Shown in pieces: positions 1 to 64,000 of a stretch of DNA of 64,000 nucleotides. This stretch comes from Chloroflexota bacterium (GTDB lineage Bacteria; Chloroflexota; Anaerolineae; Anaerolineales; Villigracilaceae), in NCBI GenBank assembly GCA_013388855.1, contig JACAEM010000001.1, forward strand, positions 1 through 64,000, given 5' to 3'. Below the pieces are notes generated by a model. It saw nothing but the letters and a program-made list of their open reading frames with translations, had not been told where the DNA came from and did no database searches. Each line of letters opens with the position of its first letter. The first letter of the stretch is position 1. The translations under genes were made by a program, and so were the position numbers.

Positions 1-297
1 ACAGACAATCAATTGGAGAAGATCGGCCTTCTCGATGAGATCAAAAAATCACTTGAGGTATCGGGGATCGCCTTTGACATTTATGACAAGGTCATCACGG
101 AACCCACCATAGACTATACCGAAGACGGGCTGAAGGCGTATCAACAGGCCAAAGCGGAATTCCTCATTGCCGTAGGGGGAGGAAGTCCTCTTGACACCGG
201 CAAAGCCATCTCCGCATTGGCCACAAATCCTGGGAAGATGAACGACTTCGAGGGACCGAATAAGATCCCAAAACCGGGGGCCCCTCTTTTTGTTTTG
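1..297 (+). pseudogene. Iron-containing alcohol dehydrogenase, truncated fragment
   Basis: The left window edge lies inside this frame, so its beginning is not visible. About 99 codons match a group III iron-dependent alcohol dehydrogenase: the NAD-binding GGGSPLDTGKAIS motif (from about position 175) and the NPGKMNDFEG segment after it are typical of the family. Past about position 295 the similarity stops. The expected PTTxGTGSE segment and the iron-binding histidines are missing, and the open frame simply runs antisense through the end of metK to a stop at 385-387. I read this as a gene that lost its C-terminal two thirds, probably by deletion or rearrangement next to metK, and infer it is not functional. 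Confidence 0.75.
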
Positions 298-305
298 GAT
301 GGAAT

Positions 306-1520
306 CTACAATCCAGCGGCGCTTTTCAACGCTTCGGCTTTGTCAGTGCGTTCCCAGGGGAACTCGATATCGTCACGTCCAAAATGACCATAAGCGGCGG
401 TCTTGCGATAGATCGGCTGACGCAGCTTCAAGTCACGGATGATCGCGCCGGGGCGCAGGTCAAAGTGATCAGTGATGAGTCCGGCGATGTGGTCATCCGA
501 GATCTTGGCGGTGCCGAAGGTCTCGACGTTCACCGAAAGCGGATGCGCCACGCCAATGGCGTATGCCACCTGCACTTCGATGCGGTCGGCGATACCCGCC
601 GCGACGATGTTCTTCGCCACATAGCGCGCCGCATACGCCGCAGAGCGGTCCACCTTTGTGGGGTCCTTGCCGCTGAACGCGCCGCCGCCATGCCGTCCCA
701 TGCCGCCATATGTATCGACAATGATCTTGCGCCCGGTCACGCCTGCGTCGCCCATCGGTCCGCCGATCACAAAACGCCCGGTTGGGTTGACATAAATCTT
801 GATGTTCTTGTCCACCATCTCGGCGGGGAGTGTCGGCATGATGATCTGCTCGGTGACGACCTCGGTGATCTCCGCCTGCGAAGCATCCGGCGCGTGCTGT
901 GTGGAGATAAGGACGGTGTCGACACGCTTCGGCTTGCCCATCGAATACTCGATCGTGACCTGACTCTTCGCATCGGGACGAAGCCAGGGGATGGTCCCGT
1001 TTTTGCGAAGTTCGCTCTGCCGACGCGTCAACTTGTGCGCCAGGTAGATCGGCAGGGGCATGAAGGTGGGCGTTTCGTTACAGGCATAACCGAACATCAT
1101 GCCCTGATCGCCCGCGCCAATGGATTCGACTTCCTCGTCCGTGAGGTGATGCCCGTCGCGTGTTTCGAGGGCGTGGTTTACGCCCATGGCGATATCGCCC
1201 GATTGCTTGGCGATGGCGACCAGCACGCCGCAGGAATTGCCGTCGAAACCCTTCTCGCTCGAGTCGTAACCGATCTCGGTGATCACCTTGCGCGCCAGTT
1301 CATCGTAGTTGATGTGCGCCTGAGTGGTAATCTCGCCCAGCAGCGCCACAAAACCGGTCTTGGTGGCGGTTTCGCAGGCGACGCGTGAGCGCGGGTCCTG
1401 TTCGAGACAGGCATCCAGCACTGCATCAGAAATCTGATCGCAGAGCTTGTCGGGGTGTCCCTCCGTCACTGATTCCGATGTGAACATCAGTTGCTTGGAG
1501 GTCATAAAGGTGTTGCTCAT
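306..1520 (-). CDS. metK: S-adenosylmethionine synthase
   Basis: Makes S-adenosylmethionine from methionine and ATP in the cytoplasm. The 404-residue protein is full length for bacterial MetK and carries the family signatures: [12 protein letters not shown] near residues 21-32, the GAGDQG hexapeptide at 135-140, and the glycine-rich [16 protein letters not shown] segment at about 278-293. The ATG at 1518-1520 is preceded by a clear AAGGAGA ribosome binding site. The gene is transcribed through a SAM-I riboswitch and intrinsic terminator directly upstream, so the product should repress its own synthesis. Its 3' end abuts the truncated alcohol dehydrogenase fragment. No other methionine-cycle gene lies next to it. 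Confidence 0.97.
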
Positions 1521-1540
1521 GGTTTGTGTTTCTCCTTAAA

Positions 1541-1579
1541 GAAAAGAAAATTGCCCCTCCAGACGAGCAGAAAGGGCAA
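1541..1579 (-). terminator. Intrinsic terminator of the metK riboswitch
   Basis: On the minus strand a 10-bp stem (5' arm at 1579-1570, 3' arm at 1560-1551, with G-U wobbles) is followed by a run of T residues at 1550-1541. It sits between the SAM-I aptamer and the metK ribosome binding site, which is the expected place for SAM-dependent transcription termination. Confidence 0.85.
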
Positions 1580-1599
1580 TTGCATAGATTCTATGAGAA

Positions 1600-1728
1600 G
1601 CCCTCTCATCTCCCAGAACATCCGTCTGTCGGAATTGGCACCTTTTCAACGGGGTCTAATGAGAACCGGTGTTGATAGGTTGTCGAGGCATCGTCGGGCC
1701 GTTCCCTCCGCCTCTCTGGATAAGAGCG
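1600..1728 (-). promoter_or_regulatory. SAM-I riboswitch (S-box) of metK
   Basis: Read on the minus strand, the region starts with CTTATCCAGAGAGGCGGAGG, continues with an ACGGCCCGACGATGCC segment, then GGTGCCAATTCC, and closes with GAGATGAGAG pairing back to the start. These are the conserved blocks of the S-box (SAM-I) aptamer. It lies about 80 bases upstream of the metK start, with a terminator hairpin in between. Known mechanism: bound SAM stabilises the form that allows the terminator, turning metK off when SAM is plentiful. Confidence 0.95.
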
Positions 1729-1865
1729 CCTTGCGGGGCTATTGAATTGTGACGGGATATTACCACAGGCAAAAAGATGAGTCAATTAATAAAACCCGTG
1801 TCATGTCCATACTTGTATCAGGTGTAAGAGGATTGTTTCGACAAAAAGCGGCTTGTCGTGGCATA

Positions 1866-2819
1866 TCATTCATCCTCCACACAACGGAAGCCAATGCGCG
1901 GAGAGTAGGCGCCGATCAGGTCGGTCGAACCGTATGGCGCGTTGGGGTTGGGCCCCTGTACCGCCGAGCGTTTTGCCAGACGGATGTTTATCTCTGCATC
2001 ACCCAGACTTCCACCGCGCACAACCCGTTGGTATGTGTAACTTTCCGCCGGCCCCTGCGGATTGAAAGTCTCCGCATCGGCATAGGTAATGCTAAAGTAA
2101 TCGTTGACCCATTCCGCCACATTGCCTGCCATGTCCAGCACACCGAACGGACTGGCTCCCAAAGGATAGGTTCCCACCCGGGTGGTATCGCCGACCATGA
2201 AATTGAAATTGGCGAACCTGCCGTCGGGTTTATCCTCGCCCCATGGAAAGGTGCGGAGGTCATCGCCGCGGGCGGCTCGTTCCCATTCTGCCTCGGTCGG
2301 CAGGCGACGACCAGCCCATTCGCAATAGGCTTTTGCCTGCCCCCAACTGACATATACCACAGGGTAATCCTTGAATTCGGTGAGTCCGTAGTATTCGGTT
2401 CTCCGCTGGGAGTTGAATGAATATGGCGGCTCACACATTCCCGCGCCTACACACAGTGTGTACATACCATTGGTGACCTCGAGCTGGTCCATCCAGAAGG
2501 CGTCGAGAGTCACCTCATGAGCAGGTTTTTCATTATCCGTTGCGTGGACATCCATGCCGCCCATGCGGAAGGTGCCCGCCGGAATAAGAACCTGCGGCAT
2601 GCCGTCGACGGTTGAAACACGCAAGCGAATGGGTATCTCTGTCGGCGCGGAGGTGGGGGTTGAAACAGTTTCGATGGTTGCAGTTGGGCTGATTGTTGGG
2701 ATTGCCGTCGGTGCGCCAGGGGGACGCGAGGTCGCGGTTGATTCAGTTTCTGGAATTTCGGTTCCTGTTCCACAGGCGGTGAGGAGGACAAAAAGAATGA
2801 GCGGGATGAATCGTTTCAT
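1866..2819 (-). CDS. Formylglycine-generating-enzyme-like (SUMF1) lipoprotein
   Basis: A predicted lipoprotein of 317 residues. The ATG at 2817-2819 begins MKRFIPLILFVLLTAC, a signal peptide with lipobox LTAC; an upstream TTG at 2829-2831 is possible but less likely. A Thr/Pro-rich linker follows, then from about residue 75 to the end an FGE-sulfatase (SUMF1) domain, with recognisable IPAGTFRMGG, VTNGMY, LPTEAEWERAARG, GNVAEW, VVRGGS and GFRC segments. True sulfatase-activating enzymes use a Cys pair that I cannot locate with confidence, so the domain may serve as a binding or structural module, as in many bacterial relatives. The neighbour on the same strand, at 2862, is another exported protein with the same kind of linker. 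Confidence 0.85.
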   Translation of the reverse strand: MKRFIPLILFVLLTACGTGTEIPETESTATSRPPGAPTAIPTISPTATIETVSTPTSAPTEIPIRLRVSTVDGMPQVLIPAGTFRMGGMDVHATDNEKPAHEVTLDAFWMDQLEVTNGMYTLCVGAGMCEPPYSFNSQRRTEYYGLTEFKDYPVVYVSWGQAKAYCEWAGRRLPTEAEWERAARGDDLRTFPWGEDKPDGRFANFNFMVGDTTRVGTYPLGASPFGVLDMAGNVAEWVNDYFSITYADAETFNPQGPAESYTYQRVVRGGSLGDAEINIRLAKRSAVQGPNPNAPYGSTDLIGAYSPRIGFRCVEDE

Positions 2820-2861
2820 GGATTTGCCCAATTGTCAGAAAGTGACAGTCACTTGATTTTA

Positions 2862-4097
2862 TTACGGCTGTACGCCGACAAAGTTGAGGGCGTAGATGGC
2901 ATCCTCGTATCCTGGGCGGATGGAGAGCGCCTTACGCCAGTTTTCGACTGCGCCCTTGGTGTCGCCCTGACGATAGAGCGCCCAGCCGTGCCAGAGCCAG
3001 GTCTCCTCGGACATTTCGGTGCGCCGCAAGGCATACTCGGTGAGAGCGAGCAGGTCGTCGATGCGGTTCGCGTGGAAGTTGGCAAGAAATGGGCCAAACT
3101 GATAGCGGAACATACGCTGGGGCAGACCAAGTTCACGCGCCTTGTCGTAGGCTTCGTTGGCTTCGGCGTAGCGCTCGAAGTAGACGAGGTTACTTCCCAA
3201 ATTGAACCACGCGAACGCGTCGGTGGGATCGTTGACGGTGGCGGCTTGGGCGGAGTCCAGCGCGTTTTGCCGATTCAGGGTTGCATCCCAGTTCGAGCCG
3301 AGGATGTTCCGGATAGTTTGTTCTTGCTGGGGAAGGTAGGCGACCATGTACAGATAGTTGAAAGGCTTCCATTCCGTCTCGAACTGCCCGTAGGGAATGG
3401 TTTTGTCAGGTCCGCGATAGGTGTCTTGGACGGTGAAGGTCTGGGTCGCGTCGTCGTAGCCTGTCAGCAGGAGGTAATGTGCCGCCCACAGGTCGTCGTC
3501 GGGCCAGCCGGTGTCGTCGGGATTGAGGGATGTGGTGCCCTCGATGATGACGGGGTAATTAGCGGCAATCAGGCGTTTGAGCGTTTCGATGTCCCCGCCG
3601 ACGCGGTATTCGATGGCGAGCCAGCCTGCATAATTGCGCACCCAGAACGCCATTTCTTCGGGGTTAACGTTGCGGTCGCCATTGACCGGCTTGATAACGT
3701 CGGAGATATCCTTTTGTGAGCCGGTCCAGCCGAACATGTGCAGCATCATCGAGAGCGCGGCGGGGCCGCAGTTGTTGGCGGTCTGCTTCTCGTATGGCGG
3801 GGAGGGGAGCATCGTTTGCGCCGGGAGAGGCGGAAATGTGGGAGTGGGCGGGATGGGTGTCTCAACAGTTTCAGGAGTCGATGTGGGTGGCAGCGTTGCC
3901 GTAACTTGACTTGTCGGAATGGGTGTGTTTGGGATTGCCGTCGGCACGTCACCGACCGGGTTCAACACATTCTTGATATAAGTCCTTGCCACCTCGATGC
4001 GCCAGGAAAGACGGCTGTTGACCGCGGGAAGTTGGTAAATCAGGATTGCAAGCAGGAACAAGCCTGCACTCACAAACAATAAACGTCTTTTTTTCAT
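2862..4097 (-). CDS. Exported C39-like peptidase with C-terminal TPR repeats
   Basis: A 411-residue protein with an N-terminal hydrophobic segment (residues about 4-24) and a Thr/Pro-rich linker to about residue 95. A papain-like C39_2 domain follows, with the catalytic Cys in NNCGPAALSMML, the His in HYLLLTGYDD and the Asp of the QDTYRG segment. The last 150 residues hold about three tetratricopeptide repeats (AFAWFNLGSNLVYFERY, then WLWHGWALYRQGD). I chose the ATG at 4095-4097 because it starts the signal-anchor; the frame stays open further upstream but there it is Cys/Arg-rich and unlike a protein. It is probably a surface peptidase or peptide-processing protein of unknown substrate. The lipoprotein gene at 1866 follows 42 bases downstream, possibly in one operon. 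Confidence 0.82.
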   Translation of the reverse strand: MKKRRLLFVSAGLFLLAILIYQLPAVNSRLSWRIEVARTYIKNVLNPVGDVPTAIPNTPIPTSQVTATLPPTSTPETVETPIPPTPTFPPLPAQTMLPSPPYEKQTANNCGPAALSMMLHMFGWTGSQKDISDVIKPVNGDRNVNPEEMAFWVRNYAGWLAIEYRVGGDIETLKRLIAANYPVIIEGTTSLNPDDTGWPDDDLWAAHYLLLTGYDDATQTFTVQDTYRGPDKTIPYGQFETEWKPFNYLYMVAYLPQQEQTIRNILGSNWDATLNRQNALDSAQAATVNDPTDAFAWFNLGSNLVYFERYAEANEAYDKARELGLPQRMFRYQFGPFLANFHANRIDDLLALTEYALRRTEMSEETWLWHGWALYRQGDTKGAVENWRKALSIRPGYEDAIYALNFVGVQP

Positions 4098-4140
4098 TCG
4101 GGAAAGTGTACCAGAGTTGGATGAGCAGAAATTAAACAAT

Positions 4141-4670
4141 TTTTGACATCCCTTCCCGCGTCCGCCGCCGCAGACCCCGCCCACGCCTGATTCCGTTTCG
4201 ACAGTTTCATCCACCCCGAAAATCATCCCGTTCTTCACCACCGAAAGCAACCTCGACCAACTCACTGTCCTGCAATCGCTCATCACCTCTCCCGCTTCGT
4301 GCAGAACGCAGCTGTTGACCTTCCTCGTCTCCAGGGCAGACCTCGGCATCTTCGAGATCGAACCCTCCCTCCAGTGGACAGATGCGGGGTATCTCATCCC
4401 GCTCGATGATATAGTCGCAACCATCGGCGCGGATGACTTTGTGGAAGGCAGTCTCTTCCAACAAAATGGGATACCTATGCCGTTCCCTATGCCGTCAGCG
4501 TGTATGGGCTGTGGGTGCGTAAAGACCTCTTCGAGCAGGCGGGGCTTCCGCTTCCCACAACCTACGAGCAGGTATTGACTTCCGCAAATACCCTGACCAA
4601 CAGCCAAACCTACGGCATTACCCTGCCTGCGGGACAAAATATCGCCACGCATCCATTGAGGGAGTGTATT
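4141..4670 (+). pseudogene. Decayed sugar-type ABC solute-binding protein gene
   Basis: This 778-base gap between genes holds remains of an extracellular solute-binding protein (SBP_bac_1/8 type). One frame (about 4150-4465) reads a Thr/Pro-rich linker, then PFFTTESNLDQL and WTDAGYLIPLDDIV. The match then jumps frame near 4465 and continues as YAVPYAVSVYGLWVRKDLF and GLPLPTTYEQVL to about 4670. The signal peptide, the start and the C-terminal half are missing, and at least one frameshift is present. I infer a dead gene. No permease or ATPase partners are nearby. From 4670 to 4875 I see no further gene. Confidence 0.7.
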
Positions 4671-4875
4671 CACTTGTGGGTCAAATTAGGGTTAAGAGGC
4701 AAAGCGGGAATATCAAGAAATGGTAAAGATGGGTTTGCACAAAACAAACTAATTAGCATGACCGTGGTAAACTGACTCTGCTCACCATTTCATACAGGTT
4801 GCCATATTGTTTTCATCGAACACTCCGAATTAGGCTAAAATTCTTTCAAAACATCCTTTCTTTATAAAAAACTCT

Positions 4876-5865
4876 ATGAATACTTCCTCTGTCACTGCCA
4901 TCGCCCATCCCAACATCGCCTTCATCAAATACTGGGGCAACCGTGATAACATCCTGCGTCTGCCCATGAACGGCTCGATTTCAATGAACCTTGACGGGCT
5001 GTGCACGCGGACAACGGTCAGCTTTCAGCCTTCATTACCGTTTGACGAACTTATCATCAACGGGCGCGAGGTGACCGGTGCGGGCTTGGACCGCGTCTCG
5101 TATATCCTTGACATCATCCGCGGCATGGCAAACATTCATGACCGTGCCGAGGTTATTACCGAGAATAACTTCCCATCCGGTGCGGGGATCGCCTCCTCCG
5201 CCTCGGCATTTGCCGCCCTGGCAGTGGCAGGGAGCAAAGCCGCGGGACTTAACCTCAGTGAACCGGAGCTTTCGCGCCTCGCGCGGCGCGGCTCTGGCTC
5301 CGCTTCGCGCTCGATCCCCGGCGGCTTTGTGGAGTGGCAAGTGGGAACGACCGATGAAGACTCGTTTGCCTTCTCGATTGCCCCGGCGGATCATTGGAAA
5401 TTGGTGGATTGTGTTGCCATCGTCAGCGCCTCCCACAAAAAGACCGGTTCCACCGAGGGACACTCCATTGCGCCAACCAGTCCACTGCAAGCCGCGCGTG
5501 TGGCAGACGCGCCGCGCCGCCTGGAGATTTGCCGTAAGGCAATCCTAGAGAAGGATTTCGACGCGTTCGCATCCATCGTGGAACTTGATTCGGACATGAT
5601 GCATTCCGTGATGATGACATCCACGCCCGCGCTGCATTACTGGAAACCCGCCTCGCTCGATGTAATGAACAGTGTCCGCATGTGGAGAACAAATGAAAGT
5701 ATCCCCGCCTGCTATACTGTGGATGCAGGCGCTAACGTGCATGTTATCACCCTCGAATCGGAAGCACATATCGTCGAAAAACGCCTGCGGGAGATCAAAA
5801 GTGTGGAAGATGTGCTCGTTGCTCATGCAGGTGGGCCGGCAACGATTGTGAAGAACAGCGATTAA
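4876..5865 (+). CDS. mvaD: Mevalonate-type decarboxylase (diphosphomevalonate or phosphomevalonate decarboxylase)
   Basis: A GHMP-superfamily enzyme of 329 residues, the usual MvaD length. It opens with AHPNIAFIKYWG, the family N-terminal signature; the ATP-binding loop is FPSGAGIASSASAF and the conserved Ser/Arg segment is SGSASRSIPGGFVEW. It carries out the ATP-dependent decarboxylation that yields isopentenyl (di)phosphate in the cytosolic mevalonate route. Related Chloroflexota enzymes (Roseiflexus) act on phosphomevalonate and need isopentenyl phosphate kinase afterwards, so the exact substrate is open. No other mevalonate gene lies in the window. A convergent terminator separates it from fakA. 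Confidence 0.92.
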   Translation: MNTSSVTAIAHPNIAFIKYWGNRDNILRLPMNGSISMNLDGLCTRTTVSFQPSLPFDELIINGREVTGAGLDRVSYILDIIRGMANIHDRAEVITENNFPSGAGIASSASAFAALAVAGSKAAGLNLSEPELSRLARRGSGSASRSIPGGFVEWQVGTTDEDSFAFSIAPADHWKLVDCVAIVSASHKKTGSTEGHSIAPTSPLQAARVADAPRRLEICRKAILEKDFDAFASIVELDSDMMHSVMMTSTPALHYWKPASLDVMNSVRMWRTNESIPACYTVDAGANVHVITLESEAHIVEKRLREIKSVEDVLVAHAGGPATIVKNSD

Positions 5866-5904
5866 AAAACTTCGGGAGGGTTTCAAACCCTCTCGAAGTT
5901 TTTA
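5865..5904. terminator. Bidirectional terminator between mvaD and fakA
   Basis: A 13-bp inverted repeat (AACTTCGGGAGGG and its complement) is flanked by an A-run on the left and a T-run on the right, so it can end transcription of both convergent genes. Confidence 0.9.
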
Positions 5905-5933
5905 GTCTTCGTGCTCTTTGTGGTGAACTGCTT

Positions 5934-7604
5934 TCACTCCACCGAGATGATGAAGTGATAATGCGGCTGTCCACCTTCCTGCACTTCGATCTCCAGATTC
6001 GGATACTTTCCGCGGATCACATCCGCAATGCGATTGGCTTCGGCGTGCGGCATATCCTGCCCGTAAAAGAGCGTGACCAGTTCATGCCCGGCGGCATCCG
6101 CTTTTTCGAGCAGAGCCAGGCATCCCTCCTCCACCGACCCGGATGAAGCCACCAGTTTCCCATCCAGCAGCGAAATGACCTCGCCTTCCTTCACGTTCAC
6201 GCCATCGATCTCCACGTTTCGCACGGCAATGGTGATCTCGCCAGTCTTGACCATACTCAGGGCTTTGGTCATTTTCTCGGCGACGGAATCAAGTTCCCCG
6301 TCAGGTTGAAGCGCAAGCATGGCAGCGAGTCCCTGCGGGACCGTTTTGCTCGGCACCACCGCCACCTGCTTCACAGTCACTTCCTTCGCCTGATTTGCCG
6401 CCATCACGATATTTTTGTTGTTGGGGAGGATGATCACCTTGTCGGTCGGCAGGTTTTCGAACGCGCTCAAAATATCCTGCGTGGAGGGGTTCATCGTCTG
6501 CCCGCCCGCCACCACCGCGGCAACGCCGAGGCTGGCAAAGATACGGCTCAAACCTGCCCCCGGCGAAACGGTCACCACGGCAATCTGCCCAGGCTCCACC
6601 GCGCTGAATTTGATTGGCTGTTGCGAGGCACCCTTCTGGATGTCGTCCATCTGCGCCAGCAGGTTTTCCATCGCCACTTTCGTGATGGTGCCGATGCCCA
6701 TGATGTAATCAATCGGCTCATAGCGCTTTTCGAGCGGCACGTGGATATGCATGCGGTACATACCCTCGCCCTCACCCACTTGGATCGAGGTGCCCATCGT
6801 TTCGAGCTTGCCATAGAACGATTGCAGCTCAAACTCGCTGTTCGGGAAAAAATCCACGACTACTTCGTAGTCCTGTCCTTCCTCCACCTCCTGCATCGCG
6901 TTTTCGAGATTCATCGCCGAGAGCGGCTGCACACTTGCCAAAGGTGTATCGAGTGACTCGCCATAGACGTGCCGCAACATCCCCTCCAGAATGAAGAATA
7001 ACCCCTTACCGCCCGAATCGACCACGCCAGCCTGCTTGAGGACAGGGAGCAATTCGGGAGTCTGTTTGACGGATTCATCCGCCGCCGCGACCGCTGTCTC
7101 AAGAATATCCACCGCGTCCTTCGCGGACCCGAGGCTTGCCTCCGTACCCGCGGCGACTCCTTTAGCGACGGTCAGAATCGTCCCCTCCACCGGGCGGACC
7201 ACCCCTTTATAGGCTGTATCGCGCGCTTCCGCAAATGCTTTGACGAGAGTCTCCGCGTCGAGCGTGGCATGATCCTGCACGCCGCGGGCAAACCCGCGCC
7301 ATAGTTGAGAAAGAATCACACCAGAATTGCCGCGTGCCCCCATCAACGCGCCCTTTGCCACCATGCCTGCCATTTTGCCGAGATGTTTCTCGCCGGAGTC
7401 CTTGATCTCGTTGTAGGCGGATGTCAACGTGAGCAGCATGTTCGTACCGGTATCCCCATCCGGCACAGGGAATACATTCAGAGAATTGACAACCTGCTGG
7501 TTGGTACGGAGCCAGGCAAGTCCCGCCTCCACCAGCCGTTTCAGGGATTGCCCGTCGATTTGGCGTTTGCGAAGTTTGTCTACGCGCGCAGTATTTACAG
7601 CCAT
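5934..7604 (-). CDS. fakA: Fatty acid kinase subunit FakA-like (DAK2 / YloV family)
   Basis: A 556-residue protein of the YloV/FakA family. Residues about 20-205 form a DAK2 ATP-binding domain with NVFPVPDGDTGTNM, GARGNSGVILSQL and VDSGGKGLFFILEG; the rest is the middle and C-terminal domains characteristic of FakA. Known role: FakA phosphorylates fatty acids that are held by a DegV-type FakB protein, feeding exogenous fatty acids into phospholipid. No FakB gene is in the window. It follows the Asp23 gene by 14 bases on the same strand, the same pairing as yloU-yloV in Bacillus, so the two probably form an operon. Confidence 0.92.
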   Translation of the reverse strand: MAVNTARVDKLRKRQIDGQSLKRLVEAGLAWLRTNQQVVNSLNVFPVPDGDTGTNMLLTLTSAYNEIKDSGEKHLGKMAGMVAKGALMGARGNSGVILSQLWRGFARGVQDHATLDAETLVKAFAEARDTAYKGVVRPVEGTILTVAKGVAAGTEASLGSAKDAVDILETAVAAADESVKQTPELLPVLKQAGVVDSGGKGLFFILEGMLRHVYGESLDTPLASVQPLSAMNLENAMQEVEEGQDYEVVVDFFPNSEFELQSFYGKLETMGTSIQVGEGEGMYRMHIHVPLEKRYEPIDYIMGIGTITKVAMENLLAQMDDIQKGASQQPIKFSAVEPGQIAVVTVSPGAGLSRIFASLGVAAVVAGGQTMNPSTQDILSAFENLPTDKVIILPNNKNIVMAANQAKEVTVKQVAVVPSKTVPQGLAAMLALQPDGELDSVAEKMTKALSMVKTGEITIAVRNVEIDGVNVKEGEVISLLDGKLVASSGSVEEGCLALLEKADAAGHELVTLFYGQDMPHAEANRIADVIRGKYPNLEIEVQEGGQPHYHFIISVE

Positions 7605-7618
7605 CGTTTCTTCTGCTC

Positions 7619-7975
7619 CTAGTCGGTATTGCTCACGCGTAGCCCCGCCACATGAACGTCGATTTTATTCACTTTCAAACCCAATGCCTTTTCCACATGA
7701 TAGCGGACTGTGTTCGCCACGCTTTCCGCCACAGAATTGATGCGCGTCCCGTACTCCACGATGACGTGGATTTCAATATCGATGTCCTCGCCGTTATAGC
7801 TGACAAAAACACCCCGCGACGGTTCGCGCGTAATCGAACGCACAATGCCGTCTGCGAGGTTCTTTGGCGCCAGCCCTACCACGCCATAGGATTGGAGCGT
7901 GGCATGGTAGGCGATGGTCGCCACCGCGCTCGGGGAGATGTGAATCCCGCCCAGTGATGTCGTATCTTTTCCCAT
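7619..7975 (-). CDS. Asp23/Gls24-family protein (YloU-like)
   Basis: A 118-residue Asp23/Gls24 protein. It reads GGIHISPSAVATIAYHATLQ, then VKVSYNGEDIDIEI-like strands and VEYGTRINSVAESVANTVRYHVEK, the usual pattern of alternating acidic strands and helix. The founding members are envelope-associated stress proteins in staphylococci and enterococci; the molecular role is unclear. It is the first gene of the pair with fakA and is divergent from rpmB across a 117-base spacer that holds the rpmB promoter. Confidence 0.9.
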   Translation of the reverse strand: MGKDTTSLGGIHISPSAVATIAYHATLQSYGVVGLAPKNLADGIVRSITREPSRGVFVSYNGEDIDIEIHVIVEYGTRINSVAESVANTVRYHVEKALGLKVNKIDVHVAGLRVSNTD

Positions 7976-8007
7976 AGGTTCCTCTCGTATCTACTTAACA
8001 ATTTATC

Positions 8008-8036
8008 TTGAAGAAGGTTGCGTTATATGGTAAAAT
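8008..8036 (+). promoter_or_regulatory. Sigma70-type promoter of rpmB
   Basis: TTGAAG at 8008-8013 and TAAAAT at 8031-8036 are separated by exactly 17 bases. The predicted start near 8043 leaves a leader of about 50 bases containing a small GCCTTCAAAAAGGC hairpin. Confidence 0.7.
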
Positions 8037-8092
8037 GCCGTGCCTTCAAAAAGGCGACATATCGGAATTATAGCAAGAAAGGAAGTTCTCTC

Positions 8093-8278
8093 ATGGCTAA
8101 ATGCGCAAACTGCGGCAAAACCACCACCTTCGGGCACAATCGCTCGTTCTCCCAGCGCGCCACCAACCGCTCCTTCAAGCCGAATCTTCAGAAGACGCTG
8201 GTGATGGAAAAGGGTCGCAAAACCCACAAACTCCTGTGCGCCAAGTGCATCAAGTCGATTGGCAAGTCCGCGGCGTAA
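8093..8278 (+). CDS. rpmB: 50S ribosomal protein L28
   Basis: A 61-residue L28 of the large ribosomal subunit. It begins MAKCANCGKTTTFGHNRSFS and ends with CAKCIKSIGKSA. Two CxxC pairs (residues 4 and 7; 51 and 54) suggest a zinc-binding version. The ATG at 8093 follows an AAAGGAAG ribosome binding site; a longer upstream frame lacks L28 similarity. It has its own promoter and terminator. Its neighbours, an Asp23 gene, fakA, rpe and a PrkC-type kinase, are the same families that surround rpmB in Bacillus. Confidence 0.96.
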   Translation: MAKCANCGKTTTFGHNRSFSQRATNRSFKPNLQKTLVMEKGRKTHKLLCAKCIKSIGKSAA

Positions 8279-8303
8279 GCAACCCCGCACTCACGAACAA
8301 AGG

Positions 8304-8331
8304 TCACGGTGTACGCCGTGATTTTTGTTTT
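8304..8331 (+). terminator. rpmB terminator
   Basis: The stem TCACGG/CCGTGA with a GTAC loop is followed at once by TTTTTGTTTT. It lies 26 bases after the rpmB stop. Confidence 0.85.
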
Positions 8332-8344
8332 AATCGGCCATACT

Positions 8345-8402
8345 GTCGTTGCGAGTGACGCTTTCAACGCCACCAAGCAACTCTCCGGGGAGAGTGCTTC
8401 GG
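8345..8402. repeat. Dispersed GTCGTTGCGAG-type palindromic repeat
   Basis: The element starts GTCGTTGCGAGTGACG and ends with a hairpin CTCTCCGGGGAGAG flanked by AGCAA and TGCTT. Similar ends occur at 38732-38815 and 58293-58375, all between genes. It resembles the widespread bacterial extragenic repeats that begin GTCATTGCGAGGAGC. It lies between rpmB and the end of rpe. Confidence 0.5.
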
Positions 8403-8412
8403 GATTTCGACG

Positions 8413-9093
8413 TTACCGCGTCTCGACCCTGGCAATGGCATCGCGTAATGCTTTGATTCCAACCGCCGTGCCTTGGGGATGTTTGAACACAGCCGTCGCA
8501 GCGACGAACGCCGTGGCGCCGGAATCTCTCATCCTGGAAATATTTTCCGGGTTGATGCCGCCATCCACCTCCAGCCAGGCGGAGGAACCGATTGCGTCCA
8601 ACCGCTTGCGGACCTCCGCCACTCGTGCGAAGGACTCGGACACGAACTTCCCGCCGGAATAACCGGGGTTCACGCTCATGACCAGTACCAAATCTGCGAG
8701 ATGGAGAACCGATTCCAGCGCCCCGACCGGTGTACCCGGATTCAAAACCACGCCCGCCTTGCACCCCAGTGACTTGATATCCTGCAAGGTCTGATGTAAA
8801 TGCGGGCAGGTCTCCACATGCACGGTCAATCCACTGGCGCCCGCTTTGGCAAACGCTTCGAGATACCGTTCCGGTTTCTCGATCATCAAATGGACATCCA
8901 GCGGCAGGTTCGTGATACGCCTGCAATGCTCCACAATAAACGGTCCCATCGTGAGGTTCGGGACAAAATGTCCATCCATCACATCGACGTGAATCCAATC
9001 GGCTCCCGCGGCTTCGCAGGTGCGAATCTCCTCGCCGAGGCGGGAAAAATCTGCTGAGAGGATGGAGGGGGCAATAACGTATTTGTTGGTCAT
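8413..9093 (-). CDS. rpe: Ribulose-phosphate 3-epimerase
   Basis: A 226-residue TIM-barrel enzyme that interconverts ribulose 5-phosphate and xylulose 5-phosphate in the pentose phosphate pathway. It shows the family landmarks: APSILSADFSRLGEE at the start, the metal-binding HVDVMDGHFVPNLTMGP segment, HLMIEKPERY, VMSVNPGYSGGKF and EVDGGINPENI. The length is normal. It lies 52 bases downstream of the protein kinase gene on the same strand and is probably co-transcribed with it; rpe beside a PrkC-type kinase also occurs in Firmicutes. Confidence 0.96.
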   Translation of the reverse strand: MTNKYVIAPSILSADFSRLGEEIRTCEAAGADWIHVDVMDGHFVPNLTMGPFIVEHCRRITNLPLDVHLMIEKPERYLEAFAKAGASGLTVHVETCPHLHQTLQDIKSLGCKAGVVLNPGTPVGALESVLHLADLVLVMSVNPGYSGGKFVSESFARVAEVRKRLDAIGSSAWLEVDGGINPENISRMRDSGATAFVAATAVFKHPQGTAVGIKALRDAIARVETR

Positions 9094-9145
9094 GGATTAA
9101 GTGCAAACGTGACCGTCGTTCTCCATCTGACAGTCACTTTGATTG

Positions 9146-10213
9146 TCACGGATTATATAAATTGATGATAATAATCCAAAATGGAATCAGCCCGCCGACC
9201 GCAATCAGCGCGATCAACCCCAACCCAACAGAGACCCAATCGATCTCCGGGATGGAGACTTCCACTTCGGGGACGGCGATTTCCGGGAGCGAGAAGACCG
9301 GCTCCGGCTTGGAAGAAGGCGGCTCCGGCTGCTGGTAGGAATTTGTCGCTTCGGGGGTCAAATTCAAGGCGGGAGAGGGGACCACATCGCGTTGGGTCCC
9401 GAAACGGAGCAGGACGCGTCCGAGTTGGTCGGCGGTACGGTAGCGCGCGGAGGGTTCCTTCGAGAGCACCTTCAGGACGATCTCTTCGAGGGCGGGCGGA
9501 ATATCGGGAACGTATTCGCTCGGCGGGATGGGCTGTTCTTCCAGGTGCATGCGCGCCAGTTCTTCGCTCGACGGCGCTGTGAATGGAAGCGCGCCGGTCA
9601 ATACTTCATAGAGAACGATGCCCAGTGAGTACACGTCGGAGGACGGCGAAGGCGCCTCGCCGACCGCCTGCTCGGGCGAGAAATATTGCGGCGAGCCCCA
9701 GACCACATCGGCGCGCTCGTCCGGCATGATGGTGGAAAGGGCGCGGGCGATGCCGAAATCCGTGACTTTGAGGCGTCCATCTTGGGTGACGATCATGTTA
9801 TGTGGTTTGATGTCGCAATGGACAAGTCCGGCGCGGTGGGCGTAGCCGATCCCGGCGCAGGCTTGCACAATGAGCGGAATCGCCTCCTCCACCGAATACC
9901 GTCCACGCTGGCGCAGGATGGTCTTCAGGTCTTTGCCGGGGATGTGCTCCATGACGATGAACAGTTGGCCATGGTCGAAGCCGAAGTCATGCACGGTGAC
10001 AATGTTCGGGTGTGAAAGATTGGCCGCGGCGCGTGCTTCCTGTTTGAAGCGGTCCTGGAAGGCTTTGTCGTTCGAATAGGTTTCGTGCAATATTTTGATC
10101 GCGACCGTGCGCTCGAGCATCAGGTCGCGCGCACGGAACACATCCGCCATGCCGCCTGTGCCGATGCGTTCGAGGAGTTGGTACCGGTTGTTGAGTAATG
10201 TGCCTGCTTCCAT
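9146..10213 (-). CDS. PknB/PrkC-type serine/threonine protein kinase, membrane anchored
   Basis: A 355-residue protein. Residues about 10-270 are a Hanks-type kinase domain: glycine loop GTGGMADVF, catalytic Lys in VAIKIL, catalytic loop HCDIKPHN, DFG in VTDFGIARAL, and the SPEQ equivalent of the APE motif. The catalytic loop has Cys instead of Arg before the Asp, a non-RD kinase. A Pro/Glu-rich linker leads to one C-terminal membrane segment (residues about 327-350), after which the protein ends. There are no PASTA or other extracellular sensor domains, unlike PrkC, so any signal must arrive otherwise. It is divergent from the lipid kinase gene and upstream of rpe. Confidence 0.93.
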   Translation of the reverse strand: MEAGTLLNNRYQLLERIGTGGMADVFRARDLMLERTVAIKILHETYSNDKAFQDRFKQEARAAANLSHPNIVTVHDFGFDHGQLFIVMEHIPGKDLKTILRQRGRYSVEEAIPLIVQACAGIGYAHRAGLVHCDIKPHNMIVTQDGRLKVTDFGIARALSTIMPDERADVVWGSPQYFSPEQAVGEAPSPSSDVYSLGIVLYEVLTGALPFTAPSSEELARMHLEEQPIPPSEYVPDIPPALEEIVLKVLSKEPSARYRTADQLGRVLLRFGTQRDVVPSPALNLTPEATNSYQQPEPPSSKPEPVFSLPEIAVPEVEVSIPEIDWVSVGLGLIALIAVGGLIPFWIIIINLYNP

Positions 10214-10280
10214 ACTGAAAAGATTATATCATTACCCCCACCGCCCCTATCGGGGAGACCGGAATGGGACCGGGGGCGGT

Positions 10281-10293
10281 TATAATCTTGTCC
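10281..10293 (+). promoter_or_regulatory. -10 box directly before the lipid kinase gene
   Basis: A perfect TATAAT at 10281-10286 ends 7 bases before the ATG at 10294. A start site 6-7 bases downstream of the box would fall on or next to the ATG, so the mRNA is probably leaderless. There is no ribosome binding site. No clear -35 box is visible in the GC-rich sequence upstream. Confidence 0.55.
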
Positions 10294-11232
10294 ATGCGCA
10301 GTGCGACCATCATCTATAACCCCGCGGCAGGAAAGTTTTCCGTCAGGCCATTCATCAAATCGGTTATCAAGGAATTGGAGTCCGCGGGGTGGGCGGTGGA
10401 GGCGGCAGCCACCCAAAGCGGCGCGCACACCATTGAATTGGCGAAACAGGCGGCGGCTGAGAAAAAAGATGCAGTCTTTGCCGTCGGCGGAGACGGTACC
10501 ATCGGGAATGTCGTCAACGGTTTGATTGGCTCCGAGACGGCGCTGGGAGTCCTGCCTGCCGGGACGGCAAATGTGTGGAGCATCGAACTCGGACTGCGTC
10601 CCTTCACCTGGGTTCGTCCGTGGGTGTTGCGTAAAAACGCATCCCTCCTTGCCGATGCGCCCATCCGCTCAGTGGATGTGGGCGTCTGCAATCAGTATTC
10701 CTTTATGATGTGGGCGGGCATCGGGTTGGATGCTCTCACCATCCAATCGCTCGAACCGCGCATCCGTTTGGAGAAATTTTTTGCCATGCCCGAATATACG
10801 GCGAAGACCATCTGGCATGCGGCGCAATGGAGCGGTATGCGGCTGAAGTTTTGGGTGGACGACCATGAGGTGGAAGGACGGTTCGTCCTCGCTGTGGCAA
10901 CGAACATCCGTCATTACATGGGCGGGTATTCGAACCTGTCGCCCGATGCCTACATTGACGACGGTTTGCTCGATATCTGGCTGTTCAGCGGCAGCAACCT
11001 TGGCGACGCGCTCCGTCACGCCTACGATCTGTGGCGCGGCAACCACATCACGTCCGACGCTGCGCGGCGCATCACATTCAACAGCCTGCGCGTGGAGACC
11101 GATACTCCCTTTTGGCTGCAAACAGACGGCGAGCCGCGCGGCTCGGCGACGAAGGCCGAAATCAAAGTACAAAAACGCGCCTTGAGAATGCTCATGCCGC
11201 CGCGCGGCATGGAGTTATTGAAGGAAAAATAA
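10294..11232 (+). CDS. Diacylglycerol kinase-family lipid kinase
   Basis: A 312-residue lipid kinase of the DagK_cat/YegS-BmrU family. It begins with IIYNPAAGK, contains the nucleotide-binding AVGGDGTIGNVVNGL and the GVLPAGTANVW segment at about residues 70-105, and a C-terminal beta domain ending in LQTDGEP. The family phosphorylates diacylglycerol or related lipids at the inner face of the membrane; the substrate cannot be told here. The ATG at 10294 was chosen because the family match starts there. The SH3-domain protein gene follows after 4 bases, so the two are likely one transcript. Confidence 0.9.
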   Translation: MRSATIIYNPAAGKFSVRPFIKSVIKELESAGWAVEAAATQSGAHTIELAKQAAAEKKDAVFAVGGDGTIGNVVNGLIGSETALGVLPAGTANVWSIELGLRPFTWVRPWVLRKNASLLADAPIRSVDVGVCNQYSFMMWAGIGLDALTIQSLEPRIRLEKFFAMPEYTAKTIWHAAQWSGMRLKFWVDDHEVEGRFVLAVATNIRHYMGGYSNLSPDAYIDDGLLDIWLFSGSNLGDALRHAYDLWRGNHITSDAARRITFNSLRVETDTPFWLQTDGEPRGSATKAEIKVQKRALRMLMPPRGMELLKEK

Positions 11233-11236
11233 TCGA

Positions 11237-11707
11237 ATGAATGCCCGTCAACTTTTTAACGGATGGGTCATCTTGGGAGCGATCTTGCTCGCGGGGTTTC
11301 TGACCCTGATCACCGCCATTTCCATCGGATGGACAAAACCGCCTCGCTCCTCGGAAGTGGGGTTTGCCCCCGCGGATGTGACCATGATCCCCGCCCCAAC
11401 GCTGACTTCCAGCGCGCCGCCTACACCGACCATCGACCCTTTCGCACCGACTCCCATCCCCACGGGGATCGCCATTGGCAACTATGTGCAAATCTCCGGC
11501 ACCGAGGGGCAGGGATTGCGCATCCGCTCTACACCCGGCCTGGACGGCGAATTCGTCTTCTTGGGCTACGACTCGGAGGTCTTCGTTGTGCAGGATGGCC
11601 CGCAAACAGTGGATGGTTACACCTGGTGGTATCTGGTCGCGCCCTACGATGACACCCGTGTCGGTTGGGCGGCATCCGATTTTCTGACCTATATTCCAGC
11701 GCCATAA
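11237..11707 (+). CDS. Membrane-anchored SH3b-domain protein
   Basis: A 156-residue protein with one N-terminal membrane segment (WVILGAILLAGFLTLITAIS, residues about 8-28), a Thr/Pro-rich linker to about residue 75, and a C-terminal bacterial SH3 domain (IRSTPGLDG, then WWYLVAPYDDTRVGWAASDFL). Such domains usually bind cell-wall peptides or sugars outside the membrane. It starts 4 bases after the lipid kinase gene and probably depends on that promoter. Confidence 0.8.
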   Translation: MNARQLFNGWVILGAILLAGFLTLITAISIGWTKPPRSSEVGFAPADVTMIPAPTLTSSAPPTPTIDPFAPTPIPTGIAIGNYVQISGTEGQGLRIRSTPGLDGEFVFLGYDSEVFVVQDGPQTVDGYTWWYLVAPYDDTRVGWAASDFLTYIPAP

Positions 11708-11778
11708 CGATTCGTGCTTGCAGGTAGTGCCGCGTGCTTTTTTGTAGGACTACTCAACCAACGAGATATGGAGAATTC

Positions 11779-12126
11779 ATGAACGAAAAACCAACCGGAA
11801 TTACCGCCAACAAAAAGAACAAGGAATTCATTGTCACATGGAACGATGGACACACGAGCGTCTATCCGTTCGAATTGTTGCGCGCCGCCTGTCCCTGCGC
11901 CTCCTGCCGCGGTGGGCACGAAAACATGAAATCTGAGCCTGACGCGGAAGTGTTCACCAAACGACTGGGCGATTCTTCGGCCACGCGCATCAGCAACGTG
12001 GTGGCAGTCGGTTCCTACGCGCTGACCATCGTCTGGGAGGACGGTCACGATTACGGCATCTACAACTGGCACTACCTGCGGGCATTGTGTCCATGCCAGG
12101 AAGATCGCGCCAAGTATGGGAAATAA
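11779..12126 (+). CDS. DUF971 / gamma-butyrobetaine hydroxylase N-terminal-like zinc protein
   Basis: A 115-residue stand-alone DUF971 domain (GBBH-like_N). Characteristic pieces are the WNDGH strand, the FELLRAACPCASCRGG segment with three closely spaced Cys, and the IYNWHYLRALCPC end. The Cys residues probably bind zinc. The domain is found alone or fused to Mrp/ApbC ATPases; its role is not established. The start at 11779 follows GGAGAATTC; a longer upstream frame lacks similarity. A strong terminator follows the gene. Confidence 0.82.
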   Translation: MNEKPTGITANKKNKEFIVTWNDGHTSVYPFELLRAACPCASCRGGHENMKSEPDAEVFTKRLGDSSATRISNVVAVGSYALTIVWEDGHDYGIYNWHYLRALCPCQEDRAKYGK

Positions 12127-12141
12127 AGGCTTCCAACTGTC

Positions 12142-12174
12142 AAAACAGCGGCAAAAAGACGGCCGCTGTTTTGA
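12142..12174 (+). terminator. Terminator after the DUF971 gene
   Basis: An 11-bp perfect stem (AAAACAGCGGC and its complement) with a 9-base loop ends in TTTTG. It closes the transcription unit that begins at 10294. Confidence 0.85.
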
Positions 12175-12232
12175 TTCATCCCCTTGCTTAATCGCAACCA
12201 AATTGTCCTGAGAGATTCCCTCCCAATTCACG

Positions 12233-12406
12233 TATAATAGATATGGAACCACTCGGCAGGACCAAACTTGAAACCTGACATTTATAGAACAGGCAGGAAC
12301 TTTTCCATGGTGAACCGCATCTAACCCTCTGTAAGCCGCATAAGCAAGGGACCTTCGGCGGCGCAAGTACTGAATCCCCATTGCCATTACCCACTATCGA
12401 AACCAT
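12233..12406 (+). promoter_or_regulatory. -10 box and long leader of the R3H/AAA ATPase gene
   Basis: TATAAT at 12233-12238 is the only strong promoter-like signal in the 280-base gap before the gene at 12407; a matching -35 box is not obvious. The implied leader is about 165 bases and contains several short inverted repeats (for example CCTGACATTT..AACAGG) but no terminator and no RNA class I recognise. It could be a plain leader or hold an uncharacterised RNA. Confidence 0.35.
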
Positions 12407-14014
12407 ATGACTCAATTAAAAATTACAGACGACCTCGACGCGCTTCTCGATGTTCTCCCGCTCGACATCCGCCATGCGGTGGAAAAGGCGAACAATAGCG
12501 AGAACCTGCTCGAGATCATATTGGACTTGGGGCGTATCCCCACCGTCCGCTTTGTGGATGAAGAAATCAGCCTGCGTGAGACCGAGATCACACGCGCCGA
12601 GATCGATTATGTCGATGAGCGCACCGGTGAATTCGACGCGGATAACCGCGCCGGAATCGAACGCACCCTGCACCGCATCTCCGCCATCCGCAACCGGCGC
12701 GGGCACATCGTCGGCTTGACCCTGCGCGTCGGGCGCGCCGTCTACGGCACGGTGGACATCATTCAGGACATTATCGAATCGGGCAAGTCTGTGCTGATCC
12801 TCGGTCGTCCCGGTGTCGGCAAGACCACCCTCCTGCGCGAAGCCGCCCGCATCCTCGCCGAAAAGAAACGCGTCGTCATCGTGGATACCTCCAACGAAAT
12901 CGGCGGGGACGGCGATGTGCCGCATCCCGCCGTGGGCAAGGCGCGCCGCATGCAAGTGCGCGAACCCATGCTCCAGCATGAAGTGATGATCGAAGCAGTC
13001 GAAAACCACAACCCCGAAGTCATCGTCATCGATGAGATCGGGCGCGAACTCGAAGCCCTCGCCGCGCGCACGATTGCCGAACGCGGCGTCCAGCTCATCG
13101 GCACGGCTCACGGTCAGACACTCGACAACCTTTTGCTGAACCCGACCCTCAGCGACCTCGTCGGCGGCATTGAAGCGGTTACCCTGTCGGACGAGGAGGC
13201 GCGCCGGCGCGGCACCCAGAAGACGGTCCTCGAACGACGCGCCCCGCCCACGTTCGACGTATTGATTGAAATCCAAACCCGCGACCGGTTCACGGTCCAT
13301 CTCGACATCATGGCGTCAGTGGATGCGCTCCTGCGCGGATATCCGCTCATTCCCGAAGTCCGAACACGCGACGAGAATGGTAAGATCAAGATCGAGAAAG
13401 CGGAACCCGTTTCCTCGTCGCGGGTGGATGCGAAAGAAGCGCAAACGCCTCGGCGCGGACGTCAGCCTGCCTCCATTATCAACGAGTCGACTCCCGTCTT
13501 AGCGCCCTCCTCGACTGCCCCGCGTCTTGAACCGGTCCGCGGCGTGTTGCAGACCGTCAAAGTGTATCCGCATGGCGTGGCGCGCAACCGCCTGATGCAA
13601 GCCGCCAAGCGGCTGGGCGTGCCCGCTGTGATCGTGAAGGATGTGAGCGAAGCCAACGCGCTGGTCACGTTGAAGACGTATTACCGCGACCGCCAGCAGA
13701 CCATTGTGGATGCGGAGCATCGCGGCATACCGATCTATGTGCTGCGCGCCAACACGGTCAGTCAAATGGAACAGTTTCTGAGCGATCTTTTCAATCTGGC
13801 GCAGGAGCAATTCACCTCGTCTGATATGAAGGGCGTGAAGGAGCAAACGCAGCAGGCAATTGCCGCCGTGCTCAACGGCGAACGCTGGGTGGACCTGCCC
13901 CCGGGGCCGTCATTGGTGCGGAGACTACAGCACGAAATGGCGCGCAATGCCGAGTTGGTCAGTCATTCGTACGGCAAGGAACCAAGAAGGCATGTGAGGA
14001 TATTCAGGGAATAG
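12407..14014 (+). CDS. R3H-domain AAA ATPase (Ycf45 / SpoIIIAA-like)
   Basis: A 535-residue protein. Residues about 1-120 are an N-terminal domain with R3H-like relatives; residues about 125-290 are a AAA ATPase resembling SpoIIIAA and chloroplast Ycf45, with Walker A GRPGVGKTTLLRE, Walker B VIVIDEIG, and the sensor segment LIGTAHGQTLDNLL. A variable linker follows, then a C-terminal part with VYPHGVARNRLMQAAKRLG and a final LPPGPSLVRRLQHEMA segment that looks like the single-stranded nucleic-acid-binding R3H part. The family occurs in cyanobacteria, plastids and Chloroflexota; its function is not established. It is transcribed alone. Confidence 0.85.
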   Translation: MTQLKITDDLDALLDVLPLDIRHAVEKANNSENLLEIILDLGRIPTVRFVDEEISLRETEITRAEIDYVDERTGEFDADNRAGIERTLHRISAIRNRRGHIVGLTLRVGRAVYGTVDIIQDIIESGKSVLILGRPGVGKTTLLREAARILAEKKRVVIVDTSNEIGGDGDVPHPAVGKARRMQVREPMLQHEVMIEAVENHNPEVIVIDEIGRELEALAARTIAERGVQLIGTAHGQTLDNLLLNPTLSDLVGGIEAVTLSDEEARRRGTQKTVLERRAPPTFDVLIEIQTRDRFTVHLDIMASVDALLRGYPLIPEVRTRDENGKIKIEKAEPVSSSRVDAKEAQTPRRGRQPASIINESTPVLAPSSTAPRLEPVRGVLQTVKVYPHGVARNRLMQAAKRLGVPAVIVKDVSEANALVTLKTYYRDRQQTIVDAEHRGIPIYVLRANTVSQMEQFLSDLFNLAQEQFTSSDMKGVKEQTQQAIAAVLNGERWVDLPPGPSLVRRLQHEMARNAELVSHSYGKEPRRHVRIFRE

Positions 14015-14032
14015 TGAAGATCAAGCCAGGAG

Positions 14033-14066
14033 TTGGAGATTGAGGTTTGATCCTCAGTCTCCAATC
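14033..14066 (+). terminator. Hairpin after the R3H/AAA gene
   Basis: A 13-bp inverted repeat (TTGGAGATTGAGG with one G-T pair) lies 18 bases after the stop. The T-rich stretch that follows is interrupted, so it may be a weak terminator. Confidence 0.5.
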
Positions 14067-14226
14067 ATTAATTTGGTTTTGAAGAAGAACAGCGTTGATA
14101 CAAACGGGGTACATTCTTTCGGTAATCGATATTCCAACACCGGTGTTCCCGGCTGCATGGTACCTCCGATGACCTGACCATTTGACCCAAAATGCTTATA
14201 CTCCTCCTAATTAGGAGTGATTCTGA

Positions 14227-14592
14227 ATGAGCCTTATCAAGAGAATTACCCATTATGCCGGCATGGGGGTAATGATCCTTGTGCTCACTGCCTGTTCCGG
14301 GAAATCCTCGGCGGAACCGACCACTGCCGCGCCCGCCATGAATGTGCTGATTACGGACATCAATTGCCCGTCTCTGGACCTCCAGGCAGGGACACAGGTC
14401 ATTTGGGTCAACAAAGGAAGCCGGATTCATATAGTGCAAAGCGAGCCCCTCGATGACGGAAGCCGGTATTTCGATTCAGGCGATCTGAAACCGGGGGATA
14501 GTTTTTCCTTTACCTTCTCGATACCCGGCAACTTCGGATATACATGCTCTGTAGATGGGTCGGCGCGTAGCACAATCAGGGTAAAGCCCTGA
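14227..14592 (+). CDS. Cupredoxin-like lipoprotein with incomplete copper ligands
   Basis: A 121-residue predicted lipoprotein. The signal peptide ends in the lipobox LTAC (Cys at about residue 22). The rest is a plastocyanin-like beta sandwich: QAGTQVIWVNKGSRIHIV holds the first ligand His, and FSIPGNFGYTCSVDG holds the ligand Cys. The second His and the Met normally found a few residues after the Cys are replaced (VDGSARST), so type 1 copper binding is doubtful. It may be an electron carrier with altered chemistry or a structural derivative. No oxidase genes are nearby. Confidence 0.72.
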   Translation: MSLIKRITHYAGMGVMILVLTACSGKSSAEPTTAAPAMNVLITDINCPSLDLQAGTQVIWVNKGSRIHIVQSEPLDDGSRYFDSGDLKPGDSFSFTFSIPGNFGYTCSVDGSARSTIRVKP

Positions 14593-14642
14593 ACGGACCG
14601 AAACAAGCGCCCCATCGGTTCGCACAGATTTTTGGCAGATTC

Positions 14643-15641
14643 CTATTTTTCAGCCCGACTCAACATACGAAATGAGACTGCTCCAACCCCCAGGGGAATC
14701 CAAAATGTGATGCCGCGGTACGCCAGCGTGATGATTACTGCCTGGCTCCACGGTACACGCAGAGAGGAGAGAGCCAGCGGCATGATCCCTTCCACGATTC
14801 CGATGCCGGACGGTGTGGGCGAAACGACAAGGAACAGGTAGGAGATCGCAAATCCTCCAATGATCGTTCCCGCCGAGAAGGGAACCTGAAAAGACAGGAA
14901 CGAAGCCATCAGGATGCATATCATGAGCGCTTTGTTTGCGAACGCAAACAACAGGGGTTTGACAATACTGCGCGGCCTTTCCGGCAGGGAACCCAAGTCT
15001 TCCGCCATTTCACGGGCGAATTCATGTGCTCGCGCCTCGCTGAGATATTCGCGGTGGATGAACGGGCGCACCACGCGGTTGACGAACCGCGCCATCCGCG
15101 CCAGCGCGTTCCCCAAAGTCTCGGCGGATTTGGAGCCGAGATAGAGCAGGCTCCCCAGCGCGGCGGCAATGGCAAACATCACACCCGATGCAATGATTTC
15201 CGTCGGGTCGAGGTCGTTGCGGCGGAAGAGGACAATCAACCCGAGGGCCAACACACACAGGAAGGCAATGTAATCAAGGAACAGGGATAACATGCTGGCA
15301 ACGGTCGCCTTGCCGGGCGACTGTCCATTGCGGCTGGCATCGCTGATGAAAACCGCCATGCCGCCCATGCCGGCGCTTGGCGCGACCGTGTTGACAAAAT
15401 TCGCGGCGGCGGACAGGAGGGTCATTCTGGATAATTTCATGTCCACGCCGAGCAAACGATACAGGGATTGGTAAGTAAGTCCCGGCATAAAGAACCAGAG
15501 CCCCTGTATCAGAATCGCCAGCAGGACAAACCAGATATTCCCCATTCGCAGGGTCTCCATGATGCTTTCGAGTTCCCCAAAGCTCAAATATACAAAGGCG
15601 GCTCCCAGAAAGAGCAGGAGAATGAATATGAATTTCCGCAT
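14643..15641 (-). CDS. Flippase-like multi-pass membrane protein (UPF0104 / LPG synthase TM family)
   Basis: A 332-residue integral membrane protein with about eight hydrophobic segments. It matches the lysylphosphatidylglycerol-synthase transmembrane family (UPF0104): a GLTYQSLYRLLG segment near residue 55, NFVNTVAPSAGMGG near 90, and PTPSGIGIVEG near 285. It lacks the soluble aminoacyl-transferase domain of MprF, so it resembles the stand-alone members that are probable lipid or glycolipid flippases. It is convergent with the cupredoxin gene and is upstream-adjacent to the metallopeptidase gene, separated by a terminator. Confidence 0.85.
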   Translation of the reverse strand: MRKFIFILLLFLGAAFVYLSFGELESIMETLRMGNIWFVLLAILIQGLWFFMPGLTYQSLYRLLGVDMKLSRMTLLSAAANFVNTVAPSAGMGGMAVFISDASRNGQSPGKATVASMLSLFLDYIAFLCVLALGLIVLFRRNDLDPTEIIASGVMFAIAAALGSLLYLGSKSAETLGNALARMARFVNRVVRPFIHREYLSEARAHEFAREMAEDLGSLPERPRSIVKPLLFAFANKALMICILMASFLSFQVPFSAGTIIGGFAISYLFLVVSPTPSGIGIVEGIMPLALSSLRVPWSQAVIITLAYRGITFWIPLGVGAVSFRMLSRAEK

Positions 15642-15654
15642 CTTTCAGGGATTA

Positions 15655-15689
15655 TACACAAACACCCGCGAAAACATTCTCGCGGGTGT
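15655..15689 (-). terminator. Terminator after the zinc metallopeptidase gene
   Basis: On the minus strand the perfect stem ACACCCGCGA (5' arm at 15689) closes on TCGCGGGTGT and is followed by TTGTGT. It lies about 22 bases after the stop of the gene at 15712. Confidence 0.75.
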
Positions 15690-15711
15690 CATGGGTGGAT
15701 GAAAGATTCGA

Positions 15712-16422
15712 TCAGTCTCTGCGTCTGCCAAGTCCGCCGACGAGGAAGACGTAGTATAGCAGTTGCAGGACGGCAGTGACCAGCCCGGCAACGTAGGTCA
15801 AGGCGGCGGCATTGAGCACCTGGTTGACGCCGCGCATCTCCTCGTCGGTTCGGATGATGCCGGTTTGCGCAAGCAGTTGCTTGGCCCGCGCCGAGGCGTT
15901 GAATTCCACGGGCAGGGTGGCGAGGGCAAAGACCGCGCCTCCGGCGAAGAACAGGACGCCCAGCCAGGCAATCCCGATCCCAAGATCGGTTGCACGCAGC
16001 AGCAGACCGACCATGATGAGAAGCCAGCCGAGGTTGGAGCCGATGTTCACCATGGGAACGAGTGCGGCGCGGAGGCGAAGCGGGAAGTACTCTTCGGCAT
16101 CCTGCATGGCATGACCGAGTTCATGCGCGGCGATGGCAACCGACGCCACGGAGGGGCTGTTGGCTACGCCGTTCGACAGATATAAGGTTTTGTCGCGCGG
16201 GTCGTAATGATCGGTGAGGTCGCCCGCCGTGCCCCGGATCTGCACACCATACAGACTGCCCGTGGAGAGCAGTCGCTGTGCGGCTTGATAGCCGGTGAGA
16301 TTGCTCCCTGCGCGGATCTGACTCCACTTGGAGTAGGAGTGGCGCACATACCAGGATGTGATCCCCATCAAAATGAACGCGGGGATCATGAAGATAAGAT
16401 AAGTTGGGTCAAAGAAGAACAT
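15712..16422 (-). CDS. Membrane zinc metallopeptidase (YugP family)
   Basis: A 236-residue membrane protease of the Zn_peptidase_2 (YugP) family. The N-terminal anchor is FFDPTYLIFMIPAFILMG; the HExxH motif is in AAHELGHAMQDAEEY at about residue 115, and the VEFNASARAKQLL segment at about 175 is a further family signature. The last two hydrophobic segments anchor the C terminus. The ATG at 16420-16422 follows GAAAGGAGAT. The S41 protease gene lies only 24 bases upstream on the same strand, so the two proteases are probably co-expressed. Substrate unknown. Confidence 0.88.
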   Translation of the reverse strand: MFFFDPTYLIFMIPAFILMGITSWYVRHSYSKWSQIRAGSNLTGYQAAQRLLSTGSLYGVQIRGTAGDLTDHYDPRDKTLYLSNGVANSPSVASVAIAAHELGHAMQDAEEYFPLRLRAALVPMVNIGSNLGWLLIMVGLLLRATDLGIGIAWLGVLFFAGGAVFALATLPVEFNASARAKQLLAQTGIIRTDEEMRGVNQVLNAAALTYVAGLVTAVLQLLYYVFLVGGLGRRRD

Positions 16423-16446
16423 CTGAAATCTCCTTTCAAGTCACGA

Positions 16447-17751
16447 CTATGGGACAGGGGTCGATACAGGCGCGGGCATGGAGGTCGGCAATGGGCTCCC
16501 ATTGAGAAGCGCCATCAAGGTTTCGACAGCGGCATCCAGTTGCGGATCGCGCCCGGCTTCGAAATCCTCCTGGGTGTATTCAACATATACATCCGGGGTC
16601 AGACCGACATCCTGGATGAGCCGCCGGTTTGGGGTCAACCATTGGGCGCTGGTGATGGCTACCACTCCGCCGTTGCTCAGCGAATTGACGCTCTGCACTG
16701 AGCCTTTTCCGAAGGTGGTCACACCGACTAGTTTGGCGCGTCCGTAATCCTGCAACGCTCCCGCCACGATCTCGGAGGCGGAGGCGGAGCCTTCATTGAT
16801 CAGCACCACCATGGGAATGTCGAGCGCGACGCCGTTGCCGGTGGACAGGTTCTCTTCAAGTCTTCCATCGCCGTATCGTTCGTACACAACGACCTGGTCC
16901 GCCGGGAGGAATTCGGATGCGACCGCGATGCCTTGATCGAGGTACCCGCCGCCGTTATAGCGCAGGTCAAGGATCAGTCCTTTCGGGCTTTCAGCGAGCA
17001 TTTCCTCGATGGCGGCGCGCAGCTCATTATCGGCAGTATCGCCAAAGGTATTCAGGCGCACATAGGCGATACCGTCGGGGCGCAGTTCTGATTCCACCAG
17101 CGGAGTGGTAATCTTGGCGCGGGTGATGCTCACATCGAAGGGTTCCACGCCTTCGCGCAGGATCGTCACGACAATGGTCGTGCCTTCGGGACCAAGCACT
17201 TTCTGGCGGACCGCTTCCGGTGAAACGCCGGTCATATCCTCGCCGTCGATGGCAATGACCTTGTCGCCGGCGCGCAAACCGGCTTTCTCGGCAGGCGAGC
17301 CTTTTATCGGGCTGATGATGGTCATGTAATCGCCCTCAATGTCCACAAACGCGCCGATCCCTTCGTAATCCCTGCCGTTGAGATAATCGTTACTTTCTGC
17401 AAAGGCTTCGGAATTCTCGTAGTAATTCAAACCGACATCGAGGGTCTGTAACATACCATTGATGGCGCCTTCCATGAGTTTGACGTCATCCACCGGTTGA
17501 GTGACATATTGCTCGTGAATGAGGTTCCATGTTTGCCAGAAGGGCTTGAACAATTCCTGCACGTCCGACGGCGTGGACGCCTGTTGTTCAGACGAGACCG
17601 GGGGATGTACGAACGGGGGAAGGTCGCTTACTGAAGGAAGTTGTCCGCCGAACGGCATAAGATGCCCAACCAAAAAACCGGCGGAAAAAGTGCCAGCCAG
17701 TAACACGACAGAAACGGTTGTCACCAGGATCACTCTAAGGGTCTTATTCAC
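16447..17751 (-). CDS. S41-family carboxyl-terminal processing protease
   Basis: A 434-residue CtpA-type protease. An N-terminal signal-anchor (residues about 8-30) places it outside the membrane. A PDZ domain follows at about residues 130-220 (IKGSPAEKAGLRAGDKVIAI), then the S41 catalytic domain: LDLRYNGGG, the catalytic Ser in NEGSASASEI and the catalytic Lys in TTFGKGSVQ. It ends in a Pro/Thr-rich tail. The GTG start at 17749-17751 is chosen because of the GGAGG ribosome binding site 7 bases before it. Ctp proteases trim C termini of exported proteins. It is followed by the YugP-type protease. Confidence 0.93.
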   Translation of the reverse strand: MNKTLRVILVTTVSVVLLAGTFSAGFLVGHLMPFGGQLPSVSDLPPFVHPPVSSEQQASTPSDVQELFKPFWQTWNLIHEQYVTQPVDDVKLMEGAINGMLQTLDVGLNYYENSEAFAESNDYLNGRDYEGIGAFVDIEGDYMTIISPIKGSPAEKAGLRAGDKVIAIDGEDMTGVSPEAVRQKVLGPEGTTIVVTILREGVEPFDVSITRAKITTPLVESELRPDGIAYVRLNTFGDTADNELRAAIEEMLAESPKGLILDLRYNGGGYLDQGIAVASEFLPADQVVVYERYGDGRLEENLSTGNGVALDIPMVVLINEGSASASEIVAGALQDYGRAKLVGVTTFGKGSVQSVNSLSNGGVVAITSAQWLTPNRRLIQDVGLTPDVYVEYTQEDFEAGRDPQLDAAVETLMALLNGSPLPTSMPAPVSTPVP

Positions 17752-17770
17752 AAAAGCCTCCGTGAAAATA

Positions 17771-17807
17771 TACGAAAATCACAGAGTAAAGATACTACCC
17801 TGTGATT
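17771..17807 (-). terminator. Hairpin after the small membrane-protein gene
   Basis: On the minus strand AATCACAG (17807-17800) pairs with CTGTGATT (17784-17777), followed by TTCGTATATTTT. It lies between the gene at 17875 and the protease gene at 17751. Confidence 0.5.
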
Positions 17808-17874
17808 AATGCATCATGAATCAATTGTCGGGTTTATGTTGGAATGGTGTAAAAGGAGTGTAAAAATCCAGCCG

Positions 17875-18108
17875 TCATTCCTCGTTTTTCTTCTTTCCCA
17901 ATTCTTCCATGCGCTTCCGCAATTCGTCCATGGATTTGTTCGCGGGCGAGTCGTTCAAGGGTTTGCTGAGGGAATTTTTCAAGGCGGACATCCAGCGCGA
18001 GTCTCCGCCTTTGGCTGCGCCGCGTGCGATGGCGTACATGACAATATTGGAGCCGATGACGAGCAGGATGAAGAGCAGCGCTCCAATCACAATTCGGTCT
18101 GATTCCAT
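17875..18108 (-). CDS. Small single-pass membrane protein
   Basis: A 77-residue protein that I do not recognise. One membrane segment (VIGALLFILLVIGSNIVMYAIA, residues about 7-28) is followed by a basic, Ser-rich region and a charged coiled-coil-like C terminus (MDELRKRMEELGKKK). The ATG at 18106-18108 has a GGAG ribosome binding site. It lies between the HAD phosphatase and the S41 protease on the same strand. The length and ribosome binding site support a real gene; function unknown. Confidence 0.65.
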   Translation of the reverse strand: MESDRIVIGALLFILLVIGSNIVMYAIARGAAKGGDSRWMSALKNSLSKPLNDSPANKSMDELRKRMEELGKKKNEE

Positions 18109-18155
18109 TTCATTCTCCGTTCACCTGCCTGGGGCTTGACTCCCGGCAGGGCAGG

Positions 18156-18791
18156 TTATTCATCACCCAAAAGAATTGGCAGGTGGCGCCAATCTGTGAA
18201 GACACCGCTGGCTTCGGGAGTGGGTTCATCTGTTCCATACAGGATGCTCGCCATGCCCACATCGAGCGCGGCGCGCGTGGTACGCGGCAGGTCGTCGATC
18301 ATGACGCATTTGCGCGGATCGGGCTCATCCGCCAGTTCCTGCGCAATGGCAAACGATTCGGGCATGGGTTTGCAATACGGCGCGACCGCATTCACATCCA
18401 CAATGGTGTCGAAAAGACCGTCGAGGTCGAGCGCGGCAAGGACGCGTCGGGCGTGGGGGACGTCCGCGTTGGTGAAGATCAACTTCCGTCCGGGCAGGGA
18501 TGCGATGACTTCGCGTACAACCGGGTTGGGGGTCAGGAAATCCTGCAGGGGCAGGTCGTGCACAAAAGCCAGGTAATCCTGCGCATCCACATTATGACGC
18601 GCCTGCAAACCGCGCAGCGTGGTCCCATACATTTTGAAATACTGTTCCCGCAAAATCGGCACTTCGTTCTCCGGGATGCCCATGCGCTCGCGCATGTAGA
18701 GGTTCATGCGCTCCTTGATGGCGCGCCACAAACCTGTGGAGGCGGGGTAGAGCGTATCGTCGAGGTCGAAAAAGATGGTGGAAAAACGCAT
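18156..18791 (-). CDS. HAD-family pyrimidine 5'-nucleotidase-like phosphatase
   Basis: A 211-residue HAD phosphatase. Motif I is FFDLDDTLYP (nucleophile Asp and acid/base Asp), motif II is IFTNAD, and the late acidic motif is VMIDDLPRTTRAA. The helical cap, with MNLYMRERMGIPENE and a QYFKMYGTTLRGL segment, is the arrangement of the SDT1-type pyrimidine 5'-nucleotidases. It would release nucleosides from pyrimidine monophosphates in the cytoplasm. It is divergent from mutL. Confidence 0.88.
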   Translation of the reverse strand: MRFSTIFFDLDDTLYPASTGLWRAIKERMNLYMRERMGIPENEVPILREQYFKMYGTTLRGLQARHNVDAQDYLAFVHDLPLQDFLTPNPVVREVIASLPGRKLIFTNADVPHARRVLAALDLDGLFDTIVDVNAVAPYCKPMPESFAIAQELADEPDPRKCVMIDDLPRTTRAALDVGMASILYGTDEPTPEASGVFTDWRHLPILLGDE

Positions 18792-18911
18792 GAGACGATT
18801 ATACCGTCACGATGCCCGGAGGTCGATTGATGCGCTCAGAAATGGCAATACTCTTTTCATTTTCATTAACTTCATGATGAACCGGATGGGTATTCTATTC
18901 GTGCCAGGCGT

Positions 18912-18923
18912 TATAATCGCATC
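18912..18923 (+). promoter_or_regulatory. -10 box directly before mutL
   Basis: TATAAT at 18912-18917 ends 6 bases before the mutL ATG at 18924, and there is no ribosome binding site between them. Transcription would start at or next to the ATG: a leaderless mRNA is likely. Confidence 0.6.
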
Positions 18924-20711
18924 ATGCCCATTCGCTTGCTTTCTCCTGAAGTCGCATCGCAGATCGCCGCGGGTGAAGTCATCGAACGTCCTGCATCGGT
19001 GGTCAAGGAACTGCTGGAAAACTCCTTGGATGCCGGCGCGCGCACGGTCACTATTGCCATCGAAGAAGCCGGGAAAAAATTGATCGAGATTGCAGATGAT
19101 GGATCGGGCATCCCTTCCGATGAATTAGAACTGGCTGTTTCGCGTCACGCGACCTCGAAACTGGTCCGCTCCGATGACCTTTTTTCCATTTCCACGCTGG
19201 GATTCCGCGGTGAAGCCCTGGCTTCGATTGGATCCGTTTCACGGATGACCGTCACCTCTCGGACAAAGAAAGAGAAGGAAGGCGCGCGCCTCAAGGTGGA
19301 AGGCGGCAGGAACGGCAGACTGACGAAAGTCGGAACCACAGTTGGCACCATCATCCGGGTGGAAGATCTGTTCTATAATGTTCCGGCGCGCCTGAAATTT
19401 TTGAAGACGGATGTCACCGAACGCCGCGCCATCGACTCGCTGGTCACGCGCTACGCGCTGGCATATCCTGACAAACGCTTCAAATTATCCGACGGGAAAA
19501 ATATCATCTTGCAAACCTCCGGCGACGGCGACCGGCGCGCCATCCTCGCCGCGCTCTACGGTGTGGATGTGGCAAAACAGATGCTCGAGGTGATGGCGGA
19601 GGAAGATGGGTACCGGCTGACGGGCTTCATCAGCCCCACCTCGTTGACCCGCTCCAACCGCAAGGAGATTACCTTCTTTATCAATGGACGCTGGGTGCAG
19701 GATGTCGCCCTTAGCACCGCATTACTGCAAGCCTACCATACCCTCCTCATGGTGGGACGGTATCCGCTTACGGCGTTGTTCCTCGAAATCCATCCCGAAG
19801 AAGTGGATGTGAATGTACATCCCGCCAAAGCCGAGGTGCGGTTCAGGAATCAGGACAAAGTCTTCAGTTTCGTGCAACGGTCCGCCCGCAAGGCTTTGCT
19901 GGCGTATTCTCCGGTGCCGAATGTCGCGCCATCCTTGTGGGGGATGACGCGCACCGTACCTCCTGCACAATCAAAGAATACCGGCATTGATTGGAGCATT
20001 GCGCACGATGAAGAGTTGTCGGTAAATGGCGATTCTGATGTATTGGCAACCGGCATCCAATCTTCGTCAACTCGACCACCAAGTACCGATTACCAACCTC
20101 CCGCCGGACTTCCGTCAACAACCCGCATCCCCCTGCTGCGCCTCATCGGTCAGATCGGCGCGACATATCTTGTCGCCGAGGGACCTGACGGCTTGTACCT
20201 CGTGGACCAGCACGCCGCGCATGAGCGTGTCCTGTTCGAGAAACTCATGGCACAACATGATCTGAAGAAGATACCCTCGCAATCCTTGCTGACGCCTGTT
20301 GTCGTGACAATCCCGCCGCAAGCCGCCCAATTGCTGCTTGCCCAATTACCCACGTTGCAACACTTCGGCTTCGACGTCGAGGAATTCGGACCGAACACCT
20401 TCCAGGTACGCGCCATGCCGGTATTATTCACAGGCAGTGACCCGTCCGCAGCGCTGCGCGCACTGGTGGAGGATTTCGAAGAGGATGAGGCGCCCCTGCA
20501 AAATGAGATCGAGGCGAAACTTGCCGCGCGCGTCTGCAAACGCATGGCGGTCAAAGCCGGGCAGGCGCTTTCCAATGAAGAGCAACGCGCTTTACTTATT
20601 GACCTCGAAGCCTGTGACTCCCCGCGCACCTGTCCGCACGGGCGCCCGACGATGATCCATCTTTCTGTGGACATGCTTGAACGTCAATTTGGGAGGCGGG
20701 GTGCGCGCTAA
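18924..20711 (+). CDS. mutL: DNA mismatch repair endonuclease MutL
   Basis: A 595-residue mismatch-repair protein that couples mismatch recognition by MutS to strand nicking. The N-terminal GHKL ATPase has ELLENSLDAGA, ADDGSGIP and GFRGEALASIGSV; a poorly conserved linker spans about residues 330-400. The C-terminal domain has the endonuclease motif DQHAAHERVLFE, the CKRMAVKAG segment and the CPHGRP motif, so this is the nicking form of MutL found in bacteria without MutH. MutS is not in the window. The mRNA is probably leaderless. The diguanylate cyclase gene starts within its last 11 bases. Confidence 0.97.
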   Translation: MPIRLLSPEVASQIAAGEVIERPASVVKELLENSLDAGARTVTIAIEEAGKKLIEIADDGSGIPSDELELAVSRHATSKLVRSDDLFSISTLGFRGEALASIGSVSRMTVTSRTKKEKEGARLKVEGGRNGRLTKVGTTVGTIIRVEDLFYNVPARLKFLKTDVTERRAIDSLVTRYALAYPDKRFKLSDGKNIILQTSGDGDRRAILAALYGVDVAKQMLEVMAEEDGYRLTGFISPTSLTRSNRKEITFFINGRWVQDVALSTALLQAYHTLLMVGRYPLTALFLEIHPEEVDVNVHPAKAEVRFRNQDKVFSFVQRSARKALLAYSPVPNVAPSLWGMTRTVPPAQSKNTGIDWSIAHDEELSVNGDSDVLATGIQSSSTRPPSTDYQPPAGLPSTTRIPLLRLIGQIGATYLVAEGPDGLYLVDQHAAHERVLFEKLMAQHDLKKIPSQSLLTPVVVTIPPQAAQLLLAQLPTLQHFGFDVEEFGPNTFQVRAMPVLFTGSDPSAALRALVEDFEEDEAPLQNEIEAKLAARVCKRMAVKAGQALSNEEQRALLIDLEACDSPRTCPHGRPTMIHLSVDMLERQFGRRGAR

Positions 20712-21666
20712 TCGTGTCGGGTTCGACCTGCTCCTGTCCCGGTTTGCCAATCATGGTCTCGAACCATTTTTGGAATCCACGCGCTCCCTGATTGTCCTGT
20801 TAAGTGAGGACGGAACGCTGATCTCATGGAATCATCCTTTCGATTTGGTGAAGGATGGGGCATACAACTCATCCCTGTTGCGGGATTTCCTTGCTCCTGC
20901 GAGCAGGCATCTGTTCGACCTGCTGCTTTCCTCTGTGACCCACGACCGCGTCAAAACCCAGGGAGAGTTGGAACTGCTTCAGGGAGATCGCACGGACGCC
21001 TACACTTGTTTCCTCCTCCCCCTGCCGGATGAGTTCATCCTCTTCGTGGCGGAGCCCGCCCAGGTCAAGTCGGACCTCGAGGATGTGAAGGCGGAATTAC
21101 AGAAGGTGAAACAACTCCTGGCGCGCAAGGAGGCGGAATTGCAGGCGGTTCTTGCCCAGGCGGATGAGGTCTCCCACACCGACGCGCTGACCTTCCTCCC
21201 CAACCGCCGCCAGGTCATGATCGATCTGCAAAAAGCGGTGGAATTCTCCGACCGCTATGGCACGCCGCTGACCATTTCCATGCTGGACATCGACCACTTC
21301 AAGAAGGTCAACGACACCTATGGACATACCGCAGGCGACGAAGTGCTGAGAGGGCTTGCCGGAAAACTCCGCAATCACATCCGCCACCCGGATACCATCG
21401 GACGCTTCGGCGGCGAGGAGTTCCTGATCGTTCTGCCGCACAGCACGGTTAAAGCGGCCGTCGAACAGGCGGGACGGCTGTGCGAGCAAATCCGCTCCTC
21501 GCCGATCCTGATCGGCGAACAGGAGATTATCGTGACCATCAGCATCGGTATCGCACAATACAAGCTGCATAAGGAAGATTGGCAATCTCTGCTGAATCGC
21601 GCCGATTCTGCACTCTATGAAGCGAAAAATCGCGGGCGCGACCGGTGGGTGGTCGCGGAGGAATAG
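20701..21666 (+). CDS. Diguanylate cyclase (GGEEF domain) with N-terminal PAS-like region
   Basis: A 321-residue protein if it starts at the GTG at 20701, which has GGGAGG upstream and overlaps mutL by 11 bases; a start at 20677 is less likely. Residues about 10-120 look PAS-like (RSLIVLLSEDGTLISWN). A coiled coil (about 125-155) leads to a GGDEF domain with signature GRFGGEEF, DIDHFKKVND for metal and substrate, and the inhibitory RxxD site RHPD five residues before the signature. It should make cyclic-di-GMP and be feedback inhibited. It is co-transcribed with mutL and probably with the dehydrogenase that follows after one base. Confidence 0.88.
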   Translation: MRANRVGFDLLLSRFANHGLEPFLESTRSLIVLLSEDGTLISWNHPFDLVKDGAYNSSLLRDFLAPASRHLFDLLLSSVTHDRVKTQGELELLQGDRTDAYTCFLLPLPDEFILFVAEPAQVKSDLEDVKAELQKVKQLLARKEAELQAVLAQADEVSHTDALTFLPNRRQVMIDLQKAVEFSDRYGTPLTISMLDIDHFKKVNDTYGHTAGDEVLRGLAGKLRNHIRHPDTIGRFGGEEFLIVLPHSTVKAAVEQAGRLCEQIRSSPILIGEQEIIVTISIGIAQYKLHKEDWQSLLNRADSALYEAKNRGRDRWVVAEE

Positions 21667-21667
21667 G

Positions 21668-22615
21668 ATGAACGCACTCTGGCTTGAAAATAACAGACTT
21701 GACCTGCGCGATGTACCCCGGCCGCGCAAGCCGGGCGAAGCCCTGATCAAGATTCGCAAGGCAGGCATTTGTAGTACCGACCTCGAATTGGTGAAGGGAT
21801 ATTATCCATATACCGGTATCATCGGGCACGAGTTCGTCGGGGATGTTGTCGAAGCCGATGCCCCATCCTGGGTCGGGCAACGCGTGGTTGGCGAGATCAA
21901 CGCGGTCTGCAATGAATGTGAACAATGCTTGAGCGGACGTCCGACCCATTGCGAACATCGCACCGTGCTGGGAATCGTCAACCGCGACGGAACGTTTGCC
22001 GAATTTACCACATTGCCAATTGCCAATCTACATCGTGTCCCCGATTCTCTCCCAGACGAGATGGCGGTCTTTACCGAACCCCTCGCCGCGGCGCTGGAAA
22101 TCCAGGATCAGATCCAGGTCAGGCCAACCAATCGTGTACTGCTCATTGGCGCCGGGCGGCTTGGTCAACTCATCGCCCAAACGCTGATACTGACCGGTTG
22201 CGATTTGCGAGTGGTCGCGCGGCATGAGCATCAGCAAAGTTTATTGAAAAAACGCGGGATCAGGTCCATTGCCGAAGAGGATGTCCAGCCCTGGCGCTGG
22301 GACATTGTAGTGGAAGCGACCGGGTCGCCGGGTGGCTTTTCCCTGGCAAGAAAAGCGATCCGACCGCGTGGAACGATGGTGCTGAAGTCCACTTACAAGG
22401 GCGAGATGAGCGTTAACTTTTCGTCCATTGTTGTGGACGAAATCAACATTGTTGGTTCGCGCTGTGGTCCCTTCGAACCGGCGCTGCGCCTGATGGAATC
22501 CAAACAAGTGGACCCGATGGTTTTGATCGATTCGGAATTCTCGCTGGAGAACGCGCTAAAAGCATTTGAGCACGCCGCGGAGACCGGGGTGCTCAAAGTG
22601 TTGATTCAACCATGA
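21668..22615 (+). CDS. Zinc-dependent alcohol/threonine dehydrogenase-like enzyme (MDR family)
   Basis: A 315-residue medium-chain dehydrogenase. Catalytic-zinc ligands are visible in AGICSTDLEL and GIIGHEFVG; the four structural-zinc Cys are in CNECEQCLSGRPTHC; the NAD(P)-binding Rossmann motif is LLIGAGRLGQL at about residue 160. The ATG at 21668 follows GGAGGAATAG and starts two bases after the diguanylate cyclase stop. The substrate (a sugar alcohol, threonine-like compound or alcohol) cannot be told. It is the last gene of the mutL transcript. Confidence 0.88.
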   Translation: MNALWLENNRLDLRDVPRPRKPGEALIKIRKAGICSTDLELVKGYYPYTGIIGHEFVGDVVEADAPSWVGQRVVGEINAVCNECEQCLSGRPTHCEHRTVLGIVNRDGTFAEFTTLPIANLHRVPDSLPDEMAVFTEPLAAALEIQDQIQVRPTNRVLLIGAGRLGQLIAQTLILTGCDLRVVARHEHQQSLLKKRGIRSIAEEDVQPWRWDIVVEATGSPGGFSLARKAIRPRGTMVLKSTYKGEMSVNFSSIVVDEINIVGSRCGPFEPALRLMESKQVDPMVLIDSEFSLENALKAFEHAAETGVLKVLIQP

Positions 22616-22655
22616 TACAACGTTTGGGATGGGTCCGGGACCTTTCTCAGACGCT

Positions 22656-23864
22656 TCATTCCGTTCGCGGTAATGTGCGGTTGGCGCGAGGGAGGAATAC
22701 TGTGAATGAGGTGCCCACCCCCATTTTGCTTTTCACTTCGATGCGTCCGTTGTGCCCCTGGATGATTTGCTTGCAGATGGAAAGCCCCAGCCCGGTGCCG
22801 GTCGCCTTGCCTTCGTGCTCACGCACCCGGTAGAATTTCTCGAAAAGATGGGGGATGGACTCGTCCGGGATGCCCATGCCGGTATCCTGAATCGCCATGG
22901 AAAGTTCATCGTCAGTGTAATTGCCCGTGATGATGATGGAGCCGTTGGGGCGGTTGTATTTGATGGCGTTACTCAACAGGTTGAGCAGGACCTGCTTGAT
23001 TTTGTCGCGGTCGGCTTCCATCAGCGGCATGTCGTTGGGTACATCCACACGGATTTGAATACTGTTTTCCTGCGCCTTCGACATCATCACGTCGCGGCAT
23101 TCGTAGAGCAGGTCTGCGGTGCTGAATTTCGTCTTGCGAAATTGCACGCGCCCCGATTCGAGCCTTGCCAGATCAAGGAAGGAGGAAGCGAGAGAGTTCA
23201 GGCGTAATGTCTCATTATGGATGTTGTTGACAATCTGGCTCCTTTGCTCGTGGGACATTTCCGGGCGGAGCAGGAGATATGTGGCGGTGCTCAGCGAGGC
23301 CAGCGGTGTGCGGAGCTCGTGCACAAATTCTGCGATCAGGTCCGATTGTTGGAACAAACGAGCATTCTCGATTGCCACCGCCGCCTGCGCTCCCAGCACG
23401 GTCAGCATGGATTCGTCGGGGTCGGTAAATTTGCCCCGTTTTTTGTTCAGCACCTCCAGCACACCGACTACCTTGTTCTTCGTGATCAGCGGGATGCCCA
23501 GCATGGACTTGGTCGAGTAACCGACCGTCTGCTCCACATCGCTGTAGAAACGGTCATCCTTGTGGGCATCGTCGATGCGGACCGATTTGCGGTTCGTCAC
23601 GATCCAACCGGCGATGCTCTTGTCGAGCGGGACGATGAGTCCGCGCATGGTCGGTTCGTCGATATTGGTGGCAACCTGAAAGTAGAGTTGACGCGCCATG
23701 TCGTCGTACAACAGGATCGAGGCAGCCTCGGCGTGGGTGATGTCCGCCGCGGCGCGCACAATGTCATCCAGCAGGGTGTTCAAGTCGAGGGTGGATGCCA
23801 GGTCGCGTGAAATTTCGATAAGCCGCAGGTAACTGTCGAGGGTTTGTGTTTTGATCTCAGCCAT
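22656..23864 (-). CDS. GAF-domain sensor histidine kinase
   Basis: A 402-residue soluble histidine kinase without membrane segments. Residues about 15-165 are a GAF domain (LLDDIVRAAADITHAEAASILL and later GVLEVLNKKRGKF). The dimerisation domain has the phospho-acceptor His in EFVHELRTPLASL at about residue 183. The ATPase domain has N-box LLSNAIKYN, G1 DTGMGIP and G2 GTGLGLSI. It senses something in the cytoplasm and phosphorylates a response regulator. It overlaps the sirtuin gene by 8 bases and is the last gene of a three-gene operon that starts with a response-regulator/ATPase fusion, its probable partner. Confidence 0.93.
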   Translation of the reverse strand: MAEIKTQTLDSYLRLIEISRDLASTLDLNTLLDDIVRAAADITHAEAASILLYDDMARQLYFQVATNIDEPTMRGLIVPLDKSIAGWIVTNRKSVRIDDAHKDDRFYSDVEQTVGYSTKSMLGIPLITKNKVVGVLEVLNKKRGKFTDPDESMLTVLGAQAAVAIENARLFQQSDLIAEFVHELRTPLASLSTATYLLLRPEMSHEQRSQIVNNIHNETLRLNSLASSFLDLARLESGRVQFRKTKFSTADLLYECRDVMMSKAQENSIQIRVDVPNDMPLMEADRDKIKQVLLNLLSNAIKYNRPNGSIIITGNYTDDELSMAIQDTGMGIPDESIPHLFEKFYRVREHEGKATGTGLGLSICKQIIQGHNGRIEVKSKMGVGTSFTVFLPRANRTLPRTE

Positions 23865-24621
23865 GGATCGCTCGTTTCGCTATTTCAGGGAGTGTGGTGG
23901 AAACATCGTTCATAATGACGACGTCCGCCCGCACGTTCAGATATGTGGGTGTGTTGTTGATAATGATCAGGTGTGCGCCGCGGTCGAGCGCCTGCATCGG
24001 CAGCCCCGCCACAGGCAGGACCTCCAGCGATGAACCGGCGACCAGCATCAAGTCGCACTGACGCGCCGCTCGTTGCGCATCGAACCATGCCGTTTGAGGC
24101 AGTTGCTCTCCAAACAATATCACATCCGGTTTCAAAATGCCATTGCAGTTCGGGCACTTTGGAATGACGCCATTGTCGATGAAATCTTGGATGAAGAATC
24201 GCGTTTCAAACTTGTTAAAACATTGCGTGCAGGACATGGTGCGTATCGAACCGTGCATCTCCACCACATTTTTCGAGCCGGCTTTCTGGTGCAACACGTC
24301 GATATTTTGTGTGACAATCGTCATCTCATGCCCCGCTCGCTCCAGCTCGACCAGGGCTTTGTGTGCGGAGTTTGGCTCCGCGTTGAAGATCTGACTTGCC
24401 AGCGGGCGGAACCATTCGAAGAATCGTTCGGGGAAGGTCCGGAATGTATTGAGCGATGCGACTTCCATCGGTTCATCGCGGGACCATAAACCTGTCCCCT
24501 CCGAACGGAAATCCGGGATGCCCGAAGGCGTTGAAATCCCCGCTCCGGTAAGCGCCACAACGCGCTTCGCCTCGCGGAACAGTTCCGCCGCGTCCTCGAT
24601 CGGACTGGCGGCGTCGCTCAT
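23857..24621 (-). CDS. Sir2-family NAD-dependent protein deacylase
   Basis: A 254-residue sirtuin. NAD-binding motifs are GAGISTPSGIPDFRS and TQNIDVLHQKAGS; the catalytic His is in VEMHGS; the zinc site has CTQC and CPNC. It removes acyl groups from lysines using NAD. I see no evident Tyr/Arg pair of the SIRT5 desuccinylase type in the usual place, which favours a deacetylase. It overlaps the upstream gene by 4 bases and the downstream histidine kinase by 8, so the three are translationally coupled, suggesting that acylation and two-component signalling are linked here. Confidence 0.93.
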   Translation of the reverse strand: MSDAASPIEDAAELFREAKRVVALTGAGISTPSGIPDFRSEGTGLWSRDEPMEVASLNTFRTFPERFFEWFRPLASQIFNAEPNSAHKALVELERAGHEMTIVTQNIDVLHQKAGSKNVVEMHGSIRTMSCTQCFNKFETRFFIQDFIDNGVIPKCPNCNGILKPDVILFGEQLPQTAWFDAQRAARQCDLMLVAGSSLEVLPVAGLPMQALDRGAHLIIINNTPTYLNVRADVVIMNDVSTTLPEIAKRAIHG

Positions 24622-25784
24622 CGAGGAAGCGCCTCCCGCTCGGTGACGAATTCAACGAGCTTCGTGATTTGCCGCGCCGTCAGGCTTTCCGGCTGACACA
24701 GCACCGCGGGAGATTGGATGCGCGTGGCTTGCATGAACAACTCAGGGGCGGGGGTCAACGTACTGACGATCTCGTGTCCCAATTTTGACTGTACCTGGCT
24801 GGTCGGGAGTTGTGTATCGGAGCGCATGCGGTTATTCAACACGGCATGAATGTTCTTGATGTTTGTCCCCAGCGCGGCGATATCATCGATGAGCGCCCTG
24901 GCAAGGATGATCGTATTTGGAACGCCTTCGAGCACCACCATCATTTCATTGCAATGGGAAATGAGTTTTTCCGAGAAGGGCTGCAGCCCGGCGCCCAGGT
25001 CGAGCACAACGAAACGCGCCAGCCCGGCGAGCATGGAAACGACAGTTTCGTAGTTTGCAGTCTGGTTGATCAAATGCATATCCCTCGGACGGTCGGAGGC
25101 GAGCAGCATCTTCATTCCCGACGCATGATGTGTCAATGCTTCGCGCACACGATCGCGCGTTAGTTCGCTGGTTTTGGTTACGCTGAGCAAATCGGATAAC
25201 CCCTTGAAACTTGCCACCCCCAGTTCCAACGCCAGCGTGCCCCGCCCCGGAAGCATCTCCGCAACAATCACCTCATTTTTTGTGCGGGAATGCAACCCGG
25301 CTGCGAGATTAACCGCCAGCGTGGTCGCTCCCAATCCGCCGCGTGCGCCCAACACACCGACGACAAACCCCAAGTTCTCGCTTTTGGCCGGGGCTGCGGC
25401 GCCTTTCTTTTCACTGGCACGTGAAAGCAGGGCTTTCACGCGTGCTTGCAATTCCGAGGGATGTGTCGGCTTGGTGAGGTAATCATTGGCGCCCACCTCG
25501 AACCCAATGACCTTATCGTCGAGCTGGGTTTTGGCGGTAAACATCAGGATGGGAGTTTCCATCGTGGAGGGATTCTGCCTCAGGCGGCGCGTGACCTCGT
25601 ATCCATCCATGTCCGGCATCATTACATCGAGCAGGATCATGTCCGGGTCCTCTTCGAACGCCTTGTCCAATCCCTGTTGACCGTTGGTCGCCGCGCTGAT
25701 CTGATAGCCCTGCCGTTGGAGCATCAGTCCAACCAACCGGAGGGTGTCGAGATCGTCATCAATGATAAGGATTTTTTCGCTCAT
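24618..25784 (-). CDS. Response regulator receiver fused to CpaE/TadZ-like ATPase
   Basis: A 388-residue protein. Residues 1-120 are a receiver domain with the phospho-acceptor Asp in ILLDVMMPDMDG and the conserved Lys in NDYLTKPTHPSE. After a short linker, residues about 140-385 form a MinD/ParA-like ATPase of the CpaE/TadZ type, with the deviant Walker A GARGGLGATTLAVNLA. CpaE proteins position tad-type pilus machines at the pole. No pilus genes are in the window, so here it may act in signalling or positioning of something else. It is the first gene of the operon with the sirtuin and histidine kinase. Confidence 0.88.
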   Translation of the reverse strand: MSEKILIIDDDLDTLRLVGLMLQRQGYQISAATNGQQGLDKAFEEDPDMILLDVMMPDMDGYEVTRRLRQNPSTMETPILMFTAKTQLDDKVIGFEVGANDYLTKPTHPSELQARVKALLSRASEKKGAAAPAKSENLGFVVGVLGARGGLGATTLAVNLAAGLHSRTKNEVIVAEMLPGRGTLALELGVASFKGLSDLLSVTKTSELTRDRVREALTHHASGMKMLLASDRPRDMHLINQTANYETVVSMLAGLARFVVLDLGAGLQPFSEKLISHCNEMMVVLEGVPNTIILARALIDDIAALGTNIKNIHAVLNNRMRSDTQLPTSQVQSKLGHEIVSTLTPAPELFMQATRIQSPAVLCQPESLTARQITKLVEFVTEREALPR

Positions 25785-25922
25785 GGTAATCCCTTGGCAA
25801 TCTTGGTATATGACAGTCTAGCACAAAGCCCCTTTTCGGGCAAGATTCCCTGGAAATTCATTGAAAGAGCGGGCGCGCCCTGCATTGTATTTGGGCGAAA
25901 ACCGATCAGCAAGATGAATCTG

Positions 25923-25949
25923 GTATGATTCTAGGCTAGAATATCATAC
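25923..25949. repeat. Near-perfect inverted repeat upstream of ssrA
   Basis: GTATGATTCTAG and CTAGAATATCATAC form an inverted repeat with one 2-base insertion. It lies about 20 bases upstream of the ssrA -10 box and could be an operator or a terminator of unknown origin. Confidence 0.35.
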
Positions 25950-25968
25950 AGTACGCCACTGTTGGCTA

Positions 25969-25977
25969 TGCTATAAT
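25969..25977 (+). promoter_or_regulatory. Extended -10 promoter of ssrA
   Basis: TGC directly before TATAAT (25972-25977) forms an extended -10 element. No -35 box is obvious. The precursor would start near 25984 and need about 49 bases trimmed from its 5' end. Confidence 0.6.
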
Positions 25978-26032
25978 GGAAGTGTAATCTGGGAGACCTG
26001 TTCCCGAAGAGCCGGGGAAGGTTCCCCCCCAT

Positions 26033-26413
26033 GGGGATGACAGGCTTCGACGGGAGAGGCTGGTCCCGGAATGCGAGCCGAGAGGCGCCGAACTCGATAA
26101 CTCAGCGCAAACAATCAAGTGCCAACCGCACTTCCTACGCTGCTATGCCCCTCGCTGCGTAAGCGATGACATAACAGTCAGCCTCCTTTGATGAGGCTGC
26201 GTCCGCCGGCACCGCTCTCCGCCGGGTGACGGATCGGGCGAGACAAAGGTGGAGTGCCGCGCATGACGCCGCTAAGGGCGCGAAAGATCAGCGGCTGGTC
26301 GCAGGGAGTTCTTGTCGGGCGAGACCTCTGCGATGACGAACCTCGACCGACTACGCTCGTAGATTTCCGAGGGTCGAATCTTTCGGACCCGGGTTCAATT
26401 CCCGGCATCTCCA
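26033..26413 (+). ncRNA. ssrA: Transfer-messenger RNA
   Basis: tmRNA rescues stalled ribosomes. The 5' end GGGGATGACAGGCTTCGACG and the 3' end with T-arm GGGTTCAATTCCCGGC and CATCTCCA are typical; the first seven bases pair with 26406-26412 (one G-U pair). The tag frame ends CTC GCT GCG TAA at 26151-26162, giving the expected ...PLAA degradation signal; reading back in frame gives ANRTSYAAMPLAA from GCC at 26121. The resume codon is my inference. The usual 3' CCA is not encoded (CTA follows the discriminator A), so it must be added. A perfect terminator hairpin follows. Confidence 0.95.
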
Positions 26414-26416
26414 CTA

Positions 26417-26453
26417 CGCAAAGACCCAGTCAATCGACTGGGTCTTTGCGTTA
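26417..26453 (+). terminator. ssrA terminator
   Basis: A perfect 15-bp stem (arms 26417-26431 and 26436-26450) with an AATC loop lies 3 bases after the tmRNA. Only TTA follows, so it may also act as a 3' processing boundary. Confidence 0.8.
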
Positions 26454-26462
26454 ATGATCTCC

Positions 26463-26491
26463 TTGACAAATATATCCGTCGCGGATATAGT
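26463..26491 (+). promoter_or_regulatory. Promoter with internal operator of the PadR gene
   Basis: TTGACA (26463-26468) and TATAGT (26486-26491) are separated by 17 bases. The spacer holds a palindrome, ATATCC-GTCGC-GGATAT (26472-26488), overlapping the -10 box: a probable PadR operator for autorepression. The ATG at 26501 is only 9 bases after the -10 box, so the mRNA has almost no leader. Confidence 0.7.
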
Positions 26492-26500
26492 CATGGGAGT

Positions 26501-26863
26501 ATGGCAACCACTGATTCGAAATCCCCCCTTACTCCAGCCGTGTTCCACATACTGCTGGCGCTCTCTCGTGGAGAACGTCACGGCTATGGAATCATGAAGC
26601 AGGTCGAAACGGATTCGGATGGCAAAGTCAGTATGGGCCCCGGCACGCTCTACGGCTCGCTCAAGCGGATGCTCAACGCGGGTCTGGTCAGGGAAAGTGA
26701 CAGGCGAGTCGATCCCGAAATGGATGATGAGCGGCGCATCTATTATCAACTTACCGCCGCTGGCGTCCAGGCGCTTGTGGCAGAGTTGGAACGCTATCAA
26801 CACATTGTCACCCTGGCACAGGAACGGAAACTCTACCCAAAGACCTTTGCCCATGAATTCTGA
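26501..26863 (+). CDS. PadR-family transcriptional regulator
   Basis: A 120-residue PadR-type repressor. The winged helix covers residues about 10-85: VFHILLALSRGERHGYGIMKQV, then GPGTLYGSLKRMLNAGLV and the wing DERRIYYQLT. The C-terminal helix is short, as in subfamily 2. A palindromic operator lies inside its own promoter, suggesting autoregulation. The membrane-protein gene starts inside its last codons (ATG at 26853), an arrangement common for PadR regulators that control a partner membrane protein or transporter. Confidence 0.92.
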   Translation: MATTDSKSPLTPAVFHILLALSRGERHGYGIMKQVETDSDGKVSMGPGTLYGSLKRMLNAGLVRESDRRVDPEMDDERRIYYQLTAAGVQALVAELERYQHIVTLAQERKLYPKTFAHEF

Positions 26864-27686
26864 TGCATGGATCACTCGTATCCTTTACAAGAAGCTCATC
26901 TCATTCTATCCGAAAGAGTTCAGGGAGCAATTTGCAGAATCAATGGAGCAAACGTTCAGTGATCTCTGCAATGAAAAGCGACAGGCGAAGAAGAGATTAT
27001 TCAGCTTTGTGATTTGGACATTCATCGAAACTGCCATGGGGATTATTCGGGAACGTCTATTACTGATTACAGAAGGAGACAGTATGCAAACCGCATTTAG
27101 AACCCTCGGATCATCGGGAGTCATCAGTTTTCTTTTCATTCTTCCGTTCATGATCATGGAAATCGTCAACAGGCGGAATTTCAACGAAGATTTTCCTTTT
27201 ATGTTGTTTTTTGTCCTGTGGCTCAACCTGTTTGCCGTCAGCCTCATCCTGTTGCCGATCCTGCGGGCCGGGCGAACAGGCAATCATGGACTGGCAAACC
27301 CCACAGACACACAGGGAAATACACTCCTCATAAATCCCAAGCCTGCTTTAATGGTTAGCCTTACCCTTGTCCTTCTCATCGTAATCCTCTTCCTATTAAC
27401 GACCATCGGTTGGGAGCCTCTGGAACGTCTGATGAATGGCCCAAACCCTGAAGTAGCTTATCTTCCCGGCCAGGTCATCTCCCTCCTTCTGATTTCGATC
27501 CCGATAGCGGCAGGGATCATTGCCGGCGGCCCAATTGTAAAAACTCTGCGGGAACGAGGCAGCCTATTGGCCCACCCTTTCCATCTAGTCATCGTGGTCT
27601 TGATTTCGTTTTTCCTGCTATCCAGCGTTATCGGGCTGCTCGCGGATCAATGGCCCTGCTTTATGGGTGTCCAATACTGCGATTGA
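26853..27686 (+). CDS. PadR-associated multi-pass membrane protein
   Basis: A 277-residue membrane protein that overlaps the PadR gene by 11 bases. The N-terminal about 75 residues (LISFYPKEFREQFAESMEQTFSDL) resemble the permease-prefix segment found in front of orphan FtsX-like permeases, but no FtsX or MacB domain follows; instead about five membrane segments come (starting near residues 30, 65, 105, 165 and 205, and a last one near 250). I do not recognise a family with confidence. Its expression is probably controlled by PadR. A terminator follows 25 bases after the stop. Confidence 0.75.
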   Translation: MNSDAWITRILYKKLISFYPKEFREQFAESMEQTFSDLCNEKRQAKKRLFSFVIWTFIETAMGIIRERLLLITEGDSMQTAFRTLGSSGVISFLFILPFMIMEIVNRRNFNEDFPFMLFFVLWLNLFAVSLILLPILRAGRTGNHGLANPTDTQGNTLLINPKPALMVSLTLVLLIVILFLLTTIGWEPLERLMNGPNPEVAYLPGQVISLLLISIPIAAGIIAGGPIVKTLRERGSLLAHPFHLVIVVLISFFLLSSVIGLLADQWPCFMGVQYCD

Positions 27687-27710
27687 GCCTGCGCAAAGCC
27701 TCAAGCCAAG

Positions 27711-27736
27711 AGTCCAGCCTGAGCGCTGGACTTTTA
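27711..27736 (+). terminator. Terminator after the PadR operon
   Basis: The perfect stem AGTCCAGC/GCTGGACT with a CTGAGC loop is followed by TTTATGTT. Confidence 0.8.
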
Positions 27737-27752
27737 TGTTATAAGAAACGCC

Positions 27753-28508
27753 ATGAAAAAACTCCTGCTTGCCGGATTTCTTCTCCTGATTACTGCCTGC
27801 CAATCGGCGACGCCCACCCTCGAACCGTTGTCTTCCCCCACAGCAATGCTTTCTCCTTCGCGGACGCCGGTCTCTGCCACCGATACCCCTGCTCCGACTT
27901 CCACTCCTGAGCCTTCTCCAACTCCATTGCCGAGATTCTTCACCAATGAATTCGATGCATCCCTTGCCGGGTGGGTCGCCCTCCAGGCAGGGAACGATAC
28001 TGCCCCAAATGTCAGCACAGAGAACAGCAGACTCATCCTCCGGGCGGACACCCCGCATGCCTGGCTTTACGTGCTCTATGCACCGGAGGACTATGTCGAT
28101 GTCCGCGTGGATACAACCTTTGAGCCCCGCGCCGGCGAACTGTCCTCCGCGGGGTTGATTTGCCGTTACTCCGAAGAAAAAGGCTGGATCGAATTCAATG
28201 TCTCCAACGATGGAACCTATAACGTTCTCTACGGCGCCTGGCTCGATACCGGCATTGCCAATTACCTTCCCATCGTATCGGGGGAGTCCGAATATATCAA
28301 ACTCGACAATTCTCCTCAGGAGATCGGGTTGACCTGTCAGGGTGCCACCTTATTCCTTTACATGAATGGCAAACTTTTCCGCAATGTGGATGTATCCCGT
28401 TTCGAAATCGTGGGAGGCAAGGTCGGCATCACGGCGTCCTCCTTTGAGAATGTCCCTGCCATCATCGCCTTTGATAAGGTAACGGTCAGCGAGTCGCATA
28501 CTCCCTGA
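27753..28508 (+). CDS. Lipoprotein with LamG/ConA-like C-terminal domain
   Basis: A 251-residue predicted lipoprotein. The signal peptide MKKLLLAGFLLLITAC carries the lipobox ITAC, followed by a Pro/Thr/Ser linker to about residue 65. The remaining about 185 residues form a jelly-roll domain of the concanavalin-like type (FDASLAGWVALQ, DVRVDTTFEPRAG, GLICRYSEEKGWIEFNVS, FENVPAIIAFDKVTVSE), as in the DUF1080/LamG proteins that bind or cleave glycans. No catalytic residues can be assigned. It is transcribed alone; a bidirectional terminator separates it from ssb. Confidence 0.8.
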   Translation: MKKLLLAGFLLLITACQSATPTLEPLSSPTAMLSPSRTPVSATDTPAPTSTPEPSPTPLPRFFTNEFDASLAGWVALQAGNDTAPNVSTENSRLILRADTPHAWLYVLYAPEDYVDVRVDTTFEPRAGELSSAGLICRYSEEKGWIEFNVSNDGTYNVLYGAWLDTGIANYLPIVSGESEYIKLDNSPQEIGLTCQGATLFLYMNGKLFRNVDVSRFEIVGGKVGITASSFENVPAIIAFDKVTVSESHTP

Positions 28509-28563
28509 CTCCCCTTTTCACTATGGATTTCACAAATATTTGTGACAGGGAATGTCAAAATAA

Positions 28564-28595
28564 AAACGCGAGCCATCATTTACACGGCTCGCGTT
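28564..28595. terminator. Bidirectional terminator between the lipoprotein gene and ssb
   Basis: The perfect 11-bp stem AAACGCGAGCC and its complement is flanked by A residues on the left and TTTCGTTT on the right. It can serve both convergent genes. Confidence 0.85.
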
Positions 28596-28627
28596 TCGTT
28601 TATTTGATTGTATAAACCCTGTGAGAG

Positions 28628-29011
28628 TTATGCCTCGTATTCTGCGGCATCCTCTTCAACGGTCATCGTCGGCTCTTCACTTGGTTTGCGGTCAAGCATT
28701 TGCAGGGTAAGGGCAACAACCTTCGTGAAATACTTCGTTTCACCCTTGTCTTCGTACTTGTCCGTCTTCAAGCGTCCTTCGATGTAGACCAGGCTCCCCT
28801 TCCTGAGGTATTCCTGGCAGATTTCACCCAGGCGCCCCCAAGCCTCCACGTTGACCCACTCGGTGTATTCCTTGGTCTCGCCTTCCTTGCTCTTCCAGCG
28901 GTTGCTGACCGCAAGGCTGAAATGAGCCACTTTCCTGCCGGTGGGGGTGAATTTGCTCTCGGGATCCTTGCCCAGGTAGCCGATCAGTTGGACGCGGTTT
29001 AGTGCAGGCAT
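28628..29011 (-). CDS. ssb: Single-stranded DNA-binding protein
   Basis: A 127-residue SSB. The OB fold reads NRVQLIGYLGKDPESKFTPTG, AHFSLAVSNRWK and YIEGRLKTDKYEDKGETKYFTKVVA. The C-terminal tail is acidic (VEEDAAEYEA) but lacks the usual DIPF-type ending that recruits partner proteins, so it may be an accessory SSB rather than the main replication one. It starts inside a 21-codon upstream reading frame with the better ribosome binding site, which suggests translational coupling. Replication or ribosomal partners (rpsF, rpsR) are not adjacent. Confidence 0.93.
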   Translation of the reverse strand: MPALNRVQLIGYLGKDPESKFTPTGRKVAHFSLAVSNRWKSKEGETKEYTEWVNVEAWGRLGEICQEYLRKGSLVYIEGRLKTDKYEDKGETKYFTKVVALTLQMLDRKPSEEPTMTVEEDAAEYEA

Positions 29012-29064
29012 AGCTCCCTCGCTTTCTGGTGTTCAGGACTTTTAGATGCTGTGTTATGTGTCAT
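28999..29064 (-). CDS. Possible 21-codon leader ORF coupled to ssb
   Basis: ATG at 29062-29064 sits 7 bases after a strong AAAGGAG site. It reads 21 codons (MTHNTASKSPEHQKARELCL and a last His) to a TAA at 28999-29001, ending 13 bases inside ssb in another frame. Ribosomes that translate it would finish beside the ssb start. Whether it is translated is inference. Confidence 0.4.
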   Translation of the reverse strand: MTHNTASKSPEHQKARELCLH

Positions 29065-29132
29065 AAATAGTCTCCTTTTATCTAAAAGAACGGATTTGGT
29101 TGTTGCGAACAGGGTTATACTGTGCCCGTTGC

Positions 29133-29336
29133 CTATGCTTGATTTTCAGCAGCGGGTTCGGGCGCCGGCTGGTTCCTCTTCAGAACGAGCATGCCCGTTT
29201 TCATTTCCACGACGTTGTACCCCGCAGGAACCGCATCGAGTGCGTTTTCCTTAATCTCCTTCGAGAAAAAGAACATCTTGCCGTTGGAGTGCAGGTAATA
29301 GGTAACGCCCTTGGAATTCGTGTGTGAGTAAGCCAT
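29133..29336 (-). CDS. Conserved small protein of unknown function
   Basis: A 67-residue protein starting MAYSHTNSKGVTYYLHSNG. The ATG at 29334-29336 follows AAAGGAGA. It contains a run of beta strands (MFFFSKEI, GYNVVEMKTGMLVLKR) and a Pro/Ala/Glu tail. Small proteins of this pattern are common in Chloroflexota; no function is known to me. It has its own promoter (29369-29398) and lies upstream of ssb on the same strand, so it may also contribute to ssb transcription. Confidence 0.7.
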   Translation of the reverse strand: MAYSHTNSKGVTYYLHSNGKMFFFSKEIKENALDAVPAGYNVVEMKTGMLVLKRNQPAPEPAAENQA

Positions 29337-29368
29337 TTTTTCTCCTTTTCTAAGTTGGTTGGAAAACA

Positions 29369-29398
29369 AGTTTAGCACAGATTTTCTAATACTGTCAA
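29369..29398 (-). promoter_or_regulatory. Promoter of the small gene at 29133
   Basis: On the minus strand TTGACA (29398-29393) and TAAACT (29374-29369) are 18 bases apart. It lies in the 80-base divergent spacer with panC. Confidence 0.65.
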
Positions 29399-29416
29399 CG
29401 ATAGGATATTTCGTAT

Positions 29417-30247
29417 ATGCAAAGAGTAATTACCCTGCCAGACCTCCGCTCTGCCCGCCTCTCCTTCTCAGGAACGGTTGGGCTCGTGCCCACGATGGGT
29501 TACCTGCATGAAGGACATCTCTCGCTCATCCGCCGTGCAAGAGAGGAATGCGACCACGTTTTCGTCTCCATCTTTGTCAACCCAACCCAGTTCGGACCGA
29601 AGGAGGACTTCGCCCGGTACCCGCGCGACCTCGAACGGGATTTCCGCCTGATCGAATCCTTCACCGACGTGGTCTGGACGCCTTCAGCCGAGGAAATGTA
29701 TCCACAAGGGTATCAGACTTGGGTGGAGGTGGAAGCGATGACCAAGCCGCTCGAAGGGGCAATGCGACCGGGTCACTTCCGGGGCGTGACGACGGTGGTT
29801 GCCAAACTGTTCAACGCCGTCCAGCCGCACAAGGCGTATTTCGGGCAGAAGGACGCCCAACAGGCGGCGGTCATCCGTCGGATGGTGCGGGATTTGAACT
29901 TCCCACTTGAGATCGTGGTCTGCCCGACGACACGCGAACTGGACGGGTTGGCGATGTCGAGCCGCAATGTGTACCTGGATTCCGAACAGCGCAAAGCTGC
30001 CACGGTGCTCTTTCGTTCGTTGAGCGCGGCGAAAGAGCTATACGAAGCAGGGGAGCGAAACGCGGAAAAAATTAGGGGAAAGATGAGGGATGTGCTGGCG
30101 GGCGAGCCGCTTGCTGAACCGCAATACGTTTCCTGTGCCGACTACGACACGCTTGAGGAACTGGATGAAATAAAAGGAAAAGCCCTGCTTTCCATGGCGG
30201 TCTTCATCGGCAAGACAAGGCTGATCGATAATTTTGTATTAGGATAG
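29417..30247 (+). CDS. panC: Pantothenate synthetase
   Basis: A 276-residue enzyme that joins beta-alanine and pantoate with ATP to make pantothenate, a coenzyme A precursor. Signatures: VPTMGYLHEGHLSLI (ATP-binding HxGH motif), SIFVNPTQFGPKEDF, GHFRGVTTVVAKLFN, YFGQKDAQQ and MSSRNVYL. The length is normal. The start has no clear ribosome binding site. No panB or panD is adjacent. Confidence 0.97.
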   Translation: MQRVITLPDLRSARLSFSGTVGLVPTMGYLHEGHLSLIRRAREECDHVFVSIFVNPTQFGPKEDFARYPRDLERDFRLIESFTDVVWTPSAEEMYPQGYQTWVEVEAMTKPLEGAMRPGHFRGVTTVVAKLFNAVQPHKAYFGQKDAQQAAVIRRMVRDLNFPLEIVVCPTTRELDGLAMSSRNVYLDSEQRKAATVLFRSLSAAKELYEAGERNAEKIRGKMRDVLAGEPLAEPQYVSCADYDTLEELDEIKGKALLSMAVFIGKTRLIDNFVLG

Positions 30248-30249
30248 AC

Positions 30250-30287
30250 CCCTCCCCCAAACCCGCGTTCTTGGAATGTGGGGAGGG
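30250..30287. terminator. GC-rich hairpin between panC and the beta-propeller lipoprotein gene
   Basis: CCCTCCCC (30250-30257) pairs with GGGGAGGG (30280-30287) across a 22-base loop between two convergent genes. There is no T-run, so termination by it is uncertain. Confidence 0.35.
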
Positions 30288-30307
30288 TGCCCAGCGGACC
30301 GGCGAGG

Positions 30308-31537
30308 TTATGGCCCCCATTTCATGTCTTGAGCGAAGGACGTCAACACCACCCCGGGACTGCCGTCGGTGTAAACAACCTCCGCCTGCCCGCCAAAATA
30401 GACTTCCAGGGTGGGGGCGAATGCAACAATGACAAAACTGCCATCTGGCGCCCAAAGGGCTTCATTCATCGCCTCAAAGGTATCCGGGAGCAGGATGGTG
30501 CGGTCAGTCACGCCATCGGGGGCGGAGCGAACAAGCTGCAGGGGGTTACGATTGGAAAAACCCTCCGGCGCGGCAACCTTTGCATGGAAATAGTACAACT
30601 GACCATCCGGGGCAAGAAACGGCTCGTCAGGAAGGTTATACATCCCGCCGCCGGCATCGCCGGGGAGAAGCGTTGTCACCGCGCCGGTGGACGAATCCAC
30701 CCGCCACATCCCGGAACTGAACATGCCCATGCTGGGGTTTGCCATATAAAAGGCTGAACCATCAGCCGTCCACTCCTCTTCGCCGCAGCAGATCAAGGCA
30801 TCTTGGCCGCCTGTCAGGCGCACCAGAGCTTTGCTGTCGGGATAATAGACCGCGGCAGAGGCGCCTTCGTAGTAAGCAAGCGTGAGAAGCAGTTTCTTTC
30901 CATCGGGGGAATATTTTTCAGGGAGGTACAATTCCTTCGGAATGAACATGCCACTCCCCAAGTCATCGAACTGGTTATCGAGCACGCGGTTGGACACACC
31001 GGTCTCCAGCGCGTAGAAATTCAACCCCTTATGACCGTAGGCAATGACCCTGCCATCCGGCGAGACAACGGGATTGGTGATATTGCTCAAAAATGGATTG
31101 TTTTCATCCACCGCGCCGCCGTCGACCAGCAGTTTTCGCCCGGAGCCGTCCTCGGCGACCCATAATAACTGGTTATTGACCACGTAAACCACACTTCCGT
31201 CAATGGGCGAGACGGCATAATCACCAACGTTGACCGGCTCGGATGTGACCTGTACCTGCGTCCCACCATCCTTTCCGATGCGGAATACTTGCATGAGACC
31301 GGTGGCGTCGTTGCCGAGAAAGTAGAGCGAATGCGGAAGCAGGGTGGGCGCTTCCGGTTCGGGGGTGGAGGTTGATTCCGTACCCGGAGCCGGGGTCAGC
31401 GCCTGTACAGTGGATGCGACGATGGTTGCCACCTGGTCTTCGGCGGGGGCAGGCGCCCCCCCGCCCGGGAGAACGCAAGCCGTTACGGCAAGCGCCAGGG
31501 TTAGCAAGGCAACAACGGGATAATAGCGTTTGTTCAT
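30308..31537 (-). CDS. Beta-propeller (TolB/WD40-like) lipoprotein
   Basis: A 409-residue predicted lipoprotein. The signal peptide ends in lipobox VTAC; a Pro/Ala/Glu linker follows. From about residue 70 onwards there are repeating blades of the WD40-like/TolB type (SLYFLGNDATGLMQVFRIGKDG, YAVSPIDGSVVYV, PVVSPDGRVIAYG, KYSPDGKKLLLTLA, WAPDGSFVIVAFA). I chose the second of two nearby ATGs because GAGGA lies 6 bases before it. It is probably a surface binding protein of unknown ligand. It is the last minus-strand gene beyond the terminator of the osmoadaptation operon. Confidence 0.82.
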   Translation of the reverse strand: MNKRYYPVVALLTLALAVTACVLPGGGAPAPAEDQVATIVASTVQALTPAPGTESTSTPEPEAPTLLPHSLYFLGNDATGLMQVFRIGKDGGTQVQVTSEPVNVGDYAVSPIDGSVVYVVNNQLLWVAEDGSGRKLLVDGGAVDENNPFLSNITNPVVSPDGRVIAYGHKGLNFYALETGVSNRVLDNQFDDLGSGMFIPKELYLPEKYSPDGKKLLLTLAYYEGASAAVYYPDSKALVRLTGGQDALICCGEEEWTADGSAFYMANPSMGMFSSGMWRVDSSTGAVTTLLPGDAGGGMYNLPDEPFLAPDGQLYYFHAKVAAPEGFSNRNPLQLVRSAPDGVTDRTILLPDTFEAMNEALWAPDGSFVIVAFAPTLEVYFGGQAEVVYTDGSPGVVLTSFAQDMKWGP

Positions 31538-31630
31538 AGTCATTCCTCGTAATTAGATTCAATCGTCCCGAAGGCTGAAAGCCATTGGAACTCCTATAAA
31601 CAGCCTTCGGAACATTCCAGGCAATGGCTT

Positions 31631-31672
31631 AAAAACATGGAGACACGAAGAGAGCGTTCTCGGTGTCTCCAT
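31631..31672 (-). terminator. Terminator of the nhaA to c-di-AMP-receptor operon
   Basis: On the minus strand ATGGAGACAC (from 31672) pairs with GTGTCTCCAT (ending 31637), followed by GTTTTT (31635-31631). It lies 45 bases after the stop of the last receptor-like gene and marks the end of the nine-gene unit. Confidence 0.85.
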
Positions 31673-31716
31673 TGGGTTGTCCTACTGGACTGATTTTGTG
31701 ACGAATTTGTTCCAGG

Positions 31717-31980
31717 CTAAACCTGCTCGAATCGCTCCACGGGGATGACGAACAGGGTGGCGCGTTTCTCCGTCCCGGTGGATGGTTTCAATTTACTGCG
31801 CACCAGATCGATGGCGCCATCCACGCGGTCATCGTCCACACCGAGGAGCAGGGTGACGAATCCGCTGCGGAGGAATCCGCCGGTGGAGGCGACACGCGTC
31901 ACGCGGTATTCGGCGGAAGTGAGCGCCTGGGTCAAGGCATCCGCTTCGTTATCTTTGATGATCATGATGATCATTTTCAT
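31717..31980 (-). CDS. Cyclic-di-AMP receptor-like PII-type protein (PstA/DarA family), short paralogue
   Basis: An 87-residue member of the CdAMP_rec (former DUF970) family, PII-like proteins known to bind cyclic-di-AMP in Firmicutes. It starts MKMIIMIIKDNEADAL, has the family core RVTRVASTGGFLRSG, and ends TLFVIPVERFEQV. The large loop of the family is shortened (only SKLKPSTGTEKRA between the last helix and strand), and the Asn that normally follows the TGGFL core by a few residues is replaced (GFVTLL). The ATG at 31978-31980 follows GAGGAG. It is paired with a second, longer paralogue directly upstream. Last gene of the operon. Confidence 0.85.
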   Translation of the reverse strand: MKMIIMIIKDNEADALTQALTSAEYRVTRVASTGGFLRSGFVTLLLGVDDDRVDGAIDLVRSKLKPSTGTEKRATLFVIPVERFEQV

Positions 31981-31994
31981 GAGGCACACTCCTC

Positions 31995-32333
31995 TTAGAT
32001 TTCTTCAAAGCGTTCGACGGGTAACGCAAAAACGGTCGCGCCGCCCACGGTAACGGGAACAGGCGCGGGCATGGGAAGAGGTGACCCCTCCAGCGGCAGG
32101 GTGAGATATTCGATGCGCTGCCGGCAGGATTCCTCCAGCGACCTGATCGCCTCGTCCTCCTTGCCTTCACGCAAACCAATCAACAACGTCGCGTTGCGGC
32201 GCCCTAAAAATCCGCCTGCGCTGGAGAGAAAGACAACCGGCAGTCCCAACGCTTCGAGTGCGCGAGTCGCCGTGTCGATGTCCTGCTCCTGCACAACGGC
32301 AAACAACAAACGATGGATGTCTTTTTCGCTCAT
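31995..32333 (-). CDS. Cyclic-di-AMP receptor-like PII-type protein, full-length paralogue
   Basis: A 112-residue CdAMP_rec family protein. It keeps the full architecture: FLSSAGGFLGRRNATLLIG core with the conserved Asn, a Pro-rich long loop (SPLPMPAPVPVTV) and the GGATVFALPVERFEEI end. The Thr of the core is Ser here. Known members bind cyclic-di-AMP as trimers and pass the signal to partners by loop movement. It lies 14 bases upstream of the shorter paralogue and 33 bases downstream of the permease gene, so it may regulate the permease or other operon products. Confidence 0.88.
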   Translation of the reverse strand: MSEKDIHRLLFAVVQEQDIDTATRALEALGLPVVFLSSAGGFLGRRNATLLIGLREGKEDEAIRSLEESCRQRIEYLTLPLEGSPLPMPAPVPVTVGGATVFALPVERFEEI

Positions 32334-32366
32334 ATCCGTCTGCTCACTTTCGATTCATCGGTACGG

Positions 32367-33653
32367 TCAAAAAGTTGAATATAGTATAGCGTATAAAATA
32401 CTCGCGATGGAACAGGTTGCCAGCATCACAGGGAGCCCGCGCTTGTTCCAGAGCTTGGATGTGATTGGATGACGGGTTCTTTCCGACAGCGTCACGACGA
32501 TGATGTTGGCAGTCGCTCCGATGATTGTCCCGCTTCCGCCGAAACCTGCGCCGAACGCCAGCGCCCACCACAGCGGATCGACCTCCATGCCGGACGCGCC
32601 GAGACCGCGTATCACCGGAATGAGCGCAATTGTAATCGGAACATTGTCCACCACGGCAGATAACGCCGCAACGATCCAGATAAGCCCCACGCCAAAGACA
32701 AGAGGCGGGACGCTGGAAGCCCGTTCCAGCAACCCGACAACTGATTCCAATACCCCGGCGGATTCCAACCCGCCGACCATCACGAAGAGCGAGGCGAAGA
32801 AGATCAGCACACTCCATTCAATGCGTTTGAACAGTTCATCGAGGTTCGGGCGCACCCAGACCAGCGCCACCGCCGCGGCGCTCAACGCGACCAGCGATGG
32901 GCTGACGTGCAATGCATGATGGACAAAGAAAAACAAAATAGCCCCCGCCAGCACGATCAAAATGCGACGCGCCACCAGTGGCTCGTTGAGCGTCTCGGCG
33001 GGATTCAAACGCATCACCGCCTTGACACTGCGCGGACGTTTGGATAATTCTTTTTTAAAGAGATGCAGGAGCAGGAATAACGCGCCTACCCATGATAATA
33101 ACACGATGGGCAGGGAATGGATGAGAAAATCCGTAAACGAAAATCCTGCCGCCGAACCGATCAACACGTTGGGCGGATCGCCAATCAGGGTGGCGACACC
33201 GACCGTATTGGAGAGCAGCGCCTCCGACATGAGAAACGGAAGCGCACTGATACCGATGATCTCGCAGATCAGGAGCGTGACCGGCGCGATGATCACCACC
33301 GTGGTGACGTTATCCAGGAACATCGAGAGGATGGTGGTGATGATTCCCAGCAGGACGAACAGACGCACAGGTTTGCCCCTGGAGGCGCGCGCCGCCAGCA
33401 CGGCAAGATATTGGAAGAACCCGGTCGGTTCGAGCATTGCGACCAGCATCATCATACCCAGCAGAAGCCCCAGCGTGTTGAAATCGATGGCATCCAGGGC
33501 GGCTTCCTCCGAATAAAAGTGCAGGACGCGTCCCACAATCACCATCAACGCCCCGCCTGCGATGGCCGTAATGGAACGGTGAAGTTTTTCGGAAAAGATG
33601 ATGATCAGACTTCCGAAAAAAATAACCGTGGCAAGGATGGCAGGCAGGGTCAT
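32367..33653 (-). CDS. ArsB/NhaD-type ion permease
   Basis: A 428-residue membrane protein of the ion-transporter superfamily (ArsB/NhaD/SLC13). It has about twelve hydrophobic segments; recognisable pieces are LGLLLGMMMLVAMLEPTGFF near residue 60, DNVTTVVIIAPVTLLI near 125, VATLIGDPPNVLIGSAAG near 165, and a second repeat with VVDNVPITIALIPVI and GGSGTIIGATANII. The repeat signatures NVTT and DNVP are the substrate-site motifs of Na+/H+ antiporters and anion exporters. The start (ATG at 33651-33653) overlaps the CBS gene stop by 4 bases. Context of nhaA and osmolyte genes suggests sodium or another ion as substrate; arsenite is less likely since a separate acr3 is present. Confidence 0.85.
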   Translation of the reverse strand: MTLPAILATVIFFGSLIIIFSEKLHRSITAIAGGALMVIVGRVLHFYSEEAALDAIDFNTLGLLLGMMMLVAMLEPTGFFQYLAVLAARASRGKPVRLFVLLGIITTILSMFLDNVTTVVIIAPVTLLICEIIGISALPFLMSEALLSNTVGVATLIGDPPNVLIGSAAGFSFTDFLIHSLPIVLLSWVGALFLLLHLFKKELSKRPRSVKAVMRLNPAETLNEPLVARRILIVLAGAILFFFVHHALHVSPSLVALSAAAVALVWVRPNLDELFKRIEWSVLIFFASLFVMVGGLESAGVLESVVGLLERASSVPPLVFGVGLIWIVAALSAVVDNVPITIALIPVIRGLGASGMEVDPLWWALAFGAGFGGSGTIIGATANIIVVTLSERTRHPITSKLWNKRGLPVMLATCSIASILYAILYSTF

Positions 33654-34105
33654 GTCTTTTCCCAACTCGAAAGGACTGCCACACCGATGTCCACACGTGA
33701 GGCGACGCCGATCAACTTTCCATCCTTTGAAACGACGAGCATGTCGTGCAGGTTGTGTTGCAGCATCAGCGCATAGGCTCGCAGAAGTCCGCAATCCTCC
33801 TCCACCGCGATGGGCGGCTTCATCAGGGATTTGACGGATTTATCCAGCGTCCGGGCGGAGGGACGAGTCGTCTCGACCGCGCCGAAATCGTGAACAAAGT
33901 CCACATCCGCAACAAGACTGACGAAATCGGGCAATTCGAGGGTTAAGAGGTCGCGAATCCCGATCACACCGACGGGTTTGCCGTTTTTTTCCACGACCGG
34001 CAATAACCCAATATGTTTATTGACGATGACCGCTGCAGCATCGCGGATGGTGGCAGTCACGGGGATGGAAACGACATGTTTCTTCATACAGGAGGATACG
34101 GTCAT
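33650..34105 (-). CDS. Tandem CBS-domain protein
   Basis: A 151-residue protein consisting of two CBS domains (residues about 5-60: SSCMKKHVVSIPVTATIRDAAAVI region, and about 88-148: SLMKPPIAVEEDCGLLRAYALML region). CBS pairs bind adenosine nucleotides; in some osmolyte transporters they bind cyclic-di-AMP. The ATG at 34103-34105 follows GGAGACCTT. Its stop overlaps the start of the permease gene (ATGA), so both proteins are made together and it is probably the regulatory subunit of that permease. Confidence 0.9.
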   Translation of the reverse strand: MTVSSCMKKHVVSIPVTATIRDAAAVIVNKHIGLLPVVEKNGKPVGVIGIRDLLTLELPDFVSLVADVDFVHDFGAVETTRPSARTLDKSVKSLMKPPIAVEEDCGLLRAYALMLQHNLHDMLVVSKDGKLIGVASRVDIGVAVLSSWEKT

Positions 34106-34209
34106 AAGGTCTCCAAATGGAAGCGTGTCTTTTTGTAAAAATTTTATACCAAAAATGGGTGGCGAGATCACTTTCCTTTTTCGGGACGGTCCATGTTGGT
34201 AATTGCCGT

Positions 34210-36024
34210 CTACTTCTTCACCAGTGTTCGCAAATGCTCCTGATATTCTGGCAGGTCGATCATCGGCGGACGCTCGCGTTCAGCGATCTCCTCGACCTCC
34301 AGAAAATACCCCTTATTGTTATGGCGGATCAACTTCATCGAGCGGTTCACATCCTCCAGCACGGCGCGCCCGAAGCGCTTCTCCAGTTTATGGATGACCG
34401 TCTGGATGATGGCAAAAGACATCTTGCTCAACGCTTCCAGATGCTGGTTGTGATGGATCCGTTCCAGCAGATCCACCTGGGCAATGGCGCCCAGCCCATA
34501 TCGTTCGTAAATATCGATCAGCAAGCCCGTCTCCACGCCATAACCGGAATAGAACGTCGCCTGCTCCAACGCTGCGCGCCTGCCCCCATATTCCCCTGAA
34601 AGCGGCTGGACCACACCGGAAAGTTCCGGGTAGAACAGGTTCAGCAACGGGCGCGCCGTCAACTCCGTGACGCGCCCGCCGCCGCCCGCCTGCAATTTTC
34701 CATCCACCTTTAAGGGGCGGCGATAATATCCCTTCACGAATTGGACTTGCGGATTCATCAACAAGGGACCGATAATCCCGTATACAAAGCGCGGATGAAT
34801 GTTGACGATGTCCGTATCAATCCAGATGATCAGGTCGCCGCGCGTCACCAGCAAACTTTTCCACAACGCTTCACCCTTACCGTGCCGCGCTCCCAGCCGC
34901 TCGAGCAAATGTTGATGGATGTACACCGGCACCCCCTCCTTCTTTGCGATCTCGCGCGTCCGGTCGGTTGAATTGGAATCGATCAACACGATCTCATCCA
35001 GCAACGGCACCTTTTGCATCAGCTCCTTTTTCATCATGCGAAGTACCCTGCCCACCGTTTCCTCCTCGTTCAGAGCGGGCAGGGCCAGGCTGATACTCAG
35101 CCCCTGCCCCCGTTTTGACTCGACCAGTTCCCGCAGATGGGCAAATTCGTCGGCGGAATAGGTGTTTTCTGCAAACCATTTATCCACCAGGATCGAGATC
35201 GCCTGCACACCGGCGCTTTCATCATAGACCGCCTGTGGCAGGGGACGTCCGCTTTTGACTGCGATCACCGCGCCCGGCGCCTCCCGCAGGATTCGGTCGG
35301 CAAACGGTCCCAAGGAGGCGGAACTGTTGACAGGCTGGGAGGTCGTTCCTAAAATAATGACCTCCGCCTTCTTCGCGTTTTCCATCATCAACCCAGCCGC
35401 GTCATCCGTGACGATAAACTGTTTCTGCACCTCCGGCATCTGCTTCAGGACGCGGTCCAGCCCTTTGAACGGAGCGTCACTTCCGGCTTCAGGATCATCT
35501 GTCCGTCGGATGTGAAGCGCCGTGACTCCCTTCGGATGTAATCCCAGCCCCACGCGCAACGCCAGTTCCGCATGTGGACCGCCTCGCACCGGGACCAGAA
35601 CCTGATTCGGTTTGCTGGGAATTTTCCCCCGCACCAGCGCGACATCACAGGGCGGGTTGGTCAGCACATCCGCCGCAGTGACGCGCAATGCCTTGAGGTG
35701 AGATTCAAATTCGAGACAGAGCAGATCCGGCTGTTCATCCTGGATGAACTTTGCCAGTTCCTTCCATGGGTTATACGAGACGATGATCTGCGTCTTGCCT
35801 GTGATGTGTTTGTCCTTGCCGTAGATTCGGAACAGTCGGCGCAGGGCGCGCGCGCCAACCGCCCCCATGCTCAGCGATTGATCAGGTGGCACCACCACGA
35901 CACCTACGAGGATGATCTCAGCGTCCAGATGGCGCGCCGCTTCCATGGCGTGAAAGCCCGGTCCTTCGTGAACAAAGGGAACGAGGACCGTATGAATGGG
36001 CACATATCCGGAATGTCTTTGCAT
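34210..36024 (-). CDS. gpgS: Glucosyl-3-phosphoglycerate synthase fused to two universal stress domains
   Basis: A 604-residue fusion. Residues about 1-135 and 145-275 are two universal stress protein (USP)-like domains, the second with ending VIILGTTSQP and GAVIAVKS. Residues about 315-604 are a GT81/GT2-like glycosyltransferase: SLALPALNEEETVGRVL, the metal-binding WIDTDIVNIHPRF, and the GpgS signature QPLSGEYGGRRAAL. GpgS moves glucose from a nucleotide sugar to 3-phosphoglycerate, the first step to glucosylglycerate, a compatible solute. USP domains bind ATP or, in KdpD, cyclic-di-AMP, so they may control activity. No glucosyl-3-phosphoglycerate phosphatase is in the window. The GT4 genes lie 22 bases upstream. 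Confidence 0.88.
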   Translation of the reverse strand: MQRHSGYVPIHTVLVPFVHEGPGFHAMEAARHLDAEIILVGVVVVPPDQSLSMGAVGARALRRLFRIYGKDKHITGKTQIIVSYNPWKELAKFIQDEQPDLLCLEFESHLKALRVTAADVLTNPPCDVALVRGKIPSKPNQVLVPVRGGPHAELALRVGLGLHPKGVTALHIRRTDDPEAGSDAPFKGLDRVLKQMPEVQKQFIVTDDAAGLMMENAKKAEVIILGTTSQPVNSSASLGPFADRILREAPGAVIAVKSGRPLPQAVYDESAGVQAISILVDKWFAENTYSADEFAHLRELVESKRGQGLSISLALPALNEEETVGRVLRMMKKELMQKVPLLDEIVLIDSNSTDRTREIAKKEGVPVYIHQHLLERLGARHGKGEALWKSLLVTRGDLIIWIDTDIVNIHPRFVYGIIGPLLMNPQVQFVKGYYRRPLKVDGKLQAGGGGRVTELTARPLLNLFYPELSGVVQPLSGEYGGRRAALEQATFYSGYGVETGLLIDIYERYGLGAIAQVDLLERIHHNQHLEALSKMSFAIIQTVIHKLEKRFGRAVLEDVNRSMKLIRHNNKGYFLEVEEIAERERPPMIDLPEYQEHLRTLVKK

Positions 36025-36046
36025 TTCAATTTCCTTTCTTGCATGA

Positions 36047-37261
36047 TCATTTCAAGAGGGGCTTCACCTGCTGACGATAGATCGCCTCCCACCGAAACGA
36101 GGAACGCGCGCGCATGGCGAGTCGTGAAGGCAGGGAGGTATGAAAATGTTCTGCAATCAATGTTGCGACGCGGGCAGGGTTTTCGTCGGGCGAATAAAAT
36201 GTCGCATCATCCATGCCCAGTCTTCTCAGCGGGGGGATATCCGCACAGAAGGCGGGCAGGCGACTGAACGCGGCTTCGATCAATGGGATGCCAAATCCCT
36301 CCTCGCGGCTGGGGAAGAATAACGCATCTGCCACGCGGAAAAAATCCGCAATGACCTCATCGGGCAGGAATCCGTCATGCAGTTCAGCCAGAAAATGGAC
36401 GGAACGTTCCACCCCCAATTGTCTCCGAAGGTTTGTGAGCATTTCGAAATAGGTGATATTGCTGGCGTTATGCGGTCCCAGTGGACCCGTCACCACCAGT
36501 GCGGCTTGAGGAAAATCCCTTTTCAATTCTGCAACGGCCTTCAATGCAAGTTCGATATTCTTGCGCGGTGTCACACGGACGGGCAATAACAGGATCGGTG
36601 CGGCATCCAGTAATTTTGTCTTCTCAAGCAGGGATTGTGTCAGCGGTTCAAGTTTGTAGAACCTGTTCAAATCCACCCCGTTGGGAACGACATGAATGGT
36701 GTCGGGGGACAGCCTCATCAAATCCGCCAGTTCGTCGCGGCGCAACTCAGAGACAACCACATGAGTTGTGTTCATCCAATCGGTGCGAAGTAAATCCCAG
36801 GGATAACCGTCGTGTAGTTCGGGCAGGTAGCGCGGCGTGGTCCATGCAAGGTCGTGATGCCAGAGGATCAGACGCGGCATTTTTCGGGATCGATGAAGTC
36901 GATGAAGTGCGGCGGTCAATGCAAGATTTTTATTCAACGAACAGACGTTGTGGGCAATCAACACATCCGCGTCTGAAAGCGCGGTCAGCAATTCGTTGAC
37001 AAGCTCTTCGCGCAGGGATTCAAAATCTGCGCTCACCCTTCCAGAATCCAATTGTTCCTTGACATGGATCACCCGCTCATGGCGGGAATCCGCCAGCGGT
37101 ATGGTTGTGAGCGGGATTTGTCCGTTCATTGCCTTGCCGCGCGCCGCGATCAGCCGCACGGAGTGCCCATCTTCCGTCATCAGCCGCGCGTGATGAGCAA
37201 TGACACTTTCCACACCGCCGACGATGGGAGGAACGGAATAATGCAGGAGGGCAATGTTCAT
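36047..37261 (-). CDS. GT4-family glycosyltransferase (first of two)
   Basis: A 404-residue GT-B fold glycosyltransferase. The N-terminal glycine-rich loop is SVPPIVGGVESVI; the C-terminal nucleotide-sugar domain has LLPVRVTPRKNIELALKAV and the EREE-like segment FPSREEGFGIPLIEA. The ATG at 37259-37261 overlaps the stop of the upstream GT4 gene (ATGA), so the two are translationally coupled. With gpgS directly downstream, it may add a sugar to glucosyl-3-phosphoglycerate or to glucosylglycerate; the acceptor is inferred from context only. Confidence 0.88.
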   Translation of the reverse strand: MNIALLHYSVPPIVGGVESVIAHHARLMTEDGHSVRLIAARGKAMNGQIPLTTIPLADSRHERVIHVKEQLDSGRVSADFESLREELVNELLTALSDADVLIAHNVCSLNKNLALTAALHRLHRSRKMPRLILWHHDLAWTTPRYLPELHDGYPWDLLRTDWMNTTHVVVSELRRDELADLMRLSPDTIHVVPNGVDLNRFYKLEPLTQSLLEKTKLLDAAPILLLPVRVTPRKNIELALKAVAELKRDFPQAALVVTGPLGPHNASNITYFEMLTNLRRQLGVERSVHFLAELHDGFLPDEVIADFFRVADALFFPSREEGFGIPLIEAAFSRLPAFCADIPPLRRLGMDDATFYSPDENPARVATLIAEHFHTSLPSRLAMRARSSFRWEAIYRQQVKPLLK

Positions 37262-38601
37262 ACCTGATATCCCAGGCAATCGGCCACGATGGATTCCAGC
37301 CGCCGTTCGAGAACGGTATAGGAGAAATACCGTCTGGCAAGTTGATAATTCATCTCTGTCCATTCCTGCGTCTGTTCGGGGTGTTTCAACGCATGGCGCA
37401 CTGCTTCCAATGTGCTGGTGCTGATGAAACCATCGAACCAGACGGTATGAAATCCCTTTGGCTTGATATCCACTTCATAAATGGAGTAATTGTTGACCAG
37501 GATCAGGCGGCGGTAATACACGGCTTCGAGAAAGGCGTTGCCAAATCCCTCGATGCTGGAGGGGTACGTCACCAGGTCTGCAAATGGGTAGACATCGCCA
37601 AGCGTGTAGATTTTTCTCCCATCCCTGGTCATGCCGCGGGCGTCCTGCACCTGATCGGACTCGAAGCGGACCGTCACATTCAACAGACTGGCATATTCGC
37701 GGACACGGTGCTCGTAGTCCGTGCCTTCGTCGCCGGAGGCGTGCGAGATGATGAGCTTGGCAGGCAGGTCGAGGCGACGCATTAACTCAATGGCATGTTC
37801 GATGCCTTTGCGTTGAATGACGCGCGTCGGCTGCAGAAAAAAATATTCACCGGGTTCAATTCCAAGGTCCGGACGGACCGTTTCTGTGTAGGAGTCCGGG
37901 GCGGGCGGCAGGGAGTCGAAGTCCATCACGTTGGGGATGACGCGCGCGGTCACACCATAACGTGAGGCGATCTGTTGTGCCTGGATTGTGTTGATAACCA
38001 CATGCCGGATCGAAGGCAGGGTTGGCGGGAATGCCGCAGCGAGATAATCGCCCACACAGTTGACCTGAAAGCGCTGGCGTTCCCAGTGAAAGTCATGATG
38101 ATGTGCGATGGTGGGATAACCCGTCTCGGCAATAAACTCAGTGAGCGCCAGCCCCAGTGGAAGGTTGAGCGGGATTGTCACCGCGTTTTCGATGATGAGA
38201 ATTTCCAACTCAAAACGATGGGCAAATTTGTACAGTTCTTCCTTGAAGTATTCTTTTAGTTCGTTGACACGGCGGGTCATCGCGGGCGGGCGGACATAGA
38301 TGGAAAAGAAATCCTTTTGCAGTTTCGTCATTTCCGGATGTGCGGCGCGTGCTTCCTTTGTGACTGTCCAACTGCCGGAATATGCCTGCTGGTTCAATTT
38401 ATCGATCTCGGGATGGCGATAGAACGCCTCCGGCACGACGTGGGAGTGATCGCCGTTTCGGTCGCATTCTCCCGCGAAATAGAAACATTTGTGTCCGAGC
38501 CGTTCGAGCACAGTCGCCCATTTGGCCGTTTCGAGAGAAACACCGTCTGTGCCTGCAAAGCGGGTGGAAATGAAACCGATGTGGCGGGATGATGGCGTCA
38601 T
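37258..38601 (-). CDS. GT4-family glycosyltransferase (second)
   Basis: A 447-residue GT4 enzyme. N-terminal ISTRFAGTDGVSLETAKWA; C-terminal LQPTRVIQRKGIEHAIELM and YPSSIEGFGNAFLEAVYYRR. The arrangement with gpgS recalls the mannosylglucosylglycerate pathway, in which a GT4 mannosyltransferase (MggA) extends glucosyl-3-phosphoglycerate. Whether this is MggA cannot be decided here. It is coupled to the other GT4 gene. A dispersed repeat and about 217 bases separate it from the phosphorylase gene upstream, so an internal promoter is possible. Confidence 0.87.
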   Translation of the reverse strand: MTPSSRHIGFISTRFAGTDGVSLETAKWATVLERLGHKCFYFAGECDRNGDHSHVVPEAFYRHPEIDKLNQQAYSGSWTVTKEARAAHPEMTKLQKDFFSIYVRPPAMTRRVNELKEYFKEELYKFAHRFELEILIIENAVTIPLNLPLGLALTEFIAETGYPTIAHHHDFHWERQRFQVNCVGDYLAAAFPPTLPSIRHVVINTIQAQQIASRYGVTARVIPNVMDFDSLPPAPDSYTETVRPDLGIEPGEYFFLQPTRVIQRKGIEHAIELMRRLDLPAKLIISHASGDEGTDYEHRVREYASLLNVTVRFESDQVQDARGMTRDGRKIYTLGDVYPFADLVTYPSSIEGFGNAFLEAVYYRRLILVNNYSIYEVDIKPKGFHTVWFDGFISTSTLEAVRHALKHPEQTQEWTEMNYQLARRYFSYTVLERRLESIVADCLGYQV

Positions 38602-38731
38602 GAAGAACCTCTATTCTGTTTAGCCGAATTCGGGATAAGCCTTTGAATCGTCTCGATGGTTGTGGTTGAACGATTTCGAGAGCGAAACCCGACCTTCGAG
38701 ACACTTATCGCGAATCGGTGTCTGTTTATAT

Positions 38732-38815
38732 GTCGTTGCGAAGCAATCTCTTGTTCATGGAATGCTGCCATTGCAGGAGATTGGTTCGTCAAGTTTCGCG
38801 TTCCTTGCAGCGACA
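38732..38815. repeat. Dispersed GTCGTTGCGAAG palindromic repeat
   Basis: The left end reads GTCGTTGCGAAGCAATCTC and the right end is its imperfect inverted copy (GGAGATTGGTTCG ... TTGCAGCGAC). The 84-base element lies between the phosphorylase and GT4 genes of the osmoadaptation unit. Copies at 8345-8402 and 58293-58375 share the ends. Confidence 0.6.
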
Positions 38816-38818
38816 AGG

Positions 38819-40501
38819 TTAACTTAATTTGAGCCATTGGACTTGATATGACTCAAGTGTGATGTTTGAAATCTGAATATTTTGATTCTCGAACAGGTCA
38901 AATGCCGACTCGTACTTTGTAAGAAACGATATACGCGTTTGACCGATATTGTGCAAACATAACACCCGGGATTGCCCATCGGGAGAAACGCGTTCGATGG
39001 CAAAAACGCATGGATGCAAATCCAGGACCTTTTGTGTGCCATGTGGATGAAATGCGGAAGCATTGCTTCTGGCTTTCAGCAATTGACGATAACGCGTGAA
39101 AACCCTGAAACGCAAACTATTTTTGTCCGCGAGTTGATTTTGCACTTCATCAAACTGACATTTCTGGCGGTTGATCGTGCGATTGTGACCGGTCAACTTC
39201 ACTCCCTCTGGCCAGCCGCGCGAGCTGAAGAGGCTGTGGAAGTAAATCCCTGGCACGCCAACGAGCGAGAGCATGATGGCTTGCGCGGCAAGGAAGCGAT
39301 CGATTTGCAGATCAAGCGGTTCATTCCCATTTGGGCTGGATAAGGCGTCAAAGTAATTGATATTCATTTCGTATGGACTCTGTGTCCCATCCGCATTGTG
39401 CTTGTAGGAGATCAAACCGCCGTGATCAAGGGTCGTTTCGATGAGGGAATCGATGTCGGCGGCGGATAAAATCCCTCGGGCGGGATTTAGCCCGATCCCG
39501 TCATGAGAGGCGAGAAAGTTGAAGAAGGTTGTTTTGTCCGAGGGAAGGGTCAATTTTCGCGCCCAGTCCGACAATATACGCGCATCGCCGGTGTGGAAAG
39601 CATGAAGCGTGAGGGGAGGCAATGCAAAGTTGTAGACAAGTTGTGCTTCGTTTGTTCCGTCTCCAAAATAGGAAATGTTGTCAGCGTGTGGCACATTGGT
39701 CTCGGTGATGAGATGCACATGCGGCGCGACTTCGTTCAACGCGGCGCGAAGGAATTGGATGATGCAGTGCGTTTGTGGGAGGTGAATACAGGCTGTGCCG
39801 ATTTCCTTCCATAGATAGGCGATGGCATCGAGGCGGATGAAGTCTGCGCCGCGCTCAACGTAGAGCAGGAGGATGTCGAGAATTTCGAGCAGGACATCGG
39901 GATTTTTGAAGTTGAGGTCGATCTGGTCGGCGCTGAAGGTCGTCCAGACTTTTTTCTCACCTGATGGAGTTTGAAACGGCGTGAGCAGAGGCAGGGCGCG
40001 TGGACGCACGACCTGCGACAAGTCCGGCTCGCCCTCGACGACGATGAAATAGTCACGGTAGCGCGGGTCGTCCTGCAAAAACTTTTGGAACCATGCGCTC
40101 CGAGACGAGATGTGGTTGATGACACCGTCGAACATCAAACGGAAGTTTTGCATGGACGTGACATCATCCCATTCGCCGAGCGCGGGGTCGATGCGACGAT
40201 GATCCACCACAGAGAAGCCGTCGTCGGAGGTCCATGGGTAGAAGGGCAGGATGTGAATTCCGCTGACGACATCGGTCAGATGGGCATCGCAGAATTTCTT
40301 GAGCGTTTGCAGGGGCTTTTCGTTCGGAGATTGGACCTGGTCGCCGTAGGTGATCAGGATCGAGTCGCGTTCGCTGAGTCCGCCGTCCCGTGGCATGATG
40401 CGAGGACGGTAGTCTGCGAAGAGCCGTTCCACGCGCGCAAGCAGCAGAGTCGCCTGCTCGTCTCCATAGAGAAAGGTGAGGTGAGGTCGAAGATCGATCA
40501 T
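38819..40501 (-). CDS. GH13_18 glucosyl phosphorylase, probably glucosylglycerate phosphorylase
   Basis: A 560-residue enzyme of glycoside hydrolase subfamily GH13_18 (sucrose phosphorylase-like). The (beta/alpha)8 barrel shows HILPFYPWTSDDGFSVVDH, the catalytic nucleophile Asp in FIRLDAIAYLWKE, the acid/base Glu in LITETNVPH and the stabilising Asp in FLASHDGIGL. The subfamily includes phosphorylases for sucrose, glucosylglycerol and glucosylglycerate (such as E. coli YcjM). The neighbouring gpgS makes glucosylglycerate the best guess: it would release glucose 1-phosphate and glycerate. It lies 11 bases downstream of nhaA. Confidence 0.82.
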   Translation of the reverse strand: MIDLRPHLTFLYGDEQATLLLARVERLFADYRPRIMPRDGGLSERDSILITYGDQVQSPNEKPLQTLKKFCDAHLTDVVSGIHILPFYPWTSDDGFSVVDHRRIDPALGEWDDVTSMQNFRLMFDGVINHISSRSAWFQKFLQDDPRYRDYFIVVEGEPDLSQVVRPRALPLLTPFQTPSGEKKVWTTFSADQIDLNFKNPDVLLEILDILLLYVERGADFIRLDAIAYLWKEIGTACIHLPQTHCIIQFLRAALNEVAPHVHLITETNVPHADNISYFGDGTNEAQLVYNFALPPLTLHAFHTGDARILSDWARKLTLPSDKTTFFNFLASHDGIGLNPARGILSAADIDSLIETTLDHGGLISYKHNADGTQSPYEMNINYFDALSSPNGNEPLDLQIDRFLAAQAIMLSLVGVPGIYFHSLFSSRGWPEGVKLTGHNRTINRQKCQFDEVQNQLADKNSLRFRVFTRYRQLLKARSNASAFHPHGTQKVLDLHPCVFAIERVSPDGQSRVLCLHNIGQTRISFLTKYESAFDLFENQNIQISNITLESYQVQWLKLS

Positions 40502-40512
40502 CGCAACTCATC

Positions 40513-41697
40513 TCAATCCGTCTGGTTGACCGGGGGCGGCGAAGAGTTCCGGTTCAGGATCAGGAAACCGGTAATGCCCGCCAAAAGTGATCCCAACAGA
40601 ATGGCGATCTTGGATCCCTGAATGAGGTTGGGATCGCTGAATGCCAAGAGTGTGATGAAAATGGACATGGTAAAGCCAATGCCGCCCAGAAAACTCGCCC
40701 CAAGGATGTGCTTCCAGGATACATCATCGGAGAGTTTTGAAATACCCGCCTTGACTGCCGCAAAACTGAATAGAAAAATGCCCAGCGGTTTTCCCAGAAG
40801 CAGACCGGCAAGAATGCCCAGACTATTGGGAGTGCCCAATCCGTCCATCCATTGCCCATCGAGCACAATCCCGGTGTTTGCCAGCGCGAAGATTGGCATG
40901 ATGAGAAAAGCCACAGGTTTGTGCAGGATGTGCTGCAATCTATAGGAGGGGGATGTTTCGCTCCCATCTCCAAACGGGATCGCAAAAGCCAGCAGGACGC
41001 CCGTCAGTGTGGCGTGAACTCCCGACTGGAGCATGAAGTACCACATAAAGATTCCCGGAATGAAGTAGAAGACCAGCCGCTTCACTCCCAGCCGGTTCAG
41101 AATCAGCAACCCGGAAAACATCCCCAGCGCCAGCATCAGGTTTACGAACGAGAAATCGCCCACGTAGAAAATGGCAATGATGATGATTGCTCCCAGGTCG
41201 TCGATGATGGCAAGCGCGGTGAGGAAGACCTTCAATGAGACGGGGACCTTATTACCCAGTAACGCCAGCACACCCAGCGCAAAGGCGATATCGGTTGCCA
41301 TGGGAATGCCGATCCCGCGCTGGGTTGCAGTGCCCGCGTTGAACAGGAAGTGGAACAGCGCAGGCATGCCCATCCCGCCAATGGCGGCCAGGATGGGCAG
41401 GGACGCGTTCTTTAGATCGGATAACTCTCCCTGATACAGTTCCCGCTCGATCTCCAGACCGATCAACAAAAAGAAGATCGCCATCAGCCCGTCATTGATC
41501 CAGTGTTCAATGCTCTGCTTGAGGAAGATGGTCTCCGTTTCAATCCCGATCTTGAGATGCCAGAATTCCAGGAAACGATGTCCTAGCGATGAGTTGGTAA
41601 CACCGATGGCGACGATAGTGCACAAGATCAGGACGATTCCCGATGACTGCTCGCTGTCGAAAAATTCCTTGAAGAGTTTGGTCAGCTTTGTTCTCAT
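40513..41697 (-). CDS. nhaA: Na+/H+ antiporter NhaA
   Basis: A 394-residue antiporter that expels sodium in exchange for protons at the membrane. About twelve membrane segments; the paired Asp residues of the ion site are in LAIIDDLGAIIIIAIFY, and the MATDIAFALGVLALLG and GKPLGIFLFSF segments are family signatures. The ATG at 41695-41697 follows AAAGGAGTG; an upstream Met in frame lacks a ribosome binding site. It is the first gene of the unit that continues into osmolyte and cyclic-di-AMP-related genes. Confidence 0.96.
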   Translation of the reverse strand: MRTKLTKLFKEFFDSEQSSGIVLILCTIVAIGVTNSSLGHRFLEFWHLKIGIETETIFLKQSIEHWINDGLMAIFFLLIGLEIERELYQGELSDLKNASLPILAAIGGMGMPALFHFLFNAGTATQRGIGIPMATDIAFALGVLALLGNKVPVSLKVFLTALAIIDDLGAIIIIAIFYVGDFSFVNLMLALGMFSGLLILNRLGVKRLVFYFIPGIFMWYFMLQSGVHATLTGVLLAFAIPFGDGSETSPSYRLQHILHKPVAFLIMPIFALANTGIVLDGQWMDGLGTPNSLGILAGLLLGKPLGIFLFSFAAVKAGISKLSDDVSWKHILGASFLGGIGFTMSIFITLLAFSDPNLIQGSKIAILLGSLLAGITGFLILNRNSSPPPVNQTD

Positions 41698-41810
41698 TGT
41701 TTCACTCCTTTCTTTGGCTTCCCCCCAAAGGTTGCTACCTTTGACCAGAATTTTTATACCATAAAAACGCAATTTAAAAATTAAATCGCGAATAAGAGTG
41801 AAACAGGTAT

Positions 41811-41842
41811 AAAAAGGGCGGAGAATATTCTCCGCCCAAAAA
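41811..41842. terminator. Terminator of the arsenic operon
   Basis: A perfect 22-base palindrome (11-bp arms, GGGCGGAGAAT) at 41816-41837 is flanked by AAAAA and AAAAATTT, so on the minus strand a T-run follows the stem. It separates acr3 from nhaA. Confidence 0.9.
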
Positions 41843-41848
41843 TTTAAT

Positions 41849-42976
41849 CTATTTGATCAATTCCTCGTATGGCGGACAAGCCTCCTGTGCCGCAGCAAGA
41901 ATGGCAGGAGATGCCCCCACGTTGCCGTTGTACATTTTCTTTTGCAACCAGAACGCTACGTTGACCAGCCCGATCATCACCGGCACCTCCACCAGCGGAC
42001 CGATCACTGCCGCGAATGCCGAGCCGCTGTTGATACCAAAGACTGCCACCGCCACGGCAATCGCCAACTCAAAATTGTTGCTGGCGGCAGTAAAGGAAAG
42101 CGTGGTCGTCTTGGAGTAATCCGCGCCGAGGCGGTGCCCCATCCAGAACGAGACGAGGAACATACCTACGAAATAGATCAAAAGCGGGATGGCGATCCGC
42201 ACCACGTCGCCGGGAATCTGTACGATGAGATTTCCCTTGAGCGAGAACATGACCATGATGGTGAAGAGTAAGGCAATCAACGTCAGCGGGCTGATGCGCG
42301 GAACGAACCGGGTGTAATACCATTCCCTGCTTTTGAATTTTAACATGACAAAACGCGTCACGAAACCAGCCAGGAAGGGAATGCCCAGGTAAATGAACAC
42401 ACTCTGCGCGATCTCACCAATCGTGATTTCCACCACCGAGCCGGTCAACCCAAACAGTGGCGGCAGAACAGTAATAAACATCCAGGCATACACGCTGTAG
42501 AACAGAACTTGAAAGATACTATTAAATGCTACCAACCCCGCAGCATATTCCGTGTCACCATGCGCCAGTTCATTCCAAACGATGACCATTGCAATGCAAC
42601 GCGCCAGACCAATCATGATCAACCCCGCCATGTACTCGGGATAACCGCGTAAAAAGATGATTGCCAGTGCGAACATCAGGACGGGTCCGATCACCCAGTT
42701 CTGGATGAGCGAAAGCGTCAGGATCTTTTTGTTGCGGAAAACCTCCCCCAATTCCTCATACTTAACCTTGGTAAACGGCGGATACATCATCAAAATAAGA
42801 CCAATTGCAATGGGAATGTTGGTCGTTCCCACCGATACCGTATCGTTGAATTGCTTCACCCCGTCTGGAAAGAGAAACCCGATTAGAACGCCCACCGCCA
42901 TCGCAAGGAAAATCCACAATGTCAGGTAGCGGTCAAGAAAAGACAATTGTTTGGATACACTGGTTTGTTGGGTCAT
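41849..42976 (-). CDS. acr3: Arsenite efflux transporter, ACR3 family
   Basis: A 375-residue transporter with about ten membrane segments that exports arsenite using the proton gradient. ACR3 landmarks: [16 protein letters not shown] with the essential Cys near residue 125, and [19 protein letters not shown] with the conserved Glu near residue 290. The ATG at 42974-42976 follows AGGAG. It is the last gene of the arsR-arsP-trx-trx-arsC-acr3 operon and would pump out the arsenite that ArsC makes. Confidence 0.95.
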
Positions 42977-42989
42977 GGAGTTCTCCTGA

Positions 42990-43385
42990 TTAAAATTTCG
43001 ATAGCAATTCAGTCATCACGCGCTCAATGTCATCGCGCACCGAGCGAAAATCATTCATGTTATCAGTCACTGCAGGATCGGGAAAACTGTGATGAATTTT
43101 CTTTCCTTTTCCCAACCAGACGGGACATTCTTCAGCCGCCGAATCGCACACCGTAACGACAAGGTCGAAATCCACATCCCGAAATTCGTCCGCCCGCTTC
43201 GAACGACCCGTATGCTGGATACCAATTTCTGCAAGCGCTTCCAACGCCTTGGGGTGGACATAGCCCGCAGGTTTCGTCCCTGCGCTCACCGCCTGCCATT
43301 CCCCGCCCAATCTGGCATTGACAATCGCCTCTGCCATTTGCGAACGGCAGGAATTACCGGTACATAAGAACAAAACTCGTCTCAT
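42990..43385 (-). CDS. arsC: Arsenate reductase, thioredoxin-coupled (LMW phosphatase fold)
   Basis: A 131-residue enzyme reducing arsenate to arsenite. The CX5R loop is CTGNSCRSQ at residues 8-14, and the two redox Cys are in [14 protein letters not shown]. This triple-cysteine pattern is the thioredoxin-coupled ArsC class (Staphylococcus pI258 type). The ATG at 43383-43385 has a GAGGAG site. Two thioredoxin-like genes lie directly upstream in the operon and may supply its electrons. Confidence 0.95.
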
Positions 43386-43463
43386 AATATGAATCTCCTC
43401 GATTTTTTTGTCCATTCTATCGAGTAGACCAATGGTTAATTGTTATCGTCTTGTTAAGAATGA

Positions 43464-43715
43464 TTATGCGGTTTGCAGTGCATCTGCCAGCCAGCTGGTC
43501 ACTTCGGCGGGAGTGGGAATGCGCCCCGCGCAGACCAGTTTTTCGTTGACGACCAGCCCGGGCGTGGATAGGATGTTGTAGGCCATGATGTCGTTGTAAT
43601 CGGTCACTTTGATGATTTCGGCTTCCAAAGCCATTTCATCTACAACCTTGCGCGCAATCTGTTCCACGCGTTTGCAATTGGCGCAGCCAGAACCGAGGAT
43701 TTTGATGGTGAGCAT
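43464..43715 (-). CDS. Thioredoxin-like small protein (GCANC)
   Basis: An 83-residue thioredoxin-fold protein of the redox-active disulfide protein 2 type. The dithiol motif is [13 protein letters not shown] at residues 8-16 and the cis-Pro strand is [11 protein letters not shown]. Such proteins accompany ArsP-type permeases. It has an AAGGAG site. It probably delivers electrons or binds metalloids for the neighbouring arsC or permease. Confidence 0.88.
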
Positions 43716-43781
43716 GTTGGTCTCCTTGAATGATTGTGGTCAAGGCCCTAAAGGCCTCTGAACCTGTAGGGCCTGAGAGTT

Positions 43782-44030
43782 TCACGCGGGGACGGCTTTC
43801 AGCCAGCCCAGCAGGGTTTCAATGGTTGGGACGTCGCGCTGACTCACCAGCCTTCCGTCAATCAGCAGGCCGGGAATCGCGTCGAGCGGGATGTGGTGGC
43901 GGATGAGTTTCTCGTCGTCCACGCGTTCCACCTCCACGTCGGTCCGCCCCGATGTGGCGACGGCTTCCGCCAGCCGTCTTTCCAATTCTAGACAGTTGTG
44001 ACAGCCTGTGCCGAGGATTTGGATTTTCAT
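43782..44030 (-). CDS. Thioredoxin-like small protein (GCHNC)
   Basis: An 82-residue thioredoxin-fold protein, paralogue of the one at 43464, with dithiol motif LGTGCHNCLELE and cis-Pro region DAIPGLLIDGRLV. The extra His inside the motif may tune its potential. The ATG at 44028-44030 follows AAGGAGACA. It lies between the permease gene and the other thioredoxin-like gene in the arsenic operon. Confidence 0.88.
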   Translation of the reverse strand: MKIQILGTGCHNCLELERRLAEAVATSGRTDVEVERVDDEKLIRHHIPLDAIPGLLIDGRLVSQRDVPTIETLLGWLKAVPA

Positions 44031-44088
44031 GTCTGTCTCCTTTCATACAATACATCCGCAAACCGAAGCTTGCGGCACGAACACGGGG

Positions 44089-45555
44089 TTACGATTTTTG
44101 CGGCAGCGCCGCCAGCGAATTGCGGCGATTCACCAGCCACAGCGCTCCCGCCAACACTGCAAGGAACACCAGCAAATACAACGCAACCAGCGCCACGCTC
44201 GCGCCGTCCACCCACGCGCCGTAGATCAGACCCGCGAGTGTGCTGAAGAGCGCCACCCAGGCCACATAGGTCCAGGATTTGAGCCGCCCGATGATGGTGG
44301 AAACAATCAGGATGCTTTGCAGGCTGAGTTCGGGATCGGACATGAGATACGCCAGCAGGGGACCGCGGTGCATCCCAAGGCTGAGGAACATATTGGCAAT
44401 CGGCACTTCGACCAGCGTGGGGAAGTACATGAATACGCCGAAGACCACGCCTGCCAGGTTACCCAGCAGGGTGTTTTGCCCCGCGAGCGTTTCGATCCAT
44501 TCGGGCTTGATGACCACGCGAATCATGCCAACCGCAAAGACGCCCGCCACCAGCAGGGGGAAAATCTGCTTGACGAACTTCCACGATTCCCACAGGAAAT
44601 CGCGCGTCTCGTCTTCGGTGAGTTTGGTTTTCAGCATCCAGCCGAGGACGACGAGCGCGGCGAGCACGCCGAAGAATTTGCCGTTGATAAGAATATCCAG
44701 CCCGCCCGCATGAGGGGATATGCCCACCGCCGCGACCAGCAGCGTCATGCCGACCAGCGCGAGCGAAGCCCACGTCCAGCGGTTGAAGCCCTCGTGGATG
44801 TGTTCGATTCCCTTCCACGATGCCAGCCCAATCAGGATGAGCAGACCGATGAGAATCGCTCCCTGTGCGGTGACTCCCTCCTCGCCTTTCGACGCGTCAA
44901 ACGGGACGAGGCGGTAGAGGAAATCCTGGAAGTTGTCCATTCCTAAAATGGGAAGCGTAATTTGTGCATAGGAATTGGTCAACAAGCCAATCTTGAGCGT
45001 GCCGGAAAGCAGAAGCGCGATCAACACCAGCAGGAAGATCAACGCGGCGCGGCGCATGGAGGCTTGACCCGCAAACATCGTGTCGGTGGCTTTGTCGTGA
45101 GCGGCGTCGTCTTTGCGGAAGATGAGCGCCATGATCATGCCGATGCCGATGCCGAACGCCAGCGAGAGGAGGAAACGCGCGAAGGCCAGGTCCACGCCGA
45201 TGACTCCGCCTGTGTAGATGAGGGCGAGGATGTTGGCGGCGGGCGCAAAAAACAGGAAGGTGATGGCGGGACCGATCCCCGCACCCTTTTTGTAAATCCC
45301 CGCGAAGAGCGGCACGATGGTGCAGGAGCAGACCGCCAGCACGGATCCCGCCAATGCCGCGGCGGGGTACGAAATGAATTTGGGGGTGTTCCGCCCGAGG
45401 AAACGCGTGACCGTTTCCTTTGGAATCAGCGCGGTCATCGCGCCCGCGATGTAGAAGGCGGGGAGCAGGCACAAAAGCACATGCGCGGCGAGATAGGCGG
45501 CGAGGTTGCCCAGTCCGCCATGGAGGAGGTCAGTGAGAAAGGAAAGAAGGTTCAT
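44089..45555 (-). CDS. ArsP-like permease (DUF318 / SO_0444-type)
   Basis: A 488-residue permease with about ten membrane segments. It contains the family motif AVCSCTIVPLFAGIYKKGAG and FFAPAANILALIY near residues 75-115, and a second related segment with FPTLVEVPIANMF near residue 405. ArsP members export trivalent organoarsenicals; other DUF318 proteins export metals. The ATG at 45553-45555 overlaps the arsR stop by 3 bases. Being under arsR points to arsenic as substrate. Confidence 0.88.
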   Translation of the reverse strand: MNLLSFLTDLLHGGLGNLAAYLAAHVLLCLLPAFYIAGAMTALIPKETVTRFLGRNTPKFISYPAAALAGSVLAVCSCTIVPLFAGIYKKGAGIGPAITFLFFAPAANILALIYTGGVIGVDLAFARFLLSLAFGIGIGMIMALIFRKDDAAHDKATDTMFAGQASMRRAALIFLLVLIALLLSGTLKIGLLTNSYAQITLPILGMDNFQDFLYRLVPFDASKGEEGVTAQGAILIGLLILIGLASWKGIEHIHEGFNRWTWASLALVGMTLLVAAVGISPHAGGLDILINGKFFGVLAALVVLGWMLKTKLTEDETRDFLWESWKFVKQIFPLLVAGVFAVGMIRVVIKPEWIETLAGQNTLLGNLAGVVFGVFMYFPTLVEVPIANMFLSLGMHRGPLLAYLMSDPELSLQSILIVSTIIGRLKSWTYVAWVALFSTLAGLIYGAWVDGASVALVALYLLVFLAVLAGALWLVNRRNSLAALPQKS

Positions 45556-45956
45556 GCAGATTTCAGACTTTCGACAGCGATGATGGGCGACGCACACTGC
45601 GGGCATTCACAGGTGGGATGTGCCTGCGCGTTGGTGAGCGCAGAAACGGTTTCGGCGGAGAGTCCGCTCAGGGATGCGGCGGCAGTGATGAGGTCCAAAA
45701 GTGAGGTGTTTTTCAGTCGGTAAAAAACATAGCGCCCCTCGCGGCGGTCTTGCAAAATGTTCGCCTTGCGGAGCTCCATCAAGTGTTGGGAGATGTATGC
45801 CTGCCGCCAGCCAAGTGCGGCTTCCAGATGGCAAACGCAGGCTTCGCCTTTGCCAATGGCGAGCAAGATGGTGATGCGCTGCGGAGAGGCAATTGCTTCG
45901 AGTGGCGCGGCGATTTGTTTGGAAATTTGGGACAGGGATGGTTTCTTCATATTCAT
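45552..45956 (-). CDS. arsR: ArsR-family metalloid-responsive repressor
   Basis: A 134-residue winged-helix repressor (start at the ATG at 45954-45956, or the next Met at 45950). The metal-binding pair is in GEACVCHLEAAL, the recognition helix is RQAYISQHLMELRKANIL, and the wing is REGRYVFYRL. Extra Cys residues near the end (HPTCECPQC) may add to sensing. Two 16-base dyads (ATTC-N8-GAAT) lie at the start codon and just upstream. It should release DNA on binding arsenite, opening the six-gene operon. Confidence 0.93.
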   Translation of the reverse strand: MNMKKPSLSQISKQIAAPLEAIASPQRITILLAIGKGEACVCHLEAALGWRQAYISQHLMELRKANILQDRREGRYVFYRLKNTSLLDLITAAASLSGLSAETVSALTNAQAHPTCECPQCASPIIAVESLKSA

Positions 45957-45997
45957 AAACCTGAATATATCATAGCAAGATATTCGATTTTTTGAAT
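45951..45997 (-). promoter_or_regulatory. Paired ArsR operator-like dyads
   Basis: ATTCA-N6-TGAAT at 45951-45966 and ATTC-N8-GAAT at 45982-45997 have the same 16-base geometry and are 31 bases apart centre to centre, about three helical turns. A TATGAT -10-like element on the minus strand lies between them. The first dyad overlaps the arsR start codon. Confidence 0.6.
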
Positions 45998-46007
45998 GTA
46001 ACAATTG

Positions 46008-46166
46008 TCATTTTCTGTGACGATGAATATCCTTGCCATGTGGGATGCTCCATCTTTCCAAGACGCGGAGAAAGTCAAATAGTCGCTCGTAGTTGGTCGC
46101 CAAGCGTTGATCGGCAGCCGGCGCGGCGCTGGTCGAGAAATACGGCTGGACATCAGGGCCCCCCAT
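46008..46166 (-). CDS. Small ORF, unrecognised (possible gene remnant)
   Basis: In the 550-base gap between arsR and the FmdE gene, a 52-codon minus-strand frame reads like real protein in its second half (RLATNYERLFDFLRVLERW then SIPHGKDIHRHRK). The frame stays open upstream to a stop near 46232. There is no ribosome binding site before the ATG. It could be the last piece of a lost gene. I do not recognise the family. Confidence 0.3.
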   Translation of the reverse strand: MGGPDVQPYFSTSAAPAADQRLATNYERLFDFLRVLERWSIPHGKDIHRHRK

Positions 46167-46257
46167 ACACCCCTTGTGATAGTTCGGATGACATCCATCA
46201 CTCGCTTGATTACTCGTTTTCTGCTACACTCGAAGCATTTCTCCGAAGTCTGACCGC

Positions 46258-46444
46258 CTACAGCACCGCAAAGTTTAATTTGCGCTGCCACGGCGGCAGG
46301 ACAGTACCGCAAAACATTGTCCCCATAGGGGATTCATTTTGCGATACCAGGTAGCGGGCGGAAACGCCCCTGCCCCCCGCATTTGGAAAGGAGACCCCGC
46401 CGCCTGCTCCCATTGCGCCGTCTCTTTTCCGGGACGGCGTTTTT
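46258..46444 (+). promoter_or_regulatory. Structured leader with terminator/antiterminator upstream of the FmdE gene
   Basis: The leader folds into several clear hairpins: TTTGCG...CGCAAA enclosing CTGCC...GGCAG (46279-46313), TCCCC-ATA-GGGGA (46320-46332) and GGGCG-GAAA-CGCCC (46356-46369). It ends in an intrinsic terminator (46416-46444). GGAAAGGAGAC (46385-46395) can pair over 11 bp with 46420-46430, which includes part of the terminator stem: a mutually exclusive antiterminator. This is riboswitch or attenuator architecture. AGGAGACCCCGCC loosely recalls the B12 box, but the other cobalamin-aptamer blocks are not evident, and a molybdenum-cofactor RNA is also conceivable. Class unassigned. 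Confidence 0.55.
46416..46444 (+). terminator. Intrinsic terminator in the FmdE leader
   Basis: The stem CGCCGTC/GACGGCG with a 10-base loop is followed by TTTTT. It lies 63 bases before the start codon of the FmdE gene, so it must be conditional. Confidence 0.75.
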
Positions 46445-46506
46445 CGTACCGCAAGTATTCGACTTGCGCACGCCAATCAAAGATTTGGGCTACAGGACTA
46501 CCGACT

Positions 46507-47142
46507 ATGAACCTATCAGACCTCCTCCAAAAATCCTCCTGCCACCACTCCCACCTCTGCCCGCGTCAGATTCTCGGCGTGCGGCTGGGACTGCTCGGTA
46601 TGAAAGCCCTCGGCTTCGAGGCGCCTCCCGACAAAAAGCGCCTGCTCGTCATCGTCGAGACCGATGGCTGTTTCGCCGATGGCGTCATCGCCGCCACCGA
46701 CTGCACCGCCGGGCATCGGACTCTCCGCGTGGAAGATTACGGCAAGACCGCCGCCGTCTTCGTGGATACGGTCACGGGTCAGGTGGTGCGCGTCGCGCCC
46801 GCGCTGGACATCCGCCAAAAGGCATACGCCTACGCCCCCGACGAGCCGCGTCACTACTTCGCCCAGATGCAAGCCTATCAGGTCATGCCCGATGAGAAGA
46901 TGTTCACCGTCGCACCCGTCGCGTTGAACACGCCCATTGAAGTCATCGTCTCGCGCCCGGGCGTGCGCGTCAATTGTGATGCCTGCGGCGAGGAAATCAT
47001 CAACGAGCGCGAAATCAAACGCGGCAGTCTCACCCTCTGCCGCGCCTGCGCGGGAAATGCCTATTACACGTCCCTTCTCCCTGCCGCTTCCCATCTCCCA
47101 ATCACTAATTATCAATTACCAATTACCAATTTCTCCTCATGA
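46507..47142 (+). CDS. FmdE-family protein with C-terminal zinc ribbon
   Basis: A 211-residue protein of the formylmethanofuran dehydrogenase subunit E family. The FmdE domain (residues about 8-140) has HLCPRQILGVRLGLLGMKALG and ETDGCFADGVIAATDCTAGHRTL; a zinc ribbon with CDACGEEI and CRAC follows (about 155-185). Stand-alone FmdE proteins occur near molybdenum or tungsten enzyme genes; the role is unclear. The last 20 residues (HLPITNYQLPITNFSS) come from a low-complexity DNA repeat. It overlaps the TauE gene by 4 bases (ATGA) and is preceded by the structured leader. Confidence 0.85.
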   Translation: MNLSDLLQKSSCHHSHLCPRQILGVRLGLLGMKALGFEAPPDKKRLLVIVETDGCFADGVIAATDCTAGHRTLRVEDYGKTAAVFVDTVTGQVVRVAPALDIRQKAYAYAPDEPRHYFAQMQAYQVMPDEKMFTVAPVALNTPIEVIVSRPGVRVNCDACGEEIINEREIKRGSLTLCRACAGNAYYTSLLPAASHLPITNYQLPITNFSS

Positions 47143-47882
47143 CCCACCCCCTCCTCTTCCTCCTCGCCTTCCTCGTCGCCGTCCTCTACTCCAGCGCGGG
47201 CTTTGGAGGGGCGTCGGGCTACCTGCTCGCGATGAGTTTCTTCGACATCCCCGCCAACGTCATGGCAAGCGCGGCGCTGATGCTGAATATCTTCGTCTCG
47301 ACCATCTCCTTCATCAGTTATTTCCGCGCGGGACACTTCCGCCCGAAACTGCTCATCCCTTTTTTGATTACCTCCATCCCTGCGGCGTTTCTCGGCGGGA
47401 CCTTCAAACTGACCGAGCAAACCTACTTCACCCTGCTCTATGCCGTTCTCACTTATCTCGCCCTACGCATGACCTTCTTCCCCGTTCTCTCCGACAAAGC
47501 GGACTGGACTCCGCGTCCCGTCCCGCTTTGGGCGGCGTTGACAAGCGGCGCGCTCATTGGTCTGCTTTCGGGCATGATCGGCATTGGCGGCGGCATCTTC
47601 CTCTCCCCGCTCATCATCCTCGCGGGCTGGGGGACTTCCAAACAAGCCGCCGCATCGGCGGGAGCGTTCATCGCCATCAACTCGGTCAGCGGACTGATTG
47701 GGCGCTTTACCAATGGCACATTCTCGCTTGACGAATTTGGGCTGCCCCTGCTGGTCGTTGGGCTGGTCGGCGCGTTGATTGGCAGTCAACTCGGCGCGGT
47801 CAGGTTTTCGGGCGTGGGCGTCCGCCGCGCGCTGGGGGCAATTCTTGTCATTGCGGTAGGAACGTATTGGTTTAATCTATAG
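47139..47882 (+). CDS. TauE/SafE-family anion exporter
   Basis: A 247-residue membrane protein of the TauE/SafE family (sulfite or organosulfonate exporters). It has about eight membrane segments and the two family repeats: YSSAGFGGASGYLLAMSFF near residue 18 and SGMIGIGGGIFLSPLIIL near residue 143. It starts inside the FmdE stop codon and so is translated with it. The pairing with FmdE under one regulated leader suggests a common substrate or cofactor, perhaps an oxyanion; that is inference. Confidence 0.88.
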   Translation: MTHPLLFLLAFLVAVLYSSAGFGGASGYLLAMSFFDIPANVMASAALMLNIFVSTISFISYFRAGHFRPKLLIPFLITSIPAAFLGGTFKLTEQTYFTLLYAVLTYLALRMTFFPVLSDKADWTPRPVPLWAALTSGALIGLLSGMIGIGGGIFLSPLIILAGWGTSKQAAASAGAFIAINSVSGLIGRFTNGTFSLDEFGLPLLVVGLVGALIGSQLGAVRFSGVGVRRALGAILVIAVGTYWFNL

Positions 47883-48082
47883 AAAAATAGCCAATTCTGA
47901 AAAGCTCTCTGTCATTGCATTCTGCGCGTTTGATTGAATTTCAAAACGTTTTCCTGGTAAAGCGATTGCAGACGGTATCTGCTTTCTCTGAATAAACCTC
48001 AATTTGCATAAACCAAATCTGAAAAGTAGTTTTATAATATGCCGAGCAAGTCATAGATCTGTTGGTTTCCAAGCGAGGCAAT

Positions 48083-49237
48083 ATGAGTGATGACAATCGG
48101 CAGGTGTATATTTCATACGCGTGGGGCGGTGAGAGCGAGCGCATCGTAAACGAGCTGGATGCCGACCTTCAAGCAAAAGGTATAACGATCATCCGTGATA
48201 AGCGTGATCTGGGTTTTAAAGGCATGATCCGTGACTTTATGAAGGAAATTGGGCGCGGACATGCCGTCATTGTAGTTATCAGTGACAAGTATTTGAAATC
48301 GCCCAATTGTATGTTTGAACTTGTGGAGATCGCCAAGAACAAGGATTTCTATGACCGCATCTTTCCGATTGTGTTGGCGGATGCCGATATTTACAACCCG
48401 GTCAATCGCATCAAGTACATCAAGCATTGGGAGGATAAACTAAAGGAATTGGACGAGGCAATGAGGACGGTCAGCTCCGCCAACCTGCAGGGGATGCGTG
48501 AAGAGATCGACAGCTATGATGAGATCCGCGACAACATCTCGAATCTAACCTTCTTCTTGAAAGACATGAATACCCTAACCCCGGAGATGCATGAGAATAG
48601 TGATTTTTCAAGCATTATCAGCGGGGTGGAGAAGCGCCTGGGCAAGGCGTCCGCTCCTTCGGTCAAAGCTGACCCGCAGAAATCCTCTCCCAAAGCCGGG
48701 GATGTAAAAAAGCAGGATGCCCCCAAAAAGGCGGAAACACCCGCTCCAGCTTCGTCAGGCGGTTATGACGATTACCTGAATGATGTCATCAAACGACTTT
48801 TCCGGGATGACTATGCCGAACTGGAGGAGGAACGGTTTGGTGAATTGAAGTTCAAGAAGGCGCTGGAAAAAACCAATAAGTATATGTTCAACACGTTGGA
48901 TGAATTCCACCGCTTTGTCGTACTGGAAGAAAATGATCTGGATGATGATCGTTTTATCGAATTGGAGAAAGAGATCAAGCAATATACCAAGGAATTGAGC
49001 GGCGAACGGGCCTCTTATGTCTACACCATTTGTCTGATCTTGGTGAACGGCGTTTCGGCATCGCTCAAGAAGCTCATCTATAACACCAAGCCAGCCAAGT
49101 ATGCCTTTTCGGAATTGGGTTCCTCGGTGATGGTAGTGTATAGCGCGGCAGAGAATGAGATCGTCTATCCCAAGACCATCACGGAAGAGAACAACAGCGA
49201 TTACAAGGGGAAGATCAAGGAATATCTGAACCCGTGA
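48083..49237 (+). CDS. TIR-domain protein with uncharacterised C-terminal domain
   Basis: A 384-residue protein. Residues about 5-150 are a TIR domain: VYISYAWGGESERIVNEL, then VIVVISDKYLKSPNCMFELVEI, where the Glu of FEL is in the place of the catalytic Glu of NAD-cleaving TIRs. A Pro/Ala/Lys linker (about 190-225) leads to a C-terminal domain of about 155 residues (YDDYLNDVIKRLFRDDYAELEEERFGELKFKK ...) that I do not recognise; it is helical and acidic at first, then has a beta-rich end. The ATG at 48083 follows GCGAGG. Bacterial TIR proteins are often anti-phage effectors; here no cyclase, Argonaute or SIR2 partner is adjacent. Confidence 0.82.
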   Translation: MSDDNRQVYISYAWGGESERIVNELDADLQAKGITIIRDKRDLGFKGMIRDFMKEIGRGHAVIVVISDKYLKSPNCMFELVEIAKNKDFYDRIFPIVLADADIYNPVNRIKYIKHWEDKLKELDEAMRTVSSANLQGMREEIDSYDEIRDNISNLTFFLKDMNTLTPEMHENSDFSSIISGVEKRLGKASAPSVKADPQKSSPKAGDVKKQDAPKKAETPAPASSGGYDDYLNDVIKRLFRDDYAELEEERFGELKFKKALEKTNKYMFNTLDEFHRFVVLEENDLDDDRFIELEKEIKQYTKELSGERASYVYTICLILVNGVSASLKKLIYNTKPAKYAFSELGSSVMVVYSAAENEIVYPKTITEENNSDYKGKIKEYLNP

Positions 49238-49294
49238 ACAAGTCCGCCTGCAGGTCCGCCGGGGCGTATTTGATTCGGTATTAATTCCATCTGC

Positions 49295-49307
49295 TATAAT
49301 CCTCGGC
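49295..49307 (+). promoter_or_regulatory. Extended -10 box directly before the SDR gene
   Basis: TGC precedes TATAAT (49295-49300), and the ATG at 49308 follows after only 7 bases without a ribosome binding site. The mRNA is probably leaderless. Confidence 0.6.
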
Positions 49308-50255
49308 ATGATTCTTGTCACCGGCGCGACCGGTTTCATCGGGCGCGCGCTTGTGCGTCAGCTATCCGAAACGGGAGAGCAGGTCCGTGTGTTGCTCCGC
49401 CCTTCGCCGCGTTCACCGCGTCTGCCGAAGGGCGTCCCAGTGGAAGTGGCGGTGGTCAGCCTCAACGACGAGCGCGGCGTGCGTGCCGCCCTGCGCGGCA
49501 TCAAACAGGTTTATCACCTCGCCACCGCGGCAACCCAGGGACGGCGCGGCAACCTTTTCACCACAGACATCGAAGGGACTCGCACGCTGGCACAAGTCGC
49601 CGCGGGAGCCGAAATCGAACGCCTCATCTTCGTCAGCCACCTCGGCGCAGACCGCGCCTCCGCCTTTCCTGTTCAAAAAGCCAAGGGCATCGCCGAGGAG
49701 CATATCCGCAAGAGTGGCGTTCCCTACACCATCATACGCTCCTCGGTGGTTTTCGGCGCCGAGGACCACTTTACCAACAACCTCTCGCGTTTCATCCGTC
49801 TTTCGCCTGGCATCGTCCCGATTTCCGGCGACGGGCGCAGTTTGATCCAGCCGCTCTGGGTGGAGGATCTCGTTACCTGTCTTACCTGGGCGTTGCACAA
49901 CCCCGACATGCGCAACCAAACCTTCGAGATCGGCGGCGGCGAGTATTTCACCGTGCGGCAGGTGTACGAAACGCTGATGAACGTCACGCGAACGCGCCGC
50001 CTGCTGGCGTCCATCCCGCCGCCATACATGCGCGCCCTGTTCGTCACCCTCGATTCGTTCATCCCGGATTTCAACATCCCCACCTACTGGCTCGACTATG
50101 TTGCCGTGAACCGCACCTGCCCCGTGGAAAACCTCCCGCGCAACTTCGGGTTGATGCCGGCGCGCTTCACCTACCGACTCGATTACCTCGTACGCAAGCC
50201 GTGGTATTCCAATTTCACCAAAAGAATACAGGAAACTTTCCGCATCCCGCGTTAA
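49308..50255 (+). CDS. Atypical SDR-family NAD(P)-binding protein (NDUFA9/NmrA-like)
   Basis: A 315-residue extended/atypical short-chain dehydrogenase. The Rossmann motif is LVTGATGFIGRALVRQL at the very start; other family pieces are RLIFVSHLGADRASAFPVQKAKG (the Tyr is replaced, so no classical YxxxK pair is seen), TIIRSSVVFGAEDHF and IQPLWVEDLV. Proteins of this class bind NAD(P) and act as reductases, regulators or assembly factors (the complex I NDUFA9 type). It is followed after 3 bases by a GNAT gene and is probably co-transcribed with it. Confidence 0.85.
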   Translation: MILVTGATGFIGRALVRQLSETGEQVRVLLRPSPRSPRLPKGVPVEVAVVSLNDERGVRAALRGIKQVYHLATAATQGRRGNLFTTDIEGTRTLAQVAAGAEIERLIFVSHLGADRASAFPVQKAKGIAEEHIRKSGVPYTIIRSSVVFGAEDHFTNNLSRFIRLSPGIVPISGDGRSLIQPLWVEDLVTCLTWALHNPDMRNQTFEIGGGEYFTVRQVYETLMNVTRTRRLLASIPPPYMRALFVTLDSFIPDFNIPTYWLDYVAVNRTCPVENLPRNFGLMPARFTYRLDYLVRKPWYSNFTKRIQETFRIPR

Positions 50256-50258
50256 CCC

Positions 50259-51125
50259 ATGTCTGCTCCCGTTATCAAACTGCTCGAAACCCCTGAAGAA
50301 ATGACCGCTGTGGAAGAACTGCAACGCGCCGTATGGCCCGGCAGTGAAACCGACGTTGTCCCCGCGCACATGCTCATCACCGCGGTACACAATGGCGGGA
50401 TCGTGGCGGGCGCGTTCGTCGAAGACCGCATCGTCGGCTTTGTATTCGGCTTCCCCGGTCTCGAATCCACACCGGATGGTCCGCGCCCCAAACACTGCTC
50501 GCACATGATGGGCATCCGCCCGGAGTATCGGGATTCAGGTCTCGGCTTCGCGCTGAAGCGGGCGCAATGGCAGATGGTCCGCCATCAGGGGCTTGATCAT
50601 ATCACGTGGACATACGATCCACTGCTCAGCCGCAACGCCCATCTCAACATCGCCAAATTGGGCGCGGTCTGCAACACCTATCGCCGCTCCGAATACGGCG
50701 ACATGCGCGATGGTCTCAATGCCGGGCTGCCCTCTGACCGCTTCCAAGTGGATTGGTGGATCAACACCCGCCGGGTCGAACGCCGTTTGAGTAAACGTCC
50801 GCGCCGTCTATTGAAACTGGATGACTTCTCGAAGGCCGAACTGCACCCATTCTATGAGACACACGCCTCCTCCACCGCCGGAGGCTGGATTCGCCCGCCT
50901 GAGCATTTCTCCCCCCTCGAAGGACACCTCCTGCTGACGGAGATTCCATCCGATTTCAACGCGCTGAAGGAGGCGGATTTCCCGCTGGCGCGCGACTGGC
51001 GTTTCTTTTCGCGCGAGATCTTCGAGACAGCCTTTGCTGCGGGCTATATCGTCACCGATTTTGTCTTTGACCATGGGCGCAGTTTTTACGTGCTTTCCAA
51101 CGGCGAAAGCACCCTCCAGCCGTAG
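50259..51125 (+). CDS. GNAT-superfamily predicted acetyltransferase (COG3375-like)
   Basis: A 288-residue protein. The N-terminal half is a GNAT fold: VEELQRAVWPGSETDVVPAHML, then HMMGIRPEYRDSGLGFALKRAQW, an acetyl-CoA binding motif A of the RxxGxG type (here RDSGLGFA). The second half (about 150-288) is a less conserved beta-rich domain. Families of this kind are annotated as predicted acetyltransferases; the acceptor is unknown. It is close behind the SDR gene. Confidence 0.82.
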   Translation: MSAPVIKLLETPEEMTAVEELQRAVWPGSETDVVPAHMLITAVHNGGIVAGAFVEDRIVGFVFGFPGLESTPDGPRPKHCSHMMGIRPEYRDSGLGFALKRAQWQMVRHQGLDHITWTYDPLLSRNAHLNIAKLGAVCNTYRRSEYGDMRDGLNAGLPSDRFQVDWWINTRRVERRLSKRPRRLLKLDDFSKAELHPFYETHASSTAGGWIRPPEHFSPLEGHLLLTEIPSDFNALKEADFPLARDWRFFSREIFETAFAAGYIVTDFVFDHGRSFYVLSNGESTLQP

Positions 51126-51223
51126 AAAACACAAGACACGCCAAAAATTGTGAAAAAACCGTTAGATTTTCCTCCCTGAGATGAGAAATCGTAACCAACC
51201 ACGGGAGACTGCGTCTTAATTGC

Positions 51224-52021
51224 ATGAGCAATCGACCCGACATCGAACACTGGTGGGCCGTGGAGGCGATGATCGCCTCATACAATCATGTGTACCAGGT
51301 TATCTACAAAACAAAATACGAGGTGCGCGGACCGATTGGCGTGTCCATCTATGAGAATGCGCCAATCGCTTCGTTTCACTACGAATTCCTCGCTCTCAGC
51401 GCCGATTCACAGGCCGTTATGAATGCTGTCCGTGATTACCCCCTCCCGGCGGACAGGGAGTATGTCATCGATGTATTCCATCCCGCACCCTCAGACCAAA
51501 GCTTGAAGGATACCTTTTCACGGTTCGACCATGAATTTGTCCGCACGGGCCCCATTCTCGGCTTGGATCTGCCCGCAAAGGCGACCACCATTCCGAATAA
51601 TGTCTTCAAAGCGACCACCATCCAGCAGGCGGAATCTGCCAACAACAGCCTCACATCCGAAGGCGAACGTATCCATGTGCAGACCCTGCGCGATAAACAT
51701 ATTCACTCATTCTATGTGAAGGTCGGTGGAGAGGCGGTTGGCTGGCTCCAACTGGTAACCGTCCATCCTGGAGTAGGCTATATCAACCAGTTATACGTGT
51801 TGGAGAAATTCCGCAAGCAGAAGCTGGGGACAGCGCTTGTCCAACGCGCTCATGCACAGGCAATCGAACTTGGGTTGAAGCGCATGGTGCTGATTCCCTC
51901 CGATATGGCGATGCACCTGTATCGCAGGCTGGGGTACCGTCCTCTGCTCTATTTTTCGGCATTCCGCCCGATGAGGGTCTCGATCTGGACGAAGTTGAAA
52001 CAAGACCACCCTGCAATTTGA
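51224..52021 (+). CDS. GNAT-family N-acetyltransferase
   Basis: A 265-residue protein with a full GNAT domain in the second half: GYINQLYVLEKFRKQKLGTALVQRAHAQAIELG is interrupted in no place and carries the RxxGxA acetyl-CoA loop (RKQKLGTA). The first half (IEHWWAVEAMIASYNHVYQV and onwards) resembles a second, degenerate GNAT-like or substrate domain. The start has only a distant GGGAG site. Substrate unknown. A perfect 32-base palindrome follows the stop. Confidence 0.82.
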   Translation: MSNRPDIEHWWAVEAMIASYNHVYQVIYKTKYEVRGPIGVSIYENAPIASFHYEFLALSADSQAVMNAVRDYPLPADREYVIDVFHPAPSDQSLKDTFSRFDHEFVRTGPILGLDLPAKATTIPNNVFKATTIQQAESANNSLTSEGERIHVQTLRDKHIHSFYVKVGGEAVGWLQLVTVHPGVGYINQLYVLEKFRKQKLGTALVQRAHAQAIELGLKRMVLIPSDMAMHLYRRLGYRPLLYFSAFRPMRVSIWTKLKQDHPAI

Positions 52022-52024
52022 TGA

Positions 52025-52056
52025 ATCACAGACGCCGCGTACGCGGCGTCTGTGAT
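52025..52056. terminator. Perfect 32-base palindrome between convergent genes
   Basis: Two 16-base arms (ATCACAGACGCCGCGT and its complement) meet without a loop 3 bases after the GNAT stop. No T-run follows on either strand, so it may be a terminator of a non-canonical kind, a processing site, or a protein-binding palindrome. Confidence 0.5.
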
Positions 52057-52113
52057 GTTGGATGTCAATTGTAGGAGGTTTACAAGTGGCAGGGAGTGAA
52101 TTTAGGGTATAGG

Positions 52114-52824
52114 CTACCTCCTCACATATGTATTGGTGTCATTGCGCTCCTGCGCGCTCATGCCAATGGGATGGTAAGTTGGCTCGGAATAAGCCGGTTG
52201 TGAGATATTCACAGGATTGGGCTTGGGCGCAGGGCGAGGTAAGGCTGTATTGGGAGAGCGAGGCGACTCGTTCGGGCGGTAACTCGGTTTGTTTTGGTAC
52301 TGAGTCTGGCGCTCGTCGGCCAGCGAGAAGAGGCGTTCTCCGGCGATGGAGAAGGTATTGATCAACAGGACGCGGATCAGCAGGACCATCCCGGCAACGA
52401 AGATGGGTACCAACTTGGTCATATTTTCCTGACCCAGCAGGACCCCGCCTTCGGCATTGTGCTTGAGAATCGCAACAGAGACCCCCCACCAGGTGAGGGT
52501 GGCGTTAAACGCCGCGGCGAGGAACCAGGCGGCGAAAAGGTACCAGACCTCGGCGGGTTCGTCGCGTCCCTGTTCGGGGGTGAAGATGCGGGCGATTCCG
52601 GCAAAGTCAATGCCGCAGAAGGCAACCGCGAGGATGGTCGCCCATTTGAACGGTCCAAAAGCGAGATCCCCAAGGATGTCATGCAATGCGAAGGACGTGC
52701 TTGAATAGTTGAAGACCTCGAACGCCAGCAGGGCAATGAGGATGATCCCGCCGAAGATCATGCCACGTTTCAGGGCAGTGCCTTTCAGCAGGGGGAGCAT
52801 TTTGAGCGGCATTGAACGATTCAT
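52114..52824 (-). CDS. Membrane protein of unknown function under a LexA-like operator
   Basis: A 236-residue membrane protein that I do not recognise. Four hydrophobic segments are visible (GMIFGGIILIALLAFEVF near 25, FKWATILAVAFCGIDFAGIA near 58, EVWYLFAAWFLAAAFNATLTW near 90, LVPIFVAGMVLLIRVLLI near 138). The C-terminal about 65 residues are a Pro/Asn/Ser/Tyr-rich, probably disordered tail. The ATG at 52822-52824 has an AGGAGG site. Its promoter contains a GAAC-N4-GTTC dyad that resembles an SOS box, so it may be induced by DNA damage. Confidence 0.75.
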   Translation of the reverse strand: MNRSMPLKMLPLLKGTALKRGMIFGGIILIALLAFEVFNYSSTSFALHDILGDLAFGPFKWATILAVAFCGIDFAGIARIFTPEQGRDEPAEVWYLFAAWFLAAAFNATLTWWGVSVAILKHNAEGGVLLGQENMTKLVPIFVAGMVLLIRVLLINTFSIAGERLFSLADERQTQYQNKPSYRPNESPRSPNTALPRPAPKPNPVNISQPAYSEPTYHPIGMSAQERNDTNTYVRR

Positions 52825-52876
52825 GGAAACCTCCTGTGGTCTGTGACCACAAATCACAAAGAACAGCGATGCCGTA

Positions 52877-52905
52877 AATATAGAACACTTGTTCTAATTT
52901 GTCAA
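52877..52905 (-). promoter_or_regulatory. Promoter with SOS-box-like dyad (gene at 52114)
   Basis: On the minus strand TTGACA (52905-52900) and TATATT (52882-52877) are 17 bases apart. The palindrome TAGAACA-nn-TGTTCTA (52881-52896) fills the spacer and overlaps the -10 box. It matches GAAC-N4-GTTC, the LexA box core of Gram-positive bacteria. A near-identical element lies at 60229-60244. Confidence 0.7.
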
Positions 52906-52953
52906 GGACGAAACATTAGAATTCGATTATCGTTTTGCCCCCTCTTTTCCCCA

Positions 52954-53721
52954 TCATCCCCCGCGCACAAAATAGAGGATGGAAATGACCACACCGATGA
53001 CGACCACCGTCCAGCGGAGTGTGGAGGGTTTGATCCTCCCTGCGAGTTTTCCGCCCAGTACGCCGCCCAGCAATGCTCCAACCGCCATAACCAGCGCGGC
53101 GGACCAAACGACTTGCCCCGAGAAAAGAAAGAAGATCGCCGCGGCGACATTCACGCTGAACGCCACTGCCTGTTTCAACGCGTTGAGGCGCGTTAACGAA
53201 TCTTCGAGCGTTAATCCCAGGGCAGACAGGACGATCACGCTCAAACCCGCGCCGAAATACCCGCCATAGACGGATGCCGCGCCGACGGGGAGCCACACTA
53301 CCTTCTCGAGGCTGGAACTCTGCCCTGCCGCCATGCGACGCGTCAACCAGGCGCGGACCGGGTCCTGGATCGCAAGCAATCCTGATGCCAGCAGAATGAG
53401 ATATGGCACCAATTCCCTGAAAAGTTTCTCCCCGCTGAGAAGCAATAAATAGCCCCCCGCCACCCCGCCGGCGATGCTGGCAGGGATGATCAGCCACAAC
53501 CGACCCTGTTGCCCGCGCAGGTCGTTCCACTGTGCCAGCGTCCCGCCAAAATAGCCTGGGCATAATGCAACTGTGTTGGTCACATTTGCGGCGACGGGCG
53601 GCACGCCCACAAAGGTGAGCATGGGAAAGGTGATGAGTGTCCCGCCGCCTGCCAGGGCGTTGACCGCGCCCGCGGCGAGGGCGGAGATTGCGGCGAGAGT
53701 CAGTTGCAGAGGAGTGAGCAT
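52954..53721 (-). CDS. TauE/SafE-family anion exporter (second)
   Basis: A 255-residue TauE/SafE family membrane protein with about eight membrane segments. Family repeats: [19 protein letters not shown] near residue 15 and [23 protein letters not shown] near residue 143. The ATG at 53719-53721 was chosen because it precedes the first membrane segment; the frame is open further upstream but without similarity. It is unrelated in position to the other TauE gene at 47139. Substrate unknown (sulfite, sulfoacetate or similar). Confidence 0.85.
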
Positions 53722-53770
53722 GGACGGAAAAATCCTTGGAGCGTGGTAGGGCAAGTATAGCACTTCATTC

Positions 53771-53799
53771 TTGACGCTTCTTTCCCACCTGCATATAAT
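53771..53799 (+). promoter_or_regulatory. Promoter of the valS T-box transcript
   Basis: TTGACG (53771-53776) and TATAAT (53794-53799) are 17 bases apart. Transcription would start near 53806, at the base of T-box stem I. Confidence 0.8.
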
Positions 53800-53805
53800 C
53801 TGGTC

Positions 53806-54068
53806 ATTCAGGAGTAGTACGCGTCTGGAAACCTGATAGAGAAGGAGACGAACGGTGAAAGTCTCCACAGGAAAGCAGTGCTGAAGTCGCCTGATGGTTT
53901 TGCCGAAGAAATTTTGCTAGCAGCGCTTGGTAAAAAAGTAGACCGGCACGGGGTTGCCCGTTATAGCAAAGGCTGATGGTTGTCAGCTACAGAGTGCGCC
54001 GGAAACGGTGAATTGAGGTGGTACCGCGGAGCAAATGCTTCGTCCTCTTTTGGACGAAGCGTTTTTTT
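53806..54068 (+). promoter_or_regulatory. T-box leader of valS with GTC specifier
   Basis: The conserved T-box core TGAGGTGGTACCGCG lies at 54015-54029, followed by a terminator (GCTTCGTCC stem at 54037-54060, T-run to 54068). Stem I begins TCAGG (53808-53812) with the AGTA element right after, and closes with CCTGA (53890-53894). The codon GTC (53886-53888, valine) sits in the specifier position just 5' of the closing strand. Uncharged tRNA-Val should bind and favour antitermination, so valS is induced by valine shortage. Confidence 0.92.
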
Positions 54069-54085
54069 GTTTAATCAGCCATTAT

Positions 54086-54105
54086 TTCGCTTCGCCTGCA
54101 ATGAC
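54086..54105. repeat. Possible half of the dispersed repeat
   Basis: Read on the minus strand, GTCATTGCAGGCGAAGCG resembles one end of the repeat family at 8345, 38732 and 58293. It lies between the T-box terminator and the valS start, and is only a single arm. Confidence 0.3.
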
Positions 54106-54123
54106 ACAACAAGAGGAGTAAGT

Positions 54124-56832
54124 ATGACCAAACACGAACTGCCCAAAGCCTACGATTTCAAATCCACCGAGCCGCGCATTTATGCGATGTGGGAGGCGGG
54201 CGATTACTTCAAGCCGTGGAACGACCCGAACAAACCGGACTTCGACCCGAATGTCGAACCGTTTGTGATCTCCATCCCGCCGCCGAACGTGACGGGCGAA
54301 CTGCACATCGGTCATGCCATGTTCGTGAGCATCGAAGACCTCATGATCCGCTATCACCGCATGAAGGGTTACTCCACGCTCTGGGTGCCCGGCACCGACC
54401 ATGCCGGTATTGCCACCCAGCTTATGGTGGAGCGCGACATCCTGCGTACCGAAGAGGTGACACGCGAGGAAATGGGACGCGAAAAGTTTCTGGAGCGCAC
54501 CTGGGAATGGAAGCGCAAATACGGCAGCATGATCACGAACCAGATTCGCCGCCTCGGCGCCTCCTGCGACTGGAGCCGCGAACGCTTCACGCTGGACGAT
54601 GGACTGAGTCGGGCAGTTCGAGAGGCGTTTGTCCACCTCTACGAAAAGGGACTCATCTATCGCGGGCCTCGTTTAATTAACTGGTCTCCCGGACTCAAGA
54701 CCGCCGTCTCCGACCTCGAAGTGGAATACGAGGAGGAGGAAGCCCGCCTGTATTATTTCAAATACATGTTGAAGGATTTGGACGAGTTCATTCCGGTGGC
54801 AACCATTCGACCGGAGACCATCCTCGGCGATACAGCAGTGGCAGTGCATCCCGATGATGACCGCTACAAGAAGTTCATTGGCAGGACCGCCATCGTGCCG
54901 ATCCTGAATCGTGAGATCCCCGTGATCGCAGATGAATACGTGAGCATGGAGTTTGGTACCGGCGCGTTGAAGATCACACCAGGACATGACCCGAACGACT
55001 ATGCCATTGCGCATCGTCACAACCTGCCCATCATCTCCATGCTCGACGTGGAGGCAAAGGTCAACGAACACGGAGGCAAATACCAGGGTCAGGATCGGTT
55101 CGAGGCGCGCAGGAATCTGTGGGCAGACATGAAGGAAGCGGGTCTCGTCATCAAGGAAGAGCCGTACCGGACCACCATCCCACGCTCACAACGCGGCGGG
55201 GAGATTGTCGAGCCGATGATTTCCGAGCAATGGTTTGTGAAGATTGAACCGTTGGCGAAGGCGGCGCTCGAAGCCGTAAAGGACGGTCGTATCAAGATCG
55301 TGCCTGAACGTTTCGAGAAGATCTATTACAACTGGATGGAGAATATCAAGGATTGGTGCATTAGCCGCCAGTTGTGGTGGGGCCACCGCATCCCGGTGTG
55401 GTACTGTCCCGATGGGCACATGACCTGCACGCGCGAAGACCCGACCCAATGTGCGATCTGCGGCTCGAAAGATATTCATCAAGACGAAGATGTGCTTGAC
55501 ACATGGTTCTCCTCCGGCTTGTGGCCCTTCTCCACGCTCGGCTGGCCCGAAGAAACGCCCGATTACAAATACTTCTACCCCACCTCCTACATGGAGACGG
55601 GCTACGATATTCTGTTCTTCTGGGTGGCGCGCATGATCATGAGCGGATTGGAATATACCGGCAAGATTCCGTTCCATACCGTATACCTGCATGGGCTGGT
55701 GCGCGATGAGCACGGACAGAAAATGTCGAAGACCAAAGGCAACGTGATTGATCCTCTCGATGTCATGGATCAATTTGGCACGGATGCGTTGCGCTTCACG
55801 CTGTTGGTGGGTTCCACGCCTGGCAACGATACCAATGTCGGTCTGAAGAAAGTGGAAGCCAACCGCAACTTTGCCAATAAACTATGGAACGTGGGACGCT
55901 TCTTGATTAACGCGATAGATAACCTGGGAGATCAGAGGCCAGAGACTAGTCCCCAATCGCCAGTTCCCAATTATTCCCTCGCTGATTCGTGGATCTGGGC
56001 AAAGCTGCAACAACTCATCCGCGATGTAGAGCGCCAGTTCCAGAACTTCCAATACGGGCAGGCTGGACAACAAATCTATGACTTCATCTGGTCGGATTTC
56101 GCCGATTGGTATGTGGAAATTGCCAAGTTGGAACTTGCAGGAGGTGGATCGCGCGCCTCCCGCGCCGCCGACACCTTGGCGCGCGTGTTCGATATGTCCC
56201 TCCGTCTGTTGCACCCCTTCACGCCGTTCGTGACGGAAGAGATCTGGGGACACCTGCGCAAGACGTTACAAGAATCACCCTTGAAGGATATTTGCGCTGA
56301 TTGGCCCGATGCCTTGATCGTGGCAAAATGGCCCGAACCACGTCCGCTTGAAGGCTGGGAAGCAGACAAGATCGCCGACTTCGAGTTAATCCAGGAAATC
56401 GTACGTTCCATCCGCAACCTGCGCGCAGAAAAGAACGTAGCTCCCAGCAGGAAGATCGCGGCAACCTTTGTGGCAGGCGTAAAGACCGATTTGCTGAAAG
56501 AACAGTCTCAAATCATCGCTTCACTCGCGGGGCTTGACCCATTACAAATTATGATTCGCCCATTACTAAAGGAGAAACCCGCCGATGCCACCGCCCTTGT
56601 GATCGGCTCCGTGGAAATCTACCTCCCGCTCGCTGGTATGGTGGACCTTGCCGAAGAGAAATCCCGCCTCGAGAAGGAACTCAAGGAAGCCGAGTCTCAC
56701 ATTGAGCGCCTAGAGAAATTGCTCTCCAGCGACTTCACCAACAAAGCCCCCGCCGCGCTCGTCCAAAAGGAAAGAGACAAGCTGGTAGGCTACAAAGAGA
56801 CCGCTGAGAAGATCAAGGCGCAATTGAAGTAA
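54124..56832 (+). CDS. valS: Valine-tRNA ligase
   Basis: A 902-residue class I tRNA synthetase charging tRNA-Val. The HIGH signature is in PPPNVTGELHIGHAM at about residue 55, the KMSKS signature is QKMSKTKGN at about 540, and the editing domain lies between (about 170-410). A zinc-like pair CPDGH..CAICG appears at about 435-445. The C-terminal coiled coil (EEKSRLEKELKEAESHIERLE) is typical of ValRS. Near residue 608 a Pro/Ser/Gln stretch (RPETSPQSPVPNYS) replaces the usual short loop and looks like a captured low-complexity repeat. The ATG at 54124 follows AGAGGAG. Controlled by the T-box. Confidence 0.97.
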   Translation: MTKHELPKAYDFKSTEPRIYAMWEAGDYFKPWNDPNKPDFDPNVEPFVISIPPPNVTGELHIGHAMFVSIEDLMIRYHRMKGYSTLWVPGTDHAGIATQLMVERDILRTEEVTREEMGREKFLERTWEWKRKYGSMITNQIRRLGASCDWSRERFTLDDGLSRAVREAFVHLYEKGLIYRGPRLINWSPGLKTAVSDLEVEYEEEEARLYYFKYMLKDLDEFIPVATIRPETILGDTAVAVHPDDDRYKKFIGRTAIVPILNREIPVIADEYVSMEFGTGALKITPGHDPNDYAIAHRHNLPIISMLDVEAKVNEHGGKYQGQDRFEARRNLWADMKEAGLVIKEEPYRTTIPRSQRGGEIVEPMISEQWFVKIEPLAKAALEAVKDGRIKIVPERFEKIYYNWMENIKDWCISRQLWWGHRIPVWYCPDGHMTCTREDPTQCAICGSKDIHQDEDVLDTWFSSGLWPFSTLGWPEETPDYKYFYPTSYMETGYDILFFWVARMIMSGLEYTGKIPFHTVYLHGLVRDEHGQKMSKTKGNVIDPLDVMDQFGTDALRFTLLVGSTPGNDTNVGLKKVEANRNFANKLWNVGRFLINAIDNLGDQRPETSPQSPVPNYSLADSWIWAKLQQLIRDVERQFQNFQYGQAGQQIYDFIWSDFADWYVEIAKLELAGGGSRASRAADTLARVFDMSLRLLHPFTPFVTEEIWGHLRKTLQESPLKDICADWPDALIVAKWPEPRPLEGWEADKIADFELIQEIVRSIRNLRAEKNVAPSRKIAATFVAGVKTDLLKEQSQIIASLAGLDPLQIMIRPLLKEKPADATALVIGSVEIYLPLAGMVDLAEEKSRLEKELKEAESHIERLEKLLSSDFTNKAPAALVQKERDKLVGYKETAEKIKAQLK

Positions 56833-56835
56833 TCG

Positions 56836-56872
56836 AAGGATGGCGACGAGAAAACCGTCGCCATCCTTTTTT
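56836..56872 (+). terminator. valS terminator
   Basis: A 13-bp perfect stem (AAGGATGGCGACG and its complement) with a 7-base loop is followed by a T-run. Confidence 0.9.
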
Positions 56873-56969
56873 AGAAACATTATTCTTTAACTCATCAGGA
56901 GACGCATGGACTATACCTCCGTCAGATTCCCGATATGACAAAATTCACCAAATAAAAGATAATCGTCCA

Positions 56970-56998
56970 TTGACGCTGAACCCGCCAGGCGTTACTTT
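56970..56998 (+). promoter_or_regulatory. Promoter of the ferredoxin gene
   Basis: TTGACG (56970-56975) and TACTTT (56993-56998) are 17 bases apart; the start would be near 57005, 24 bases before the ATG. Confidence 0.5.
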
Positions 56999-57028
56999 TG
57001 TAGTCAAACCAAATCTTTTTACGGAGAA

Positions 57029-57226
57029 ATGACCATGTCCATGAAAATCCTTGAAGACTGCATCGCCTGCGGCGCATGCGTACCCGAATGCCCGACTGAA
57101 TCCATCAGTGAAGGGGATGGCGTCACTTATGTCATCGACCAGAACACCTGTGTTGAATGTGTCGGACATCACGATTCTCCCAAGTGCGTCAGTGTCTGCC
57201 CGGTCGATTGCATTGTCAAAGCATAA
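57029..57226 (+). CDS. 2[4Fe-4S] ferredoxin
   Basis: A 65-residue bacterial-type ferredoxin. The first cluster motif is CIACGACVPECP and the second is CVECVGHHDSPKCVSVCP, with a longer insert between the second and third Cys of that motif, as in the Chromatium-type (Alvin) ferredoxins. It carries low-potential electrons. The ATG at 57029 has a CGGAGAA site; the second Met (57035) is also possible. It is expressed alone and is immediately followed by the FMN riboswitch of the next unit. Confidence 0.93.
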   Translation: MTMSMKILEDCIACGACVPECPTESISEGDGVTYVIDQNTCVECVGHHDSPKCVSVCPVDCIVKA

Positions 57227-57252
57227 TTGATATAATCACAGCAACCAAATAG

Positions 57253-57366
57253 AAACCTTCGGGGCAGGGTGCAATTCCCGATCGGTGGTACAGCCCACGA
57301 GCGTGCAAACGCATGATCCGGTGGAACTCCGGAGCCGACAGTGATAGTCTGGATAGAAGAAGGATG
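57253..57366 (+). promoter_or_regulatory. FMN riboswitch (RFN element)
   Basis: All conserved blocks are present in order: CTTCGGGGCAGGGTG, AATTCCCGATCGGTGGT, AGCCCACGAGC, GATCCGGTGGAACTCCGG, GCCGACAGTGATAGTC and the closing GAAGAAGG. It lies upstream of the three riboflavin-transporter genes and is followed by a terminator at 57396, so FMN should stop transcription. Confidence 0.97.
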
Positions 57367-57395
57367 TAGGCTCACTGCGAGTCTGATTCGACTTA

Positions 57396-57431
57396 AGCCC
57401 CGAAAACACAAAATTGTTTTCGGGGCTTTTT
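57396..57431 (+). terminator. Terminator of the FMN riboswitch
   Basis: A perfect 13-bp stem (AGCCCCGAAAACA and its complement) is followed by TTTTT. It lies 30 bases after the aptamer and 114 bases before ribX. Confidence 0.9.
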
Positions 57432-57544
57432 CGGGTCATTTTCCGCCGAGTCCTGTTTCTGCGCCCCGAAGCATTGCCTCACGAGGCGCTTTTTGTTTGA
57501 CCTACCCTCAGTTTCTCTTTCCCAGTGGGAGAGGGAAAAGACCA

Positions 57545-58291
57545 ATGACCAAACGACTGATTTCCATCCTCCTCTCTGTAGTTGCCTTTCTTATCGGCTG
57601 GCATATATTCACGCGTTATGGAGATATTCCTGAGTTTATTCTGCCATCACCGTTTAGTGTCTGGAATCGTTTCCTGCAAGCCGTAGGGGACGGAAGCCTG
57701 CCCTATCACACCGGTATTACCCTGCTTGAAATTGTACTGGGACTCCTTGCCGGGGTCCTGTTCGCGACCGTGGTCGGATACATCCTTGCCAAATCACGCA
57801 CACTGGAGCGGCTCCTTTCGCCGTACATTGTGGCGAGTCAGGCCATTCCCGTCGTGGCAATTGCCCCATTACTGGTAATCTGGTTCAAGGACGGGATCCT
57901 CTCGAAGGTGACCATTTGTGCCCTAATTGTGTTCTTTCCGGTGCTGGTGAACACGATTGTCGGTGTGCGCGCCGTGCCGATAGCCCTTTACGATTTGATG
58001 AATTCACTCCATGCCACGCGTGCGCAGATTCTCTGGAAGGTGGAAGTCCCGGCATCCCTGCCAATTTTTCTCGGCGGGTTGCGGATTGGCGCCACGCTGT
58101 CGGTCATCGGCGCAATCGTTGGCGAACTCGTCAGCGCCGAGCAGGGATTGGGATTCCTGTTGCAGTTGGGCGATTTCCAATATGACACGGCGATGGTCTT
58201 TGTAGCGGTCTTTACGTTGATCGCGCTGGCGTTGATGTTATACGGCATTGTCACGCTATTGGAAAAGCGGTTTTTGAAGTGGCAAAATTAA
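57545..58291 (+). CDS. ribX: Riboflavin ABC transporter permease RibX
   Basis: A 248-residue ABC permease of the BPD_transp_1 family with six membrane segments and the EAA-type loop MNSLHATRAQILWKVEVPASLP near residue 155. The closest relatives are the permeases of the ThiXYZ/SsuC type. The FMN riboswitch in front and the adjacent NMT1-type binding protein and ATPase match the RibXY riboflavin transporter described in Chloroflexota. The ATG at 57545 follows GGGAGAGGG; the frame is open upstream across the riboswitch but without similarity. Confidence 0.92.
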   Translation: MTKRLISILLSVVAFLIGWHIFTRYGDIPEFILPSPFSVWNRFLQAVGDGSLPYHTGITLLEIVLGLLAGVLFATVVGYILAKSRTLERLLSPYIVASQAIPVVAIAPLLVIWFKDGILSKVTICALIVFFPVLVNTIVGVRAVPIALYDLMNSLHATRAQILWKVEVPASLPIFLGGLRIGATLSVIGAIVGELVSAEQGLGFLLQLGDFQYDTAMVFVAVFTLIALALMLYGIVTLLEKRFLKWQN

Positions 58292-58292
58292 C

Positions 58293-58375
58293 GTCATTGC
58301 GGGAGGGTGTGACGACGAAACAACTCTCAACGTAATCGGGGGATGGGGGCGGAATTGCACCGCTCTCGCAGTGAC
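58293..58375. repeat. Dispersed GTCATTGCGGGAG palindromic repeat
   Basis: An 83-base element between ribX and ribY. The left end GTCATTGCGGGAG is inverted at the right end (CTCTCGCAGTGAC). It is the same family as those at 8345 and 38732. Confidence 0.6.
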
Positions 58376-58396
58376 GGATATTGAAAAGGAGATTTC

Positions 58397-59377
58397 ATGT
58401 TTCGCAAAGTAGTTTTGATCATGTTTGGGATGGCAATCGCTCTGTCGGCGTGCGGCAGCCCTCAGTCCATGAATGAGGCGGGCGCGTTAACGAAGATCAG
58501 TCTGCCGCTGGGATACATCCCCAATATCCAGTTCGCGCCGTTATATGTCGCCGTTGAAAGAGGGTATTTCAGAGATGCCGGTTTCGAGGTCGAGTTTGAT
58601 TACAAGTTCGAGACCGATGGCGTGGCGCTAGTGGGCGCGGGTGAAATTCCGTTTGCGGTCGTTTCCGGGGAACAGGTATTGCTGGCGCGCGCCAAAGGAC
58701 TGCCCGTGACATACGTGGCGGCGTGGTATCAGCAGTACCCTGTTTCGGTTGTGGCAAAAAGCGAAGCGAATGTTTTGGTCCCGCAAGACCTGAAAGGAAA
58801 GAAAATTGGTCTGCCTGGTCTGTTCGGCGCAAATTATATTGGTTTGCGTGCATTGTTGGCTGCGGGCAGACTTGGTGAAAGTGATGTGACGCTCGACGCG
58901 ATCGGTTTCAATCAGGTGGAAGTGATGGCAGCCGGTCAGCAGGATGTGGTGGTGGGATATACGGCAAATGAACCGATCCAACTGCGCACACGCGGCATTG
59001 CCGTGACCGAACTGCGTGTGGCGGATTACGCCAATCTCGCCGCGAACGGGATCCTTACCAGCGAGAAGGTTATTGCAGAAAATCCTGACATGGTGCGCGC
59101 GTTTGTCGGCGCGTTCCTCAAAGGGTTGAAGTATACAATCGAGAACCCGGAGGAAGCCTTCCAGTTGAGTGAGCCGTACATCCCAAACTTCGCCGACCTG
59201 GACCCGGCTTTGCAGAAGCAGATCCTGGCAACATCCATTGAGCAATGGAAGGCGGACCGCCTTGGCTATTCCGACCCGCAAGCCTGGGAGAACATGCAGA
59301 CCGTCCTGTTCGATATGGGACTGCTTTCCGAAAAACAGGATTTAAGCAAAGCCTTCACCAACGAATTCGTTCCGTAA
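58397..59377 (+). CDS. ribY: Riboflavin ABC transporter substrate-binding lipoprotein RibY
   Basis: A 326-residue lipoprotein; the signal peptide ends LSAC. The body is an NMT1/THI5-like binding protein: ISLPLGYIPNIQFAPLYVAVERGYF at about residue 32, and DLKGKKIGLPGLFGANYIGLRALL near 130. NMT1 relatives bind pyrimidine precursors or aliphatic sulfonates; under an FMN riboswitch beside RibX the ligand is predicted to be riboflavin. The AAAGGAG site precedes the ATG by 6 bases. Confidence 0.92.
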   Translation: MFRKVVLIMFGMAIALSACGSPQSMNEAGALTKISLPLGYIPNIQFAPLYVAVERGYFRDAGFEVEFDYKFETDGVALVGAGEIPFAVVSGEQVLLARAKGLPVTYVAAWYQQYPVSVVAKSEANVLVPQDLKGKKIGLPGLFGANYIGLRALLAAGRLGESDVTLDAIGFNQVEVMAAGQQDVVVGYTANEPIQLRTRGIAVTELRVADYANLAANGILTSEKVIAENPDMVRAFVGAFLKGLKYTIENPEEAFQLSEPYIPNFADLDPALQKQILATSIEQWKADRLGYSDPQAWENMQTVLFDMGLLSEKQDLSKAFTNEFVP

Positions 59378-59422
59378 CTCCAACGTGCCAGTTACAAGTT
59401 GTAATTGGCGCTTCCGTGTCGA

Positions 59423-60169
59423 ATGATCCGCACTCCCATCCTTACCATCCGCAACCTGACCGCCGTGTTCCCCAACGACAACGGAGGATTACACGCGCTC
59501 GATGCCATTACCTTCGACGTACGTCCGCGGGAATTTGTATGCGTATTGGGCCCATCAGGTTCGGGCAAAACCACACTGTTGCGCATCCTTGCCGGATTGA
59601 TCAAACCTACCTCCGGTTCTTTCACATTTGGTCACGGCGAACAACCCAGCATCGGCATGGTCTTTCAAGGATCGAACCTGATGCCGTGGCGCACAGTAAT
59701 CGAGAACATCAAGCTTCCCTTGGAAATCAGGAGTGTGCCGGAGCAAACGGCTATTGCTCAGGCCCATGAGATGATCGAGCTGGTAGGATTGCAGGGATTC
59801 GAAGACGCGCTCCCCCATGACCTCTCCGGGGGGATGGCGCAGCGCGTGGCGATTGCGCGGGCGCTCATCCATGACCCCGACCTGCTCCTGCTCGATGAGC
59901 CGTTTGCCTCCCTCGATGCGATGACCCGCGAACGTATGTGGACGGAGCTCTCGCGTATCTGGCAAATGCGGCAGAAGACGGTCATCATGGTGACGCACTC
60001 CATCAATGAGTCACTGTTCTTGGCAGATCGCGTTCTGGTGCTGACACAGCGCCCCGGCAGAATAAAAATGGATATGGAAGTTGATATTCCACGTCCAAGG
60101 AAGGATGATATTCGCTATACTCTGCATTTCGGTAAACTCGCCAGACAATTACGCGGGGCGATTATGTAA
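59423..60169 (+). CDS. ABC transporter ATP-binding protein of the riboflavin uptake system
   Basis: A 248-residue ABC ATPase of the SsuB/TauB/ThiZ type. Walker A is GPSGSGKTTLLR, the Q-loop is VFQGSNLMPWRT, the signature is LSGGMAQR, and Walker B is LLLLDEPFASLD. It powers the RibX/RibY transporter. The ATG at 59423 was preferred to the TTG at 59405 because the family match begins there. It is the third gene of the FMN-controlled unit. Confidence 0.93.
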   Translation: MIRTPILTIRNLTAVFPNDNGGLHALDAITFDVRPREFVCVLGPSGSGKTTLLRILAGLIKPTSGSFTFGHGEQPSIGMVFQGSNLMPWRTVIENIKLPLEIRSVPEQTAIAQAHEMIELVGLQGFEDALPHDLSGGMAQRVAIARALIHDPDLLLLDEPFASLDAMTRERMWTELSRIWQMRQKTVIMVTHSINESLFLADRVLVLTQRPGRIKMDMEVDIPRPRKDDIRYTLHFGKLARQLRGAIM

Positions 60170-60222
60170 CCACTGCTCCAGAGCATCGCATGTTTCATTT
60201 TGTGAGGGTACTTCGGTATAAC

Positions 60223-60251
60223 TTGACATAGAACATTTGTTCCACTACAAT
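60223..60251 (+). promoter_or_regulatory. Promoter with SOS-box-like dyad (LuxR-type gene)
   Basis: TTGACA (60223-60228) and TACAAT (60246-60251) are 17 bases apart. TAGAACA-nn-TGTTCCA (60229-60244) fills the spacer, matching GAAC-N4-GTTC. The ATG at 60260 is 9 bases after the -10 box, so the mRNA is nearly leaderless. Confidence 0.7.
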
Positions 60252-60259
60252 CCTTCCTA

Positions 60260-60664
60260 ATGTCCATACTGGAATTTTTGTTGAAATGGATGGGCAAACG
60301 TGGAAAGCCCGGTCCCCGCGTGTACGAGATCGACGAAGGATTGCAAATGGCGCTTTCCACACTTGCCCGTCAGGAAGGTCGCCCCGAACGCGAACTGGTC
60401 CCCGAGCTTTTGTCCACCGGGTTGAGCAGATATCGCTCGTTGGAGGAACTTTGGGTCAAATGGGAATCCCTCACTCCGCGTGAGCGGGATATTGTCGCGC
60501 TCACCTGCCTCGGGCTGACCAACCGGCAAATCGCCGCGAAGTTGTCTCTTTCCCCGGATACGGTCAAAACACATATCCGAAACGTATTATTTAAATTTGG
60601 CGTGAACAGCAAACTGGAATTGCGCCAGATCTTGGATGGCTGGGATTTTGGCGGCTGGATATAG
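60260..60664 (+). CDS. LuxR-type HTH regulator
   Basis: A 134-residue protein. Residues about 70-130 are a LuxR/GerE helix-turn-helix (LTPRERDIVALTCLGLTNRQIAAKLSLSPDTVKTHI). The first 60 residues (YEIDEGLQMALSTLARQEGRPERELVPELL) resemble a ribbon-helix-helix or small helical module. There is no receiver domain, so it is not a classical response regulator. Its promoter carries the same LexA-like dyad as the gene at 52114. It may be a second-tier regulator of a damage or stress response. Confidence 0.85.
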   Translation: MSILEFLLKWMGKRGKPGPRVYEIDEGLQMALSTLARQEGRPERELVPELLSTGLSRYRSLEELWVKWESLTPRERDIVALTCLGLTNRQIAAKLSLSPDTVKTHIRNVLFKFGVNSKLELRQILDGWDFGGWI

Positions 60665-60699
60665 TTCACCCCATGGGTTAATCCAAGTTTCACCCTTTA

Positions 60700-60727
60700 A
60701 ATCCCCCGCCGGGGGATTGTTCTTTTA
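60700..60727 (+). terminator. Terminator after the LuxR-type gene
   Basis: AATCCCC pairs with GGGGATT around a short GC loop, followed by GTTCTTTT. Confidence 0.75.
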
Positions 60728-60790
60728 ACACGGATAGGCTACTTTGAGAGCCGTAAACGGAAGGTTCGTTCGGTTTTCAAGGAAGCGATA

Positions 60791-61219
60791 ATGATGCTGT
60801 CAGCTCATCCTGTCCGTGCATTCTTTATTTACGCACACAGCGACAAGAAAATCGTTCACAGACTCCATGCCCGCATGGTTCGGGATGGAGTCAATACCTG
60901 GCTGGATACGGAAAACCTCCAGCCCGGGCAGGACTGGGCATACGAGATCCGCCGGGCAATCTTGAAATGCGATGTAATCATCGTCTGCTTATCGCGCGCA
61001 TTTAACGAGCGGCGGGGATACCGCCATGAGGAGTTGAGACTTGCGCTCCGCAAAGCGAGCCTCCTTCCGCGCGACGAGGTCTTTATCGTACCTGTCCGGC
61101 TCGAAAAATGTGTCATGCCCGATTCTCTGCGCCGCCTGCATCGCGTGGATGTTTTCGAACGGGGCGGGTACAGGATATTGATTCGCACTCTGCGGGGGAA
61201 AGCCGAATCAAACCGTTGA
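60791..61219 (+). CDS. Stand-alone TIR-domain protein
   Basis: A 142-residue single TIR domain: RAFFIYAHSDKKIVHRLHARMV, NTWLDTENLQPGQDWAYEIRRAIL, IIVCLSRAFNERRGYRHEELRLAL (Glu in the catalytic place) and VFIVPVRLEKCVMP. It resembles the TIR_2 family. There is no partner domain or effector nearby; it is only 50 bases before pcm but in a unit of its own. It may be a NAD-consuming effector, an adaptor or a signalling protein. Confidence 0.85.
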   Translation: MMLSAHPVRAFFIYAHSDKKIVHRLHARMVRDGVNTWLDTENLQPGQDWAYEIRRAILKCDVIIVCLSRAFNERRGYRHEELRLALRKASLLPRDEVFIVPVRLEKCVMPDSLRRLHRVDVFERGGYRILIRTLRGKAESNR

Positions 61220-61268
61220 CGTTCGGCGTATAATTTTTATGCAGCATCTTTCGCGGGAGGGTGTCGTG

Positions 61269-61907
61269 ATGTGGGATTTTCGTGAGGAACGAAAAGACAT
61301 GGTGGAGCGCCAGCTTCAGGGGCGCGGGATCAGCAACCGGCTGGTGCTGGATGCGTTCGAGGCGGTACCGCGCCATCTCTTTGTGCCGGACGAGTTGCAG
61401 TTCCGGGCATATGAGGATTGCCCGTTGCCCATCGGGTTCAGACAGACGATTTCACAGCCATTTATTGTCGCGTACATGCTCCAGATGCTGGATCTGACCG
61501 GTGTGGAACGCGTCCTCGAAGTGGGAACCGGCTCCGGCTACCAGGCGGCGATTCTTTCCAGACTGTCGCGGGAGGTGCATACCATCGAATTGATCCCCTC
61601 CCTGGCGGACCGCGCCGCGAAGGTCCTTGCCGACCTTGGCATGGTGAACGTTCATGTTCACATTGGGGATGGGGCGATAGGTTGGGCTGAAGCCGCACCG
61701 TATGATGCGATCGTCGTCAGCGCTGCGGCGACGCATGTACCGGGGAGCCTGCTCGAGCAATTGAACGACCCTGGGCGCATGATTCTGCCTGTTGGAGAGA
61801 GCGGGCGTCAGGAGTTGGAATTATGGACGCGTGAGGGGGATACCTTTCAGCATGAAGCATTACTGCCAGTCGCGTTTGTCCCATTACGCAGCAGGGATGG
61901 AATGTGA
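61269..61907 (+). CDS. pcm: Protein-L-isoaspartate O-methyltransferase
   Basis: A 212-residue SAM-dependent repair enzyme that methylates isoaspartate in damaged proteins. Motifs: MVERQLQGRGISNRLVLDAFEAVPRHLFVPDE at the start in the usual order, QTISQPFIVAYMLQML, and motif I VLEVGTGSGYQAAIL at about residue 80. I chose the ATG at 61269 with GGGAGG upstream, giving a normal length; the ATG at 61239 is an alternative. A TATAAT at 61229 would place the start of transcription near 61241. Confidence 0.92.
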   Translation: MWDFREERKDMVERQLQGRGISNRLVLDAFEAVPRHLFVPDELQFRAYEDCPLPIGFRQTISQPFIVAYMLQMLDLTGVERVLEVGTGSGYQAAILSRLSREVHTIELIPSLADRAAKVLADLGMVNVHVHIGDGAIGWAEAAPYDAIVVSAAATHVPGSLLEQLNDPGRMILPVGESGRQELELWTREGDTFQHEALLPVAFVPLRSRDGM

Positions 61908-61913
61908 CCTTTG

Positions 61914-62906
61914 CTACCTGGCGTGATTCTCGTTGGATGAATTGCCCTTCTTGAGCCGTTTTTGTTCATACATGATTGCATCCGCCTGGGAAAGGACCGT
62001 GTCGATGGTGAAGGTGGAATCCAGATCGATCTGAACGACCCCCAAACTGAAGGACAGGTTGTACCCGCGCACGGATTGAAGGTTGTAGGCGTCGACATTG
62101 CTTTGCAAACGCGCCTGGATGGTGGCGATATCCTTTTCCGTGGCGTCGATTGTCAGAACGACAAACTCATCTCCGCCCATGCGCCCAATCACATCCGAAT
62201 CACGGAAGGTTTCGGTCAAAATGCGGACGAAATGCGTCAGGGCAAGGTCTCCTTCGGTATGCCCGAAGGTGTCGTTGATGTTCTTCAGGCAGTCCATATC
62301 GATGTACAAGAGACACAAAGGATGCCCGGCGCGCCGGGCGAATTTCAGCAGCCCAGCCGCCAGGATCAGGAAGCCGCGCCGGTTATTCAGGCCGGTCAGT
62401 TCATCGGTCAGCGAGAGGTTCCGCAGGCGCTCGTTGGCGCTCTCCAGTTCCTGGTTCTTTTGGTAGAGTTTATCGGCGAGCAATTGCAAATGTTCACGCT
62501 GGAGTTGTCCGGTCTGGGGCAGGCGTGAGGGAGTGGTCGGCTTTTTGAGCGCCTCATGAACCGCCCGAAGGATTTCCTGCGGTTCAGCCGGTTTCCCGAT
62601 GATCTGCCGGACACCGGTCGCTTCTGCCAGTTTTCGTACTTCCGCTTCCATGTAATTGGCGGTCTGGAAGATGACCGGGACCCCTTCCAGCAGGGGCTCG
62701 GCGCGCAGACGGCGTACCAGCGTGAAACCGTCCACGCTTGGCATGAGCACCTCGGTAATGATCAGGTCGGGAAGTTCGGCGCGCGCCAGTTCCAGCGCTT
62801 CTGCTCCGTCATGAGCTTCCAGGAGGCGGTGGTCAAAGTCGCTTAGAAGGGTAACGAATGACCGTCGGTCTGTTGGGTTGGTATCGACGATGAGGATGGT
62901 TGACAT
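61914..62906 (-). CDS. Response regulator with GGDEF domain (diguanylate cyclase)
   Basis: A 330-residue response regulator. The receiver domain (residues about 1-120) has the acceptor Asp in LIITEVLMPSVDG replaced by Glu at the usual place (TEVLMP), so phosphorylation may be altered. A coiled coil (about 135-165) leads to a GGDEF domain with intact RMGGDEF signature, metal and substrate site MDCLKNINDTFGHTEGD, and the inhibitory site RDSD. It should make cyclic-di-GMP. It is convergent with pcm (6 bases apart). Confidence 0.9.
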   Translation of the reverse strand: MSTILIVDTNPTDRRSFVTLLSDFDHRLLEAHDGAEALELARAELPDLIITEVLMPSVDGFTLVRRLRAEPLLEGVPVIFQTANYMEAEVRKLAEATGVRQIIGKPAEPQEILRAVHEALKKPTTPSRLPQTGQLQREHLQLLADKLYQKNQELESANERLRNLSLTDELTGLNNRRGFLILAAGLLKFARRAGHPLCLLYIDMDCLKNINDTFGHTEGDLALTHFVRILTETFRDSDVIGRMGGDEFVVLTIDATEKDIATIQARLQSNVDAYNLQSVRGYNLSFSLGVVQIDLDSTFTIDTVLSQADAIMYEQKRLKKGNSSNENHAR

Positions 62907-62929
62907 GAACCTGTTTTCCCTTGGGTTTT

Positions 62930-62966
62930 TCCACAGTTAAGCGACACGATATGCAGTCGCTGTGGA
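62930..62966. repeat. Interrupted inverted repeat upstream of the GGDEF regulator gene
   Basis: TCCACAG and GCGAC on the left are matched by GTCGC and TGTGGA on the right. It lies just upstream of the response-regulator gene; its role is unknown. The rest of the 192-base gap to 63099 is AT-rich and holds no gene I can see. Confidence 0.35.
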
Positions 62967-63098
62967 CTGTAATAAAATGTAACAAAAACTTGTGAAATTC
63001 AAGTATAAATCATAGCACAATTCACAAAATCCCACTTGTGCTTGTCCTTGCCTGGGCGTTTGAAAATACCCTTTGAAACTTGCAATTGGGCGGAAGGC

Positions 63099-64000
63099 TT
63101 ACCCTGAAAATGGAAATTGGTCCAGTAAATCCCAGCGTTCTGGTTCCTTTTGCACAGTCCACTCAAAGCGGCTTACGGTAAATGTGATTCCACTGCTGGC
63201 GCCAAACTTTGGATCTTTAATCTGGGGAGAAGCATTTTCCGATAATTCGACAATCTTCACATGCGGCAACCAGTCCTGAGCTTTGTAGGGATAGCTTTCG
63301 CATCCCAATTCCTGGGCGATCCGGCTAATGTCGATGTACATGGTTTCCAAAAAGGTGTTCTTTTCCGCCAGCAGCCACAGTCGTCCCTGTTGGTTATTGA
63401 TGTTCATCCTGGCGATATGTTTGACTTTTATCTCGAATGGATGTAACGTTCGGGAATATTCTTCAAGGCGTTTTTTCAAGGCGCCATAGTCCTTTACGTT
63501 GCGAATGGCTTGCACGGTCAGATGCAGGTCGAGGATGGGCGTGCCTTCCACAACGCGGGCAGTCTCCTCGGAAAGCTGATACAGCCGGGTATAGTCTTCG
63601 CTTTCGGGTCTGACGATAATGAAGGTGGACCTGCCATTTGAACTGAACATTTCCGTGCTTTCTATGTCTTTCAACCTGTTCTTGTAAAGGTTGACATGGG
63701 CCTCCGCAGAATTCCTTCCGACACCGTAATTCCATGCCAGCAGACCGCGGTGCAGGTCGTTTTGCCAGGCGGTGCAGAGCCTGGCTTCCAGTTCTGCTAC
63801 ATCGTCTTTCTTCGATACGATTTTGAATTCGTCGCCTGCACGCTCGGACCGAAACAGTAAAAAGCCTTCATCTTTCGGAAAATGCTTAATAAGTACGTTC
63901 GAGAACCGCTTTAGGTCCTGGTCTATGGCGGCGCTCCCATACCGGGAGTTCCCCTCGTGCATATTGAGCATATCCGTCAACGCCACGCTTTTTACGACCG
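63099..64000 (-). CDS. Degenerate GGDEF domain fused to a 2H phosphoesterase (LigT-like), cut by window edge
   Basis: The frame is open to the right edge, so the N terminus is missing. The visible part begins ALTDMLNMHEGNSRYGSAAID, a GGDEF-like fold whose signature is only AGDEF and which lacks the inhibitory RxxD. The second half has the two HxT/H-like motifs of 2H phosphoesterases: HLTVQAI at about residue 157 and HVKIVEL at about 250, counting from the GTG at 63986. 2H enzymes cleave 2',3'-cyclic phosphates or 2'-5' oligonucleotides. The fusion is unusual; it may bind or destroy a cyclic nucleotide. Stop codon TGA-side at 63099 follows FSG. Confidence 0.7.
   Translation of the reverse strand, partial: VVKSVALTDMLNMHEGNSRYGSAAIDQDLKRFSNVLIKHFPKDEGFLLFRSERAGDEFKIVSKKDDVAELEARLCTAWQNDLHRGLLAWNYGVGRNSAEAHVNLYKNRLKDIESTEMFSSNGRSTFIIVRPESEDYTRLYQLSEETARVVEGTPILDLHLTVQAIRNVKDYGALKKRLEEYSRTLHPFEIKVKHIARMNINNQQGRLWLLAEKNTFLETMYIDISRIAQELGCESYPYKAQDWLPHVKIVELSENASPQIKDPKFGASSGITFTVSRFEWTVQKEPERWDLLDQFPFSG

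Follow-up and report, generated by a model that had tools for sequence, protein, structure and literature searches.

The 64,000-nucleotide stretch of DNA analysed here (the window) carries a nine-gene minus-strand cluster. We read it as one of the long forms of a modular Anaerolineales osmoadaptation operon, in which a split c-di-AMP receptor formed by two co-encoded proteins, Dar1 and Dar2, would control antiporters. Judged from sequence, this reading has a probability of about one half. It builds on the genes themselves, their recurrence in related genomes, an in-frame fusion of dar1 to an antiporter gene, the complementary retention of binding-site residues in dar1 and dar2, and the presence of a diadenylate cyclase gene.

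Layout and borders of the cluster

A preliminary description of the window had placed the cluster at 31717-41697. All nine frames are open and have no internal stops, and both the outer borders and the two large gaps (38602-38818 and 34106-34209) agree with the refined gene starts. The features, all on the minus strand, are as follows.

41816-41837, minus: terminator of the arsenic operon, 5' border of the cluster (consensus scan and folding z -6.4)
40513-41697, minus: nhaA, Na+/H+ antiporter (394 aa, ATG start; TIGR00773 433.6 bits, above the cut-off of 254)
38819-40501, minus: GH13_18 phosphorylase of glucosylglycerate-phosphorylase (GGaP) type (PDB matches, TETN and loop Glu)
37258-38601, minus: GT4a, GT4 glycosyltransferase related to mannosylglucosylglycerate synthase (NF041101 204.6 bits)
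36047-37261, minus: GT4b, TIGR04047-like GT4 glycosyltransferase, its start overlapping the GT4a stop (ATGA)
34210-36024, minus: USP-GpgS fusion (Pfam Usp at residues 25-132, GpgS at residues 280-591; Pfam Usp and GT2)
33650-34105, minus: two-CBS-domain protein (PF00571 80.6 bits over two stretches), overlapping the permease start (ATGA)
32367-33653, minus: permease of the ion-transporter superfamily, CitMHS/ArsB-like (PF03600 281.6 bits)
31995-32333, minus: dar1, long CdAMP_rec (PII-like) protein with a B'-loop (PF06153 71 bits)
31717-31980, minus: dar2, short CdAMP_rec protein lacking the B'-loop (87 aa, ATG at 31980; PF06153 78.9 bits)
31632-31672, minus: intrinsic terminator 3' of dar2 (hairpin of -19.6 kcal/mol, z -5.3, then ATGTTTTT)

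From nhaA to dar2 the genes are spaced by 11, 217, -4, 22, 104, -4, 33 and 14 nt, the two negative values being ATGA-type overlaps (GT4a/GT4b and CBS/permease), and dar2 is preceded by a ribosome-binding site, AGAGGAG. The terminator claimed downstream of dar2 is upheld by the folding energy of the hairpin and by the adjoining ATGTTTTT; the consensus terminator scan does not list this hairpin. At the other end, scan and folding agree on the ars-operon terminator that had been proposed as the upstream border, and both also detect an AT-rich hairpin at 41768-41790. A repeat reported within the gap 38602-38818 was not recovered, as no direct or inverted repeat of at least 10 bases occurs in 38560-38860. 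Promoter-like matches were no more frequent than chance (6 found, 8.5 expected). A search for a ydaO-type c-di-AMP riboswitch returned no Rfam match, 29000-43500 giving four weak unrelated hits with E up to 1.

ORFs at 41849-43415 were read from sequence as ACR3-type and ArsC-like (putative names). With this ars operon as its neighbor, and scoring 102.6 bits against an ArsB model, the permease might be an arsenite pump belonging to that operon and the cluster a chance collection, a reading that we consider very improbable. A terminator separates the ars operon from the cluster, the permease misses the ArsB cut-offs, and permease or CBS-permease homologues precede dar1 in many genomes and accompany CBS proteins elsewhere. 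The CBS-permease pair also occurs in G137, G133, G100, G042 and G005, in stretches that contain no labelled dar or GpgS genes. The permease falls under the cut-offs of the ArsB, NhaD, DASS and MamN models; as ArsB or NhaD it was rejected at 102.6, 84.7 and 46.5 bits against cut-offs of 457 (NF011980), 415 (TIGR00935) and 577.1 (TIGR00775). The best PDB relatives of the CBS protein are plant CBSX proteins. None of its 22 PDB hits at E<=1e-5 is named DarB or OpuCA, and its proV score is 19.6 versus 326.6 bits.

A putative c-di-AMP site divided between dar1 and dar2

Both CdAMP_rec proteins at the end of the cluster exceed the PF06153 gathering score of 27 bits; neither reaches the cut-off of 140 bits for the DarA equivalog NF058593 (75.4 and 75.2 bits). 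PstA structures are matched by dar1 (phmmer and Foldseek) and by dar2, and PstA/DarA entries are the top PDB hits of both AlphaFold models (pLDDT 72.6 for dar1 and 88.7 for dar2). On these models both proteins have the PII-like fold, the match of dar1 being loose, with an rmsd of 13-15 for the three best-ranked chains. The genome holds no CdAMP_rec match beyond these two at E<=0.001. Across its own family, which consists of uncultured Anaerolineales (Chloroflexota), 97 of 100 genomes encode PF06153 proteins, as do all 64 genomes of high quality; most often there are two, a long and a short copy.

Site residues are numbered after Staphylococcus aureus PstA, with roles as given in passages of PMC4316997. 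The window dar1 retains GGFL, N41 and F99 and lacks R26, T28 (V28) and Q108, while dar2 retains R26, T28, G47 and Q108 and lacks N41 (F41). A complete T28/GGFL/N41 site is thus found in neither protein. Combining dar1 with dar2 gives the full site in 88 of 89 pairs. These pairs are not independent, as each joins a dar1 to any dar2 of its locus and the genomes are related. Taken alone, dar1 has the complete site in 32 of 89 cases (1 if R26 is required) and dar2 in 2. N41 is present in 88/89 dar1 and 18/93 dar2 sequences, T28 in 32/89 and 93/93, and R26 in 2/89 and 88/93. As 32 dar1 proteins keep T28 and 18 dar2 proteins keep N41, the division of the site is not strict. All 30 control homologues from the class carry the combination of T28, GGFL and N41; they were the 30 best Pfam scorers, a selection biased towards complete sites, and many come from genomes with additional copies. 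Among the same controls Q108 occurs in 0/30 and R26 in only 18/30, so that neither residue is general. Since each CdAMP_rec protein alone is missing part of the known site, we prefer to treat the two as parts of a single putative split receptor.

The half-sites could instead reflect a changed specificity, with the dar pair binding another nucleotide, e.g. AMP, ATP or cAMP, for which other PII-like proteins offer precedents. The whole canonical site is indeed in neither window protein, and both fall short of the DarA equivalog. The cyclase is a weak argument against this reading: the genome contains one diadenylate cyclase match, a 289-aa ORF of putative CdaA type followed by a putative YbbR/CdaR-like gene, which answers a check suggested earlier, yet 145 of 150 class genomes have such an enzyme, and presence of a nearly universal gene proves little. 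We nevertheless regard another ligand as unlikely. The losses are complementary, monomer-B residues persisting in dar1 and monomer-A residues in dar2, which would not be expected had the site been abandoned.

Antiporter partners and putative osmolyte genes

The block had been predicted to recur in related genomes, and it does. The order GT4b, USP-GpgS, (CaCA), CBS, permease, dar1 was found in G235 and G152, and the same GT4b to dar1 block in loci L237, L268, L275, L285, L286 and L290. More widely, in 43 of 87 entries, representing 14 of 23 genera, dar1 is either fused to an antiporter or has an antiporter gene as its nearest labelled upstream neighbor, no more than 460 nt away; as nothing more than a rough yardstick, PF00999 matches once in the 4.03 Mb of the window's own genome. 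The partners are CPA1, CPA2, NhaA or the ArsB/CitMHS-type permease. References for these four classes and CaCA show no cross-class BLAST similarity at E<=1e-3.

In-frame CPA1-dar1 fusions account for 19 entries from 10 genera, as ORFs of 630-686 aa ending in the dar1 domain (BLAST). Pfam confirmation covers one genome, G148, in which a 686-aa ORF matches PF00999 at 39-412 (252.7 bits) and PF06153 at 583-685 (71.3 bits), and the antiporter part satisfies TIGR00831. In 14 of the fusion genomes, profile-search rows show the PF06153 match embedded in an open frame of 633-702 aa. CPA1 is a separate gene upstream of dar1 in G150 and G197, and nhaA directly precedes dar1 in G214 and G211; in G237 nhaA is reduced to a 48-residue remnant. 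On the dar1 tree, partner replacement amounts to 17 changes among 75 labelled entries, gains and losses counted together, and the starred branches require a minimum of 3 changes involving the permease, 3 involving CPA2 and 2 involving the fusion. That relatives of dar1 are fused to a Na+/H+ antiporter suggests what such sensors control.

Alternatively, the dar pair may control the glycoside osmolyte enzymes (MGH1-like hydrolase, GpgS and phosphorylase), the antiporters being co-regulated passengers of a salt-stress operon. An MGH1-like glycoside hydrolase is the commonest immediate 5' neighbor of dar1 (31/87 entries; 24/80 named loci), with 10/87 having no labelled gene just upstream, and it also precedes many CPA1-dar1 fusions. 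In family f42 (G082, G106 and G126) the receptor gene, which keeps R26, T28, GGFL and N41, lies between USP-GpgS and GT4b, a placement that also counts in favor of our main reading, and no reference antiporter was labelled adjacent to it, the references then being nhaA and the permease only. In G225 dar1 directly follows USP-GpgS. However, among ORFs longer than 500 aa with a dar1 match, fusion was seen with an antiporter only (the 19 entries), and the antiporter slot on the dar1 tree has been refilled by differing families. We judge control of the osmolyte enzymes rather unlikely and retain the antiporters as the candidate targets.

Linkage of dar to genes of glucosylglycerate synthesis makes up only part of the wider pattern, in which antiporters and the MGH1-like glycoside hydrolase are the commoner partners. 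USP-GpgS lies within 12 of 86 fetched dar stretches; conversely, of 40 mapped USP-GpgS loci only 7, confined to two families, have a dar gene within 9 kb. By reading of the maps, GT4b adjoins USP-GpgS in 29 of the 40, with a dar gene between them in three. USP-GpgS matches occur in 46 of 150 class genomes, the window's own included.

Like that of NhaA, the earlier assignment of GpgS holds at its curated cut-off: residues 280-591 score 377.5 bits against the glucosyl-3-phosphoglycerate synthase model NF010496 (cut-off 262). The proposal that the operon contains three kinds of c-di-AMP-binding domain is not supported, as neither the USP part nor the CBS protein gives evidence for it. The KdpD c-di-AMP-binding motif SXS-X20-FTAXY and the USP ATP motif were taken from a portion of PMC4686210. 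In the window, the USP portion of the fusion protein lacks the strict KdpD form and the ATP motif, and the relaxed KdpD form and the ATP motif occur in 0 of 40 USP-GpgS orthologues, the window's included.

The top PDB matches of the GH13_18 enzyme are sucrose and glucosylglycerol phosphorylases; as a sucrose phosphorylase it was rejected (TIGR03852, 194.2 bits, cut-off 334.4). Inspection by eye, without an alignment of loop A, revealed ITETN and SPYE (loop Glu), in agreement with the GGaP signature, (T/S)ETN plus a Glu in loop A, set out in part of PMC7178133. The mannosylglucosylglycerate synthase (MggS) model NF041101, with a cut-off of 640 bits, is reached by neither GT4a (204.6) nor GT4b (77.5), and GT4b scores 91.8 bits against TIGR04047 (cut-off 259.85).

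Mycobacterial GpgS starts methylglucose lipopolysaccharide. The GpgS and two GT4 enzymes of the window might similarly build a larger glycan or glycolipid and not a free compatible solute, in keeping with the missed MggS cut-off and with GT4b being nearest to the mycobacterial MSMEG_0565 family. The window cluster also has no dedicated phosphatase, and the histidine phosphatase of the G089 USP-GpgS cluster is of the alpha-ribazole type by cut-off (164.6 against 162.9 bits), not a match to the GpgP model. We consider this product quite unlikely, because a phosphorylase of GGaP type, expected to recover glucosylglycerate in free form, is encoded in the same run, and antiporters adjoin. The G089 USP-GpgS cluster, too, has an MGH1/GH63-type enzyme that scores 99.7 bits against glucosylglycerate hydrolase, below the cut-off of 550.

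Proposed mechanism and known systems

We propose that the dar1-dar2 pair is the regulatory core of the operon. Dar1 and Dar2 would assemble into a mixed PII-like trimer in which c-di-AMP binding is restricted to a Dar2(A)-Dar1(B) interface, since what either protein retains of the PstA site is mainly a single half. The bound complex would reposition the large B'-loop of Dar1 and thereby alter the activity of the co-encoded cation/proton antiporter. In the window that antiporter would be the CBS-associated permease of ArsB/CitMHS type, perhaps together with NhaA; its counterparts in relatives would be CPA2, CPA1 or NhaA antiporters, with CPA1 fused to Dar1 in the 19 entries described above. The B'-loop of PstA is thought to carry the effector-binding part. 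In Dar1 this loop stays highly conserved whichever of the unrelated antiporters is the partner, which makes it ill-suited to direct docking on each. On the same transcript or transcripts, GpgS, GT4a and GT4b would make glucosylglycerate or a mannosylated form, which the GGaP-type phosphorylase would recover. Toxic cations would thus be pumped out while a compatible solute takes over. Within this scheme we infer the heteromer, c-di-AMP binding, direct antiporter control and its direction, the permease substrate and the osmolyte.

A stronger version, which we advance only tentatively from the same sequences, is an obligate heteromeric receptor that takes one c-di-AMP per mixed trimer, at its only Dar2(A)-Dar1(B) interface, and serves as an exchangeable regulatory subunit for unrelated antiporter families and glycoside osmolyte metabolism, antiporters thus being a target of PstA/DarA proteins. 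A passage of PMC7857571 describes DarA as without known function in 2021, and one of PMC12802241 calls the downstream targets of PstA unknown in December 2025. The CPA1-Dar1 fusion and the repeated swapping of antiporter neighbors offer a candidate answer together with ready-made test constructs, and a receptor built from such complementary half-sites would be unusual in taking up a single messenger per trimer.

The closest known relatives are the PstA/DarA proteins (PF06153) of Firmicutes, which share the PII-like fold (top Foldseek hits), the GGFL T'-loop and the same c-di-AMP site residues, here divided between dar1 and dar2. PstA is described in part of PMC12435418 as a homotrimer taking up three c-di-AMP, in contrast to the two co-encoded paralogues found here, with complementary half-sites and linked or fused to antiporters. 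KhtTU (Bacillus) and CpeAB (Streptomyces) likewise encode a c-di-AMP-binding regulatory subunit with a CPA-type cation/proton antiporter, as is putatively the case here; a section of PMC10117811 presents both as c-di-AMP-bound K+/H+ antiporters, antiport by CpeAB itself being only likely. Their receptor is an RCK_C domain whereas the one here is PII-like, and RCK_C (TrkA_C) has no match at E<=0.001 in the nine window proteins. SbtB-SbtA is another case of a PII-family protein controlling a transporter, with other ligands and another transporter. We know of no fusion or split receptor for it or for GlnK-AmtB. The latter, which is named in PMC12435418, also pairs a PII-family protein with a transporter that it controls, although ligand and transporter differ. 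On the osmolyte side, the Meiothermus silvanus-type GGaP pathway, as sketched in PMC7178133, combines GpgS with a GH13_18 phosphorylase bearing (T/S)ETN, as does the window; here GpgS is fused to USP, two extra GT4 enzymes are present, the run is without a phosphatase, and putative c-di-AMP receptor and antiporter genes are attached.

The nine-gene cluster and its probable osmolyte genes

The genome from which the window derives (4.03 Mb in 46 contigs, 99% complete) carries nine minus-strand genes, in the order nhaA, GH13_18, GT4a, GT4b, USP-GpgS, CBS, permease, dar1 and dar2, with the following features at the borders and within the cluster:

41816-41837, terminator of the ars operon
41768-41790 (-), T-tailed AT-rich hairpin in the interval from the ars terminator to nhaA
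38602-38818, intergenic gap of 217 nt
31632-31672, strong terminator 3' of dar2
30308-31543 (-), putative lipoprotein, PD40/WD40-like repeat scoring 29.4 bits

The hairpin may act as a second terminator or form part of a leader. Of the 86 fetched dar stretches, 30 contain a homologue of the lipoprotein, in most cases directly 3' of dar2. With starts and frames checked, the intergenic gaps from nhaA to dar2 are 11, 217, -4, 22, 104, -4, 33 and 14 nt. The preliminary description of this cluster was right and the arrangement recurs in relatives; the repeat that it had placed in the 217-nt gap was not recovered, as no repeat of 10 bases or more was found there. A promoter scan of the cluster gave matches no better than chance, and no c-di-AMP riboswitch was found around it.

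Domain assignment placed the nhaA product above the NhaA model cut-off and identified GH13_18, two GT4, CBS and two CdAMP_rec (PF06153) proteins. The permease is of the CitMHS/ArsB type and reaches none of the specific model cut-offs. The GpgS domain of USP-GpgS scores above its equivalog cut-off, and both GT4 enzymes are related to mannosylglucosylglycerate synthase with scores below its cut-off. By eye, the GH13_18 sequence carries ITETN and a PYE loop; an ETN-type motif and a loop glutamate separate glucosylglycerate phosphorylase from sucrose phosphorylase, according to an excerpt of PMC7178133. The earlier interpretation of a single osmoadaptation module under c-di-AMP control holds in outline, but is not supported for the USP and CBS proteins as c-di-AMP binders. 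The USP domain was rejected as a sensor, with the KdpD motif and the ATP motif both absent; for the CBS protein, whose best PDB relatives are plant CBSX proteins, either reading is possible. Absent from the earlier interpretation are the strongest points of the present analysis, namely the antiporter fusion and the proposed split site. Diadenylate cyclase is nearly universal (145 of 150 class genomes), so its presence is uninformative for linkage.

USP-GpgS matches were found in 46 of the 150 class genomes, and the loci of 40 were mapped (all but G028, G052, G078, G102, G109 and G113). In our reading of the gene maps GT4b adjoins USP-GpgS in 29 of the 40, with a dar gene between them in three. 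Only seven of the 40 have a dar gene within 9 kb of USP-GpgS (the window, G027, G061, G111, G082, G106 and G126), and G082, G106 and G126 belong to another family than the window's. In these three (L058, L056 and L060) the CdAMP_rec gene sits between USP-GpgS and GT4b, and its product keeps R26, T28, GGFL and N41 (S. aureus PstA numbering throughout); they would associate c-di-AMP receptors independently with glucosylglycerate genes. A histidine-phosphatase gene is present in the clusters of G089, G152 and G240. It is a weak candidate for the missing phosphatase step, because the G089 protein reaches the cut-off for alpha-ribazole phosphatase. A search for GpgP elsewhere in the window's own genome, using an in-frame G152 fragment of estimated position, returned five weak histidine-phosphatase matches.

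Proposed division of the c-di-AMP site between Dar1 and Dar2

S. aureus PstA binds c-di-AMP at the interface of two monomers, with R26, T28, G47 and Q108 on side A and F36, L37, N41 and F99 on side B; the T28A, N41A and GGFL-to-AAAA variants bound least (PMC4316997, in part). The window proteins keep different portions of this site. Dar1, the long protein, has P26, V28 and E108 and keeps GGFL, N41 and F99, while Dar2, the short one, keeps R26, T28, Q108 and GGFL and has F41 instead of N41. Position N41 of PstA corresponds to N47 in window Dar1, and T28 of Dar2 has the same number when counted from the ATG at 31980. Judged from these residues, the window pair would be a clear case of a divided site. 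Over all sequences compared, R26, T28, Q108, N41 and F36 are present in 2, 32, 15, 88 and 89 of 89 dar1 sequences and in 88, 93, 89, 18 and 70 of 93 dar2 sequences, respectively. A mixed site, defined as T28 from any dar2 of the locus and GGFL-N41 from dar1, is complete in 88 of 89 pairs; the corresponding counts are 32 for dar1 alone and 2 for dar2 alone. When R26 is also required these become 87 of 89, 1 and 2. Among the 30 best-scoring class homologues, a control set whose choice favours complete sites, T28, GGFL and N41 occur together in 30/30. R26 was found in only 18/30 and Q108 in 0/30, and these two residues are therefore weak markers.

Single-chain AlphaFold models of Dar2 (pLDDT 88.7) and Dar1 (72.6) have PstA/DarA as their best PDB matches, the fit of Dar1 being loose. 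A mixed trimeric ring would contain a single Dar2(A)-Dar1(B) interface, which would suggest one ligand per trimer.

We considered whether a split receptor is the general outcome of CdAMP_rec duplication and rejected this: in G140, G101, G121 and G008 the short member of the pair has the complete site by itself, and in other families T28 and N41 persist in both halves of eight two-domain CdAMP_rec proteins, with GGFL varying in some of them. Loci of other families of the class that encode two CdAMP_rec domains in a single chain are L122, L123, L124, L125, L126, L133, L134 and L135. In G064 and G131 an ArsB/CitMHS-type permease gene lies near a two-domain CdAMP_rec gene in divergent orientation.

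The B'-loop varies among PstA proteins and is thought to contact effectors, according to part of the same structural report (PMC4316997). Unlike in PstA proteins, the loop of Dar1 (residues 75-99, window 32037-32111) is nearly invariant in 12 aligned sequences with different partners. This speaks against the proposed control of antiporters and leaves two readings: a docking feature common to these antiporters, or contact of the loop with Dar2 or some other shared protein.

Genes 5' of dar1 and the antiporter fusion

The window's own genome has exactly two CdAMP_rec genes (E ≤ 0.001), dar1 and dar2. The dar pair is the constant part of the arrangement: CdAMP_rec genes occur in 97 of 100 genomes of the family, including 64/64 of high quality, usually as one long copy and one short copy without the B'-loop. 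We fetched and mapped 86 of the 97 (all but G130, G161, G167, G171, G176, G177, G182, G204, G207, G234 and G236), naming genes by BLAST against reference proteins, most without a Pfam scan. A second set of named loci, the best 80 of 128, overlaps these genomes in part and gives a similar picture.

First labelled 5' partner of dar1: 87 family entries (460-nt limit); 84 entries from the named loci, best 80 of 128 (450-nt limit)
MGH1-like glycoside hydrolase: 31; 24
In-frame CPA1 antiporter fusion: 19; 5
CPA2 antiporter: 13; 16
Permease: 6; 12
CPA1 antiporter: 3 (G150, G197 and G175, the last itself a fusion); 10 (two are fusions, L259 and L295)
NhaA: 2; 2
USP-GpgS: 1; 6
Others: 2; 9
None labelled: 10 (family entries)

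A 260-nt limit gave MGH1 30, CPA2 10, permease 5 and other 16. Partner counts differ between mappings because the intergenic limits (260, 450 and 460 nt) and the ORF filter differ; the filter dropped real overlapping genes in some maps (GT4b in G111, CBS and GT4b in the window). Some of the 10 entries without a labelled partner have other genes at that position (Fic-domain in G227 and G221, a cytosine methylase in G216).

By frequency, the MGH1-like hydrolases are the commonest labelled partner (31/87) and thus a strong rival to the antiporters as the target of the dar pair. Both scanned proteins contain PF22422, with weak PDB similarity to trehalase, and no NCBIfam cut-off was reached.

For the antiporters, the favoured candidate target, linkage to dar1 was observed in 43 of 87 entries and 14 of 23 genera. 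The fusion is best defined in G148, where a 686-aa frame contains PF00999 (39-412) and PF06153 (583-685) and the antiporter part scores 321.3 bits against a cut-off of 279.6 for the CPA1 Na+/H+ antiporter equivalog TIGR00831. The other 18 fusions were called by BLAST (630-669 aa, dar1 domain C-terminal), and for 13 of them a PF06153 match within an open frame of 633-672 aa adds to this. One CPA1-Dar1 fusion lies in JABARH010000040.1 (L273). The dar1 tree was built from 112 columns and 87 rows, and 43 of its 83 inner branches are open. Placing the partner labels of 75 entries on it takes 17 changes. The well-supported branches require two or more changes for the fusion, three or more for CPA2 and three or more for the permease. 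For the fusion, two changes could be two separate gains or a gain plus a loss. BLAST across the CPA1, CPA2, NhaA, permease and CaCA reference classes found no similarity at E ≤ 1e-3, and CPA1 and CPA2 both fall in PF00999 despite this.

Partners can also be stacked. G232 has a CPA1-dar fusion, CBS-permease and CPA2 5' of dar1-dar2, and G237 has CBS-permease and CPA2; NhaA before the permease in G237 was rejected, as only a 48-residue nhaA remnant is present. In three genomes (G152, G235 and G230) a gene for a CaCA Na+/Ca2+ exchanger stands 5' of CBS-permease, the G152 protein scoring above the TIGR00367 cut-off. CBS and permease also form a recurring two-gene unit at L127, L129, L130, L131 and L132, where the mapped stretches have no labelled dar genes; in G042 this unit is followed directly by a CPA2 antiporter gene.

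The window's own genome has a single PF00999 match, no more than a rough yardstick for antiporter adjacency; it lies at G000:C44:30322-31413 (L216) inside a 684-aa open frame. For the rest of the class, a link between DarA-like genes and antiporters was rejected, as 30 short loci (about 1.5 kb on each side) contained no labelled reference antiporter.

In 9 of 86 loci (for example L136:9389-9751 and L144:8216-8581) the CPA2 antiporter and dar1 are separated by a gene for a protein of about 120 aa, which shares a few bases with each neighbour. One of three scanned copies scores 21.2 bits for P-II, under the threshold of 25, and the protein may be an additional, third PII-like subunit accompanying CPA2.

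Comparison with known systems

PII-like receptors for c-di-AMP are established, but the targets of PstA are reported as unknown (PMC12802241), and DarA was without known function in 2021 (PMC7857571). Among the listed titles and abstract starts of open-access PMC papers, we found no antiporter-fused PII-like c-di-AMP receptor. The same titles and abstract starts describe neither a half-site CdAMP_rec pair nor the union of antiporter fusion and half-site pair with glucosylglycerate genes. Later work on B. subtilis reportedly links DarA with osmotic and potassium homeostasis. In KhtTU, and probably in CpeAB, c-di-AMP controls a cation/proton antiporter by way of a separate RCK_C subunit (PMC10117811, in part). 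In those systems the receptor is RCK_C, whereas in the window cluster it would be PII-like.
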